Positions 1 to 64,000 of a DNA stretch of 64,000 bases are shown piece by piece. The stretch is from Clavelina lepadiformis. Lineage: Eukaryota > Chordata > Ascidiacea > Aplousobranchia > Clavelinidae. Both the position numbers and the translations under genes were made by a program. Position 1 is the stretch's first letter, and every line of letters starts with the position of its first letter. The stretch covers positions 19,284,501 through 19,348,500 of the forward strand of contig NC_135247.1 of the NCBI RefSeq assembly GCF_947623445.1, in the 5' to 3' direction. The notes under the pieces are model-generated. The model was not told the origin of the DNA. It searched no databases and saw only the letters and a program-made list of their open reading frames with translations.

Positions 1-1180
1 GGCGTGAACGCCGAAATTTTACCGGTTCACCTTTGATTTATAATACATAAACAAGAAATTATTGTCAGCAGCATCCTATTTTTAAGACCTTGGATGCTAG
101 TGGTCATCTCCTCAAAAAAAATTTAAGAATATTCCCTGTTTATTATGGAGTTTATAGGCCTATAGATTTTTCTTTTAAATCTTTTATTGAGAAAATATTC
201 TACTTTCTTGAATTGAAGTCCCGCTATTGTGTGAAACAAGGGTTTAATATACCAGTGCACAACCAACTGACGTCAAAATTTGAGTAGCTCGGTCTAGTAT
301 ACAAAGGCATCCTGTGGTTGTGCGCTTGTATTCTAAATCTTAACACAATTCATTGAGTGGTTAGCTTAAATAGAACCTTTCCAAATTACCGTCTGGGTGG
401 CAAGATAATTTCGATGGGCTATATATATTTGTCCATGGAAATCGTTGCCCCACTTTGATTTCTTCTTAAATTGCAAATGTTTTATGCATTGGATTGTAAA
501 GGTTTTGCTCAGGTGCGATGCATAGGAATTTCTTTACGAAATAAAAAAAATTAAAAATGTATTGCCTGGTTCTTATTTTACGCACTGTCTGATCTAATCC
601 TACGCACTGGACTTGCTGGATATGACTATTTGTAAAAATTTGCATGTTATCTGCGGCGCATTACATAAGCTAATTTTGTTTGGCATTTCAAGCTAAGTTT
701 AAAATGATCAACTAAAAGTAAATGCAAACCGAATTATTACATTCACACGCACCGCAGATACCACACAAACGTTTGTGCATTTTACGGCTGTAACTCAGAA
801 AGGGTTTAGTTGTATTAAATTTGCTTCAATTGTTGTTCCAAAGATTGTTCATTTAAAGATATTTCGATTTTAAGTAATTTTGTTTTATTTATTATTGCCC
901 ATCATAATCTGATAATCTTTGAACGTGCTGACAATGATTATGTGTTATAACCTATATATATATTTATCATCTAAGTACAGTCAAGTATATTGCATATATG
1001 AAAAGCAGCTTGCTTGGAATTGAGTTTGTGATACTTTCTAAGGTTTTTATGTGTTAATTTAAGAGGCATTCACAAGCTTTGTTTGAAGCAAGCGCCTTGT
1101 CATGTATGGGGTTAAGTTTGCGATATTGTTCAAGGATATTGTTTGGTTTGTGGTTTTAGTCTTACTTTTACTTGATTTTT
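1..1180. other. Non-coding, no gene seen
   Basis: AT-rich DNA. Only short open frames without domains or convincing splice contexts were seen. It could hold intergenic sequence or introns of a gene extending left of the window. Confidence 0.5.
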
Positions 1181-1525
1181 CTAAAATGGCATCGGTAAGC
1201 TCAAGAATTCTGTGCAACACGGATAATTACTTGGGTCTGTATAGACATAAATATCACGTTGGTTGACAAAATGAATCCTGGATCGATCTGTATCAGCACC
1301 AAATGACAAAATTTTGCAATAATTTGCCCAGCTTAGGTTGTCACATGATTCAAACATAACAGGGTTAGGGATGTAGTTGTAGTAGTCAGAAATGTCATTA
1401 CTGACAGTAACCAAATCATAGCATGAACATTTGGCAGGATTGCATTTTGTAAGTGAGGGGTAACCCACAATTGAGTAAAGTATACAGAGCAAGACAACAT
1501 GGTAAAATGCTGGAAGACTAGACAA
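1181..1525 (-). CDS. Possible exon of a secreted cysteine-rich protein
   Basis: The minus strand holds an open stretch of 114 codons ending in TAG at 1181-1183. It reads as a hydrophobic leader (around VVLLCILYSIVGYPS) followed by about 90 residues with seven cysteines, including KCNPAKCSC and PCC, and several Tyr/Asp-rich segments. The open frame begins with TTG and has no early in-frame ATG, so if it is real it must be spliced to an upstream exon to its right. A weak acceptor (cttgtctag) lies just before the leader. I do not recognise the family. The leader, the cysteine spacing and ordinary-looking codon use make it more convincing than surrounding open frames, but it may be chance. Confidence 0.3.
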   Translation of the reverse strand: MSSLPAFYHVVLLCILYSIVGYPSLTKCNPAKCSCYDLVTVSNDISDYYNYIPNPVMFESCDNLSWANYCKILSFGADTDRSRIHFVNQRDIYVYTDPSNYPCCTEFLSLPMPF

Positions 1526-2935
1526 GATATTAAAATCCTTTTTTTAAGCTGGCTGAAAAGTAAGTAGCTGCTAATTAATGTGAAAGTTTTAATTTCGAAA
1601 GAAATGTGACCTGTGTTGTCCCTTGATACATGGTTCATACATAATCTGGTATTTCTTTATGCTTTTAATAACTGACCTGTCAAAGCTGCCTTAAGATTTT
1701 ATGCTACAAGGCGTATGTTGAAACAAGTGTGAGTTGAGCAGCGTAATAAGATTGTGTGGTGAAGAAATGCTGCATTGTGGCAAATGTAACACAGAAGTAT
1801 TCAGTTGCCTTTTTCCTTCAGTTGCTGGAGGTTTGCGTTCTCTCACAGCTTTTCAAGTTTGTTTTTTGAGGGCATTTTACTGGACACTAAATTAAACTTT
1901 ACAAATCATTTTAGCAGTGTAAGCTATTTTGTGTCTGCTGACATGGCTGCTGTAGTAGCTATGATGATGTGGGATTAGTCATTTAGTTGCTTGCTGCTAC
2001 TTGGTAATAACTGCCTTGCTGCATTTCTTCCCTTTACAAGGTGCCCTTTGAAATGCCATCTCCTGCGTGAGTTTCCTTCACATCATGTGATTGGTCAATA
2101 ATCTACTCACAAACCGGAAGTGTGCTTATGGGCGCTTGTTTGTTGCCCAAGTCTGATTAAAATTTTCAAACGGTTTCACGTGGAGGAAAAACACAAACAA
2201 TAAAAACTTGATATAATAATCTAGTTGCTTTATGCTAATGTGTTATCATTGCTGCCATGTTTGAATGTTATTTAGAGGTTTGAGTGTTTGAAAATGAATA
2301 ACTAATTTTCAGTAAAAATATTTTTTGACTTATTGGTGACCTTTAAACTGTGCAATTATTGCCAATTATATGATCTAACATTCCTCCTTTAACAAGGATC
2401 TGGTTGCTGGTGATTTGAATTTATTTACAATATTGCTGTGATACATTTCAGCTTGAGTCAATATCCTTGGTTGGCAAGTTAAATCCGACCTTGCTAGTGT
2501 ACATGTCATTTTTTAATTGTTCTTTGCAAAAAGACTTCTTTCATTGAAGACGACGCAAAGCGCCGGCCAGTTCTATTTAGTCTTAATGCTGTGCCTATAC
2601 CCATCAGTGGCCTATAAGAATCCTTCACTGAAAGGTGTGTGGGCATTGCTTTGTTTGGTTCAGATTGTTGGAGGATGATTCCCATATTTCATCAGTGTAG
2701 TTGTTGGATAGTGCAGAAATGTTGAGACAATAATATGCTTGTTTGCAGTTTTATGTTGGTGTGGAGTCAGTCATTCTTGTATTATCGGTGGAGTGAAATT
2801 ATCACTCTGTGATCTATTTTGTTTTAGATTGTCTGACTATCTGGGCTGCCACCACGTCTCTGCGTCAGTTATCGTTGTCAAATTGGAACTATCTTGTCTG
2901 CTCAGGTCCCCAGCACTACTTTGAAGACATAGAGA
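1526..2935. other. Upstream region of the SLC4 gene
   Basis: No gene was recognised. The stretch lies immediately upstream of the SLC4 start and probably holds its promoter and 5' untranslated sequence. No TATA box or other site could be assigned with confidence. Confidence 0.4.
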
Positions 2936-5900
2936 ATGGCTAGTGGAATTGACGGTGAGTTGTGGCATCTACTTATCTCTTAGGCTCTGGTATGTGCTTT
3001 AAGGCTAAGCATGAAGCTTGTTTTGTTTTTATAACTAATGATCCGTTGTTTCTTTCTGGGTGTTACTGTCCATAAACACATCAAAGTATGCAGTGTTGGT
3101 GTCTGTTGCTTTAAGCTTCCATTTGTAGTTTTTGAGTCCGATGATGTGGTTTTTATCGGCAACATATCTGTGGCTTGTTTGTCACCAGCTGTGGTGCACT
3201 GCTCTGTAATTTGAGTGTTGTTTGTTTCCGTCACTTGGCACTTGAGCTGTTTGCAGCTGCATTTTCTATGACTGCATAAAGCTCACTTTATTGTGTTGAG
3301 TCAAAATACAAGTTAATAAAACCAGTTAAAGTACAGTCAAGTGTGGATTCACATTTTATTTAATATCAATTTTATTTAATGATTGTATTGTAACTAACAT
3401 CTTTGCTTGCTAGGTCCAGGGAATCTGGAATTATCCACTGCAGTTACTGGACAAAGCAATCCTGATAAACAAGATGCCTCAGATTCTTTAGAAACTTGTT
3501 TGGCAACTCCCCTCCCAGACAGTATCTCTGCATCTGACATCCAAGAACAAGGTAATTTCTCCGTCTTTATGTTTATATGCCGCGATTCTCTTAAAATACT
3601 AACTTTTGTAAATTTTGGATTCTTAAAAGCGTTCTAAGACCTATTTTTTGGAAGATCGAGATCAAGTAGTGCAGTTATTGTTTGTTTGTTTTACTCTGTC
3701 ATAAAATTTGAAAAGGTTTCATTCAATTTATAAAATTGTGCTTTTGCTTTGATTTAAGCAAATAAATCGGGGAGGATGCCAGGGTGGTGCTTGTTGCTCT
3801 ATAGTTTGAGGCTTTGATTAAATACTTGGTTTCTTGGTCATATTTTTGGAGCAACACGGCAGCCCCCTGGCTGCAACCTTGGTCAAAACTTGGATTTCCT
3901 GGTTCTTCACCAACCCCCCTTTGCCATAGTTAGATGTGAGATTGATGCACTGCCCATGTACTTTGATACATTTCATCCATATGAGTTACTTAAATGTTAT
4001 TGTTTAGTGCACTACAATGGCGAGTTATGCAATTGAACATAATGGCTGCAATGGTTGGTTGACAGCATTCATTTGTTCAGTGCTGGAGATTGACCTTTTT
4101 ATCGAGGCTGATATATCTGCTTTTGTCATTCAACTTTTGTTGCTTGTCTGCTTCGAGTGGTCATTTGAGGAAACGTTCTATTGCAGGTCATATGGGTTCG
4201 CAGCACACTGAAACAAAGGAAAGTGAGAGACCAACTGAAAGCAGCCATCTCAGTTTTGCAAACCTGATGCACCACAACACTAAACCTGCTGCCGGTCGAA
4301 GGGTAAGTGGCTCGCTTTATGCAAATTTTTCACTAATTTAAATCTTTACCGAGCAGACAATTGTTATTCATTCAATGTTGTAATTTGACAAAGGTCATAA
4401 GCACCTTAATCTGTCCTTAATTTTATGTTAAAGGGAAGCTCCTTTGACCCAATGACCACTCTTGTTTAATTAGTTCTATTACTTCTTATTATGCAGTTGC
4501 CATGTGGTTAATTATCTGTGATGCCCAGCAACTTCATAGTTGTCATGTTGCTGGCTTTTTGTTTGCTTCTGGAATGTTCTTTAAAATTTAATAATTAACG
4601 CCATTGTGATGCAAATAATGTGTCACCGTGATAACACTTCTATTATTTCTCCTGCGTAGTTTTACTACGTTTGCTTTGTAGCTCATGTTTGCTCACCCGG
4701 TCATGCTTAAATTGAAATGTTGTCAAGCCGACACATTCCATCTCTACGCAAACAAATCGAATTTAGTTAGAGGACAGCATTGTCACTCTCACGAAACTCT
4801 CAAAAGTAACGCTCGAACTATTTAACTTCATTTGCTTTTCATTTTCTGGTGGAATTTGGTTGAAGCTCCCAACTATTTCTGGCAACATTAAGCAATAGTT
4901 TGGTCACAGAACCAAAATGTTGGTGCTAAAGTTTGATGTAATACATTCACCCTAAGATGTCAATAACATCACCGCGTATATATGGTTGCGAGAAATTTAG
5001 ACTTCTTCACCAAGAACTACCAACTCCATACTTGCCATATTTTATGTGAACTTTCACCAGCTGTGTGTTCAACTGTTCATGCTGAGCAGTTTTGAAAGAA
5101 AAGCTTTATGACCATGATATTGCAATTACTTGCCACATTCTTCCATTTCACTCAACGAGCTTCTTTCGGTTTATTCCAAACCAGCACAGTTTTAATCGCT
5201 CTGAAGTTATTTCTGTTTATAGACCAATTTCTTTACGTTTATTTTTTTAATCATTGAGGAACCATTAAACATCAAAACAATAAAGTGGTTCTTGGTTAAA
5301 GTAGTTACTTTGTTGATTGACAGTTCTAGAAGATCAATATTTTAAAACGTTTAAAGTAACAAAGTTTCCACAAATATGCTTACATCAATTAACACTGAAA
5401 ATATTTGTCAAAAATACTTAATAATACTGGCTCCACAATGGACATGGATGTTATTTCTATATCACTGCACATCTGCATGCATGTGGTTGATGTTGCTTGT
5501 GCCGGTCTGGATGAGTGGCCACAAGATTCAGAACAACACAGCAACTGTTGATGTTGACGACACCAGTTTCTTATGGTGTGTCATTTTTTTAAACCTTTCC
5601 CTGTTTTGTGTTGAACGACCAAACTGTGTAATGTGAGTTGTGCACACAGCACATATTTTCCATGCTATTGAGATAATGCTGGTTCCTTGGCTGCCTAACC
5701 CTTAGCAGTCAGTAAATGTTTGCCGAGTTATTATTGCTTGTTTCCTGGCCTCATGACAAGCGGTGATGTCATCACTCACCACCTGGTGATGTCATCACTC
5801 ACCACCTAGTGATGTCATCACTCACCACCTAGATACTGTTTCTCTTCAAAACAACTTGATTGACTTTTTGTTTGTCTTAATAATTTTGTCAGCTCAAACT

Positions 5901-8900
5901 TTTAGTTGAGGCGTCATCAGCAGCATTTAAACTTCATATTAAGTATAAAATTTTTATGTCTTACGAGGTATAATCGTAACTCATGGCTTGTGTGTATGAG
6001 ATGAACATTGTAGCATGTTTACTACCAAGTAACATTTAGAGCTGACGTCATCGCAACTGGGCTTGATATTTCTGCCATTTATGTGAATGTTGCTTGAGTT
6101 GACGATCAACACATTTTGCCTGATGCTGGAAATATCTGTTTTTATCCACTTCTGTCCATTAAGCCACCACGAAAATATTTTTGTTTTTTAAGCCGGGAAT
6201 TCCCTTTTTATCCTCCTAATGATGTAATAAAAGTATTTAGTGAGCAAACAATGGTTGCTCCTTTGTTGTGAGAAAATCCGTTCGAGGTTGTGGTGCAATA
6301 GCGGAGGCCTTAGTCATAAAACATAGTCATGAGCAACTTTGCCAATGGCTTGATTCTCAAAATATCGCAAAAAGAATGTCACAGTCGCTAAAATCATCAT
6401 TTAAGATCAGGTTTTGACAAGACCCGTCCTTCATAGAAATTAAACAGTTCACTGATGCACCCCGTTGTTGGGAATCACAGGAGCTTAAAATGATGTCGTT
6501 TTTGTTCAAGTCTCAAAACATTAAATGAAGCAGCGACTTACAATAGATGAAAAATTACAAAAAATGGCTCGGAATTTTGAGATTGTTTAACGGAAATCCT
6601 GTTTTGACTGCTTCACAATGCAGATCCCTCCTTTCATCTTGAGGTTTATTAATTTTGTTGTCATTAGGATGATGTTGTATTTGGTTACCGTGGAAACGTC
6701 CCTCCGGACACAGATGTCATTTTGGACACTCGGGGCGCTTTATATCCAGACACTTACAACCCTTCGTTGCATACGGACTCTTCGTTGGCTGAAGAAATGG
6801 GAAAGGTGTTTGATGAAGGTAGACTTATTGCCATCTTCAGATTCAATTTATGATTTGTGGTAACATGTCTATAAATGTGTCGTCAACAATGAGTGGTTGT
6901 CGTTAAATCATATGTTGGTGCATGTTCATGACATTAGTTAAAAGAAAATTTCAGAGCACCCAGGGTTTGTATTTTCTTTAATCAAAGTCGAAGAAGCAAA
7001 AATCTGAAAGATAAAAACTTTTGAGTGAAATTAACTTTTTTCGTTCTTGTTTGATCCTTATCAGATGACGATGTTGCATTTCAACTCAAGATGGATTTTT
7101 CGAACCCGTCTGCAGCGAGTGAGGCTCACAACATCTCTTCCAATAGATTTGACGAGGGAGACTTCACCTGTGAGTTGCAGGAAAATCACTAATTAGTCCG
7201 AAACTAGTTGACTGCTTTTTCTCCTGCAAGCAAATGCATTGTTTGCCTTTCTGTGTTAGTTGTCATATTGGCAGCGGCTCGGTGCTTAAAATCAACTTTA
7301 AATCGACTTTAAATCTTTCTAAGTTATATGTTACATGCGTATGTTCAGCTCTATTGTGATTATGTAAATGTGACCTTTCAGCTCATCGACGCAACGTTGT
7401 CCACATGTCCCAACCAATGGCAACTCGTCTCTCGTCACATGACATGAAAACCATCCAATCATCTAATGTTGTTTCTACAAGGTGCAGCTACTTTAGTTCC
7501 TGTGAAGTTTGATTTATGTGAAATGTGATTTCTATTGATGTAATTTTGTTATTTTAGCAAACGACGTCGTCAAAGATCTTCCTCGTCGTCTTCCTCGAAC
7601 TCAACGAGCAATTCTCATCGATCCGAGAAGTCGAAGAAGAAAAAGGAAAAGAAGGAAAAGAAAGTAGGTTATGATTTCTATCTGACCTGATGCAAGTGAA
7701 ACTTGAAATATCGAGTTGGTGTCGTACTTCAGAGCAAGAGGAAATCTCTGACTGCAAAGATCCGAGATCAGACGACAGGGATCCCTGAGGAGGACGAGGA
7801 GGAGAGTGAAGAGGAGGAGGAGGAGGAGGAGCGGTGAGAGATATTTCATGAAGTTCATTCTTGGGTGGGACGTTGCTGAGTTGATTTCCAGAAATAACTT
7901 TGCTCCATTTTGCCGCAGTAAAGATGACGTCGAGAGTGAAGATGGATCGGATGGGGGAGACGATGCCCGGGAGGTGAGAGCATCCATTTGTGACATCACA
8001 ATTAAATGAGAGTAATAAGAGTAAATGTGCTCACCGAGCTCGTTTGTTGTACACAGGAAGATGTCGATGGACATATGGAAGGGATGGTTGTGATTGTGGA
8101 CGAACGAGCTGATGGGAAGCCCGCCAACAAAGATGCTTCAGTGAGTTTGCAACCTCACTCATTATCTGCAAAAGATCAAAATTAACTCCTCTTCCTCCTC
8201 CTGAGCAGGTCCTCTTCACTCTTGGCACTGAGGAGGCGTCCAAGGCTGGGGTGGGATCATCCCCAGGTAAGTCCACTCATTGGAAGATCATCTTTGTTTT
8301 CACTTCCTTGACCATGAACTTGAATTTCAGCCAAGTCCGGATCACTGGTTCCTCCACTAGAGCAGCCGGGCAGCTTCTCATCAGTTCGAAGCGCTTCTTC
8401 ATCCTACAGCAGCTCCTCTGTGTCCGAGGCAGAGAAGAAGGACAAAGTCAAAAGGTCAGATATTTCCGGCCCCGGGCGATAAGTGCATTCACTCATTTCA
8501 CTTATTACTTTATCCTGAAGATTGCCGGATGTGAAGTCTGGTCCGAAGAAGCAGAAGAAGCATCATCATCATCATCATCATCGGAATAAGAAGCATGGGA
8601 TGGGATTACCCAGGAGAAGATCTGGACTCGAACTCAAGGCAAGTTGTTGAGTCAATGCAAAGTCGTCTGATGGTTAAGACCAAATTTTCATCTGCAGGAG
8701 ATGGAGGATCAGAAGTTGTCGAAGAGGTTGACGAGTCTGGTTGATGATGACTGCGGAGATGAGATCAATGTGGAGGACGTCAGAAGTAAGTTCTCGTGAT
8801 CATCGTCTTCCCTTGCATCAAGCTGACTTTTTAATGATCTGCGACGAGATTAAAGTCATGACTCGAACATGCTTGACCAGGTCATCGCTTCGAGGATGCT

Positions 8901-11900
8901 GCCGGAGTCAGGAAACATCTTCTTCATCGACCCGTGAAGAAGAGAAAGATCCGGACTCAGATCCATGAGAAGAAGATTTTCGACAGACAGCCTCATGAGG
9001 TCACTATGATGTCACAGTTGGTGTGATGTAGTAATGTGGTCACTCACGTCGGATGTTGCAGGTTTTTGTCGAGCTGGACGAGCTGATCTCTGGCGAGTGG
9101 AAGGAGACGGCGAGGTGGATCAAGTTTGAAGAAGACGTGGAAGAGTCTCAGAAGTGGGGGAAACCCCGGGTGGCATCCCTTTCCTTCCATAGTTTGCTCG
9201 AGTTGCGAAAGACCATCGAGAGAGGTATAAGATGTTCATGTGGGTTGATCTTGCTGACCTCAGCAGGAACTGTTGATGAATCAGCGTTTATTGTCAGGAG
9301 CGGTGATGCTGGATTTAGAGAACACAGAAAATTTGACAGATGTTGCAAACTCGGTTGTCACGGAGATGGTGAAGACAGGTCAGATCCGTGCAGAGGACCA
9401 GGGAACAGTCCTTAAAGTCTTGTTGTCCAAGCACAAGTGAGTCGGCTGCTTTGTTCTCCACATGTGGCACTTTCTAGTCTTGCTCGTTTCTGATAATAAT
9501 TTTGAAACTTTTGCAACCACAACAAATGAAAATGACTTATTTTATGGTCTGTTTTATCCAATTCGCTGCCAATTCTTTACCCATTTACGCTTCATAGAAA
9601 CACATTGCACATGGTTGTTGCCATGGTAATATGCTTGTATCACAAGTTACTGTTCTTAGTAAACAATCGTTGCACAGTGACATAATAGCCCTGGTTGGAT
9701 TTGCCAGGAATTTCATTTTCGGCTTGGCTGCAGTTTGTCACTAACAGCTTCGTGCAATATTAGTTGCTGCCACATTGTCTTGTAAGAGCACAGGCTGGGA
9801 GAGGGGTCAATATGTAGTGCTTATATATTCATCTTGTCTTCACCTGCATATAATTGCTAATGTACGTTCATGGTGGCGACCTACTGAATAATTGTGATGT
9901 CATAGACATAGTCATCACCTGTGACTGCGGTCCATGACAATTAGCATTTGGAGGGTACATTGAACAATAAAGTGATATTGTGGTTAGTTTATTTTATAAC
10001 CAACTTATGTGTAGCAGCACCGCTGTTTCAACCCGGCACACACGAAGGTAACAGCATGCTGACATATGTCATCGTTGTTTGCTGATCTTGCATCACTTCC
10101 TTTTGTCATAAAAATCTCATCAACAATCTCAAAAATATATTTTCTTATGCAAACATATTTTGCTCATTTTCAAGTAAAAGTTTTAAAATAAACCAGAAAA
10201 ACTCACTTGTTGGTTGGCCGGGATTTTTCAAGCTATCCACTCAAAAGTGGTCGTGCTTGACCGCCTGATCCTTGTTATGCATGAGTGCTTCTTTGATATG
10301 ATGATAGAAGCATTTTAAGTGAATGCTGTTGTACGAGAGCATGGTCCAAGCATAAGACGATATTGAAGACAATGTTTGGTCTTGAAATGAGAACTTGTAA
10401 TCAATGAAGTCGATTTTAAATTCATCTTTGGCGGCAAATTTCATTCTCTCAAATCTCAATGCTTTCCACTCACCGTCTTCCTGCCATTTCATTGGTCAAT
10501 ATCGTTCCCTGCACTGAGTGTCACTCGACAAGTGTCTTGCGTTGTATTGCAAGTTGCGAGATAAAATGAACGAACATCCTTCATTTGTGTTGCATGTTTG
10601 TGATGTCATTGAGCATCGTCACTTCACCGATCCTCCCTCGGACATATTGTTGCTTGTCATGTTTTAACTGATCATTTGACGACAGGCACATCACCCCCGA
10701 AGCTGCCTTCCCGTACAACTACTCCCGCCAGAGCTTCGGGAGTTTCTTCGGCTCTCCCAGCTACGCATCTCGACTCAATCAAGTTCAAAGCACTACAGAG
10801 GTGGAAGGAACAAAGCCCCTGCTGAGTGGTGATGATGTGGAGGTACGTGAGTCGGAGATGGAGGAATTTTGTGATTTCATTGATTGATCGTTTCCTCCCC
10901 AGATGGGGGATATGAAGGGGAATCCCGAGATCCCGAGCATCACCATCACGAGTGCACCATCCACCAAGGAGCTGAAGATCATGAGGAAGATACCGGAAGG
11001 AGCAGAAGCAACTGCTGTACTAGTCGGTCAGTCGCATCGATTCACCCTCTGTGCTGTTGATGATGTCATCCCACGTTTATTTTGTCAGAAATACGATCTA
11101 CTGCAAGTGCGTGTATTGCTACAGCCTCACATAGACGTTGTATTTTGCAGGCAAAGTTGAATACCTGGAGCAGCCAACCATGGCGTTCGTGAGACTCGCT
11201 CAGGGAACGAACCTCGGGGATGTTGTTGCACTCCCGATCCCTCTCCGATTTCTCTTCGTCCTTCTCGGTCCGAGTCGACCTGACTTTGACTACCACGAGA
11301 TCGGCCGATCAGTCTCCACGCTCATGGCAGACCAGGTTTGTTCCGGGACCTACCAGTGCCATCCTCGCATCCCACGACTTAACTCCTCCTCTGCTTGTTG
11401 CTCAGGAGTTCCGGCTGATGGCGTATGCTGCCGACAATCGAGTTGATCTTCTTCGTGCGATCAACGAGTTCCTCGATGACTCCATTGTTCTTCCTCCTGG
11501 CCAGATGGAGAACCCAGATCTGTTGAAGAACATCTCCAATTATCAGATGAAACTTGAGAGGAAGAAGAAAAGGAAGAAGTTAGAAGTGGATGCAGGAGAT
11601 CCGGGAGCAGGAGGGAAGATCACTGGAGGCATTCAAACCACTTTTCTATGTTATGGGAGTCAACGTTTAAGTAAACCTTGAAAAATAATTTCAATGACTT
11701 TTATTTTTCTCCTCAGAAAAGGAGTTTGCTTTGTCTGCTCCTGAAGAGGACGATCCACTCCAGAGAACCAAGAAATGCTTTGGTGGGCTCATACGTGACG
11801 TGAAACGACGATACCCCAAGTACCTGAGTGACATCACTGATGCTTTCAATTTTCAGTGCTTGGCTTCAATCATATTCATTTATTTCGCTGCCCTTTCCCC

Positions 11901-14233
11901 TGCGATTACATTCGGAGGATTACTCGGTACAAATATCTCTGAAGCAGCCGATTTATTTTGATTAATCTTATCCTGCTAAACCAGAATTTGTGACTTAACA
12001 ATTGACTTTGTTAGGTGAGAAGACAGATAATTGGATGGGTGTGTCGGAGATGATATTGGGGTGCTGTATAGCTGGTTGCACGTTTGGGTTGTTTGGGGGG
12101 CAACCGTTCCTTATCATCGGATCCACCGGCCCCCTGCTCGTGTTTGAGGAGGCGGTTTACAAGGTGGGTGGTGAGTTCGTTGAAGACGCTCACGACCGAA
12201 ACTCAACTCATTGTGTTGTAGTTTTGCATCTCGAGCGGCCTGCCCTATCTTGCGAGTCGTACATGGATCGGTGCGTGGATCGCCATCATCAGCATTGTTG
12301 TTGTCGGGTTCGAGGGGTCGTTCCTCGTCAGATTCATCTCTCGTTTCACTCAGGAAATATTCTCTGTCCTCATCTCAATCATCTTCATCTACGAGACATT
12401 CCTCAAGCTTTCAAGGGTGGGCCGGGATTGAGTTCATGTCCGTTGTGAAATTCACATTTAGCACAGATTATCAGTTGAAGGATTTCTTTTGCAGATTTAT
12501 GACGCAAACCCTTTGCAAGGATCCTACTACACACCGGAGATGGTCTCGGCCCTGGGAAATTGCTCCAGCAACATGACCAGTAACAACACGTTTGGAAATT
12601 TGACCGATCAAGGTAAGATTTTTATTTATCCTTTCCACGGCTCTCATGTTAACTCAGTCAATGTCCAGGCGATGTCAGCGTGGCGCACCCCAACACGGCC
12701 TTGCTCTCAACGCTGCTCATGTTCGGGACGTTCATCATCGCCTACTTCCTCCGACAGTTCAAGTAAGAAGCTGCCAACATCTCATCATGTCACCGCTCAC
12801 ATCTTATTTCTTTCCAGGAATAGCAAATTCCTTCGAAGTTCCGTCCGTCGAACCATTGGAGATTTTGGGGTTCCGATCGCGATTGTTGCGATGGTTGCCA
12901 TTGATCTCGCTGTAGATGATGTCTATACCCAGGTACCTTGCAATCCTGTGCGTTAATCCTGGTGTGCCGCCTTCTCATTGCAGGTTGTTTTCAGAAACTC
13001 AACGTGCCTGAGGGAATATCTCCAACCGACGTGAGCAAGAGGGGTTGGCTGATCAACCCACTTGGACCCCCAGAAAATCCCCTTCCTGTGTGGATGATGT
13101 TTGCTGCCATCCTCCCCGCCTTCCTTGTCTTCATTCTCATCTTCATGGAGTCCCACATCACAGAGTGAGATCTATTACATCATAATGGTTGTGATTGTTG
13201 CGATGACGAGATGTTGCTTGCAGGATGATCGTCAGCAACAAGGAGAGAAACCTGAAGAAAGGAACCGGTTTCCACCTGAACTTGCTCGTGCTTGGAGTGC
13301 TCAATGTCGGTCTCTCCATCGTTGGAATGCCGTGGGTGTGCGCGGCTGCCATTCGCTCCATCACCCACACAAACAGGTTCCTGAGTGGATGAGAGTCAGT
13401 GGTAGAGTTGTGGTGAAATTGACCAACAATCTCCTTTCTCAGCTTGACCATCATGAGCAAGACTCAGGCCCCGGGAGACAAACCGAAGATAGAGGGCGTA
13501 CATGAGCAGAGGGTGACAGTTTTCATCGTAAACGCTTGTCTTGGTACGCACTTTTGTTTCGTTTGTGCCGACTAATGCTTTTATGACGTCATTTTGCTGA
13601 TTTGCAGGTTTATCAATTCTGATGCAGCCGGTGCTTGCTGAGATCCCGATCGCCGTCTTGTTTGGCGTCTTCCTCTACATGGGCGTCACCTCCCTCACCG
13701 GGGTGCAGTTCGTTGATCGTATCGAGATGATGTTCATGCCGTCCAAGCACTATCCCGACTTCAGCTACGTCAAAGTGGTGAGAGCACGTCGATGATGATT
13801 TCTATGCCATGTGGGAAGGAATGAGCTTTCTTGCAATTTCTATGTAAAGGTCCGTCCATGGCGAATCCACATTTTCACCTTCATTGAAATAATTTGCCTC
13901 GCTATGCTCTGGGTAGTGAAGTCAACGGCGGCACAAATCGCTTTCCCGTTTGCTCTGGTCATGACTGTTCCACTTCGCTACTTTGTTCTTCCAAAGTTTT
14001 TCTCCAAGCGAGAAATGGACGAGGTGAGATGTCGATGGACTTTCAATATTTTACACGTAGTTTAACACTAACTCCTCGAAGGTTGTTTACACTCACGACT
14101 ATGTCAATATGGTGTCTATGTAGATTACAGCTCTAATATCTTGTCATTTCCTCAGCTGGACAGTTCAGAAAGTAGAACGAGTGTAACGAGCACAGATATG
14201 GACGAATATAATGACGCTCAGATGCCAGATTAG
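2936..14233 (+). CDS. SLC4: SLC4 Na+-coupled bicarbonate transporter, 33 exons
   Basis: Membrane protein that moves bicarbonate with sodium to control cell pH. Coding exons: 2936-2954, 3414-3551, 4187-4302, 6668-6818, 7065-7169, 7382-7481, 7558-7663, 7733-7833, 7919-7973, 8057-8140, 8209-8266, 8331-8454, 8521-8638, 8698-8785, 8881-8999, 9062-9224, 9298-9436, 10686-10842, 10903-11026, 11151-11335, 11406-11670, 11717-11926, 12015-12163, 12222-12416, 12495-12612, 12669-12762, 12818-12932, 12995-13164, 13224-13376, 13443-13543, 13608-13777, 13850-14023, 14156-14233. They total 1414 codons. The cytoplasmic half contains [25 protein letters not shown] and a His7 run like the His/Arg-rich stretch of SLC4A7/8/10. 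The membrane half contains [13 protein letters not shown] and [12 protein letters not shown]. The N-terminal part is unusually long, with Ser, Lys and Glu runs. The intron after 8638 is GC-AG. The end of the 11406-11670 exon (about 14 residues after KITGG) is atypical and may be a wrong donor. The subgroup is inferred; the exact ortholog is not resolved. Confidence 0.93.
5762..5830 (+). repeat. Three tandem copies of a 23-bp unit
   Basis: Units at 5762-5784, 5785-5807 and 5808-5830 are identical except for the first base of the third. Each carries TGATGTCATCA, palindromic around a central base. It lies in the 2.4-kb third intron of the SLC4 gene, which otherwise shows no recognisable feature. 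Confidence 0.9.
9437..10685 (+). other. Long SLC4 intron, nothing recognised
   Basis: Intron of 1.25 kb between the exons encoding the end of the core cytoplasmic domain and the KHITPEAAF segment. An 83-codon open frame on the minus strand (10241-10492) has no family resemblance and is treated as chance. Confidence 0.6.
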
Positions 14234-15618
14234 ACTCGTTGCATTTAACTTTTATGGCTCTCACTACATTTGCTCGTTGTTAGTTCATTTGCTGCAGTAT
14301 TCTTCACTTTCCTTCCTCGGGGATATTTTTATCCCTGGTTAAAATCATTTTTTTGCTGTCATAATGCTCCAATAATTTCGACATTAGCATCAAGTATTAG
14401 TGTCTGCATTCCTTGCTAAACATTTCGTGTTCACATAAAACATTGTCTCTGATAAAATGTTTTGTGCAACACGCTGTGCTTGAAATTCACTGTTTCATGC
14501 AAATGACAGCAACAAAACAACTCGTTCTAAGGTTTCAAAAGCTTTAAACTTACCTTTGTTTTGCCAACTTGGTTGGATTCTGTGGAAAGTCATCTTAACT
14601 ACACATCGCACAGATATTGCTCAAGTATGTTGCAATTTTCACAACACAACGTTATCACAATTTGCCAAAACAGTTTATCTAAGTGTGCTTACAATATGCC
14701 AAAGAGGTTTTGATATTGCATTGACTGATGACAGGCCATGAGTGTAGAGTCGTTTATAAAACGCCAATTTAAATATGAAATCTTGACAACTAACCTGTTT
14801 TCTTCTAATGCAGTTGGACAGCAGTGGATAGAAGGAGGGGTATAATCTTTGTGTTTTGTTCTTTGAAATAATTCTTGCTTGACAAAGTGAAATGTGGTGG
14901 TTGTCAGTTTGTAGGGAGTTGAAGTTTTGTGTGTGGAAGTCTGTGCTTGAAAATTTTTGTGTCTCTCATGTGTGACGATAATTATTGAGTGTTTTCCTTC
15001 TATTACCATTGTGAGTGGTTTCATTTCTGACGTGGCTTCTGTCGCCTGAATGTCATAGAGAGAGTCTGGTTTGAAATTTTCTATTTTATAGTGACATGTA
15101 GCTATCTGCTGACATTAATACAACCATGAACTTCTGTTCAAGCATTGAAGAAATTTTCCCATATTTTTCTCACATTGTTGGATTTTCAAATATCTTTAAT
15201 GTTTTTTTTTCATATTGCAGCTCTGTTTAACACTACTTCAAATTTTGGGGTGTGCAATTTATTTAAAACTTCTGAACACTTCACTTCGGGCTACTCTGGG
15301 TGCTTTGTGTGAACTTTATTATTATTTTAAATGATCTGCAAGTTTATTGAATGGTGTTTAATGTTTTTTGTTTGATGAATGCGCCAATGATTCGTACATT
15401 TCTGTACATATCCTTACAACAAAGTTCTTGATCGATATAATTCTCACAATATTGTATATTAAAATGAATTAACAGTTTATGCTTTGTGTTTAACAAATTT
15501 GTAGAACTTAGAGATGGCAAGAAGTAAGGTGTGATTATAGCAGCTGTCAGGATAGTTCCTTGAGTGCGGTGTGAAAATATGCAAACATAAATGTTGGAAT
15601 CTACAAAGCAGCTGACAT
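14234..15618. other. 3' region of SLC4, convergent with FAD oxidoreductase
   Basis: AT-rich non-coding sequence that should hold the SLC4 3' untranslated region. A weak ATTAAA-type signal occurs near 15460 and no strong AATAAA was assigned. The next gene is on the opposite strand, so the two 3' ends face each other. Confidence 0.4.
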
Positions 15619-15624
15619 TTTATT
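15619..15624 (-). terminator. Poly(A) signal of FAD oxidoreductase gene
   Basis: AATAAA on the minus strand, 15 bases after the stop codon, implying a very short 3' untranslated region. Confidence 0.7.
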
Positions 15625-15638
15625 TCATAAAATTCACA

Positions 15639-16715
15639 TCAAAATCTATCAAGTCGAAAGGCGATGATATCAATGTCTGTTTCTTTTCCAGCAATTAATT
15701 CAGCTAAGGCCTTCCCTGTTGCAGGGGCGCTAAGAATCCCCCAACACCCATGACCTGCCCCAGAAAAAAGCCCCCTAACTCCAGGGACCCTCCCTATAAG
15801 CGGAAGACCATCATGGGTAAGTGGAAGGTAGCACGCCTGACCACAACTTACCTCTCCATCTTTGAGGAAACTTGAAACTGAATTCGACATTTCTTTAATT
15901 TTTTGACATGACCCCTCCGTGGGAACGACAGACTGAGGGGGAGGAAGAGCAGACGAGGGTTTTCGGTTTTCCGCCATCCCACAAATATAAACCTCCCCAT
16001 CGGGTCTGGGGTAAATTTCTGGTGAATATTCACCAAATTCCGTGAAGATAGCTTCAGCTGGAATTTCTTTGTAGGGCTTGATGGTAATGGAATGAGCTTT
16101 TTGTCCATAAATTGAAGGAAGACCAGATGCCCAGTCTGCAGCAATTCCAGTCCATGGTCCCATAGTTAACACCGCAGCATCACATTCAAGTGTGTCTCCG
16201 GATGATAAAGTGAGACCAGTGAGTTTGTTATTGCTCTGGAGGATTCCGGACACAGCAGCCCCTTCCATCACGTTCAAACCTTGACTAACATTATAGTTCA
16301 ACAAAGTTTCTACAAATTTAAAAGGGTGAAGCTGAGCTATGGTGTCAGTGGATCCGATCAACTTCAAGCTGTCAGCAACAACATTAGAACCATTAAGCCA
16401 TTCATGACAGGAGTTACCACTGCTGGCACCTTCACATAGATTTAATGAATACGCTTCAAGAGGTCGATAATCGTATTTTGATTTCCCATCTAATTTTATA
16501 GCAAGTTCCCGGTGCAAGTTAAAACTTATTTTGGCAAATTGTTCTAGAGCTGAACCACAGCACCAATCACGGGCAAGAAATCCTCCCGCTTTACCAGATG
16601 CCGCACAAGCAGTGCTACTTCCTTCTATTATTGTGGAGTTGATTCCATTTTCCAAAAGATAATGTGCCACACATGTTCCGATAACGCCCCCACCACATAT
16701 GGCAACTTTAACCAT
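15639..16715 (-). CDS. TDA3-like FAD-dependent oxidoreductase, intronless
   Basis: A 358-residue D-amino-acid-oxidase-fold flavoprotein in one uninterrupted exon. The N-terminus carries the dinucleotide-binding motif CGGGVIGTCVAHYL (G-x-G-x-x-G at about residues 8-13), followed by the acidic strand end at IIEG and the signature SGKAGGFLARDWCCGS. The C-terminus has DGLPLIGRVPGVRG and GAGHGCWGILSAPATGKA, which close the FAD site. This pattern matches the family of yeast TDA3 and its plant, fungal and bacterial relatives, whose substrate is not established. The start ATG (16713-16715) lies right before the FAD motif, as usual for the family. The lack of introns, among genes with many, suggests a retrocopy or a laterally gained gene, but base composition does not obviously differ. 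Alternatives are sarcosine or D-amino-acid oxidase relatives. Confidence 0.88.
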   Translation of the reverse strand: MVKVAICGGGVIGTCVAHYLLENGINSTIIEGSSTACAASGKAGGFLARDWCCGSALEQFAKISFNLHRELAIKLDGKSKYDYRPLEAYSLNLCEGASSGNSCHEWLNGSNVVADSLKLIGSTDTIAQLHPFKFVETLLNYNVSQGLNVMEGAAVSGILQSNNKLTGLTLSSGDTLECDAAVLTMGPWTGIAADWASGLPSIYGQKAHSITIKPYKEIPAEAIFTEFGEYSPEIYPRPDGEVYICGMAENRKPSSALPPPQSVVPTEGSCQKIKEMSNSVSSFLKDGEVSCGQACYLPLTHDGLPLIGRVPGVRGLFSGAGHGCWGILSAPATGKALAELIAGKETDIDIIAFRLDRF

Positions 16716-17605
16716 TACATAAGCCTCAAACTTTCAGCTCTAATAGCAGAAGGATAAAATAATTATCTAACGTCTTTGTGTGAATACTGGAATGTCAGAA
16801 TGTAGTCAAGTATCAGGGCAAAAACTCATCTGCAAAATAATAGTGTGCCATCATTCTATCAAAATCTAATCTTTATTCTTGGTCTGAGAAAAAACTTCCA
16901 GTTTTTGCACGACTTAAAACTCGACGATGTCAAATCCTGGTCACAGCGGCCACTGAGCTTCTCACCACCAGCAATTCTATCGAAACTACTGCACTTTTTC
17001 TTTCACCTTAAAAGCAGTAAGAGCTCGCTACACCAAATCAGCTAGGGATTGTCACATCCATGTTTCTGTATTTTGCACAATCAATCAATTTATTTTTCGT
17101 CAAAGGCGAAACGATAAATCAAGCCAGTTATTACAAACACGCGCCAATAAACATAAAAAGTGACAAAGCCGAGAAGGTTTCAAAACGTGTTCAAGAGAAA
17201 TAACGTTAATATTTGCTGGTGACAATTAGCACGGCCACTAAACCTATAATTAGTTAAATCCATAAAACACAAGTTTAAAAATCGAAAATTAAGCAGACGA
17301 GCAGTTGGTGTGTTCAAGCAACTGATGAATGAAAGTTGCTTGAATGCTGTACATCAGTGGATGGGAAAAGAAACCCCAATCCTGGCAAGAGCCCGGTTTC
17401 TGGTGGGCATAGCACTAAGGAGCAATGACCACCTATGGTCAGCTTCAAATTTTCACAATTGCCCCTTGAATCATGCTATTCCAAACAAATACTGAGCTAT
17501 TCCAAAAAATCATTTCAAACCCTTGATAATTTTATTTCTTGACTAAACTTGCCAACAAATAAACGTCGGTCTGTCCATTGCCACTTGCCAGTGAGAACAT
17601 TCTTC
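16716..17605. other. Upstream of FAD oxidoreductase; no gene seen
   Basis: AT-rich sequence holding the likely promoter of the minus-strand oxidoreductase. No further gene or repeat was recognised before the hAT target duplication. Confidence 0.5.
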
Positions 17606-17613
17606 CTTGGTAG
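17606..17613. repeat. Left 8-bp target-site duplication CTTGGTAG
   Basis: Identical to 19045-19052 on the other side of the hAT element. Confidence 0.93.
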
Positions 17614-17765
17614 CAGTGTTGCCACTCAAAAAAAGAAATTAACCCTACCAGCACACCTAAAAAAAACCTACATCTCCCTACGCAGTTTGAACAAAAAAAA
17701 AAAGAAATTTTGGCAGTTTTATGGCACTTTATAACTACTTTAGTTTCAGTTCAAAAGCACCAGAA

Positions 17766-18425
17766 CTAAAGTAGTTCAACATTTACTGACGTTTGTGTTT
17801 CCACTAATTGTGTTTCCCTTTTTAGCCTAATGAGTTGGTATAACTGTGTTCTTGGTGATCCATTGTATAAGTAGCGGACGTTTATACAAAAGATTTTATT
17901 CATTGATATATCTGATGCTTTATCACAGAGAATTGAAAAGCCTTTAGCTTCTTGTAGCTCTTGAATTAACCTTTCATGAGCATCAACAGCTAGACATTCT
18001 GTTAGTAGATATGTTGTTTTTGTCCGACCAGAGGTCATATCTTTTATTGCTTTGGAATCACTAGCAATATGCTTCAGGGTTGGTACCATGTATGACATGA
18101 AATTGAAAGAAATATTGCGTCTTGCAATTAAGGCCACAGTATTTAATTCAGCTTTGATGCAGCCTTGACTACTTGTGACATATTGCTCCAACGATGTGCT
18201 TCCAAGAACTTGTGCAGCATTTTGACAATGTTGAGCAGTTTTTGCATGCCTCATTAGTTCTGATTTCCCAGCAAGAAATGTCTTGTCACAAAATTGAAAA
18301 AATGCTTTTGATGCTCCCTGAGACGAAACTTTTAACCATCCTTGTGCCCAGTTTTCCTTTTCCCATTCTTTTCTGAAGCTTTGCGATCGAAACCTAGAAT
18401 TTTTGGATCTCACCTCTTTGGGCAT
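17766..18425 (-). pseudogene. N-terminal fragment of a hAT transposase
   Basis: An open frame of 219 residues from ATG at 18423-18425. It starts with a basic segment, then a BED-type zinc-finger-like stretch (QFCDKTFLAGKSELMRHA followed by KTAQH). The first cysteine of the usual CxxC pair is replaced (FFQFC), so zinc binding is doubtful. Next come an alpha-helical region (LNTVALIARRNISF, KHIASDSKAIKDM) and the start of the RNase-H-like catalytic domain, with the first acidic residue in ILCDKASDIS. It stops 150 bp from the transposon end. The other catalytic residues and the C-terminal dimerisation region of a full-length protein (commonly 600-700 residues) are missing. The frame itself is intact over its length. 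Confidence 0.85.
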
Positions 18426-18841
18426 TACCGTTGTCAACTTGTCAACAACCAGAATTATTGTAATTTAATGATAAAAGTATCGTATTCAAGATCACTTGAC
18501 TTGATCAAAACAAGATCACTTGATTCCTGTAATCCTGTCTGTTCAATCTGCTGATTCTGCTCATCTGCTGTCTCACAGTCTCACTCTCCAGTCTCCACCT
18601 GCTGGGCTTCTCCAACTCTTTTTGCAATTTACAATTATTAGTATAACCATAACCAAGACTTAAAACTAGGTCAGCCCTGACGTACAGCTTCAATCTGACA
18701 ATTTACTTAACTAAAGTGTCCATTGTTACAACAATGAGTCCATTGTTACTACATGAGATAGAACGCATTGTTTCATAATCTGATCAAACAACTCGTCTAG
18801 ACCGGGAAAATGCATGTCTAATTCAACAATGCTAATTCATT

Positions 18842-18867
18842 AAAGAGCCGCAGTTTGGCCACCCCTG
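18842..18867 (-). mobile_element. Solo hAT-type terminus nested in the hAT element
   Basis: On the minus strand this reads CAGGGGTGGCCAAACTGCGG, a typical hAT terminal repeat, followed by CTCTTTA. The next eight bases outside it (18868-18875, GCTTAGAC) would be a Buster-type target site. No partner end was found in the vicinity, so it is a truncated or rearranged copy. Confidence 0.6.
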
Positions 18868-19044
18868 GCTTAGACTATGTTTTTGTCATTATTCAGTAAA
18901 TTTATTATTTGAATTTATTTTCATTTTACTTTAAACAAAAGGAAATCTATGAATAAAGGTGAAAAACCCGTAGGGTCACCCTACACCCTACAAGGGGCCA
19001 AAAAACCCTACCGTAGGGTAAAATCCCTACGAGTGGCAGCCTTG

Positions 19045-19052
19045 CTTGGTAG
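19045..19052. repeat. Right 8-bp target-site duplication CTTGGTAG
   Basis: Matches 17606-17613 exactly, marking the insertion boundary of the hAT element. Confidence 0.93.
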
Positions 19053-19349
19053 TAGCTTTGCTAAATATACGATTTTTATTAGTTTCAAAACGGGGGAAGT
19101 TACAGGCTGAAGACGGAGGAAAAATACCTTGATATTAAATAATAAATAACAATTTCCAGGAATTATGTTTTCAAATTATTATTTAAAATTTTTTTTAATT
19201 GATATGACTTATTGTTTGGATACTGTAAGTCAGTACCAACACTTTGTATCTATTTTTATGCTTGATAAAATTTTTCCTGACAATTTATAATAAATATTTA
19301 AGGGCAGGGTACCACATTTAATCGACCTGTCAGCATTTGGAAGAAAAAT
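19053..19349 (+). other. RPL12 promoter region
   Basis: AT-rich sequence between the hAT insertion and the RPL12 5' end. No other element was identified. Confidence 0.4.
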
Positions 19350-19361
19350 CTTCCTCTTTCC
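19350..19361 (+). promoter_or_regulatory. Likely 5' TOP pyrimidine tract of RPL12
   Basis: The tract CTTCCTCTTTCC lies 43 bases before the start codon. Ribosomal protein mRNAs usually begin at a C within such a tract (terminal oligopyrimidine), which places them under TOR/LARP1 translational control. The start site itself was not observed. Confidence 0.5.
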
Positions 19362-19404
19362 GAAGCCGAAGTGTTTGAGTTGATTTGTTTAATCTGTGTG
19401 AATC

Positions 19405-21557
19405 ATGCCGCCCAAGTTTGATCCAAATGCGATATTATTTGGTAAGTGATGTCAGTAATTTTATTGTAACTTTGAAATCAATTTGAATGCTGTAATGTCT
19501 CGCCCGGTTTTTATGCCCAAGTATGTCTAAAACCGGTATTCAAGAATGCTTTCCTATCAAAATCTGAATGTTTTTGGTTATAATTTATCTAGATGTCCTA
19601 CAATGTGTTTCAAAGTCTACGAAATATTGTAACATTGAGTGGAACAAAAAATGCAATGAGTAAAGTTTATCAAATGACATTGTACCGTACAATGCTGTGT
19701 AGGAATAAATTTAAATCATACGCACAGGAATCGCACGCAGTAGATCTTACTTTTTTGCCTCGTGATGCGTAGCAGCAAAGATCAAATTTACTTTTGAATG
19801 GACAAGTGTGTGCTTGTCAGAAGTGGTCTTACATCATTACACACCAGACTGTTGGTGTGCAGCACTTCGACTCATGCTTGTACAGTTTAACAGTCCATTG
19901 CCGTTTTGTATAAGTTTATATTAAGCAGTTCAAAGATTCCAGCAATAAAGTTTTAAGTTTATCTCAGGTGTGCACAGAAGTAAGCGCAAGTTTTCAAAGA
20001 AATTAGAATTAGTACAATCACTAATCATGGTTTTTAATTTTAGTTTACCTTCGAGTGACTGGTGGTGAAGTTGGTGCAACTGCGTCTCTGGCTCCCAAGA
20101 TTGGTCCTTTAGGTCTCAGTCCAAAGAAAGTTGGAGATGACATCGCAAAAGCCACGCAGGACTGGAAGGGGCTCAAGATCACCGTCCAACTCAGGATCCA
20201 GAACAGGTCGATTTCTATGTTTATGGAAATAATTAAGTTTATATGCACAATGTGAATCACTCGGGACTGGTTAGTAGCAATACAAACGTGTCACGCTTTA
20301 CAAATTGCATATGAAATTTTTCCATTCTTGCAGTCTTATATGTGGGCAAATAAAAGCACGATTGATATTTTGCACATGTCCATGGTTTAGTTGCTGTGCA
20401 AATAATTTTCTGACAAACTGACATGTTTTTCACACAATAAAAATGAGCGCAAGTTTTTTGAATTTCTTCATTCAATTCCCAGATGATGAAAAGTACGGCG
20501 CAGTGAGACAAAGCTTCAACTTTGTTTATCCATCAGTTAATCAATTTAAATTTCAGATAAAATTCTCTAAATACATAAAAGCATATTTTGTCATTTTTTT
20601 AACGGATAAATGATGTTGAAGTTTTTTCAATGATCTATTTAACCGACCACTGATGGGCCTGCATCATCGTAGGCATCGAAATCATGTAATTTGGATTTGT
20701 TTTGAATAATTTTTCATTGATTTAGACAAGCGACAGTGACGGTTGTGCCGACTGCTTCCTCCCTCATCATCAAAGCGTTGAAGGAACCTCCGCGAGATAA
20801 GAAGAAGGTCAAGAACAGTAAGTAGCTCGTCACTGCCTGGAACACGACCCCTGGCCCTCGCTGATGTGTTCCATGCAGTGGCCGGCTTCATATGGTCGGG
20901 GTTGGCAACCCATCCACACTGCCAGCGTGCAGTGAATATAAACGCCGTCGGTGAGCAGACATCGTCATCAAAGCGTGTATATTTGATGTCTGTGGTTTTT
21001 AACTATTAATTGCTGATTCGATGCTTAGTCAAACACAACGGCAACATCACAGTCGACGACATTTTCAACATCGCTCGAACAATGAGGGAGAGATCAATGG
21101 CTCGATTCTTCTCCGGGACTTGCAAAGTGAGTATGGTGTTTATGACGTCTATTTACTTCATTTCTCAGCTCACTTATCTATTTTACCGGAAGCTACAATT
21201 AAACCTGAGGCTTAAAATGTATGATGCATTGTTGGAAAAATAATAGTGCTATATGTAAGTTTAAATTGTCAATATTGGCGAAACAATCCACACAGGAGCT
21301 TCAAGTGATTCGCTTAAACAGATAATTTTAAAAATTACATTATTTTCTAACAGCATAGTTGTTTGAAGATAAACTTATTTTTGCATCGCCCGAGTCGCAT
21401 AGTTTGCAAATTTGACGATTATAATCTAGTAAGAAATTCTCGCGTTTAGGAAATCCTTGGCACTGCACAAAGCGTCGGATGCACAGTGGATGGGAAACCC
21501 CCTCATGCGATAATCGAGATGATCGACGATGGCGAGCTTGAATGCCCAGATGAATGA
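19405..21557 (+). CDS. RPL12: 60S ribosomal protein L12 (uL11), 5 exons
   Basis: Protein of the ribosomal P-stalk base, where it binds 28S rRNA and supports translation-factor GTPases. Exons 19405-19441, 20044-20206, 20726-20817, 21029-21126 and 21450-21557 give 165 residues, the same length as the vertebrate protein. It starts [10 protein letters not shown] and continues with [34 protein letters not shown] and [11 protein letters not shown]. The C-terminal rRNA-binding part has [29 protein letters not shown] and [15 protein letters not shown], and ends [11 protein letters not shown]. All splice sites are GT-AG and phases match. A strong RNA hairpin sits in intron 3. The hAT element lies about 350 bp upstream, close to the promoter. 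Confidence 0.98.
20831..20942 (+). ncRNA. Candidate intronic structured RNA (H/ACA-like)
   Basis: In RPL12 intron 3, 20831-20836 pairs with 20875-20880 (CACTGC/GCAGTG) and 20838-20845 pairs with 20866-20873 (TGGAACAC/GTGTTCCA). The stem has 14 pairs with one mismatch and a 20-base loop. An H-box-like ATATAA is at 20937-20942. A second hairpin follows (20956-20963 with 20985-20992). The human RPL12 gene hosts the H/ACA RNA SNORA65 in an intron, so a guide RNA is plausible. I did not find a convincing terminal ACA or rRNA complementarity. Confidence 0.28.
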
Positions 21558-21599
21558 GCCTCAGCGCAGGTGACTTGTGCAAAAAACCCGCCATTCTTG

Positions 21600-21605
21600 A
21601 ATAAA
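21600..21605 (+). terminator. RPL12 poly(A) signal
   Basis: AATAAA 43 bases downstream of the RPL12 stop codon. Confidence 0.75.
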
Positions 21606-22607
21606 CCATGAAAATGTAAAGTTTTGTGAATTCTTTCCATCGAGAAGGTCGATGTTGAACAGGGTTCGACCGAAGCTGACCATATACCTGAAGCAGAATT
21701 GTGAGGTAGTTAGTGCGTTGGCGTTTTTTATTCATTGCTCGAACCCGGTAGGTGGAGGAAATGCTGTGATATCGGTTTTTGCAGTGTCGGGTTGAACCTG
21801 ACTAAAAATGCGACCCGGACAACGTCGTCATTACGAGACTTCATGAACGAGCGCTAAAGACGTGGTAGTTTACTGGAATGGCAAAACCTACACAAGCAAA
21901 ATGGATCGCTTTCTTCCTACTAACTTTCAAGATATGCAGCCGCCGAAACATCGATTACAGCTAATGTTGGTGCTTGTACTCCCGGGCGTCAACAAACATA
22001 CGAAGCGGGAAAAGGAAACGATCTTGGGTTCGTCCTTGAACGTCATCGCAGCTTACCGAATGCCCCAAACAAAGTAATCGCTTAAAAGTCAAAATATTTG
22101 CCAACCCCCCCAAAAAAAAATTTTGACTACGTCACTGACCAGCAGTGCTTTTGTTGGAATCCTATTCTAGCATAGCGCAAAGGTTAAAATGTTAAGCACC
22201 CGCAGTGCTTTTGTTTGGAATTTGCAGCAGGCTCACAAAATTATTATGGTTCAAACAAGTTCGCAATTGGGGTAACACCAGGTTTAATTGATGGCGATTA
22301 ACATAGTATTGGAATGTGAAATAACAATTGACAACATCCCGTGTACGCGCCAATAAAAACCTTCAATCTTAAAAATTAAACCGGTACCTTAAGATTTGGG
22401 AAAAATACGAAAATGTTTTGAGATTCGGTTCTTTAGGTTAGGATGTGCACCCCTAGTCCACTTGCTTCCAGCCCTGTTTTAACACGACTTGATTGACAGT
22501 TAATTCGTCATAAATGTTTTAGCCTGTACTAAATCATGCGTAACACGATGTCATCAAAAGAATCCTGCTGAGACTTAAAAATTTAGACATTGTAGTTTTT
22601 ATAAACC
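21606..22607. other. Intergenic between RPL12 and GPCR 3' ends
   Basis: No gene was recognised. At 22096-22139 there is a C-run, A-run and then GACTACGTCACTG. Its reverse complement begins CAGTGACGTAGTC, a shape seen at ends of some hAT-like elements, but no partner end was found. A diverged direct repeat around GCAGTGCTTTTGTT occurs near 22142 and 22203. Confidence 0.4.
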
Positions 22608-22613
22608 TTTATT
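22608..22613 (-). terminator. GPCR poly(A) signal
   Basis: AATAAA on the minus strand, 19 bases beyond the GPCR stop codon. Confidence 0.7.
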
Positions 22614-22631
22614 TTTAATTAATGAAAACAG

Positions 22632-24281
22632 TTAAAGTTCATAAATAATTTCACATTTTCTCCAATAATTTGAAACTTTTTTTCCCTTCCACCGTCTCGC
22701 GGAAGCAACGTTAGGTGGCGCTGACACGTCACACGCAAATGCCCTTGACGTTGTCAATTCACTGGAGCTTTCTCGTTTATCTTCACGCTGGTTCAGTATT
22801 TGTGATAATGTGAGTATGCTTCCGGTCTTACCCCGGGCACTAGTTGGGGATATTTTGTTGCCCCTGATGCCCAGCTTCATGTAAATCACCCTCTTGAGGT
22901 TACGTGGACTCAAATTTTTTAATTTTTTCTCGATTGCGTGACGTAACTTCCTGTTCAAAATTGCGTAAACCAACACTGACCAGGACCGACCAAACAGGCC
23001 CGACCACGTCATCATATACGCAATAGGTGGTTGAAAGCTGGAGGTCCAGTTTGAACCTGATTGGTTGTTTAGTTGTTCTTGGAAGTAATCGTAGAATGTC
23101 TCACTCTCAACCAGGAAATATGCGATGTACGGAGCCCACGTGACCAGAAAAGCAAAAATGACAATGAAGAAGCTGAAATTCGCTTTCCTCCTCCCCACTG
23201 AACTGTCCGAAGCCATCCGTGATCTCACGCGGTAATTTACGTCATTATTAGTCGTTTGTGATGTAGATCCCCTCCTGACAGAGGATTTTCTGTGCGTTGG
23301 ATCCGGTGAAGAAGCTTGGTTTGTCACCACCGAGTGGCTTATTCTCCTTTCATCATTGTCCGCTGGGTGCTGCACGGCATCCTTCCTAATCTGTCCAATT
23401 TGCTTGTAGGCAACCCTGGTGATGAGGGCGTAGGACACGAGCACGCAGAACAGGGGCGCGACGAAGAAGACGACCATGGCAGCTAGCAAGTAGTTGGGAA
23501 GGATTCTCCAGTTCGGTCCACAAGTTATAGCTGAGACCCGATCGTATGCTAAGAACTCGATACTTGGCACCTCCGCACATTCCACGTAGCTCTCATTCGA
23601 GTATTTCATCCAATCAAATTGTGACACGTCATTAACTCCCACCCCTTCGTTTACCATCAACCAGAGGATGACGTAGAATGTGACGATGATGAGCAAGATC
23701 GTCCCTGTTATCGCTGACAACCGCTTATAAGATCGAATAAAATGCGGCTGGAACACTCTGGTGATTATGACGTAACGATTCAGAGATAGAAGAGCAGCGA
23801 ACCATGACGATGACGTCATGAATATGATGCCGAGCATGCCGAAGACCTGACACAAGTCGTCTGTTTTCTGCAAAAAGAGAAAATTTTGACTTTGTTGGAG
23901 AGGTGCTCATCTAAGGCACCACACAGCAGTGGTGCAGCTGGATCAGATGAACAAAATATTCGAACATAACAAACATGTAGTCCAGTGTTTAATCAACTAC
24001 CTCACCTGGTATGGGCACCCTCCGGCTTGCAGGGAGTCGGGCTTGATTGAAGCTGCTAGGAGGGTCGGGAAAGCCCCAAAAAAACCGACCCCGACCCCGC
24101 TTATAGCGAGTGAGAGCAGGAGAATGCGCTCGGACCTGGGGAACCTGTACCTAGGGCGGAGGGTGAGTAAGCCGTAAACCACGACCCCATTTACCACTAA
24201 GCTTATGGTCAAGGTCACTGCGGAGCCGATCACCTGATGTGAGGGGTCCACGTGATCTTGGGCGGAACTGTTGCTCGTCAT
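22632..24281 (-). CDS. Orphan class A (rhodopsin-like) GPCR, 2 exons
   Basis: Plasma-membrane receptor of 503 residues with exons 24281-24006 and 23867-22632, joined by a 138-bp GT-AG intron in phase 0. The start MTSNSS gives a short glycosylatable N-terminus. TM1 is VTLTISLVVNGVVVYGLL. The TM3 disulfide cysteine lies in CPYQ/LCQV beside the splice junction. TM3 ends in LSLNRYVII, so the usual DRY is NRY (about residues 122-124). TM6 has FLVTWAPY, the CWxP position with T before W. TM7 lacks a normal NPxxY (SVLVYAIL). The third cytoplasmic loop is long and Ser/Arg-rich. The C-tail is basic. The ligand is unknown and I cannot assign a subfamily. The next gene, TM2D2, is divergent and 2.5 kb away. 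Confidence 0.88.
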
Positions 24282-26791
24282 GAAGACCTGGTAACTCTTC
24301 AATATCAACTGCTTGTGAGAACCAGAGGCTAATCGAGTTATTGTTGCATCACAATGTAGAACAAAGCGCGACAACTTCCAACTGATTCTTCGTCTGAAGC
24401 TAACTGAGGAAAATGAGTACACGGCTCCTCTTACTGGGTTAAAAATAAAGTTAACATCAAGTTTCCTGCGTTACATGACATTAGATGTTTAATTTGATCA
24501 GAATAAAAGGACTGGATGAAATCGTAAAATCCTATCAATGATGTTCCAACAAATTGGTTGCCACAGAGCATATTTGCTTTAGCTCAACTTTTGTTTGTTC
24601 GACTTCCAAACTCGGCCTGATCGTTAATTTTATGACGAGATTTACCAGGAACTCATGATCTGGTTTGTTGTTACCATAAATATTGTGATTTATCAAATTC
24701 TCTTCGTTTTAGAAGCACGCCCACTTTCTGCCTCTTATTTATTTGGTTTTGCTTAAAATGGAAATTATTTCCGAATAAGTGTAAGCCAATTCCCGTGGAC
24801 TTTGTTCAACCACATCCCTGCAAGGGTTTTGTCAACAGCAGCTTTTGTTTTCACAAATTCCCCGTAGTTTTGGAAACCATTTTCCCCAAACTTGTTCTTT
24901 TAAACAACTTGTTGAAATAAGTTTAAGCTGGCCAGTGTCGAATGGAGATACTGTACAATATAACCTACTGTATATAGCATATCATGCGATTTCTTACGCC
25001 ATGTCACTTCCTATGACCTAAGATATCTTATAAAATGTATTTAGTGTGGCAACATACTTAATCTCGGACTGAGAAAGGTGTTTAAAAGTTTTGAACTTGG
25101 CAAATGTTTTGCATTGAACTTCATAATTTTACCGTTGAACTTGAGGAATCATTTGTATTTTAGTCTGACGTAGAAACTCAACCAAACAACAAGATGAAGC
25201 ATTAAAGTAAAAATTTTATTTGGTTGGAAAGATAATCGAAAATTACCAACAGGTTTAAGTCGTACAAAAACTTTTGATCCCATGCGTGATCCCCTCGCAA
25301 ACGCGACTTTATTAGGTAGCGTTCCAGAAATTATCCGCTAGATAACGACAAGGCAAAACTTTCATTTGCTTAAAACTCATTGCGTTCTTCAATTTTTACA
25401 GTTTGTCATATGTAATAGTCAACTTTTGGACAAGGAGGTGTAGCACTTCGAGGTGTGCTCTACATTACTTGACATATTGCAACAACATCCGTCAATGTTA
25501 CAGGACCGATTTCTTCTGTCATTCGTTAGTCGAGCGAGATGGATTGTAAAGTCGATGCTGTTTTACGGATATTCCTTGATACTGACTAATCTCATCGCAT
25601 GACGTGATTATTGCTGATTAGTTACTGTCCTAGGAATGGCTTGCATATAGTCAGATAAACTCATAATAATTGCCAGTTGTTTTATTTGTTCGACCGTCGA
25701 AAGGTTATAGCTCGACATTTTAAAATGGTCAATGCGATCACTACATCCTCAGTTTTCAGTTGAAAACACAAGGTGTGTCTTGAGACAGAGATACGGTCCT
25801 ACTTCGGAGACATAGTGTTATAGCAAAAGACTTGTAAAACTGATTTTAAACACAACTTGCCCGTGGAGTAAATATTATGTAAGTACTAAGATTTGCAACC
25901 AAATACCGACACCGTAATGTAAACAAAGCAATCACTGTGAGTGTTACGTCACAAAGGCGCACACACGTATTTTAGAAACTTTTCTCCATGTCAAGTTATG
26001 TCCGTGCTTCGGCATTGCGGACCAGCAACAACTCAAAAATAATCAATACTTATATAGCCTAATATCTTTTCATTGCACTTTGACCAAAGGAGATAAACAC
26101 TAACCTTCCTTCTGTTTGCAATGTATACCTTCTATGCATAGATTTAACACGATTCATCCCCTTCTATCTAACTTGAATCTTTTAATTAATACGGCTTGGT
26201 GTTTCGTTTGAACGTATTGTTAATCTGCTTTGTGACGTGTTCTAGCCTTCAGTGAAATTGGAGTGCGTAGTCTATATTTGTCTCTCAAAGCTACAAAGTC
26301 AAAAAATTATATTGTGCATTCCAAGGATGAATATTTTGAGCCATTCATGCTGTGTCAGCAGTCATGTTTTGTCTGCTGTAAAAACATTTTTTTAAATTTT
26401 TATAATTTCTTTTTGTTGCTGTTTTTGCCTTTAAATATTTTCTAGCGTCTTGCTTATATCTCAAACTACAGTGCTGTGTTAGAAAAAACATGATGTAACA
26501 AATGTCTTTGTGAGAAGTCACCCTGTGCTTCACTTGACCAGTTCTACCTCATCGGAAGATTTTGAAACAGGTATATAGACATAGTAGCGAATATATACAA
26601 CCATCGTCACAGAACGTCAACTTTCGTCACAATCTCGACCAACGCGAAAAAATATAGCGCACAAACATTTAAGCGGATACCCTGTCTGCCGTATTTCGTT
26701 GAATGAATTTGATTTGTGTGGAAGTTTGTTGAGATGATGGTTGAGCAATGCGCTGATGGAACTGTTCGAAATTTGTTTTAAATTTTATTTT
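24282..26791. other. Divergent intergenic region, GPCR and TM2D2 5' sides
   Basis: 2.5 kb of AT-rich DNA with only short open frames. It should contain the promoters of the minus-strand GPCR and the plus-strand TM2D2 gene. No repeat, RNA gene or motif could be supported. Confidence 0.5.
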
Positions 26792-27863
26792 ATGTCTGTT
26801 GTTGGAATCCTGTTTTCGACGCTAGCACTGTCAAAAAATTTAACTGAGAACATTTCGGTTGAAGAAGTCAACCCATATTCGCCTAAAATTCTATGTTCTT
26901 TGCTGTAAGTTCTTAACTTTAACTCCTAATTTAGTTTGTTACCATTTTGCCTATGTATGTTTGTTTTACGTTTTACAATTTATAAGTTTTTAATATTTGT
27001 GTTTGCAAATTGGCAATATGCTTTTTGCCATTTGCAAAGTTTTGTTTGTACACAAAAACTGAAGTTACCGATTCTTCTTGAAATGTGTATTTATGTTTTA
27101 ACTTTGAAATCATGCTGACTGATTCAGATTTTATTTATACTTTATAGCTTAGTGTATATTGATATCTTTGCCGCTAAAACTTAATATATTTTACCATAAT
27201 TTAAACGGTTTCGTTTGATCAGTCGTCATGAAGCATCCATGCGTGATACAGCATGTACAATTTACTTTCATCTTTTTAGACCCCCTGAATTTATTGTTTG
27301 TAACGAACCACTGTTTGCTCCTGACCAAGCTAACTCGACAACGTCGGAGTTCATTTGCCCAGAACAGGTGAGCAGCTGTTATACTGGACTTGTGTTTTCA
27401 GGATATGTTTGTTTTATCATTGTTTAGTTTAACATTTTGCGAATATTTAAGAAAGAAAAAAAGTATCGCTACGAGAACGTGTCGCATGTGTCGGTGTGGT
27501 GTCACGTTGTAGACGACTCAATTTCTTGTGCGGGCGACAGGAACTTTACAAAGAGCGGCTTTCCTTGTGTGCGGTGAGATGAGTGTTTATGAGATTTTTA
27601 TTGCTTAAAACCAAGACTGACACTTTTGTTGCCATTCCTTTCTATTCAGCTACACTGGGTATTGTTTCATCACAATCTTCTTGCAATCTGTTTTCCTTGG
27701 TTGCTTGGGGGTTGACCGGTTTTCACTTGGACTTACTGGCACAGCAGTTGGAAAACTTTTAACACTGGGTGGCGTTGGTGTGTGGTGGTTTGTTGACATC
27801 ATTTTGCTGCTGACTGGTAACTTGGGCCCCGTGGACAACAGTAACTGGTGCATTTACTACTGA
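26792..27863 (+). CDS. TM2D2: TM2 domain-containing protein 2, 4 exons
   Basis: Two-pass membrane protein related to fly amaretto, one of three TM2D proteins linked to Notch signalling. Exons 26792-26904, 27280-27367, 27452-27573 and 27650-27863 give 178 residues. A short hydrophobic N-terminus ([14 protein letters not shown]) acts as signal peptide. Then come [17 protein letters not shown], matching the family's CSYLPPEFIEC, and a cysteine-rich luminal region. The TM2 domain has [20 protein letters not shown], the DRF motif between the helices and [17 protein letters not shown], and ends DNSNWCIYY. The [16 protein letters not shown] stretch and NWC-end distinguish TM2D2 from TM2D1 and TM2D3. 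IGBP1 begins 16 bp after the stop, so both are probably transcribed as one operon. Confidence 0.95.
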
Positions 27864-27879
27864 CATCACAATTGCAGTC
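27864..27879 (+). promoter_or_regulatory. 16-bp operon junction with trans-splice acceptor
   Basis: Between the TM2D2 stop and IGBP1 ATG lies a stretch ending in ATTGCAG at 27871-27877, two bases before the ATG. A splice acceptor with essentially no intergenic space is the arrangement described for Ciona operons resolved by spliced-leader trans-splicing. No separate promoter fits here. Confidence 0.7.
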
Positions 27880-28854
27880 ATGGAGGATTTGTCTAATGGC
27901 AGGAAGTTAGTCGATGTATTCAACGACCTGTGGGCATTGTATCACGAGATTGACAACTCTGTAGAGTTGACATTATCGGAAAAATATCAGAATTCCGTGA
28001 AGAAATGTTTGCAAACTCTCAATTTTCTTTCTCAAACTGTGCGAGAGTTGTCAATGTTCAGTGATAACGAGGACTTTGAAGAAGTTGCAACATCTGATCT
28101 TCGTTACTTTGTTCTCCCGGCTCTCAAGGCCACTCTCATCCAGAAGAAACAAACTGACATCAATGGAAGAGGCGACATCTTGAAGGAGTCGCTCGAGCAC
28201 TTCGTCAGTTTTTTGAAACTCTGCAGTAATTATGGACTTGGCCCCGCCTCCCAACTTGAGAGAATTATATCTGGTCGGAGCAACTCAGAAGAGAAAATTG
28301 GGGGAAACCCCGACCTAGCTGCGATGAACGCAGCAAGAGAAACAAAAATTGCAAAATATCGAAAAGAAAAGGAACAAGCTGCGTTGATGAAAGATCTGGA
28401 AGGAAAACTCCAGGATGAGGAGATTTTAAGAAAATATTGGCTCCTGCAAATCAACAAATGGATCGGCAAAACCATCGATGAAGTGACAAGTGCCAGGTTT
28501 GAGTTGGAGATGCTCACCAAGATGAAGGATATCCCTCGTGCTGAGCTCAATGAAAAGAAAAGTTGCAAGAAACCTTCTGCTGGTAAACCTTTTATTCTCA
28601 CTAAAGATAGACTCCAGGCATCTGTGTTTGGTGCTGGCTACCCCAGTTTACCCACCGTCACCCTGGATGAGTTCTATGAAAGGGAGTTGGCGGCCGGTCG
28701 CATGTCTGCCCGGGGACAAGACCAGATTAAAGTTGGTGAAGAAAAAGACTCTGATGATGATGAAGATGATGAAAAAGTCAAGAAGCAGAGGGACTTTGAC
28801 GATTGGAAGGACACCCATCGTAGAGGGGCTGGCAATCGCAAAAACATGGGCTGA
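27880..28854 (+). CDS. IGBP1: IGBP1 / alpha4 (TAP42) PP2A-binding protein
   Basis: Cytosolic regulator that binds and stabilises catalytic subunits of PP2A-type phosphatases, acting in TOR signalling. It is a single exon of 324 residues, near the human 339. The N-terminal TAP42 helical domain includes LVDVFNDLWALYHEID, VRELSMFSDNEDFEEVATSD and DLRYFVLPALKATL. A coiled, Lys/Glu-rich helix follows (about 165-190). The C-terminal part has LQASVFGAGYPSLPTVTLDE, the conserved FGAGYP-to-FYE segment, and ends with an acidic tract and WKDTHRRGAGNRKNMG. Start choice is fixed by the splice acceptor two bases upstream. It lies immediately downstream of TM2D2 and probably depends on trans-splicing for its own mRNA cap. 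Confidence 0.96.
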   Translation: MEDLSNGRKLVDVFNDLWALYHEIDNSVELTLSEKYQNSVKKCLQTLNFLSQTVRELSMFSDNEDFEEVATSDLRYFVLPALKATLIQKKQTDINGRGDILKESLEHFVSFLKLCSNYGLGPASQLERIISGRSNSEEKIGGNPDLAAMNAARETKIAKYRKEKEQAALMKDLEGKLQDEEILRKYWLLQINKWIGKTIDEVTSARFELEMLTKMKDIPRAELNEKKSCKKPSAGKPFILTKDRLQASVFGAGYPSLPTVTLDEFYERELAAGRMSARGQDQIKVGEEKDSDDDEDDEKVKKQRDFDDWKDTHRRGAGNRKNMG

Positions 28855-28899
28855 AATAATGTTACTTGTCTCATTAATTATGTCGCTTATTTTTATTGG

Positions 28900-28905
28900 A
28901 TTAAA
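28900..28905 (+). terminator. Probable IGBP1 poly(A) signal
   Basis: ATTAAA about 45 bases after the stop codon; the nearest variant of AATAAA. Confidence 0.45.
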
Positions 28906-29218
28906 CTGAAATGACAACTTTTAGTCGAAGCTTTTATCAAACAAATATTGATAGGTTCAGAAATAATAGTTTTTATTTCAGTTGTACTAGCCCATTTTAT
29001 TGGATCAGCTTTCCTCTACGTGTGCATGTAGAAGTTTTTGTTACATATTTGTGTTTGTTGTCTATGAATTGGTTGTATTCTTACTATATTGTGTTAGCTT
29101 GCCTATTCACTTGTGTGCATTGTACCAGGTTGTGTAGTTACTTATTAATAGAGTAATTGCTGACTGGCACTTAACATTGTTCGAGTAGAATATTAACGTC
29201 GCCTGCATTTGCTTCAAG
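28906..29218. other. Short intergenic region before M17 gene
   Basis: AT-rich, no gene recognised. It probably holds the promoter of the downstream peptidase-like gene. Confidence 0.4.
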
Positions 29219-32200
29219 ATGGGGTGAGTTGGTTGCTATCGTTCACTAGTTTGTAAGATTTTTATCTTAAAACATGATCTTGTCAACTCCTAAGGTTACC
29301 GTGTCAAGTTAAAGTGACAGATAAATTGCAAGATGATGCCTATGATGGTGTTGTCATAGTTACTGATGACTTGCAGAATTTGAAGGATGAATTGGCAGTT
29401 TTCCAGGGTCCCCTTGCAGCCATGAAGGAGGTTGGTTGTTGCAGTGATTAGATTTAAACTTGAGTTTCTGGTGGAGAAAATATTGAGATTATTTCTTATA
29501 TTTGTTGAATGGCAGGCAGACGCTTCAGTAGGGACCGGTGTCACCATCGTGCCAATGCCAGCTCCGATGAAGAGGGTGGTAGGTTCCGCATCTCTTTGAT
29601 TTCTTCCCGGTTCAATGCAACAACTTACTTTATTTTGCTGGGTCAGATTTTCTCCAGCACGGGTCCGTTGAATCGAGATTACGACGATGTCCGAAGATTT
29701 GCCGATGCCGCGCGGGTCGGGTTGAAGAGAGCCGTGAAAGCCGGATGTGAAACTCCTCTGCTGGTTACCATCGGCAACAAAAGGTGCTTCGATGAGTTCA
29801 GAAATAAGAAAAGATTGTTTTTAGTTGGTCCACAGCAGATTTCCTTCTCAATTCACATGACTTTGTTCCCTTAAATCAGGTTTCCTGAGGCAGAATTTGC
29901 ATCAGTTTTGGGCGCATTGGAGGGAGTTTACGTTCCGCTCGAGATTCGGGAAAGTCGACCTGAGGGGGAGAAAAAGGTATTCTCTCTTATTTTGAACTGT
30001 TTTTGCATAAAGTGAAGGGCAAGTTGAACAAAAATTTGCCTTAAATCAAAGAATAATTGTCCGAAAATACACTGGTGAAAGGACTTGTACTTGTATGTAG
30101 TGATTATATGTAGTGTTATTGTTATATGATAAATAAGTGCCAGAAAACGCGAATTCATCGCATGATTATGATGGAGACGGCGGTTCTTATTCGGTCACCA
30201 CGAAGCAAACAATGTGCATGACCCAGGTATTTGGATCATATGGTTGAGAAGTAACAGGTTTAATTAAAACGAGCTTACATGTGCAGCAGCGGTTTGTTGC
30301 ATTAAATAAGCCCAAGTCAGCTAAACGTTGGTGAATGTGGATGCTAAGCTACAGCTCAGTCTTTGCTGCTGGCTCTAGGCTAGTACGGTAGCTGCGGTAA
30401 AAGCAAGAATGCTTTACCAGTTTATGTGCTATCACTTGTGACATTCCTATGCTGAAAATAAACATTACCTGCTACTAATCATGTGCCTATGGAGACATAT
30501 TCCATCTAAAACACATCAGCCTAGCACTGCTACCATACCTAATACTGTACAAATCCCAGTCATCAGGCATATTACTTTTTTATCGTGACGTCATAATGAC
30601 CGCCCTCTCCGTCATAATAGATGGCCAAAATTGGGATAAACTTTTAGAAATAACTAACAAACTACTAGGTATTAGTAAAATCCATTCACCAGTATAATTT
30701 CTGGCAATTACTTCGCGATTGGACAAGTTGGGTCTCACCCTGAAGGTTAATTGGGTTCATGGTCTTAACCGAAAGTAGCAAAATCTTACTCGGGTTCAAG
30801 CTTATTTATAGAATTTATGTTAAGTCTCGTGTGTATGAAGATCATCGTTTGCTTTTGTTGTTTCAGGTAAGGTTCATATTTTCAAGAATTATAATATATC
30901 TATGTAGAGCCTGTGTGGCTTAAACTAAAGGAAGACGATTTTTTGATTAAAATATATCTAAATAACTTGTTTTATATCAGAATAAGTTGACGAATTTGTT
31001 TTATTCTCTCAGATCAAGATACTGTGGATTTTTTCTAAGAACACATCTGGTGACTTTGAGAAGAAGGTTGAAGCTTACGAGGGTGCAAGGTGCGTCATAA
31101 CTGCGATGTGTTAATGATAAGAGCAGAGGTTCACAGAATAGCAAAAATTCCAGATCACTCGTTCGGGATATTCAGGGGTCAGACCCAGAGCGAATGGCGC
31201 CACCTCGTGTTGCTGAGCATGTTACGAAGCATTTTAAAGATTCTTCGGTTGAGGTGGGCATGCAGTGATGACGTCATTCTTTTGTTACGTGGATTCCCTA
31301 AAATTACTTTTATGACCAGGTTGAGGTCATCTCTGATTGTGACGTCATTGAGAAGAATTATCCTTGTTTGGGAGCAGTGAACCGATGCGCCAAACGTAAT
31401 GTGAAATACTCTCTCATAATCATCATAATCATCATATTGTTCATTGTCATCTGACTATTCCCTCTATTATGTCACAGTGATACCACGTCATAATGCGAGG
31501 GTTGTTAAGCTTTCATACGAGGGGGAAGGTCCAATCACAGAAACCATCTTTCTTGTTGGGAAGGGGGTCACGTATGACACTGGTGGGGCTGACGTCAAGG
31601 CCGGGGGGATCATGGCGGGAATGCACCGGGATAAAGGGGGTGCATCGGCAGTCGCAGGATTCTTTGAGGTTTGTGATGTCATAATAGTACTTTTTATTGA
31701 AATGACGTCGTGCTTGAGAGTGGTTTATGATTGAAGGCTCTCGACAAACTTCGTCCGAAGCATTTGAAAGTCCGTGGTACGATGTCTATGGTGAGGAACA
31801 GCATCGGGGCAAATTGTTACGTTGCTGACGAGATAATAACAGCGCGCTCTGGTGTTAGGGTGAGGCCTCGTGCAAAATTTGCGAACTTTATGTTGTTGCA
31901 ATCAATCTAGCCCCGTCTTCGTAACTTCTTCTTCTCCTCCAGGTTCGTGTCGGCAACACTGACGCGGAGGGCCGGATGGCGATGGTGGATTGTCTGTGTG
32001 AGGCGAAGGAGGTCGCGGTCGGAGAAGTCAACCCGCAGCTTTACACCATCGCCACACTCACCGGCCACGCCATCATCGCTATGGGCCCCGGATATTCGGT
32101 GAGGACTTTGCTGAGTCATTGTAATCTGGGGTTGGGGTTAATTCTTAATCTGGGGTTAGGGTTAATTCTTAATCTGGGGTTAGGGTTAATTCTTAATCTG

Positions 32201-33354
32201 GGGTTAGGGTTAATTCTTAATCTGGGGTTAGGGTTAGTTCTTAATCTGGGGTTAGGGTTAGTTCTTAATCTGGGGTTAGGGTTAATTCTTAATCTGGGCT
32301 TAGGGTTAATTCTTAATCTGGGGTTAATTCTTAATCTGGGGTTAATTCTTAATCTGGGGCTAGGGTAAGTGCAAAGTGACAATTTTAAGGGAAGTAACCC
32401 AGTGGTTATTGAATACATGAATCAAAATTACAAGCAGCGGGAAAAATGCATTTTGCGTTCTGACCCTTCTCTGCAATCGACCAAATATTGTCATTGAGCC
32501 TGATGGAGGGCGCTGTCGATCCCGAAACAATCATTTTGAAAGGAAACAGCAATCGCGTGTTTGCTAGAATCGTTCTAAAAGTTGCGCGTGTTTTACCAGA
32601 GATGTTGATTAATCGTAGTCAGTAATGACATAAATTATGGTATAGAACATAGAAATCATCTAGAACACGTCGTGGGCCTACAATGGTTGCCTGTCCTGGA
32701 TGTTCTTGCAAACACGTGATCAATGTCATCTACGATTAATTGAGTAATGAGCCGCAAAAATTTGTCAATAATTCACGGGTTAAAGAATTCTTAAAAGTTG
32801 GCAGCCACTGTACCAGGCGTTTGTTGTGAGTTGTGGGGCTGAAATTTGCTTTTTTGTCGCGGACAGATCGCGATGGACAATGGACCGGCTCGTGACGTAA
32901 ACAATGCTCAATTGTTACGCAAAGCAGGAGAGAACATCGGTGACATGTTTGAAATTTCAACGATTCGACGAGAGGATTATGAGTTCCACAAAGGTGAGGT
33001 GTTATTTGTAGACCGGGTCAAGATCGTCTGATGACGTGCTCTGTCCTCCAGGAAAGTCCGAATACGAAGATGTCCTCCAAAGCAACAACTTTCCTTCCAG
33101 CCGCACCCCCAGGGGCCACCAAGGACCCAGCGCCTTTCTTATTATGACGTCAGGACTGGATAAGGTTTGGTTTGGAGACTTTAAAACTGTGCCGTAGTGA
33201 CGTAATAATCTTTACTGTGTCTTAGCACGGGATCGACTCATCGAAGCCGCTCAAGTACACCCACCTGGACATCGCCGGGTCGGAGGGGGCATTTCCGGGA
33301 ATCCCCACCGGGTGCCCTGTCCCCGCGCTTGCAGCGAAACACTTTCAGCAGTAG
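29219..33354 (+). CDS. Peptidase M17 (leucyl aminopeptidase)-like protein
   Basis: Predicted cytosolic metallo-aminopeptidase homolog of 509 residues, of the invertebrate type named after C. elegans W07G4.4. Exons: 29219-29223, 29295-29430, 29516-29578, 29647-29783, 29880-29976, 31013-31089, 31154-31253, 31320-31395, 31478-31668, 31737-31859, 31943-32098, 32867-32993, 33052-33164, 33226-33354. The first exon encodes only MG plus two bases of a codon. The N-terminal macro-like domain has DDAYDGVVIVTDDL. The catalytic part has GKGVTYDTGGADVKAG, MHRDKGG, where most LAPs have D-M-G-G, and the M17 signature VGNTDAEGRM. So the metal ligand residues look present, with one substitution in the second motif. 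The C-terminus has KYTHLDIAGSEGAF. Activity cannot be judged from sequence alone. A minisatellite lies in the intron after 32098, and the 1-kb intron after 29976 holds nothing recognisable. Confidence 0.92.
32118..32366 (+). repeat. 24-bp telomere-like minisatellite in M17 intron
   Basis: About eight copies of a 24-bp unit, AATCTGGGGTTAGGGTTAAT plus TCTT, then shortened 18-bp copies lacking GGGTTA. Every full unit contains TTAGGGTTA, the animal telomere motif, or a variant of it. Because 24 is divisible by three, all frames stay open and read as false repeat proteins such as LNLGLGLI. It lies inside the intron 32099-32866. Confidence 0.93.
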
Positions 33355-33400
33355 CCGCGTGTTCCCTTCGTGCCTGATTCCTTTACGTCATTGTTGCAAT

Positions 33401-33406
33401 AATAAA
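33401..33406 (+). terminator. M17 gene poly(A) signal
   Basis: AATAAA 47 bases downstream of the stop codon. Confidence 0.75.
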
Positions 33407-34407
33407 ACATTATGATGCAAAAAACGAATTACTTTTAATTTTGAGATGTCTATATCAAGCGCAATAAAATTAATCATCCAAATTATTTTGTCTTGTCTTT
33501 GGCTACTCAGCGTTTTTGACGTCATCATCATTAAGGGGGACTGAGATTGTACAGAATCGTGTTTTTTTGGATTCGGTCGGAATTTTTTTTCTGCCGAATC
33601 CTACAATCTGGTTTTGCAAATATTCGTGTCGTAACATCGGCTTCTGCAGCATAATAAGGAATGAAAACAACTGAACTGACGCGTGCTTTGCTGTAACTTG
33701 CAAAGTACGTAAATGAAATGAGTTCCATAAATTTCTTTTTGTGTGCAACAACAATTATATCCGCTATTGTTGTGTTTCCTCTGCAATGACAGAATTGTCA
33801 CGCAGATTTTTAGAACTGTTCAAAATATTCGGACGAACCTGAAAACGAATTCGCCTGAAAATAGAATTTAGGTGGTTTTACCCAATTCGTCTCAATTTTC
33901 TGTGCAAAATATTGATCGGTTAGGACCGCCCCCCACCCCCCCCCCCCCCCGACCAATTCATCTTCAGTGGTAACTTGTGATGTGATGAAACAATCTGTTC
34001 ACCATTTTGCTTATTATGTGCTAATGACACTGTCGGTAAACATAAACGAAATGGCGACAAAGAAGTTTCGCAACATGGCGGCCTATGTAAGCGAAGCAGA
34101 TCATTTCTCACCAAAGAATTATTCATGAAAGAAGTCAAAGCAGCCAATGTTCGTCCAGGACACAACTTTATTCAACCTTATAAGTTATAACCTATTTCTC
34201 CACCATATTTTATTAGAATCTATTTTCGCGTGAAAGAAAACTCTATGACGTCACAATACTGGCACAAAGAGTTTCGTTCTTTTTCAATTCATACGATTGC
34301 GTTGTTTGCTCTTAATAACAGGGTTTCCTTCTGAATTATTGATGATTATTTGAATTTTTTGAACAAGAGTTTATGTTGGTCACAACCATGAAATACTCCC
34401 AAGAAAG
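33407..34407. other. Intergenic upstream of adhesion GPCR
   Basis: No gene recognised. A cytosine tract (33929-33950, interrupted by one A) is the only obvious feature. It probably contains the adhesion GPCR promoter. Confidence 0.5.
33929..33950 (+). repeat. Poly(C) tract
   Basis: 22 bases, all C except a single A at 33935. Such tracts are prone to length error and can form i-motif/G-quadruplex structures. Confidence 0.9.
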
Positions 34408-37400
34408 ATGAGTGGGAATTTTTTCATGTTAATTCTGGTGAGTTTGCTTTCTTTAAACATAATTTGTTGCGTTAATATTGTATAAATTGTGTTATTTGTG
34501 TCTAATTACATCAATTTATATTTTCAATTTTCAAGATAAACTTAATTTGCAGATGTATCAAGCCGCTCGGGGGGAAATCCTCGAAGGTGGGTTCTGGACA
34601 ATTTATCTTTAAATATAGCCGCCTATGGTTGCTACCAGGCATAATAATCATCAAATATAAGCCACAACGGGTGAAAAACAGAGCTTTGTTGTTAAAGTTG
34701 AATTAAGGTTGAATGAAGTCTGTTTTTCACCAGTTGTTGTTTGTATTTAGCTTAAATTTGCCAAAATCTTCGATATTTCATCGCAGGTTTCCAGACATCA
34801 CCAGAATCTTGGAGACTGTTGATGTTGGGGGATGCACCGAGCTGTCCGCTTAAAACTATCAAAGGTTTATATCGTTTCGATGAACACAATTCAGAGTTTA
34901 TTGAAGAAAGTCCCAAATTTGAAGATTCTCGACATTTAGTTGTTGTCGGCGTCAACGATTCGTGGTCTTTGGTGAAATCTTCAAACAAATCAGATGTGAT
35001 GGCTCGGGTAACTTATTATTGCGTCACAATGAAGAATAATAGAGTTAAAATTTCTATTGATTTATTTTAAATTCTCGATAACAAGCAACAAGTAGCTTCT
35101 TTGAAGTTTCCGAATGAATTAAGAAATAATTTTTTTGACGTCATAAGCACAAAACGCTTTTTTATGAAACCAATGGTTCGCGAAAACCTTGACCTCAATA
35201 TCGCAGACGGTTAACTTCACAACGATTGAGAAAGGAGTGCTCAAAGCGAGCTTTGAAGTGAAGTCAGGAAACAAATTCTTTTTGGATAAGAACTGCTCTT
35301 TACTGCTGTTTAGCGGTAAGTATATTATGTTGATATGACGTCACAGGACAATCAGTTCAATGAAACGTTTGCAGAATTGAAGTTTCACAAATTTTCTGGC
35401 GCGGCGTATACAGTGATGCCACTAAAAACCTTGTTCGAAGAAGCTCAGACAATATGCCAGGCCATGGATGGAAATGTGGCGGCGCCATGGGATAGCCTTA
35501 CCTTTTCAAGAATGTTAGACTTGCTGCCACTTAGGGGCGATATATTTTGGACCGGTTTGTTGATTTATTTAAGTTTTCGCTCGTAATTTTTTCCCGCCAA
35601 TTAAATTCTCATCGCACTTTTGCTCTGATTGAAGGATTTTTCCGGTCGTCGCCAAACCAGCCTTGGAGTTATATGATGTATGACGTCATCTTCGATCTAC
35701 GACATGATTACTTAAACCTGACTGGTTCTGGATGCGTAGAGATTACGTCAGAAAATGTCCTCAACGTTGTCGATTGTGATGAAACAAAGAAGTTTGTTTG
35801 TCAGACAGGTAACATCGTCTTATTTCAAAAAGAGTTGACTCATCCTGGGGTTGATCTTTTCCCCGTAACCAGGGCAACACTTTTTCTTCGGCGGGAACTG
35901 GATCAAGTTCTACAACTTGGAAAGAAGTCGTCAATCTGCTGCCGCTGTGTGCGCCAGAGATCATCCGAATGGGAGGATGTTGGCTCTTTCTCCCTTCCCG
36001 GTCTTGTATCGATACGCGGCCAATCTATTCAACTACAACCACGTCTATTTGACAGGTTCATTTCAGGGATTTTATCGCAAAATTCTGATTTTAAGTGAAT
36101 CTTTGCGGGTCGTATTTTGATGTCAGTGCAAGGAACCGGCGGGTTGGTGACTTGCTTACTACTTGGTCATGTGACTGCGTTGAAGACGACGCGCTGTGCA
36201 GAGGCAACGCAAATGTTCTGCGCATTAATCAACGTCATATTCCGTTTGTGACGCAGACGTTTTATGGGATCCGGAGCTTGGACTGCACTTCGGCAACGGC
36301 GACCTCTACTCGAGAGGTTTTAGCAAATGGGGGGAAGGTTACCCCGATAAGAGCGGATGCGTGGCGCTTGACATGGAAGCCAGTGGAAGTGGCCTCACGG
36401 TCGACTGCGATGAGTTTGTTGGAAAATTTATCTGCCAACACCCCCCAACCGTGGAAGGCAAGTTTAGAAATTTCCTGAAGTTGAATCGAACGGAAACTTC
36501 TATTTTAGATTTTGAAAGTTGAAACCTTCCGCCTTTGCAGGAGTTGATGAACTGTTCCACTACCAAGGAGAGATAATTTGGTTCCCCGTCGAAGAAGGAA
36601 ACTTCACAGAGGCGCAAGAGATTTGTCATCAAAACATCAACCCGATGCAGTCGATAGACACCTTTCACTTCTACTCCCGGCTCGTGGAGAGAATGTATTT
36701 CTTTAAAGTTGCTGATAGGAAGGTCGGGTTCATTCCATTAGTTGTAACTCTGTTATATGTTATATGTGTATAATGTTATACTGTCGTGTTTAGCTTTGGG
36801 TCAATGTGGGTGAAAACGTCAACATAGAAGACGGTTTTCCCAACTTCCACAGCGGGAATGGAAGAATCGGTCCCAGATGCGCGATGGCCGCCTTCGACCC
36901 GCTGCCATCACTACAATGGGGAAGCTGCGAAGAGGCAGCCAGTCCACTGTGCCAGGCCAGTAAGTCGCATCCTGTCTAAGTAAACTAAACAAGATTCAAC
37001 TTGTGAAGATTTTCACAACATTCAACTTTTGTGACGTCATATTCCATTACTTGTGACGCAGTTCAACCTACCGCGGAATGGGCCACAACCTCGCCAGTTT
37101 ACTACTGCCCTCCAGGGTACACTTTGCTGAGCTCGTCACAATGCTATTATTACGTTAAGAACGTAGCGACGTGGGTGGTTGCGCAAAGAACGTGCGAGTT
37201 GTACGGCGACCTCGTTCTTGCGTCGGAGGATGACGTCAGTGCCGCTCTCATCTACATCCTGCTCAGATACGAGGATGGGACTGAAGCATGGACCGGAACC
37301 TGCGCTGGAGGTTGATTTTTCTCTTCCTCTTTCGATTTTGTTCTTCTTTTTAAAAATGACGTCATTCTTTCAAAAGATTCTGACGACGTTGTCGATTCAA

Positions 37401-40400
37401 ACGTCACAGAGGCGAAGATAGGAGAATGTGCCGCGTTTCAGGTCGACCAGAGAAATGCGATGGAAAGCGGAGTCAAATTTTACGAACGGACGACCCCCCT
37501 CCCCTTCATTTGCCAGGCCCGGCCCTCACAACAGGTGATTCCCCTGCTAATCGGGTGTGAAGAAATAAAAACCGCGATTTGTAGAATCTCTTCCTTGATT
37601 AGGTTTGGGAAGATAGAGGAGACCTCATGGAACGACTCGTTGAGTCCCAGACCTTGCTGGACCCTTCCCATTGCCCCCCGGGGTACCTTTCCCACCCCGA
37701 CCAACCCAGCTGCTTTGGGTTAGACGATCAATCAGCTTCGTGGGGCTCAGGTTGCCATGGAAACGTGCTGATGTCTTATCACACTTTCGAAGTTCACGAC
37801 TTGTTGACGTCAGCCATGACGTTATTCCTGTTGAAATCATTTGATAGGTTTGTGGTGATTTATGAGATTTAGGTTGTGTGTGCACGGTGTAGGGGAATCC
37901 CGGAAATACGTGAGAATGTTGGGACGTGTGCTGAGTAGATTAATGAAGTAGATCTATGCACACTTCTCAACATGAGTAAAATGTTTAGTCACCTATCACT
38001 TGGTGAGATGAAGGCAAGTTTATCCAATTACTCAATTTACTCCGGGCAAGAAATTTTGAAGTTTGCATTAAGTTAGTCAAGCAAAAGCCGACCTCAAATT
38101 GCGCAAATTAACTTTAAAGCTTACTCAGGTCTGTGGAACCTTCCTTGTAAAATAGCAACACTTAAGCTTTCGTCGCTTTTTGGAAACTGTTGAAACACTG
38201 AATTCTCCTCATTCCGCTCAAAATGAGACAATTTTCTATTCAAAAAAGTTTTTTAAAATTAAACTGTTCAGCTTTGCTTATGTTGCTGCATTTTTTCTTA
38301 AACATTCACTCTTTAAACAAAGTTATATTACTTGGGCTGCAACTGCAAACAAATTTGTTTTTAAATTTTCGATGGTTTGGCTTTCGTGTTCATCTGCGCG
38401 GGTTGTGACCAAGACCTTATCGATATTTCAAGCTTTGATACAAAACAATCCACACCTCGTTATAGTTTGAGTTAATCGCCAAAGATTCCGCGTCAATGTG
38501 GTTCGAGACGGATCCAGTCTTACTCAATTTCCCTCCGAGCTCTTATCCCAGTTCTCATGCAGGGCTTGGATTGGTCTCACCACTTTTCACGACGTCGCTC
38601 TGTGGTCTGATGGTGAAGTCGATCAGGTCCTGGAAAGGTGGCAGGGCGGAGCGATGAACAACACCGATGCGCTTCAGTGCGTCTCCATCAACCAAGATGG
38701 CGAATGGTTGCAGGAGAGCTGCGACACGAACCTTCCGTCGATCTGCCAAGTCAAAGACTGCTACAGGAACACACATGTCGACTACAGCGGAAAGGTTGAA
38801 TATATTGAACCAACCTCCCGCAATTTTCACTACTGTGTACATGTTTGTGTGCCTGTGTGTTTGTGCGTGTATGTGTGTGTATGTGTGTGTGTGCGTGTTT
38901 GTGTGCCTGTGTGTTTGTGCGTGTTTGTGTGCCTGTGTGTTTGTGCGTGTGATCTACTCTGACGATTTAGAATGGTTTGTTTCATTAATAAAATATATTC
39001 AGGCTAACACAACCAGATCAGGTTTTCCCTGCCGAAGCTGGTCGAGTCTTTCCCCGGAAGATCTTTCCACATATCCCGCTGAAAATCATAGTTATTGCCG
39101 GGGTCATGAGGATTATTTCGCCCCGTTCTGCTTCACACAAGACGAAGATATGAGGTGAAAATTCTTTCTACATAGTGCTACTACGTCATCCGAACAACCC
39201 ATTTTTTTGCAGATTTGAATCTTGCGACGTCTCCTTCTGTGACGCAAGAAACACTTCGAACATTGCCGCGGTGTCAACGCTGCGTTGGAGTAATCTCACA
39301 TCGGTTGATGTTGTCGTGTCGTGCATGGATGGAGAGAGCGTCTACGACTGCCGATGCGCGAACGAGCACTGCAGGGGAGTTGACGTCACAGATAACCATG
39401 GATGTGTCATATATGGGCCGGGAAGGGGGAGCGGATTTCTTACGCAAGGTCAACTTGCTTAAAGCGCGCGCTGGTATTGGGTGACTGTAACGTCACTATA
39501 GAAACCTAACAACATTCATTTCAGGGGTGGCCGGCTGTCAGGTAATCGCTGAAACAATCCACACCAGAACTGTTGTCAAAACCGGATATGACGTAATGTG
39601 GATCAGGTGTCCTTGGTTCTTGCCCCTGGTTGGCTGTTTTGCAAGTGACGTCAGTGATGCAAGCCCAAGGCAAGATCTTCTTTGAAATTTAAATTAAATA
39701 AATAAATTGCTGAAAAGTTGTTAAAAAGTATTCAAGAAAACTTGGTTATTTCATCACAATATCGCGTCAATACAAAATCGTGAAACTTAACTTTTGAAAT
39801 GCAGGAGCGCGTTCGGCGGCGGAGCTCGGACGTATTGGTCATGCTGGGACGACAATAGAAAGTCGACTGCTACTCTAACCGCGGTGTGCGCCACAGAGCA
39901 CCGAAGCATGGACTTCCAGGGAGGAGTGAGGAGAGATCTTAACAATGAAGTCGTCACAATCGATGGCGAGCACAACCCCACCTTCGTCTCCCTCACTCAC
40001 ACCGACTTCAACAACATCTGTGTCTGGGTGAGACCCGAAGAACTCGGGACGCTCTTCTACGCCGCTGAGGAGGGACTTTCCCCCTACTTTGCGCTCTATG
40101 ACAACCTGACCTCGGGGGTATTTTTAACGCCCGACACATCCGCTTCAGCATTTGACACCTCGAGACTATATGACGGGACGTGGCATCAGATTTGTGTGAC
40201 GTTGCATGTGGCGGTACCACACCTGGCTTCAACAGTTTGCCAGCTCTACATCGATGGTTTTCTTGAAGTTGAGACATCTAGTGGGCGAAATTGCACGATG
40301 GAGGGTAAGTCTGGTCACTTCGTCATCGGGTCAAGTGACGCATTCGTTCCCATTGTGACGTATAGAAACGGCACGTCCTCTATGGTTGAGCACGTCCGTT

Positions 40401-43400
40401 CAGAAGACGAGAAACGAGACCAGGAAGTGTTCCCCCTACCTCAGTTCGTGGGGTCATTGGGTTTCATTTATGGATCACGTGACCTTATGTCGGCGTCAGA
40501 TATCGAGAATCTCGCTTTCAATTGCGGGGGGAGCGACAACATTTTTGCGTCACAATCATTCAATGTTTTTGGCTTTGTGACGCGACTGTGGAACATTGAT
40601 CCCTGTTTTGAATATTCAAATCAGTTCACTGTCGACATAAACATAAACTTCGATCAAGCAGACCGTGATATTGACGTCATAATCAGCTTCGAGCCAGTGA
40701 ACGCCGACATGCTTCAAAGCATTGGGGTCGAAACTTTGTCGCTGAATGTTTCCTACGACCTGGTCATCAAGGAAGAAAAAAGGTTCTTTTTTTCACTTAT
40801 TCTGAGTCCTTAGAATTATCGCATAATTGTTCGCATTAAGCCCGTTTGTACTAATTTACAAACACACCATTTCATGCTTTCAGCACCGCGCAGTTCATTT
40901 CATCAGCAAGCTTTCCACTCAGCCAGGAACAAACTAAGATCAAGAAAACTTTGAGCAACCCCGAATATAGTGCTCTCTATCGCTTTCAAGCGGTGGTCAA
41001 TAGTGGAAATTTAGAAACCCACCACACGAGGGAGTTATCAGTGACACGTGACTACCACAGCAAGCCAGACATCGTAACAAACTTGGGGTAAAAGTATTTC
41101 TGGTTTTCTAGATTTTGCATAATAACCCAAAGTGACGTAATCTTTCTGCAGACCAATTCTTGAGGATAAGCCTGTTGTGGGTTCTGACGTCATATCGTGG
41201 ACCCCCTCTTTGAATGGAAACAGCGATGAGTTCATTGTTAAGCTTTACCATGTCGATGATGTCACCAGAACCCTCCTTAGTGAGGAAAATGTTGGGGAAT
41301 TCACCGCTTACGTCATAGGTTTGGCAAATCAACATTTCCAGGTTACCGTGCTCTAAGTATGACGTCGCTATGCTTTTGCAGACGCATCATCAAGCGACCA
41401 CTTGGTGCCCGGGCAGCCTTACTTAGTCGAGGTCAGTGGCCGGTATCATGGAGTGGAGGGGGCGCCCGTCTACTATAGGGGAAACACCCAGCCCACGCCC
41501 CCCGTGATCACCAACGTCAGAGCACTCTCCACCAGGATATTCGGCGAAGTCTCCATGGCGGTCGTCTGGGAACAAAATCACCCACAGTTCTCCAGTTTCT
41601 ATGTCATAACCGCGGTAAAAAGTAAGTGACGTCGTTGTTTGTTGCATGACGTCATCGTGTACACGTAGTGAGTGATGATGAACTTTTGAACTTCAGAAGA
41701 CGACGGCTCGTCAATCAGCCACGAATTCCATTCTTCCGTCACAAGCTTCCAACTGGACAAACTTGAACCTGAAACCAATTACACTGTCACGGTCACGTGC
41801 CACTTTGGAGATAAGTACAGCGAGTCTGAACCTTATTACGTCACAACCGGATCTTCAGTGAAATATTTCTTTGGAGTAGAAAGGTGAGTGGATACTAGCT
41901 AGCCTGGACAACCACGTACCGTTCAGCCTCCTGCTTGACAGGGTCGATCATCAAACCGTTCTCTTCCGCTGGGAGGTTTTCCCGACTTGCGAGCGCTACC
42001 TGCTGGGAGCCGACGCCATTTCTCCGATCAACGATGCGTTCGACCAATCACAGTGCGATGACGTAGGCGCCATTGAACCCGTCATTGTATATTGCAATCA
42101 ATACATTCGAGAATTTTCGATGACAATGGCGACAAACGTCACGCTTCCTCAGACAGGTATGTGATATCTTACTCGATGCTTCCACTATGACGTCATTTCA
42201 ATATTTCTTGCCAAGGTTGCCGATATCGTTTCTCTGTCTCCCACTACGCCTCTGACGAACTTATCGAACCCAACTTCGAACTGATCAGTTATTTTTTGAA
42301 TCCGAAACCGATTAGTCCAGTGACCGGTCTTATTCTGCTCTCATCCAGTTCGAATCACCTCGAGTTCGGTTGGGATCGGCCGGACCCCGCTGAGCTTGTC
42401 GATAGGTATCAGGTGAGATCTCACAAATTAACAATAGCTTAACGTCATAGTTGGATTGATGACGTATGTGTTCAGGTTTCTTTGACGGAGTGCGGGTCGA
42501 GCTTTCCGACTTTATCGTCGGTTTTGTCCAACTCGCTCAAGTACACGGCGTCCAACCTAGTTGGGGGAACCCTCTACACTTTCTCCATCATCTGTTTACA
42601 TGAATATCTTGCTAGTGACGTCATTTCACTCGATGTTCGATCGAATTTCTCTGATTTTGGCTCAAACAGAAATTGCTGTGACGAAACACCAGAACGAACT
42701 GAAGTGTCATGCTTGGAGGATTTCTCCCAATCGCGGGAGGAAAACAAGAAAAACAGCGAAAGAAGCGTTGTTGTGTATGACGTCACAATGACACCCCCTC
42801 ATATAAAGTGGACATCTTTGAACATTACTGAACAGGCAAGGACAGAACTTTAGCTTTTATGGTTTCTTCTAACTGGACGTCATGGGTTAATTGTGTCCAG
42901 GTTGATTTGCTGAGTTGTTCCGGACATCTTTGCGCGGATCCCGGTATCTGGTCGCCCTGGTCCGCCTTCCGACCTTGCACTCGTTCCTGTGGCAACGGCA
43001 CACTCCACCTGACCCGCTCGTGCCTGCCAAGGTCAAGTTCAAAGATAGCGCCCGTGTGTGAGGGCAGTGAGGAAAAGGAGGCACCTTGTGGAAATGACCC
43101 CGTAAGTTTTTAACAAAAATTTCAGAAAATGTTTAGAGCACGTGACCGGAGCGAACCTTTTGCTGCTGCAGTGCCCGGTCGACGGAGAGTGGGGAGGTTG
43201 GTCGTCATGGGAACCCTGCATTGTTTTATGCGGAATTCGAAACTCGACCAGGACGCGTTCCTGTGACTTACCGGCGCCCACTTACGGGGGAAAAAGTTGT
43301 CCAACATCTCACTGTGGTCAGGCGCTAAAGGTAAGATGATATAAGAATACCTGCCCTGCATCCTGTTATTGTTGTGTCGTTTCCGCAGGAAACGGAAGTG

Positions 43401-46400
43401 AAAAAGTGTGAAGGGAGGGATCCATGCCCCGGGGACTATTTCTGGGGTAACTGGTTCCCCTTCTCGGCATGCCACGTGACTTGCGGTGAGTCAGCTAAAC
43501 GCGCCAGAGAGCGTCGGTGTGAATGGACACAGAAGGAATATTTAAATTCGCACGAGTGCCCGGAAGTAGAAACGGAAGTATTCCGCTGCGGGCCCACACG
43601 CTGCCCCCAACACGGTGGGAAAGTTGAACGATTAAATTTAAGTCATGACATCGATGTAGAGACAATGTTCGCTATATTTTCAGGGGTTTGGGGAACCTGG
43701 GCAGCTTGGACCCCATGTTCTGTTAGTTGTGGTGGAGGGGTGCAATTTCGTGCCCGGATGTGTGATGACCCTCCACCTTCTTTACACGGCGACCCATGTG
43801 AGGGGCTGCGGTATCAGCAGAGAGAATGCACACGTCGTGTCTGCCCCCAAAACAGGTTTGACCAGTTGTGAAGTAATAACGCTCCTGTATTTATGCTTAT
43901 CCCTGTATTGGATGCTGCAGGTACCACAGATCGGAGAGCAGTATTCCTCAGTGCCCGGGGGTTATCAGTTCTGACACTCGGCTACGATGGGAACCTGGGT
44001 ACACTGGGTCAACGCAAAATCAATCGTGTCCTGTGGGCACCGTGGGAATGGCGTACAGGAAGTGTTCTCAGAACAGGAAATGGTTGTCGGAGGAACTATT
44101 TGATTGCGTCATTCCTCCAATCAGTGTAAGTCGGTGAAAAGAACTTGAGTCTTGAGTCCATCTCATTGAATTTTAATGGTGCAGAAAGTTTTGAAGTATT
44201 TGGAGTCAAGCATTCCTGGGAAAGTCGCGTTCAAAGAAATAGAAACGAGCGTGAACAATATTTTCTTGAGGAATGTCGCGGAATCCCAGCTTCAAACTCA
44301 CGGAGATCTAAACGCGATCGAAAGTAAAAAATGTTCAATAAATTTTGTAATTGTTGTTGACTTTTGTATAAAGTAATGTCAGAAGTTCTTAGTCGGAGCT
44401 TTCATTCAGAAATATTGAAAGAGCTGCTGGTTTGGAATCCCTTTCTCTTCGAGGACGCCTCAAGAAGTGAGAGGCTTGACTTCATCAACCTCTTTACGTC
44501 ATCGATGGAGCAACTCCTGCGACCGGATCACAGTCATCTCTGGTCAGGGATGAACATTTCAACTTTGCAGCGGTCATTGAAGGTAGGTCCACTCTGCTGC
44601 CTTTCCCAGTCATCGAGTGACGTTCTCCACTTCTCAGCAACTTCTCTCAATCCTCGACGACGCGTCACTTGGAGCAATGAGTAACTTGGAGAGTGGCTCT
44701 TATGCAAATTACCGGACCGCAACCAGCCCGGATTTAAACATGCTCCTTGTCGCCAAATCTGGATGGAGAGAAATTGTAAAGTATCCACAACACGGTGACC
44801 CGGAGTACAGGTACTTGATTAAAAACAATAGAATTTAAAATGAAAATTTTTAGTGTCGATTAAACTTTTTAGCATAAAATTCTCTTCGTCGTTGTTGTTA
44901 TTAGCAAAGACGGATCATTTGTGGAAATACCGAGCAACGTCATAGAGACCCCAGACAACAATACGGTGCAGCTCTCCCTTCTCAAGTTCAACAACAATTT
45001 CGACTTGATGACGTCACTTCCGACAACGTCACTTGTAAATGGCGCTCCCAGCTTCGACGGTAGAACCCTGAACAGTGCTCTGATTGGTGTTCAGATGCTC
45101 GTTGATGGGAAACTACGTCACCACCTTGACAACCCTATCTACGTCACGTTTTATCACAAAAGGTGGGTAAAGAAAAAAATCGATTGAAGTCTGCAGAAAT
45201 TAAAAGTTGTGTTGGCCGCAGGGAAAGCAGAAACCCTCTGTGCGTGTTTGTTGATCTTCACTCTCAAGTCGGAGTCTTTAACGATGATGGGTGCAAGGTA
45301 TTCAAGATCAGACGCAACTCAACCGTCTGTGAATGTCGTCACCTTACTACGTTTGCTCTTCTTAGCCATGACGTGATAGACGATGACGTCAGACAGGGAT
45401 TAGTCATGACGAACTTCATGTAACAATCAATTATAAGATTTTTGTTTGTTAAAAATATAAAGTTTTACGTCACGGCTTATTTCCAGTTCGTTGGTGGAGA
45501 ACGTCGGTTACCTCTCGATCGCCATCCTCCTGCTGGCACTTGCGCTGGTTTCATTCGCGCAGACGTCGACCACGAGGCTGACGTTTCTCTCGTTCAACGT
45601 CATCGTTGCAGGTAACTCGCTCCACAAAAAATCATCATTGTACAAACTTTGCGTTGTCTTTCTTGTGAACAGCTTTGTTACGACACGCGATGATGCAAGT
45701 TATTTTCCACTTTTGGACCAGCAACACGATGACGTGTGCAATTGTTGCGTTATGTCTAAGCTACGCATGCGCGGTGTGCTGTGTATGGCATGCGTTTCGC
45801 ATGATTGACGTCATCAGCCAAGCAAAAAACGTCAATCAAAAGGAGTGAGTTGAACTTTGACCTCAGTTCTCTTCTCTTCGGGAAATGCTGAGTCGTTTGT
45901 TTCAGATTCCGGAGCAGCTACAATATGGTTGGGTGGGGCCTCACCATCATGACGGCAACATCGCCTCTCCTGGTCCAGCTTCTCTATGATTACGAGGAAC
46001 AGGAATATCATCTATCTTGCGAGGAGATCTTCAGCTTCGAAGTGACGCTTCCATCCTGGACCTGCTGCGTCATCATCTCGGTGGTTTCTTTCCTCTTGTT
46101 TATCCATGCAGTGATGTTCTTTAACAAAGTCCAGGAGAAGTTGAATCCAGCGCACGCGTTGAGGTATTTTCAACCTGATCTCTCATTCACAATTGAGAAA
46201 CAATCAGTAGAAGAAAAAATTTTCCTCTTGCTAGGCTGGAAACATTGATCTGGTTGTTCGGCTTCTCCTGTCTATTCAACACCCTGAGCGTAGGAGCGTC
46301 ATTTTCAATCCTCTATCGGCTCTCACTCCCCATGGAAACAGTCCAGGTATTTTCTTCCCTCTTTTGTTCATTTTGTGAAGTTGGAAATTATTGATCAAGC

Positions 46401-46572
46401 AAAACCACTTTGATAGATTGTCTACTGCGCGGCAATTGCAATCGAAGCGATCTTTGCGATGATCAGTGAAGTTTGGCTGAACAAGGAGATTCGTGGCTTC
46501 TACTACAAACGCCTGGGCAGGAAGCCGCCGATCGACGAAGTCGTTTACCAACCACCGAAATATATTCCTTGA
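34408..46572 (+). CDS. Giant multidomain adhesion GPCR, 40 exons, 2761 aa
   Basis: Cell-surface receptor. Exons: 34408-34437, 34553-34586, 34787-35007, 35207-35315, 35375-35554, 35635-35808, 35873-36055, 36257-36457, 36541-36722, 36794-36959, 37062-37310, 37377-37534, 37603-37847, 38485-38794, 39003-39154, 39213-39448, 39525-39669, 39805-40782, 40884-41087, 41152-41318, 41382-41621, 41697-41883, 41942-42156, 42216-42412, 42476-42835, 42901-43101, 43172-43330, 43389-43614, 43684-43855, 43921-44125, 44185-44323, 44374-44582, 44638-44810, 44905-45162, 45222-45419, 45487-45611, 45673-45844, 45906-46163, 46235-46346, 46417-46572. They sum to exactly 2762 codons with stop, with no internal stop. 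Order: short leader (MSGNFFMLIL), five C-type-lectin-like domains (about 132-795), kringle (about 800-875), Cys-rich segment, pentraxin/LamG-like domain, FN3-like modules (about 1250-1760), four TSP1 repeats, HormR-like module, GAIN/GPS, 7TM and a short tail. Three introns start with GC. The first two exons are the least certain. The FN3 count is also uncertain. Confidence 0.88.
35375..38758 (+). other. Five C-type-lectin-like domains of the adhesion GPCR
   Basis: Domains on exons 35375-35808, 35873-36457, 36541-36959, 37062-37534 and 37603-38758. Typical pieces are CPPGYTLLSSSQCYYY with VVAQRTCELYGDLVL (domain 4), RGFSKWGEGYPDKSGCVALD with FVGKFICQ (domain 2), and WIGLTTFHDVALWSDGE with NLPSICQV (domain 5). 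The Ca2+/sugar motifs EPN or QPD and WND are not obvious, so sugar binding is doubtful. These folds often bind proteins instead. Confidence 0.85.
38759..39240 (+). other. Kringle domain of the adhesion GPCR
   Basis: Split over three exons, it reads DCYRNTHVDYSGKANTTRSG, then FPCRSW, ENHSYCRG, FAPFCFTQDED and RFESCDVSFC. Six cysteines and the Y-x-G, T-x-S-G, C-x-x-W, N-x-x-Y-C-R and C-x-x-x-x-C landmarks fit the kringle pattern. Kringles are known from coagulation proteases, HGF, ROR and KREMEN, and I know of none in a vertebrate adhesion GPCR. Confidence 0.85.
38844..38951 (+). repeat. TG-rich microsatellite in adhesion GPCR intron
   Basis: Imperfect GTGTGCCTGTGTGTTTGTGC-type repeats within the intron between the two kringle exons 38485-38794 and 39003-39154. 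It keeps one frame open and extends a false reading of the preceding exon. Confidence 0.9.
39860..40540 (+). other. Pentraxin/LamG-like domain of the adhesion GPCR
   Basis: Inside a single unusually large exon. Signature pieces are FNNICVWVRPEELG, DGTWHQICVTLHV and STVCQLYIDGF, then FVGSLGFIYGSRDLMSASDI. This jelly-roll fold is known in several adhesion GPCRs (for example ADGRG6, ADGRD1). Confidence 0.8.
40620..42600 (+). other. Fibronectin-III-like modules of the adhesion GPCR
   Basis: Repeated beta-sandwich-like segments with W in the B strand and Y/L-x-V patterns in F/G strands: VGSDVISWTPSLNGNSDEF, LVPGQPYLVEVSG, LEPETNYTVTVTCHFGD, NHLEFGWDRPDPAE and LVGGTLYTFSIIC. Several modules are divergent, so a count of four to six is an estimate. 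Confidence 0.65.
42901..43855 (+). other. Four thrombospondin type 1 repeats
   Basis: One repeat per exon: WSPWSAFRPCTRSCGNG, WGGWSSWEPCIVLCGIR, WGNWFPFSACHVTCGES and WGTWAAWTPCSVSCGGG. Each is followed by a spaced set of cysteines. Tryptophan ladders W-x-x-W are visible in the first, second and fourth. The layout resembles the TSP1 block of BAI (ADGRB) receptors. Confidence 0.93.
43921..44125 (+). other. Hormone-receptor-like module
   Basis: A single exon with CPGVISSDTRLRWEPG, SCPVGTVGMAYRKCS, NRKWLSEELFDC. The spacing C-W-G-CP-A-C-W-C resembles the HormR module that precedes GAIN in BAI, CELSR and latrophilin receptors. Confidence 0.65.
44185..45419 (+). other. GAIN domain with GPS cleavage site
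   Basis: Helical then beta-rich region ending in NPLCVFVD, GCKVFKIRR and TVCECRHLTTFALL. Four cysteines with the C-x-C-x-H-L-T core give an intact HL-T cleavage site at about residues 2462-2464. Self-cleavage and a tethered agonist beginning TTFALL are expected from the family. Confidence 0.9.
45487..46572 (+). other. Seven-transmembrane domain of the adhesion GPCR
   Basis: Five exons encode seven hydrophobic helices, including IAILLLALALVSFA (1), TCAIVALCLSYACAVC (3), WTCCVIISVVSFLLFI (5), LIWLFGFSCLFNTLSVGASF (6) and CAAIAIEAIFAMISE (7). The sequence is highly divergent from vertebrate receptors. The tail is about 30 residues with a proline/tyrosine-rich end (VVYQPPKYIP). Confidence 0.85.
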
Positions 46573-48023
46573 ACATGATGATGTCTATTGTAGAGTACCT
46601 GTGATACTTGAAGCTATCTCACTGTTAGCTGGTTGTAGACCTACGGGATACCCCAATCTTCAATTTGTAGAAAGCGCAAACTTTGAAAATGCAAAGTTTG
46701 TTAAACTTTGAGTATTTACGTTTAGCTCGTAGTTAACTAAAAGCCGCTTAGAAATACCTTCAAAATGAAGTCAATTGATCCAGCTTTGAGCTTGCAGCTG
46801 GCAACTTTCAGCGTTTTAGTGCATGTAAATTTAGTGTAGATTTCTAGTTTAGCAGCAAAATACGTCACATTAAAATGATTGATGCAATGTGGGATGTTTA
46901 TGCGTATAACATCTGCTAAACAGTGTAAGAGTTGTCTTAAAATATAGGGTTTAAATGGAAAATTAATAACTGTAAATTCTGTATTTGGCAATATGGCATT
47001 TGTACACGTATCGTATAAAACTACAGTTATAGCCTATGCGCTGCAAAAATGTTTAAAAAGAATCTTCCCATCCTCCTGTCTTTGAAAAATTTTCGATATT
47101 TCAACTTTCACCTTCGGGAAGCTACAGCGCAATGAAAGACATTACGCTAGATATGTGTGGCATTGAACTGTTCCTGATCCACCACTGCCACTTGATATTA
47201 TTTTGTTTTGCCGAAGCACAGGCATAACTTGACGAGGATAAACGTCTCAAAAGATCGTCTGTGTGCTTTCTAGTCTAAAAGACGTCTGACTCGAAGACGC
47301 GTACAGGCAATAAAGAGGAAAAACAATAATTCTTTGCGCAAATAAACGTGGTGTTCTGCCGCTATCTAGCGGAGATGGTGGTGAACGCTACAATGGATCA
47401 AGACTGTGTTTTAAAGTCTATTAGTCGCAGTGGGTAGCAGAGTAAAATCAACTGATCATGATTGTGAGTTGTGACTGGTGCAGGGCTAAACGACGTATAA
47501 AGTTATATACAACTCAAACCAATTAATCATAGAATGCGTCATAATTACCATAATTAAACAAAAATTGTTGTAAGAAAGTTACTTTTGATTTTTGAAATAT
47601 TCATACAGACTATTAAAATTCTGCAATAACTTTTAAATTGCTGTCATTGGTATTGTGACTTTTTAAGGTTTTTGCTGGAAACACCGGTCGTAATTATTTT
47701 CCAATAATTCCTTGTCGATTTGCTTCAATCTTGTCTTAGCCTTGGCCAATAGACTGGCATACTGCCGGTATGGCTTGAATATAGGACCATGTACTGAGGC
47801 CACGCAAATTAGAATTATAGCGTAGGATCTAGGAATAGGATTTTATATTAGAAGCAAGTGCGTAGCTCGTGCGTCAACACCTAGGCTGCTTGCCCCACCT
47901 ATAAGCCTATCTGTCGCGTTCGGCTTGGTAGGCTAGACTGTTCAATATTTGTCTTGAAATTGCAGCAGATTTTTAGCACAATAATTCAGTAATTATAAGA
48001 TCAACTTTTTAGTTGAGACTTTG
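46573..48023. other. Intergenic, adhesion GPCR to USP20/33
   Basis: AT-rich sequence containing the receptor 3' untranslated region and the likely USP promoter. Open frames are short and none resembles a protein family. Confidence 0.5.
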
Positions 48024-51000
48024 ATGGCTTGTCTGCATTTACCTGAGGTTTGGGACAAGTCAAAAAGTGATCTTTTGAGGAAGTCCGAGGTATGTTTGTG
48101 CCAGACTGCTAACTTTGCAAATATCATTCTTCTGAAACTTTGCACTCTTAATAGTGTTTATGAGTGTGCCTGATATTTTGTATTCAGCAATTTAAATGTA
48201 CAGTGGCTTGTACTTGAAACATATTTGTACTCATGTTGCTTTGTTCAATGGTAACCACAGCAATGAGAAATGCAAAAATTATTTTTTGTTTCTAATTTCT
48301 ATGTGACGTCTTTGAAGAAAAGTTTTGATGAACTTTGAGATTTCTGCCTTCATAAATATTTTTATTGACAGGAAAGTTGTCAAGTTTGTCAGAGGACAGG
48401 ACCTAATAACTGGGCATGCTTGCAGGTTGCTTTGGACATTTTTTGTTGTTAAACCGTTTCAATGTGAATTGATTGAACTTATTTCAGTGCCTTGTGTGAA
48501 ATATAAGTTGTCATTATCAAAGAAATTTTCATAGGTCGGTTGTAATTTTGTTGGTTGCCCAGTGTCTGCTTCCAACCACAGCTCAACTCATTTTGAAGTA
48601 AGTTTTGTGATTTTGTCTGCTTGGTTTCGTTCAAGATCTTGGTGGCTATATCAGAACCTTGATCGTTTTGATTGAATTCACAGAAAGAAGGTCATTCAGT
48701 TGCTGTTAACTTAAAGTCGTTCCGCATCTGGTGCTACATTTGTCAAAAGGAAGGAAAAATCCCAGAATACTTCCAAGCTGTTGAAATGGTACGTGCACGG
48801 TTGGAAGTTTTTATTAGTTTGTATTTTAAGGCCTGCTTGTTTGTTTTAGAAAAAACTTAGAGCGTTGAAAGCTGATGGGCTTGTGAGGGAAAGTGCAGCG
48901 GCAGCAGAAGGTTTGCGACTGGTTTCAACAAGAACCAACCAGATTTGTTTTTCAGTAAGATTTTGGCTCGTTTGTGTTGAGTTTTTATGATTAAAATGTT
49001 CCCAGAAACGAGAGAAGACGAGGCGAAAGAATCTTTAATATCTCGTTGTGAAGACTTGGCTGCAATAGAGTTCACATCCCTGCAATCTCTTGACCTCGCG
49101 TGGGACTCGATGGATGACTCAGTGATAAATGACTTGAACCAAGGACTGACTGGCCTTCGTAACCTCGGCAACACGTGTTACATGAATGCTGCCCTGCAAA
49201 GTCTCTCCAACTGGTGAGAGGCACAAACCTGACACATGCACGTACGGAATTGGGCCACATGACCTTTTTATTTGCAGCCCCCACCTCACCCTCTACTTCT
49301 TGACCCTGGCCAAGTACCACGCAAGCAACCCCAAGAAGATGATGACACGTAGCTATTACAAAGTATGCTAACGTGCTTTAATATCATGTTTGGGGAATTA
49401 CCATAAAAAGGGATTGAGTCAAATATTTGCGATCTTTCTTAAGGTTAAGGGTTATCTAGCTGCACTCGCATCGGGAATGGTTAATTTTAATTATCTTTAA
49501 GACCTCATCGCGTCATCTTTTCACCTCCACTGAAACTAGGCTACCATATGCTACAACATATTTGTTGCAAATCGTGGCCATTTTTTAAACTGCTAAGGAC
49601 TTTTGCTACTGAAAGTTCAGGCGCCCTGGACTAGACCCTGTTATTAAATTTAGCTTTTATTTGTGGTAACTTTAAACATGCGGCATATTTTTCACAATCT
49701 CAGCTCATAATGCAAATGTGGCGCGGCTCGGCTTGTGCCAGCGTCACCCCATCCATGGTCAGTTCAACTCTTAAAGCAATCAACCCTTCATTTCGGGGTC
49801 ACCAGCAGCAGGTACTGAGCTCTGATGTTTATAAGATTTTCCTGTGTTCTTGACATTTTCCCTCTTGCTCCAGGACACTCAGGAGTTCCTTCGATGTTTC
49901 ATGGATTGTCTTCACGAGGAGATGAAGCATCCCATCCATGACTCCCATCCAATGAAGGGGGCTGGAGATGCCGGGGTGATTTGTTGATTTGTTGAACCCA
50001 CGAGTCAAGATGACATTTCCTATTTTTACATAAAATTTCTTTGTTTTGTCACAGAGTGGTTTGTTGACTTCGTCTCACATGATCAATCAGAAGTTGAGTG
50101 ACGAAGCCATCTCGTTGACTTTGAAATCTTCTTCATCGAATGAAAGTCCAATTTCAACAAGTGAAGATGATGTCAATAAAATGTAATTATAACATCTCTT
50201 ATTTGTTGATTGGTGCAATTTAAAGGATGCAACTTCCATTACTATGGTTACCTTATTCTCATCAATAAAATATTCCTCACTCAGGTTGTCTTCAGAAAGC
50301 CGTGCTGCGATGAACCAATACTCAAAGGTGAGGATCCATTTTCTCTATTTCCCGCCTCCTATTAACTTCCGGACTTCATTAGGAACTTGATCAACTGCAT
50401 GCATCGGGGTCACCATTGTTCCGGAGCTCATCGCTGCCATCAATCTCGAAGTTTGTGGATGAGGACATTGGTGAAGGGAGGGTGAGGAAACGGACAATCT
50501 CATCGCGATCCCCTACCCCCCGCAGGAAGGAGATGGAGGATGAGGAAGGTGAGGAGCGGACATTGTGTAGAGATTGACAACCTTTGATCCTTTGACCATG
50601 CTCTTTAGACAGAAGAGAGCTACAGAAGAGCGTGGAGTACAGCAGTGTGATCTCAGACATATTTGACGGAACCCTGAGGAGCTCCGTCCACTGCAGAACC
50701 TGCCTGTCCGTCTCCCACACGAGGGAGACATTCCAGGTAAAAATGCTGATACCGCAATAGTTGTTTATTTCAAGGACGTGTAGCAGCAGTTGATTATCAA
50801 TTACACATAATATTACTAGACCAATGGTTCCCAAACTATGGTACGCGTACCACTAGTGGTACACGAAGGTCTTCCAGGTGGTACGCGAGCAAGTTATCAA
50901 GTTCACACCAAACGATCACAAAAGATCTTTTATTGTCGTCGGCATTATTTTAATTCAAATAAATTAGGTAGAGCGTGAAATTTCATGCTATATTCTCTAC

Positions 51001-53899
51001 TGAATACTAATTCCTTAGGGTATTGACGCATTGGATTGTAAAACAGGGTTTCTTTGTAACGAAATAGAACGTCATTAATTACTACGTAGCAAATCCTTGA
51101 AGTCAGTTTTTGTAATACCTTAGTTATGCTGTAGCACTGTAGCGAGGGCGGTAAAAGTTCGACTAATTTTTGTTTAATATTCACGAGCCTTTAGTAAACA
51201 TTTTGCCTATCATTTTTTATTTTTGAATTCTGGAGTTTTGTCGGATCACCTACAATGTAGGTGGTACGAGAACGCTGCATGAACCAAAAAAATGGTACGC
51301 GAGTAGATAAAGTTTGGGAACCACTGTACTAGACGGGTGCGATTAGTTTTTTTGTCGTTTCTATTGTTAGTCGACTATTGTCAAACTAACGCCTCAATCT
51401 TATGATTGCCTTCATAACTAAATGATTGGCACCGAGGTAACCAATCAGATTAAGAATAGAGTGAGATCATGAAAGAGAACAAACAACATCAAACTCACCA
51501 ACTTTCATCTGCATTTATCACACGCGTGACACATCATGGCGTGACACATCATGGCATGACACGTCTACCGCATGATCTCACTGCAAGGTTCTCTCATACC
51601 AGCATCGGACCATCACTCGTAATGTTTTAATGACAACATCTTGGTAATCGACATCATATTTGCTCATGCAGGATCTTTCTCTTCCGATCCCGGGCAAAGA
51701 TGACACGGCACGACTCCACGGATTCTCACAAGCACCCCTCCATCTTGTTACTACGGCGTCCTCTAGTGGCCCATGTGCTGACTCCGAGGGGTACGGAAGC
51801 GGTCTATTCAAGGTCTGGGACTGGTTGAAAAGGTCAGAGGTTACTTGTGATTGTCATCCGGGGACCAACCCTTTCTTAATTATGATGTCATTTATGAGGT
51901 CGCATTTCTATAATAGAAATAAAATGAGGATGCAAAGTAGGATTTTGGCATAAAGTGTCATGGTGGGGTGAACGGTGCAGGAGCCGACTAATTCAGTGTT
52001 TGTCAAAATTAAACTTGATCAAATTATTTCCTTCCTGACCCATGATAAGCTCGGATTGAAAAATTTGGGAACTTCAAAACATAATAATATGTCTATGTGC
52101 AGAAGGAATTTGCCAACAATGCAACTCGACTTTAAGAAGTTGCTGTGATTTGAGCTATAAATAGTTCAACATTGCTGTGTGCGGTATTGAGTATAAATCC
52201 ATGCTTGACATTAATCGTTGCCATGGTGACATTATATATTGCGCAGTTGGATCTGGGGACCGGAAGTGACGTTGGTTGATTGCCTTTCCGCCTTCTTCTC
52301 TGCTGATGAGCTGAAAGGGGAGAATATGTACAGCTGTGACAAGTGTAAAAAGTACACTCACTGCTGCGTTAAAACGCCGCCGAGTTTCTACAGGATATTT
52401 TGAGACTGTGATTTATTCTTCAGACTTCGCAATGGTGTGAAATATTGCCGCTTGTTGGAGCTACCCGAAGTCCTCTGCGTTCATTTGAAAAGATTTCGTC
52501 ACGAGTACCTCACCTCATACTCCACCAAGATATCTTCGTCTGTTGTTTTCCCGCTCCAGGTGCTAGTGACGTAGCGTGATATGGGGATGGTTGTCGTGGC
52601 CAACGTATATTTCTAACGACTGCTGCGACCAATTGTGTAACCACTGACGTCATCTTTGCAGGGGCTTGACCTGAGCCAATACGCGGCCCCGGACTGCGCG
52701 TCCCGGCAAAGAGTCTACGATCTCTCGTCAGTGATTGTCCACCAAGGAAGCGCAGGAGGTAATTCCTCATTGTCACGTCTTCACTCGCACACACTGCAAC
52801 GCATTTCTCTGCGCAGGTGGTCATTACATTTCCTACTGCAAAAATCCCCGGAACGGAAACTGGTACGAGTTCGACGATCAATACGTCACACAGGTCGACG
52901 CAAGCGCAGTAGCCAGCGCAGAGGCTTACGTTCTCTTTTATAGGTTTGTTGTGATGTCATGGCTCACTTGCCCCCTCACGCTATGCGCTGACCTTTAAAC
53001 TTTAACAGCAAAGTGACCAGCACAGAGGTCATCCAAGGTCGGGAGAACGTGGTCGCCCTCCAGCGGTCAGCCGATCGGCCGGCGCTAATGAGATTTTACG
53101 TCTCTCTGCAGTGGATGGTCAAGTTTCAAACATTCGCCGAACCTGGACCAATCAACAACGATTACTTCGTTTGCCCGCACGGAGGTCGGCCATTGTGACG
53201 TAATTACTCCGATTTCGTTAGACTTATAACGTAATATGTTTCGGCAGATGTGAAGCCTGATCTGTTCGCGGACATTGGTGACAGGGTTTGTTGCGTCACA
53301 GAACAAGTGTGGCATGTCATGCATGAGCGATTTGGGGGAGGCCCCTCTGTATCCCATCTCCAGCCATGCGTGACTTGTATCCAGGAGAGCGAGATTTTAC
53401 GTAAAAGGCGGGAAACAGAATGTGCGACGTACAATGAGGTTGGTGACGTCAGTTATTGTATAGCAAGCACCTTGGGTGTAACTCGATTTCATTCTTTCAG
53501 CTCCGTAACAAATACGGCTCCGCCACCAACTACATAAGCATGGCTTGGTTCCGCAAGTGGCAGAGCTTTATCCAATCAGACGAAGGTTTGTCATGTGATA
53601 ATTATGTTATTATGACGTCACACTTACCTTGGTATCCCTGCATTTTCAGATCCGCCCGATGAAATAGACAACGGTCCGATCGCGGCTAGCAGGGATGGAA
53701 TTATCACCTTGCGTACTGGTAAGATGTATAAGTCGCCCCATGTTGTCGCTTTTACTGATTTTATGACGTCATAGATGGCGATTATGGTGTGATAACAAGG
53801 GAGGCATGGAACTACTTGCATTCCAAATATGGTGGTGGTCCGGTGATTGCCCGGCAGTGCAACCAATTTTCTGATGACGTAGAGATGGACGTTGATTAA
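48024..53899 (+). CDS. USP20/USP33: Ubiquitin hydrolase of the USP20/USP33 type, 23 exons
   Basis: Cytosolic deubiquitinase of 862 residues. Exons: 48024-48089, 48372-48425, 48535-48597, 48684-48788, 48850-48910, 49006-49213, 49278-49362, 49704-49811, 49874-49975, 50055-50182, 50285-50327, 50383-50548, 50609-50736, 51672-51832, 52247-52351, 52424-52559, 52662-52758, 52817-52943, 53009-53184, 53248-53438, 53501-53585, 53650-53718, 53775-53899. An N-terminal UBP zinc finger ([28 protein letters not shown]) precedes the USP core. The core has the cysteine box [18 protein letters not shown] (Cys about 174), [13 protein letters not shown], zinc-ribbon CRTC and CDKC pairs, and the histidine box GGHYISYC (about 606). 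Two C-terminal DUSP domains follow ([27 protein letters not shown]). Vertebrates have two paralogs, USP20 and USP33, which act on substrates such as HIF, receptors and ROBO. This gene looks equidistant. Introns host a hAT MITE. Confidence 0.96.
50814..51334. mobile_element. hAT MITE in USP20/33 intron, TSD TACTAGAC
   Basis: Element 50822-51326 (505 bp) with ends CAATGGTTCCCAAAC and, reversed, CAGTGGTTCCCAAAC. It is flanked by identical TACTAGAC at 50814-50821 and 51327-51334. The interior is non-coding and contains palindromes such as GGTACGCGTACC. The 8-bp duplication and CAGTGGTTCC-type ends assign it to hAT. It sits between exons ending 50736 and starting 51672. Confidence 0.93.
51526..51563 (+). 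repeat. 15-bp unit, about 2.5 tandem copies
   Basis: GTGACACATCATGGC at 51526-51540 and 51541-51555, then a partial third copy. It is intronic in USP20/33. Confidence 0.85.
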
Positions 53900-53903
53900 T
53901 AAA
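53898..53903 (+). terminator. Poly(A) signal overlapping the USP stop codon
   Basis: The TAA stop at 53897-53899 runs directly into AATAAA, sharing two bases. This implies a 3' untranslated region of only a few tens of bases, unless a later site is used. Confidence 0.6.
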
Positions 53904-54227
53904 ACTGATGATTGTGTAACTTGTTTCTTCTCGTCGTGATGTGGTGTTTAATTTAATGCCCTGACCCCGGGGTGGCTACCAATATTTATCCACCTGCTTA
54001 TGATAACGTGTTGTTAAAACCTCTTGCATGGTATGGAGTTTTACTTGCTGTGATATAAATATATGAAACTACGTCACAATGAGAAAATGAAACGGGTATT
54101 CACGTTATTGCAGCTAACTGACGACACATCGATGGTCGTTCAGTCTGACATAAATGCAATAATGTCATATAACTTACAACATGGTTGGTTAGTAGTGGTT
54201 ACGTCTTTTGGGTAAAAGTTCGTTAGA
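53904..54227. other. Intergenic downstream of USP20/33
   Basis: No gene or repeat was recognised before the next transposon. Confidence 0.5.
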
Positions 54228-54545
54228 CTTTAGACCAGGGGTTCCCAACCGGTGGTACGCGAGCAGCTCTCCGTTGCATGCGATAAACAGTATAGTAGTA
54301 TAACAATTTAATTTTGAGTTGCTAAAATATGCGAACAACACTTTTATTTCTTTCCGTACTAAATTCTCTGCACTCAGTAAGCTACTTTTGTCGATCTTGC
54401 TCCCTGCTGTCATTGTTATTAATACAATGCTGCTGTGCGAATATTGGATCAAATTAGTTGTTTTGAAAATAGTGGTACGTGTTGACAATCCGTGGTGGCT
54501 AAGTGGTACGAGAACATAAAAAGGTTGGGAACCCCTGCTTTAGAC
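54228..54545. mobile_element. hAT MITE, 302 bp, TSD CTTTAGAC
   Basis: Element 54236-54537 with ends CAGGGGTTCCCAACCGGTGG and, reversed, CAGGGGTTCCCAACC. It is flanked by CTTTAGAC at 54228-54235 and 54538-54545. It shares the GGTTCCCAA core and GGTACGCGAG with the USP intron element, so both belong to related families. It lies between the convergent USP20/33 and IFT43 genes. Confidence 0.93.
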
Positions 54546-54737
54546 CGATACAACCAAACAAAGAAAGAATCCATGAATGCTTTCCGCAGGATGCGCTACT
54601 GCTTTAGATCTAACTCATTTCATTCCTGATATAATACAACTCCCCACATTATGGACGTGTGTCTTAACATAGCAGGTTGGTAAACAGAAATACAAGTTTC
54701 TTCAATAAGATGTGCACAGTGTAAGATAAAACAGACA

Positions 54738-57700
54738 TCAAACAACTCTGTCCGTGTTTGATTTACGGCGGTCTCCATCATGAGATGACGGCTTCATTGC
54801 TGTTGATACATCGGCGAATAATCTTCCCCAATCCCATCCAACGTCCTTCTCCTCCCTGACCTCGGCCTCCGATGACAAATTCTTCACTAAAACCTTAAGA
54901 TCAATGTTGCCATCAAGTGTCCGGAATGCTGACCGATTCATCAAATCCACGTCAAGTTCCCTGCAATGATAAGACGTACTTGAAGGTTTGAGCACCATGC
55001 TCATGATTACAACCCGGGTTCGATACAGAGTTGTGCTATTGTTGTAAGTAATGCTCTTGAGCAAGACATAACTAATTTCAAATATACGAGCAAGACGACA
55101 TGAAACTGGATGTGGTGTCCTTTAAAACTTGCTTAACTCCAGCGTCTTGGAATCATCGCGAGTTAGTTTTGTAAAAAACTTTTTAAGTTCCATGATAAAG
55201 TTTGTAAATTACTAAACCAAAAAGGATTTTCACATCTACGCAACTTTTAATCTTTAGTAAAAAACTGATCAAGCATCTATTTAACTTTGATAACTGAAAG
55301 AAAACATGGCATGGTTGTTATCAGCAGCACCAAGAACAGGCTCACTAGCTCGCCTGTCACTTGTTATTTTAGATAAATCTGATTGAAAGGGTTTTATTTT
55401 ATTCTTTGGTTTTAAAATTCTACACATCAAAAACAATTCTTATGGCAACTGATCTTACTTGTAAGTCGCGATGCTGGTCGAAATCTCAGGGGCAACGGCG
55501 ACCTCTTGTGTCATGTCATCATCATTAAGATCATCGAGATCAGGAATCTCCTGCATCTCATCGTCATCTGATTTGTCGCTTTCATTTGCAATCAGTCTTG
55601 AGTCAAAGATATCTTCGGTTTGGTTTGTCTTGCTTGTATTCCAGCCCATCTGGCGCCGAGGTGGCCTCATTACTGCACTTCTTGGCTTTTCTGATAACCC
55701 TTCATCTGTATTCATGGCAACATCATCTTCTTGGGGGTCAAGATCCACATTAAGTTCTGCCCTCAGGAATGTAAGAATACAACCGTAAATCCTTTTGAAG
55801 TAAGCAGACTGGAGTCTATCATAAGTTTCTGACAAGACTAAATGCCAGCGTGTACATATAATATTACAATCAATATCTTCAGACTGAGGAAATCTTTGCA
55901 AAAGTTATAAATACAATGATCCCGTTACGCTAGGGTGCCGGTTACTTGTCTTTTGTTCTAGTTCTGATCAGGGCTGGGGAGCCGGAGCTGGAGCCTTTTT
56001 AAACATTTCTTGTGGAGCCGGAGCTGGAGCTGGAGCTACAAAATATTTATCAGCTCCAGCTCCAGTATTGAATATAACAAACTTTAATAATTTGTCTTAG
56101 CTGCTATTTTTAAAACCTCATGCTGCAGTGCAGACTTCTAAACCATTGCATCCTACTGTGACAAATGCTACAAAACGCTCTTAATGGAGCCGGAGCCGCT
56201 GTTTAAAAGTTTATAGCTCCGGAGCTGGAGCTAGTGGATGAATGCTTGATAGCTCCGGAGCTGGAGCCGGAGCCTATGCTTTTTTGCAGTGGCTCCCCAG
56301 CCCTGGTTCTGATGGACCCGAATGGAAAATAGGGCAGCTTTTAATGAAGAGTTGCCGTGCACAGAAGCCTCGATTCTTTGTTTCTAATAAACTGACTGTC
56401 AAACAACCAGCTTTTCTTTGTTTGCTTATGATAAATCGGTGCGAAAATAAAAAATTGATGTGCACGTAAATAAATCTCGTGTGTGCAGCTGCTACAGTTT
56501 CGAGTATGGCTGTTGGATAGCATATACATTTTTTTATCTATTTTTTGATATTTTTATATTACACAAATTTGGAACTGTTCACCTGATCACTTGAGTCATT
56601 GAACAGAAGCGTGTTTTATACCTTGCTGAAGAGGGCGTTACATCACAATATGTTGCATTACATCACAATACATGTCGGCTCGGTAGCCGAGTGGTTCGAG
56701 GGCTGGCCTCGCAATAAATGAGGCTCAGATTCCGATTTCAATGCAGATGGTGCTGTGCCCTTGGGTAACGCGCTAATGAAACTTGCTCAGTCCACTTGTC
56801 AGCCTACTCAGTAGATCTGGTGGGCAGTTCTAAATGCGGGTAATACTATAAAACAGTCAAAAGCCAAAATAAAAAAATGTGTGACATTTGGAAGTTGCAA
56901 AAAGACAAGCTCGGTAACCTGGGCTGGATCGATGAGGAATCATCACCGGGTTTAACTCATGAAAAAGACTTTCATCAGTCCCGGGACATCATCATCATTC
57001 CATACTATACAATGGTAGTGCAACTGGGAAGTCAGATACGTTTTAGATTTTTTACAAACCACAGTTTCAAACAGCTTCATCACTAAGCCAATACATCTAA
57101 AAACGTGCATACCAATACCTTTACATGTAGAAAACATCTAGATCAGAATACCAGCGAAGTGACTATTTCACAAGTGTCCGTTAATCGAAGTTGCTGGATC
57201 ACAATACGGTGACTGGCAGATATTCAGTGATGGGTTTATCACTCTTGTTTTATACGGACAGAAGATTCTGTGGTGTAGTGGTTAACAATGGGGCTCATAT
57301 GCTGGAGGCCTCGGGTTCGAATCTTGCTATTGTTTCAATTTTTTTTATTTATTTAAATTTATTTTTTATCTAATTTAGTCATGAGAGGTGAGAGTTTGGG
57401 TCGGAGGGGATCAGTTTTAAATTAATCTAGACTTTGGGGAAAAAATGTGATTTTAAGTTGAAAAATGCCGTTTATTTCAATTTGCAGCCTAGCAAGAGAA
57501 GTGAGAGTTTAGGTCAGAAGGGATTAGTTTTAGGTTAATAAAACCTTTGAATACATTAGTACGTCGTTTTTCGTTGTAAATTCGCATACATTTCGATTCA
57601 CTGGCTAGCGTAATTGCCGTTTACCGTATTCGTAATTTCTTACTTCGGTAAACGGCGCCGGTAATATAAGTGTCTACTTCACCATCCGCCGTCTACCAAA

Positions 57701-57867
57701 GTACCTATTTCCAAAATCGGTAACCAGCAGCCGGTGAAATAGAAGCTGTCGACTGGCAGAGCTATGAAAACCAGCCGAATACACGCCACACTGTAGAAAC
57801 TACAAACCTGGACTCTCATTAGCTCGAGCTCTTCTACCTTTCTTTGGTCGTGACTTTGTTGAAGCAC
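54738..57867 (-). CDS. IFT43: Intraflagellar transport protein IFT43, first exon missing
   Basis: Subunit of the IFT-A complex, which drives retrograde transport in cilia. Recognised exons are 57867-57808, 55756-55459 and 54960-54738, read right to left with matching phases. The first gives [17 protein letters not shown], matching the SRAKMGRRAQ segment of IFT43. The second gives [10 protein letters not shown] and [20 protein letters not shown]. The third gives [30 protein letters not shown] and [20 protein letters not shown], the most conserved part. The exon with the start codon should lie between 57868 and the FOXRED1 start, but I could not identify it with confidence. A hAT MITE, a SINE and a tRNA-like sequence lie in the 2-kb intron 55757-57807. 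Confidence 0.92.
55961..56313. mobile_element. hAT-like MITE, 337 bp, TSD GTTCTGAT
   Basis: Element 55969-56305 with 15-bp perfect inverted ends CAGGGCTGGGGAGCC, flanked by GTTCTGAT at 55961-55968 and 56306-56313. The interior is rich in CGGAGCTGGAGC-type units near both ends, like subterminal transposase sites. It is inside the IFT43 intron and non-coding. Confidence 0.93.
56675..56878 (+). mobile_element. tRNA-derived SINE
   Basis: The head has a perfect RNA polymerase III A box TAGCCGAGTGG (about 56693) and a degraded B box near GATTCCGATTT. A body with CCCTTGGGTAACGCGC and CTCAGTCCACTTG resembles conserved middle parts of many animal SINEs, followed by an A-rich tail. No clear target duplication was seen. 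Confidence 0.65.
57264..57336 (+). pseudogene. tRNA-like sequence (pseudogene or SINE head)
   Basis: Contains an A box TGGTGTAGTGG, a perfect B box GGTTCGAATC and a CAT triplet at the anticodon position, so it is Met-like. The acceptor and anticodon stems do not pair properly, and the T stem relies on G-T pairs. A T-rich run follows at once, as for a pol III terminator. A functional tRNA is unlikely. Confidence 0.5.
57385..57542 (+). repeat. Two diverged copies of a short block
   Basis: A block with GTGAGAGTTTGGGTCGGA and GGGGATCAGTTTTA near 57388 recurs in diverged form (GTGAGAGTTTAGGTCAGA) near 57502. Both are next to the tRNA-like sequence, perhaps parts of one old repeat. Confidence 0.6.
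57616..57656. repeat. Inverted repeat, 11-bp perfect arms
   Basis: GCCGTTTACCG at 57616-57626 and CGGTAAACGGC at 57646-57656, with a 19-base loop. It may be the remnant of a small palindromic element. Confidence 0.85.
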
Positions 57868-58771
57868 CTAAAGAAAAATCAGAATCCATTCTATTACAAT
57901 ACCAGGCAGAGATAAATTTGATAACAATAACGCTGAAGTCAACCACAGTTACCAACTTGTCAGGGGACAAGAATCTAGAAATTTGTCAAAATACTGGTAA
58001 GAATTCCAGATGAATTTCTTGCTGTCATTTCATAGACATCTTGTTGCAATAATCAAGTTTAGCAGATTCTCACTAACGCTACTGTATTTCTGTTTGGTGT
58101 CATGGACAAAATACCTTGACAAAGCGTACCGTATGCAAAAAGTATGTGATAAGTTTCGTAGAACGATATTGAACAGACAATAAAATGTTTTGGTGGTGGA
58201 CTTTGTAATGTTCTGCTCGAAGCAACAAAAAAATAAAATATCATCGTAAATTTGCATGTGTTTTAAAATGTTACCATCAACTACAATCACAAGCCTACTT
58301 TTTGTAGCCTTTTAAACATCGTTTACGCTGTATAATCAAAAAATAGCAAATATGTACAGGTTATCACGCTCTTTTTGAACATAGACTGCCGAATGCATGT
58401 TCGCTGACCATTTCCAAATACTTGTACACCACCATACCTAGTCTATTCACTTTAAAACATCACTAAGATGATGTCACAAAAACAAAACTACCAATTTCGA
58501 TGGGGGGTGAGGATCAAATTAAACGGCGACCACCAACGATCAAGCGAAAATATGAAAAAATACCACTTTACGCTTGCATAGCTAGCGAACAGTGTTCGCC
58601 ATCCGCTGTTCGCTAGATTGACTGATGTCAGATATAGGCTATGACTGAGTCTGTGTCTCTGTGTATCTGTAATGACTGTGCAATAAAGAGATAATCTTGG
58701 CTAGACCTATGTGCAATAGTTTTATTTAATTGTAAATTAATTTAAAAGGCAGAACTGCAACAATACTAGCT
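57868..58771. other. IFT43/FOXRED1 divergent region
   Basis: Separates the first recognised IFT43 exon from the FOXRED1 start. It should contain the missing IFT43 start exon and promoters for both genes. An 11-bp inverted repeat lies at 58582-58616. Confidence 0.5.
58582..58616. repeat. Inverted repeat near FOXRED1 promoter
   Basis: CTAGCGAACAG (58582-58592) and CTGTTCGCTAG (58606-58616) form a perfect 11-bp stem with a 13-base loop, about 155 bp before the FOXRED1 start codon. Confidence 0.85.
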
Positions 58772-61700
58772 ATGTTGATGAAAAAAGCTATTAAACTCCT
58801 TCCATGTATTGAGTCGTTTGATTATTTTCAAACCACGACCAATTTTCTGCCGAGATACTTTCAACCCCTGCGTTCAATTTCATGCGAGCACATGAAAGCT
58901 CCGTTCAAAGATCACGAAGTTTTTGACGGGCACCGAGAGAACCCGGATGCCAGGGACGGTCCAGTCATTTTGCCAGGTGCATGCTCTTTCTTCTCCTGAG
59001 AAGAGATTTTGGTGGTTTTGACGAGAAATCGTGTTTGCAAAGTTTAAAATTTTAGCGTGTTCTGCTATAACTTAGTCCTTTGTTATAAACCATGATGCAG
59101 GCTAGGCCTATGCGGCAAAATTTTGTTCACTTGTTGATGAGTACAATGTACGCACATTTTCTCGTCATAAACTGCTGTACTTTGCAGACGAGGCCACGCC
59201 TACCGTAACAACTCGCTGCATATAGATTGTGATTTTTCAATCGTTTAGGTTTGCTTTTAGACCTGATGCTATGTTGGAAACGACTTTTTCCTGCACGGTT
59301 ATGGCGAAAAGAAAATGAATGAACTTGACAGCATTTTGTTAATCGCAATGTTTGCTTATTTACAAAAATTTTTCTGAAGTAGGTTTATTTATGTATGAAA
59401 CACATTCATAATTGAAGAAATATGAACAGGATTTTGTTCATTGCAGGCAATACTGCGGACTACCTTATAATTGGTGGTGGCATTATGGGGCAGGCTCTGG
59501 CATACAATCTTTGGAAATTTATTGAAAGAACGTCTCCAATGAAAGCGACAAAGCACATGTCATGCACCATAGCTATTGTGGAGAAGGAACCATCGGTACT
59601 GACTCGCTGCTTTATGAATATGGAGATTTTAGAGTTGCGTTGTTGTTTCAATAATAATATAAAATTGCAGCGAGCATTCAGTTTGTTGATTAACTGGTAT
59701 AGATGGTTTTATATTTTTTGAATTGCAACAAGTCTACTTGCTCATTGTGCACAGCTGGCAAATTCTGCTACAGCATTATCAGTGGGTGGGATACGGTCCC
59801 AATTTTCACATCCATCAAATGTTAAATTGTCGATGGAATCTGCAAATTTTTTGAGGAAAATAAAGCTGGTAAGTCGGTTGGCCTAGCGTAAAGCATTAAT
59901 ATTGCTGTCAAATTAATGAACTGGTTTTCACAGATTATAACTACCTTTCTCATGTATAATTATAATCCGCTTCTTGAAGAGAGTTTATTTTAATGTGTTC
60001 ATTCAGCACCTGAGCACCGTACGTCAACCGAACCCTGATGTTCAATACAACCCTCAAGGCTATCTCATGATGGCAACAGCAGCTGGGGCTGAACAGCTGA
60101 TGAAAAATTACAACACACAAATGTAAATGGCATCTTGTTGCAATGAAGACAGGCTTTAATTTTAATGACAGCGTTTTGCAGTGAATGTGGGGCAAAAATT
60201 ATGCTTTTCACTCAACAACACCTGAAAGATACATTTCCATGGATGAACGTGGAAGGGATCGAGCTTGCCACCTATGGACTCGAAAATGAGGGCTGGTTTG
60301 ATCCATCGTCACTTGCTGCTGCGTATAAGGTGAGATAGCGCCATTTCAGTGAAGCAGGAAATGAAAGTGAGATCATGTGACCGTGACAATCCTTTCACAT
60401 AACTTTGATCCAAGCGCATATGGAACAGCTTTTGCCCACCATTTAAAAGCAGAAGCATAAAGAAAATAACTTGTAATATTCTAACGATATGTGGCACATT
60501 TTATGCAAGGTCAAAGTTAAGCAATACAAAGTGGAATTATATGTGTTGGACAAAGCTAATATAAGTAAACCTTTAATCAAAGAATACATGTCAGTGTTCA
60601 ATAATTATCCATTCTTTACATGATGCCATCCCAGGTAGGGTTACCATATTTTCGTGGCCTAAAATCCGGACACTCTTTAGTGCCCATTAGCGGTTTTTAA
60701 AAATGAGGTATGAACACATTGTCTGTCAATATGACGTCACAGTAGCAATCCATTGTATACCGGAGTGGGTTTTTGAACATAGTGTCGTGAATTCACTAGG
60801 CTATTGAGCTATTTCTGATTTGACCTCTGGTGATCTCTAGGCTAGGGTCTAGGTCAGACACGTCGCGTGCCACGTGTTGGACACCCCTGATTTACAGGAT
60901 TATTCCCGCAATTCTAATTCCCCCAAAACGCCCATCATAAAATTCCGGACATTTGAGCATTTTTTAAAATTCCTCCCGGACGCAAAATTTAACCCTACAT
61001 TCCGGACATGTCCGGAATTTTCCGGACGGTATGGCAACCCTAATCCCAGGAAACCAGCAAAGTAACCCAGTTATTAGTACAGATAGTTCCATTTCAATCA
61101 GAATTTGACTTAAATATCAACAGAATTTTGGAATGGTCACATGATCTCGTTTCTTCGTGTTAGCAGAAAATAATTGCACCATGGTCACTCGTTTCACACC
61201 AGTGTTTACCTTTCAGCACAAAAATTTGTCATTTTGCGTAAACCAGCTCAAAGGAGAGGTTGTCGGATTTAAGAAAGAAATCTTAAAAGATCGTAGCGAC
61301 GTCTCTTTGCCTGTCACCCATTCAAATGAAGGCAGAATTATAAACGTTGATGAGAGGATTGATGGGGTTTATGTGAGATTTTATTTATCTGAAAGAATTA
61401 TCCCAGAATGCTTTCATTGGTGACCCAGCGTGCGGTTCTCAACCTTTTTTTAACATGACAAAAGTTTCTTTTCAATTTGGATGTTCTTGGCCTTTTGTTC
61501 TACCATATCACTAATTAATTGTAATTAACCACGGTCCCTTAACACTCAGAAATTCTAATTTTTTTCTTGGCACTAAATCCTACTAAAGGACGACGACACC
61601 GTAATAAATTGCAATAAGAACATCGGACGCTAATATCTAATAAGTAATAACGACATATCTATCCTACAAGCATGCTCAAGAAAGAGCACTTTGTTTCTTT

Positions 61701-62992
61701 GCTGTTTTTGTCATAAAACGTAATATGACACAACAAACACAAAAAATATCACAGATTATTTAACAATGGTTATGGTTGATGAATAAGAAACGTTTATATG
61801 CAGTTTCAAGTATTCTAAATCAAAAACAAAACTGTAGCCATGAAAGAAATGCCTGACAACTTAAATATGGGCCACAACGAAAAGATTAAGTGACCCAACA
61901 GACAATGCATGGTGACCTAAGTTTGGTAACGACCCATAGGTTGAGAACCCATGGCCTATTGGATGTCTATGGTGTGTATATTTCATACTGTTGCTGCAGC
62001 TGAAAATGCCGGAACATGAAAAGCCGGTCTACATCAAGTGTCACATGATGTTCAACTGCGCAGGGGCTGAGTCTGGGCAACTTGCTCAGCTTGCCGGCAT
62101 CGGAACCGACCAATCACATCCCATTCTCAAGCACAAGGTTGTTGTTGTGTCATCCGCCCCAATTTTATTGATTTCTAGTTATATTTCTATGGCAGCTTCC
62201 TGTTGAGAGGAGGAAACGTTATGTCTATGTATTCCACTGCCCCGATGGACCCATGTTTGACTGCCCTATGATCATCGACCCATCAGGGGTCTATGTCAGA
62301 CGAGAGGGTTTGGGGGGGAAGTATATTTGTGGGAGCTCACCACCAGAGGTCAGACTTTATGGAGATTGCCATAATTTGTGTTGAAACATTAAAAGCATAA
62401 CTAGATGTCTATGTTTAGGATGAGGAACCTGACACGAAAGATTTGGAAGTTAATTATGATTATTTCTATGAAGCGATTTGGCCCAAACTGGCCTACAGAG
62501 TCCCTGTGTTTGAGAAATTAAAGGTTATTCCTTGTCCAAAAGTGTTAAACGTTTTATCGCTGTCGATGATAATCAATTTCTATTTTGATAAATTACTTCA
62601 AGAAATGGATTTTTTAGAAATTTTTCTTTATGCAGGTCACATCAGCCTGGGCAGGTTTTTATGATTACAACGCTTATGACCAAAACGCAGTCATAGGGCA
62701 GCATCCTTACTACAGTAATATGGCATTTCTCACTGGTTTCAGGTAGCACGTTCAAACTCATTTGATAATAAAAAACCAATAGTTGGCAATTTTCTGTAAA
62801 AATTGCGAGGTCAAGCCGCCTGACTGTTCTCGTTGCAGTGGTCACGGGATCCAACAAGCTCAAGCGGCATCGAGGGCTTTAGCGGAACAAATTGTGAATG
62901 GGATCAAAGATGGGGAACGAGCAGAGTTGGAACCTTTCTCTTTCATGAGAATAATTGAAAACAGGCCACTGCTCGAGAATGAAATTATTTGA
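58772..62992 (+). CDS. FOXRED1: FOXRED1, mitochondrial complex I assembly factor
   Basis: FAD-dependent oxidoreductase-domain protein needed for assembly of respiratory complex I. Exons: 58772-58976, 59447-59595, 59755-59868, 60007-60122, 60182-60329, 61217-61372, 62000-62137, 62196-62348, 62419-62523, 62636-62742, 62839-62992; 514 residues against 486 in human. The N-terminus is rich in Lys, Arg and aromatic residues with few acids, as for a mitochondrial presequence. The FAD site is [19 protein letters not shown] (about 72-90), followed by [13 protein letters not shown]. Later come [37 protein letters not shown] and [17 protein letters not shown], all matching the family order. It is transcribed away from IFT43 and convergent with TMCO1, whose stop is only 243 bp away. 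Two DNA transposons lie in its introns. Confidence 0.95.
60628..61050. mobile_element. MITE in FOXRED1 intron, TSD ATCCCAGG
   Basis: Element 60636-61042 (407 bp) with ends TAGGGTTACCATA and, reversed, TAGGGTTGCCATA. ATCCCAGG flanks it on both sides (60628-60635 and 61043-61050). Both ends continue into TCCGGAC motifs. The 8-bp duplication is hAT-like although the ends start with T. A nested hAT-type terminus, reversed CAGGGGTGTCCAACACGTGG, lies at 60870-60889. Confidence 0.92.
61430..61952. mobile_element. Old hAT MITE in FOXRED1 intron
   Basis: The left end contains CGGTTCTCAACCTTTTTTT and the right end, reversed, CATGGGTTCTCAACC. Both are degraded forms of the common CAGTGGTTCTCAACC terminus. 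Repeated GTGACC motifs near the right end fit the same family. No target duplication can be recognised, consistent with age. Confidence 0.6.
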
Positions 62993-63235
62993 TATCCATG
63001 ACAAATCTTCAATAGCAATTTTATTTTTTGTACATTGCAATATATGCACGCTGCTTTATATCTTGCATTTGAGCAGCAGTCCAGCTGTGGGAATTATTTT
63101 TGCACTTGTGTGTTACATGGTCCGAGTAAATTTGTAATTTAAAAGAGAAGGGTGGTTGGTAAATGTTATATTCAATTATGATATCTATGGGACAAAAAAG
63201 GTAAAAATATAACACGACTTAAAATCGTCTTCATT

Positions 63236-63913
63236 TTATTTATTTGTGGCTTGTGGAGGTTGGAAGAGACCTCCTCCTTGTTTAGCAGCAGCTCTTGATG
63301 GAGCAAATCCGAGAAGTTTCTGGATATTCTGGAAGAAATGAGAAAATTTTGAAGTGATCCTGATGAACACAATGATGAGGATCTCACCTGTCTGATGGAC
63401 ATCGTGCAGAGGATATAGAGGAAGATGAAGGAACAATCCGTGAAGTCACTTCCCGGCAATCCACGATGCGAGATGCCTTGGAACAAGCCAAGTGGAACGA
63501 AAGGCAATTTTGCAACGATGCGGCCCTCAAACCTGGTCAAAAGTCAGAATATTGATGGTGGCTGCAGCTGCAGCCTAATATTCTCGATCACTTACACAGA
63601 GTTCAATGTGCCCAGGAGAGCAGTGAAGCAGAAACCGATCGCAAACATCGACTTCATCCGAACTGCAGAGAGATCTCTATTGTGGTTTTTCAGCTTTTCT
63701 TCCTCAAGATTCAGTCTTCGTTTCTGGTTCTTACTAGCTGCTGATTCACCCAGAGCTTCTTTCCGCTTTTCCACTGAAACGGCAACCCCACCATCAGTGA
63801 AATTACCAAACCATTAACTATCAGTTGCTGCTTACGTTTCTTGCTTTGCTTGTCGACTTCATTCTTGAGTTTTTGATATTTCTCCGTTCTATAAACCATG
63901 AGCCAAGTAAGAC
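63236..63913 (-). CDS. TMCO1: TMCO1 ER calcium channel, 5' end outside window
   Basis: ER membrane protein that releases calcium on overload and works with the multipass translocon. Exons read right to left are 63913-63836, 63773-63596, 63532-63388 and 63328-63236. They cover everything except the first exon, with the N-terminal helix, which must lie beyond position 64000. The sequence follows the vertebrate protein closely: TWLMVYRTEKYQKLKNEVDK, a coiled-coil with EEEKLKNHNRDLS, AVRMKSMFAIGFCFTALLG, GRIVAKLPFVPL and TDCSFIFLYILCTMSIRQNI, then QKLLGFAPSRAAAKQGGG and a short tail. Internal phases match. The stop codon is overlapped by the poly(A) signal. Confidence 0.97.
63239..63244 (-). terminator. 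TMCO1 poly(A) signal inside the last codons
   Basis: On the minus strand the last codons AAT AAA (Asn-Lys) directly before the TAA stop themselves form AATAAA. No other signal follows, so the 3' untranslated region is probably very short. Confidence 0.55.
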
Positions 63914-64000
63914 CTGTGCAGAATGTTGGAAAGTTTTACTTCAATGCATCAGTGCAATTTAAACTAAAAGCAAAAAAATAGCAACTAAAGATTAAATCAA

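Follow-up and report, generated by a model that had tools for sequence, protein, structure and literature searches.

BAI (ADGRB) receptors have a long cytoplasmic tail with a PDZ-binding end, latrophilins (ADGRL) carry lectin (SUEL/RBL) and olfactomedin domains, ADGRG6 (GPR126) has CUB, pentraxin/LamG and SEA domains, and polycystin-1 combines C-type-lectin-like domains (CTLDs) with a GAIN domain. Kringle and C-type lectin domains have been described at the N-termini of adhesion GPCRs in amphioxus, and the available text does not describe their combination with LamG, FN3 and TSP1 (PMC2246102). Here, we describe a locus in the ascidian Clavelina lepadiformis (chromosome 8) where lectin-like, kringle, LamG, FN3 and TSP1 modules precede a self-cleavage motif and a diverged seven-helix region, and which, read as one gene, would probably encode a very large adhesion GPCR, about 2,720 residues long.

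Gene model

All positions refer to the window, the whole stretch of 64,000 nucleotides that was analysed; its tunicate origin, as supposed in the first-pass annotation, proved correct. The gene was modelled by dynamic programming without using the exons of the first-pass annotation, and the resulting 42 exons were then corrected by hand: two tiny exons were dropped, three boundaries were shifted by domain sense, and one acceptor was moved from 38485 (score -0.2) to 38563 (5.6), which lifts the Lectin_C score of CTLD5 from 34.0 to 37.6 bits. The final model runs from 34408 to 46572 (+), with 40 exons encoding 2,723 amino acids and a stop, and agrees with the exon count and span given by the first-pass annotation but not with its 2,762 codons. 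The same bounds were reproduced at intron penalties of -7, -8 and -9, and other penalties shifted them (end at 47232 with -5, start at 34553 with -11). The exons, from the gene finder and hand correction, are as follows.

34408-34437, 34553-34586, 34787-35007, 35207-35315, 35375-35554, 35635-35808, 35873-36055, 36257-36457, +, exons 1-8
36541-36722, 36794-36959, 37062-37310, 37377-37534, 37603-37847, 38563-38794, 39003-39154, 39213-39448, +, exons 9-16
39525-39669, 39805-40782, 40884-41087, 41152-41318, 41382-41621, 41697-41883, 41942-42156, 42216-42412, +, exons 17-24
42476-42835, 42901-43101, 43172-43330, 43389-43614, 43684-43855, 43921-44125, 44185-44323, 44410-44582, +, exons 25-32
44638-44810, 44905-45162, 45222-45419, 45487-45611, 45673-45844, 45906-46163, 46235-46346, 46417-46572, +, exons 33-40

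Thirty-six of the 39 introns are GT-AG, and three (after exons 8, 17 and 25) are GC-AG. The coding score of the region was 713, compared to at most 246 in 20 Markov-resampled sequences and 292 on the reverse strand, the scorer having been trained partly on this gene. The fit of every splice phase, offered at first as support, had to be discarded as evidence since each of the 20 resampled sequences also yields a phase-fitting model, with 45 to 55 exons. Exons 18 to 40 are letter-for-letter identical to a deposited C. lepadiformis protein, P0001. No match was found in NCBIfam or, for 33400-47500, in Rfam.

Modules of the ectodomain and the seven-helix region

The locus carries the following domains and an intact cleavage motif.

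34408-34576, +, signal-peptide-like start (exons 1-2), MSGNFFMLILMYQAARGE; judged by eye and from hydropathy (highest mean over 9 residues, 1.96)
34577-35314, +, N-terminal stretch, type not assigned; no match to Pfam or the local CTLD profile
35315-35807, +, CTLD1; Lectin_C 27.6 bits, local profile 15.9
35808-36441, +, CTLD2 (weak); local profile 10.8 bits, best shuffle 6.6, no Pfam match
36457-36958, +, CTLD3 (weak); local profile 7.8 bits, best shuffle 6.6, no Pfam match
37097-37519, +, CTLD4 (moderate); local profile 21.0 bits, no Pfam match
37660-38752, +, CTLD5; Lectin_C 37.6 bits (acceptor 38563), local profile 35.2
38759-39240, +, kringle; Pfam Kringle, plasminogen and HGF kringle matches
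39250-39553, +, cysteine-rich stretch CM1 (exons 16-17); by eye, no family match
39554-39907, +, cysteine-rich stretch CM2 (exons 17-18); by eye, no family match
39989-40339, +, LamG-like domain (exon 18); Laminin_G_3 30.4 bits, 4.9e-7, cut-off 27.6, as a cut-out piece
42314-42592, +, best FN3 module (exons 24-25); fn3 5.5e-15, three stretches
42937-43174, +, TSP1 repeat 1; one of four TSP_1 stretches, bounds by eye
43181-43427, +, TSP1 repeat 2; one of four TSP_1 stretches, bounds by eye
43434-43604, +, TSP1 repeat 3; one of four TSP_1 stretches, bounds by eye
43614-43844, +, TSP1 repeat 4 (best); TSP_1
43970-44107, +, HormR (borderline); HRM 26.5 bits, cut-off 26.2, as a cut-out piece only
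44269-45100, +, GAIN domain; Pfam GAIN 1e-8
45235-45363, +, GPS motif; GPS 3.8e-9, 2.5e-8 in the genome search
45488-46512, +, seven-helix region (7TM), strongly diverged; aligned to ADGRL3 through TM7
46513-46569, +, short cytoplasmic tail, 19 aa ending PPKYIP

The modules listed in the first-pass annotation are present, with Pfam matches of unequal strength: the kringle, CTLD1, CTLD5, fn3, four TSP1 repeats and GAIN/GPS match strongly, LamG and HormR match as cut-out pieces only (HormR barely), and CTLD2, CTLD3, CTLD4 and 7tm_2 are without a match. When the long halves were scanned, two Lectin_C stretches (2.7e-16) and four TSP_1 stretches (2e-19) lay above the Pfam cut-off, and the kringle covered profile positions 1-79 of 79 (44.0 bits, 2.9e-11, cut-off 34.3). 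Laminin_G_3 was not among the matches when the long half was scanned whole, the LamG segment gave only two unrelated PDB matches, neither of them meaningful, and structure prediction for exon 18 alone had a mean pLDDT of 33. Two further fn3 stretches lie within residues 1266-2749 of the first model. The HormR segment aligns with the HormR of ADGRL3 and is absent from the genome-wide HRM match list. Among the 57 GPS places found in the genome, which is a lower bound, only the present locus showed TSP1 upstream of the GPS.

A local profile built from nine CTLDs at two other loci in the same genome ranked all five CTLD segments above 1,400 shuffles, with CTLD2 and CTLD3 near the best shuffle. Calcium-dependent sugar-binding C-type lectins carry EPN or QPD plus WND motifs, and none of EPN, QPD, WND and WNN occurs over residues 1-801 of the first model, which have a single YPD (residue 339); judged by these motifs, the CTLDs do not appear to be of that type. 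Lysine-binding kringles have a D-x-D and aromatic positions. In an alignment with plasminogen kringle 4, E-D-Y replaces D-A-D and F stands for W at two positions, and the kringle would not be of the lysine-binding type at these sites. Because the CTLDs have no sugar motifs and the kringle is changed at these positions, we expect the ligands to be protein or matrix rather than simple sugars; microbial or allorecognition ligands are speculation.

The likeness between CM1 and CM2 is not significant (local score 26, equalled by 607 of 2,000 shuffles), and their pairing in a MAFFT alignment was not sensible. A resemblance to the C terminus of PCSK9 was considered, with no Pfam or PDB match; PF18459, the one of three PCSK9 families that was searched, had no match in the genome.

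The HL/T site reported at first is intact (HLTTF at residue 2424), and the cut is predicted between 45345 and 45346. In the PDB, a single unbroken alignment with ADGRL3 spans HormR through TM7 (E 2.5e-17, 65.6 bits), and cod BAI1 is 22% identical over 84% of the TSP1-to-7TM part. Together with the GAIN/GPS and its HL/T motif, these alignments make the proposed identity as an adhesion GPCR well supported. The 7TM region gave no match to Pfam 7tm_2 at E up to 1 and 5, where the names listed were weak, unrelated and below the cut-off (DUF7937, 0.012; HPS6, 0.01), and a search with the 7TM alone yielded no PDB match at E values as high as 10. A local 7TM profile of six sequences, two of them (L006 and cod BAI1) left untrimmed at the GPS, matched it at 1e-4, whereas the best of 500 shuffles reached 0.28. 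In the alignments with ADGRL3 and the local profile, TM3, TM6 and TM7 depart from residues that class B2 receptors commonly have. Because of these changes, the receptor may couple weakly or in an altered way, and adhesion may in itself be one of its main functions.

One gene or two

We consider it likely that the lectin-kringle half lies in the same gene as the receptor half since exons are shared between neighbouring modules: exon 14 by CTLD5 and the kringle, exon 16 by the kringle and CM1, exon 17 by CM1 and CM2, and exon 18 by CM2 and LamG (CM1 and CM2 having been drawn by eye). The single gene of the first-pass annotation is borne out from LamG through FN3, TSP1 and GAIN to 7TM, which P0001 joins in one modelled protein, but not for the lectin-kringle half, as P0001 starts just before exon 18 and is without CTLDs and kringle. 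The P0001 model, which begins past the lectin-kringle half, comes close to the start between modules that the first-pass annotation named as speaking against a single gene. In favour of one gene, this model enters exon 18 by a splice from upstream, exons 1-2 supply a signal-peptide-like start, and the first in-frame ATG of exon 18 (39908) opens MDFQGG, which is not signal-peptide-like. The following sites bear on where P0001 starts and on a rival gene boundary.

39588-39592, +, nearest ATGAC/GT site able to give the 'MT' start of P0001 (exon 17); further sites at 37230, 37356 and 37816
39596-39598, +, in-frame ATG, rival start of a separate receptor gene; the stretch after it is signal-peptide-like
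39670-39804, +, intron 17 (GC-AG); rival end of a separate lectin-kringle gene

The coding scores were equal (713.3 for one gene, 712.2 for a split at 42.9 kb and 714.5 for a split at exon 17 that counts part of this exon twice) and were rejected as a test between one gene and two.

It is unlikely that two adjoining genes meet here, of which the first would encode a secreted lectin-kringle protein and end in intron 17, and the second would encode a LamG-FN3-TSP1-HormR-GAIN-7TM receptor and begin in exon 17. The start of P0001 and the GC donor of intron 17 fit such a boundary, as do the in-frame TGA at 39683-39685 and the ATTAAA/AATAAA hexamers after it (39693, 39697 and 39701), and the split is not penalised by the coding scores. 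The ATG at 39596 opens MWIRCPWFLPLVGCFASD, a signal-peptide-like stretch more hydrophobic than exons 1-2 (2.19 versus 1.96). However, the two genes would overlap within exon 17 and would split CM2 in two, if CM2 is a real module; eight more of the 39 introns contain poly(A)-like hexamers, and no deposited lectin-kringle protein was found in the length ranges searched (about 564 to 4,811 aa). One locus with two products, a long form and a short receptor made through an internal start or an alternative splice of exon 17, is quite improbable: the MT start of P0001 fits an exon 17 donor at 39593 (score 1.4) and not the long-frame donor at 39670 (2.4), but by eye this start has no signal peptide. 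A decaying gene or a model artefact, suggested by the degenerate 7TM and two CTLDs and by the phase-fitting exons of random sequence, is very improbable given a coding score far above the 20 nulls, 40 exons without a stop and the identity of exons 18-40 to P0001.

For the single-gene receptor, we infer one transcript, a surface location, cleavage and signalling on release of the ectodomain. A signal peptide would lead out an ectodomain of five CTLDs, the kringle, two cysteine-rich stretches, the LamG-like domain, FN3, four TSP1 repeats and HormR-GAIN. Self-cleavage of the GAIN domain is predicted at HL/T, the cut ectodomain would stay held on the seven-helix part, and the new N terminus, TTFALL..., is the predicted tethered agonist, which would signal once binding to matrix or a neighbouring cell pulls the ectodomain off or displaces it. 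Because the lectin array has no sugar motifs and the 7TM has lost class B2 residues, we tentatively suggest a lineage-specific cell-recognition or matrix receptor, possibly a single tunicate protein in which a BAI-like, self-cleaving TSP1-HormR-GAIN-7TM core carries a lectin-kringle block for recognition and which acts mainly through adhesion and mechanical release.

Comparison with known receptors

The order TSP1 repeats-HormR-GAIN-7TM is common to this receptor and BAI (HormR being borderline here), which upholds that part of the BAI resemblance first proposed. In a protein search with the TSP1-to-7TM part, limited to 7,984 candidates, the matches listed were P0001, TSP1 proteins and three entries for cod BAI1, the cod entries being the only adhesion-GPCR relatives among them besides P0001; the HormR-7TM part scores 25.6-28.7 bits against these entries. 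However, AGRB_N has no match here but scores 206.2 bits in cod BAI1, CTLDs, kringle, LamG and FN3 are added, the 19-aa tail is not the long PDZ-binding tail expected of BAI, and among solved structures ADGRL3 (65.6 bits) outscores ADGRB3 (15.4) and ADGRB2 (13.9). On these comparisons, the BAI resemblance appears to be one of architecture. The best solved-structure match, ADGRL3, shares HormR-GAIN-7TM, but the present receptor has no SUEL/RBL lectin or olfactomedin match, and TSP1 and other modules are extra. The suggested kinship with ADGRG6 reduces to a LamG/pentraxin-like domain ahead of GAIN, the one match out of the CUB, pentraxin/LamG and SEA set; among solved structures, ADGRG6 scores 31.7 bits, over residues 281-364 of the query only. 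An identity as a polycystin-1-like protein was rejected on the TSP1 repeats, HormR and the ADGRL3 alignment through TM7.

Within C. lepadiformis, a receptor at C8:669-676 kb has Kringle-GPS-7tm_2 in a single model but no CTLD, TSP1, fn3 or LamG at E 0.01 and a typical 7tm_2 (124.2 bits), and one at C2:4578-4588 kb has two Lectin_C stretches before GPS and 7tm_2 but also EGF modules and no kringle or TSP1 match. The searches made here gave no second instance of the full combination. Its single modules are known on other adhesion GPCRs, and only the full set appears unusual, because kringle or C-type lectin adhesion GPCRs occur in amphioxus, according to the available text (PMC2246102), and, separately, in this genome. 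Of the other two protein searches, one gave P0001 and an Oikopleura TSP1 protein and the other P0001 alone; orthologues in other tunicates were not established by these word-based searches, whose limited sensitivity makes absence weak evidence.

If confirmed, the locus would show that the front of such receptors can be lost by automated annotation and would offer, in a colonial animal, a testable case of how self-cleaving receptors of chordates acquire recombined sets of lectin, kringle and thrombospondin modules. In the available text of a Ciona survey, 21 of 30 adhesion GPCRs have a single GPS domain and no BAI member is shown (PMC2396169); another ascidian line would then have a far richer ectodomain, the TSP1-HormR-GAIN-7TM order included.

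Gene model and surroundings

The locus lies on contig C8 (19,509,797 bases; the window is 19284501-19348500) of the 209-Mb genome of the light-bulb sea squirt, C. lepadiformis; passages of the kaClaLepa1.1 genome paper (PMC10884593) put chromosome 8 at 19.51 Mb and the whole assembly at 210.1 Mb. With the window itself as training sequence, a simple gene finder gave, at the chosen setting, 42 exons over 34408-46572, and two more extreme settings each shifted one end. By hand, two tiny exons were dropped, three boundaries were shifted by domain sense, and the exon 14 acceptor was reset to 38563 in the final model, which has 40 exons, 2,723 residues, and introns of 55 to 715 bases (median, 69), three of them GC-AG. 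Some domain scans, PDB alignments, null-model scoring, and the kringle comparison were done on a first model of 2,749 residues, which differs from the final one by 26 residues in CTLD5 only.

The first-pass annotation had noted that every splice phase fits, an observation that carries little weight since 20 Markov-resampled sequences also gave phase-fitting models of 45 to 55 exons each. The coding scores of these models were 154 to 246, compared to 713 for the real region and 292 for its reverse strand, a comparison biased toward the real region because the scorer was trained partly on the same gene. The domain matches and P0001, a deposited C. lepadiformis protein, are stronger proof of a real gene than the coding score.

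Neighbors of the receptor locus (window positions)
15639-16733, minus strand, FAD-dependent oxidoreductase (DAO), domain match
22632-24470, minus strand, rhodopsin-family GPCR, 7tm_1 at 4.6e-16 on 22632-23906
27814-28854, plus strand, TAP42-like gene, domain match
About 29.2-33.4 kb, leucine aminopeptidase, by eye only
After 48 kb, USP14-like gene, by eye only

The open frame at 23997-24470 (minus strand) is apparently the first part of the rhodopsin-family GPCR at 22632-23906. At 32110-32370, in an intron of the gene upstream of the receptor locus, 'ttaatctggggttagggttaattc' units are repeated in a short tandem array. Outside the window, an open frame of 1,802 aa that lacks introns and matches Kringle five times (L023-L024, C8:19164691-19170096) lies about 115 kb before its start, and a run of Lectin_C matches (C8:19405741-19416431) lies about 57 kb past its end.

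One gene or two

The single gene proposed at first pass is upheld in part: P0001 joins LamG to the 7TM region but omits the CTLDs and the kringle. After its initial MT, this protein of 1,759 aa is letter-for-letter residues 993-2749 of the first model, and in 37000-39780 the sequence ATGAC, which could supply the MT, stands before a GT or GC donor at four sites, the nearest at 39588 within exon 17. Because P0001 includes a GC-AG intron, the one that follows exon 25, it may have been built with RNA evidence; by the same reasoning, GC-AG intron 17 is counted against, as P0001 does not use it. P0001 apart, no deposited protein for the front half was found at the lengths searched (about 564 to 4,811 aa).

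Two separate genes would fit the TGA in intron 17 with its nearby poly(A)-like hexamers, the ATG at 39596 that opens a signal-peptide-like stretch, and the equal scores of split and single-gene models. Also counted against one gene is the similarity between CM1 and CM2, two cysteine-rich stretches drawn by eye between the kringle and LamG, which was not significant. In favor of one gene, exons 14, 16, 17, and 18 each hold parts of two adjoining modules, and only exons 1 and 2 offer a candidate signal peptide for the whole protein. On balance, we consider it fairly probable that one gene spans the lectin-kringle half and the receptor half.

Modules and proposed working

The module list drawn up from motifs held for most of its members in the Pfam search, where Lectin_C (two stretches), Kringle, fn3 (three), TSP_1 (four), GAIN, and GPS scored above cut-off in long halves of the protein, but not for CTLD2, CTLD3, and CTLD4 or for the seven-helix part against 7tm_2, none of which was matched. 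Laminin_G_3 and HRM (for HormR) passed only when their segments were scanned in isolation, with a margin of 0.3 bits for HRM, and the genome-wide list of HRM matches does not include this locus. With a local profile for which the C5:4565-kb gene model supplied eight CTLDs and the C2:4578-kb receptor one, all five CTLD segments scored above 1,400 shuffles, CTLD2 and CTLD3 by a narrow margin.

The 7TM region alone found nothing in the PDB up to an E value of 10, while a local six-sequence profile placed it at 1e-4, when none of 500 shuffles did better than 0.28, and ADGRL3 aligned in a single piece from HormR through the end of TM7 (2.5e-17). The TM3 E-G, TM6 W, TM7 Q-G, and TM4 GWG motifs are common in class B2 receptors; in this alignment, the first three are substituted at the locus and GWG is retained. 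The HL/T cleavage motif and the following TTFALL are intact, and the cytoplasmic tail has 19 residues.

The protein is built like an adhesion receptor that cleaves itself and carries a tethered agonist: GAIN would self-cleave at HL/T and TTFALL would act as the agonist. Since the search for sugar motifs in the lectin array found none and the kringle is altered at the D-x-D and W positions of plasminogen kringle 4, protein or matrix ligands are to be expected; TSP1 and LamG are compatible with matrix contact. G-protein signaling in the usual manner may or may not hold, given the diverged 7TM region and short tail.

Comparison with other receptors

A genome search listed 57 GPS places. When the same-strand 15 kb upstream of each was read by eye, Lectin_C preceded at least 3 of the 57 (this locus, C2:4583098, and C2:14799297), and Kringle and TSP_1 each preceded at least 1 (this locus). 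All are lower bounds because exons were matched singly and scoring covered 150 of the 291 candidates for Lectin_C and 150 of the 873 for TSP_1. A second kringle receptor at C8:669-676 kb combines Kringle, GPS, and 7tm_2, its GPS lying outside the 57, and in the C2:4578-4588 kb model two Lectin_C stretches occur together with EGF, GPS, and 7tm_2. The large multi-CTLD genes at C5:4565-4585 kb (L026-L027) and C8:1551-1561 kb (L028) each also have a kringle, and several of their CTLDs carry EPN/WND-type sugar motifs. At C4:487851-3239894 (2.75 Mb), at least about 29 separate 7tm_2 places were counted by eye, many near-identical in score, and the genome searches for GPS and HRM listed no match in that stretch.

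We found no description of the full domain combination in titles, abstract starts, and passages of the open-licence literature. Passages on the Ciona adhesion GPCRs report a single GPS domain in 21 of 30 and the absence of BAI (PMC2396169).

As to the BAI likeness noted at first pass, cod BAI1 entries are, among the matches listed in the database search, the sole adhesion-GPCR relatives besides P0001. However, AGRB_N and the long tail that belong to BAI are both missing, and among solved structures latrophilin ADGRL3 outscores ADGRB, so we do not file the receptor as a BAI; its mode of action is probably akin to that of BAI receptors or latrophilins.
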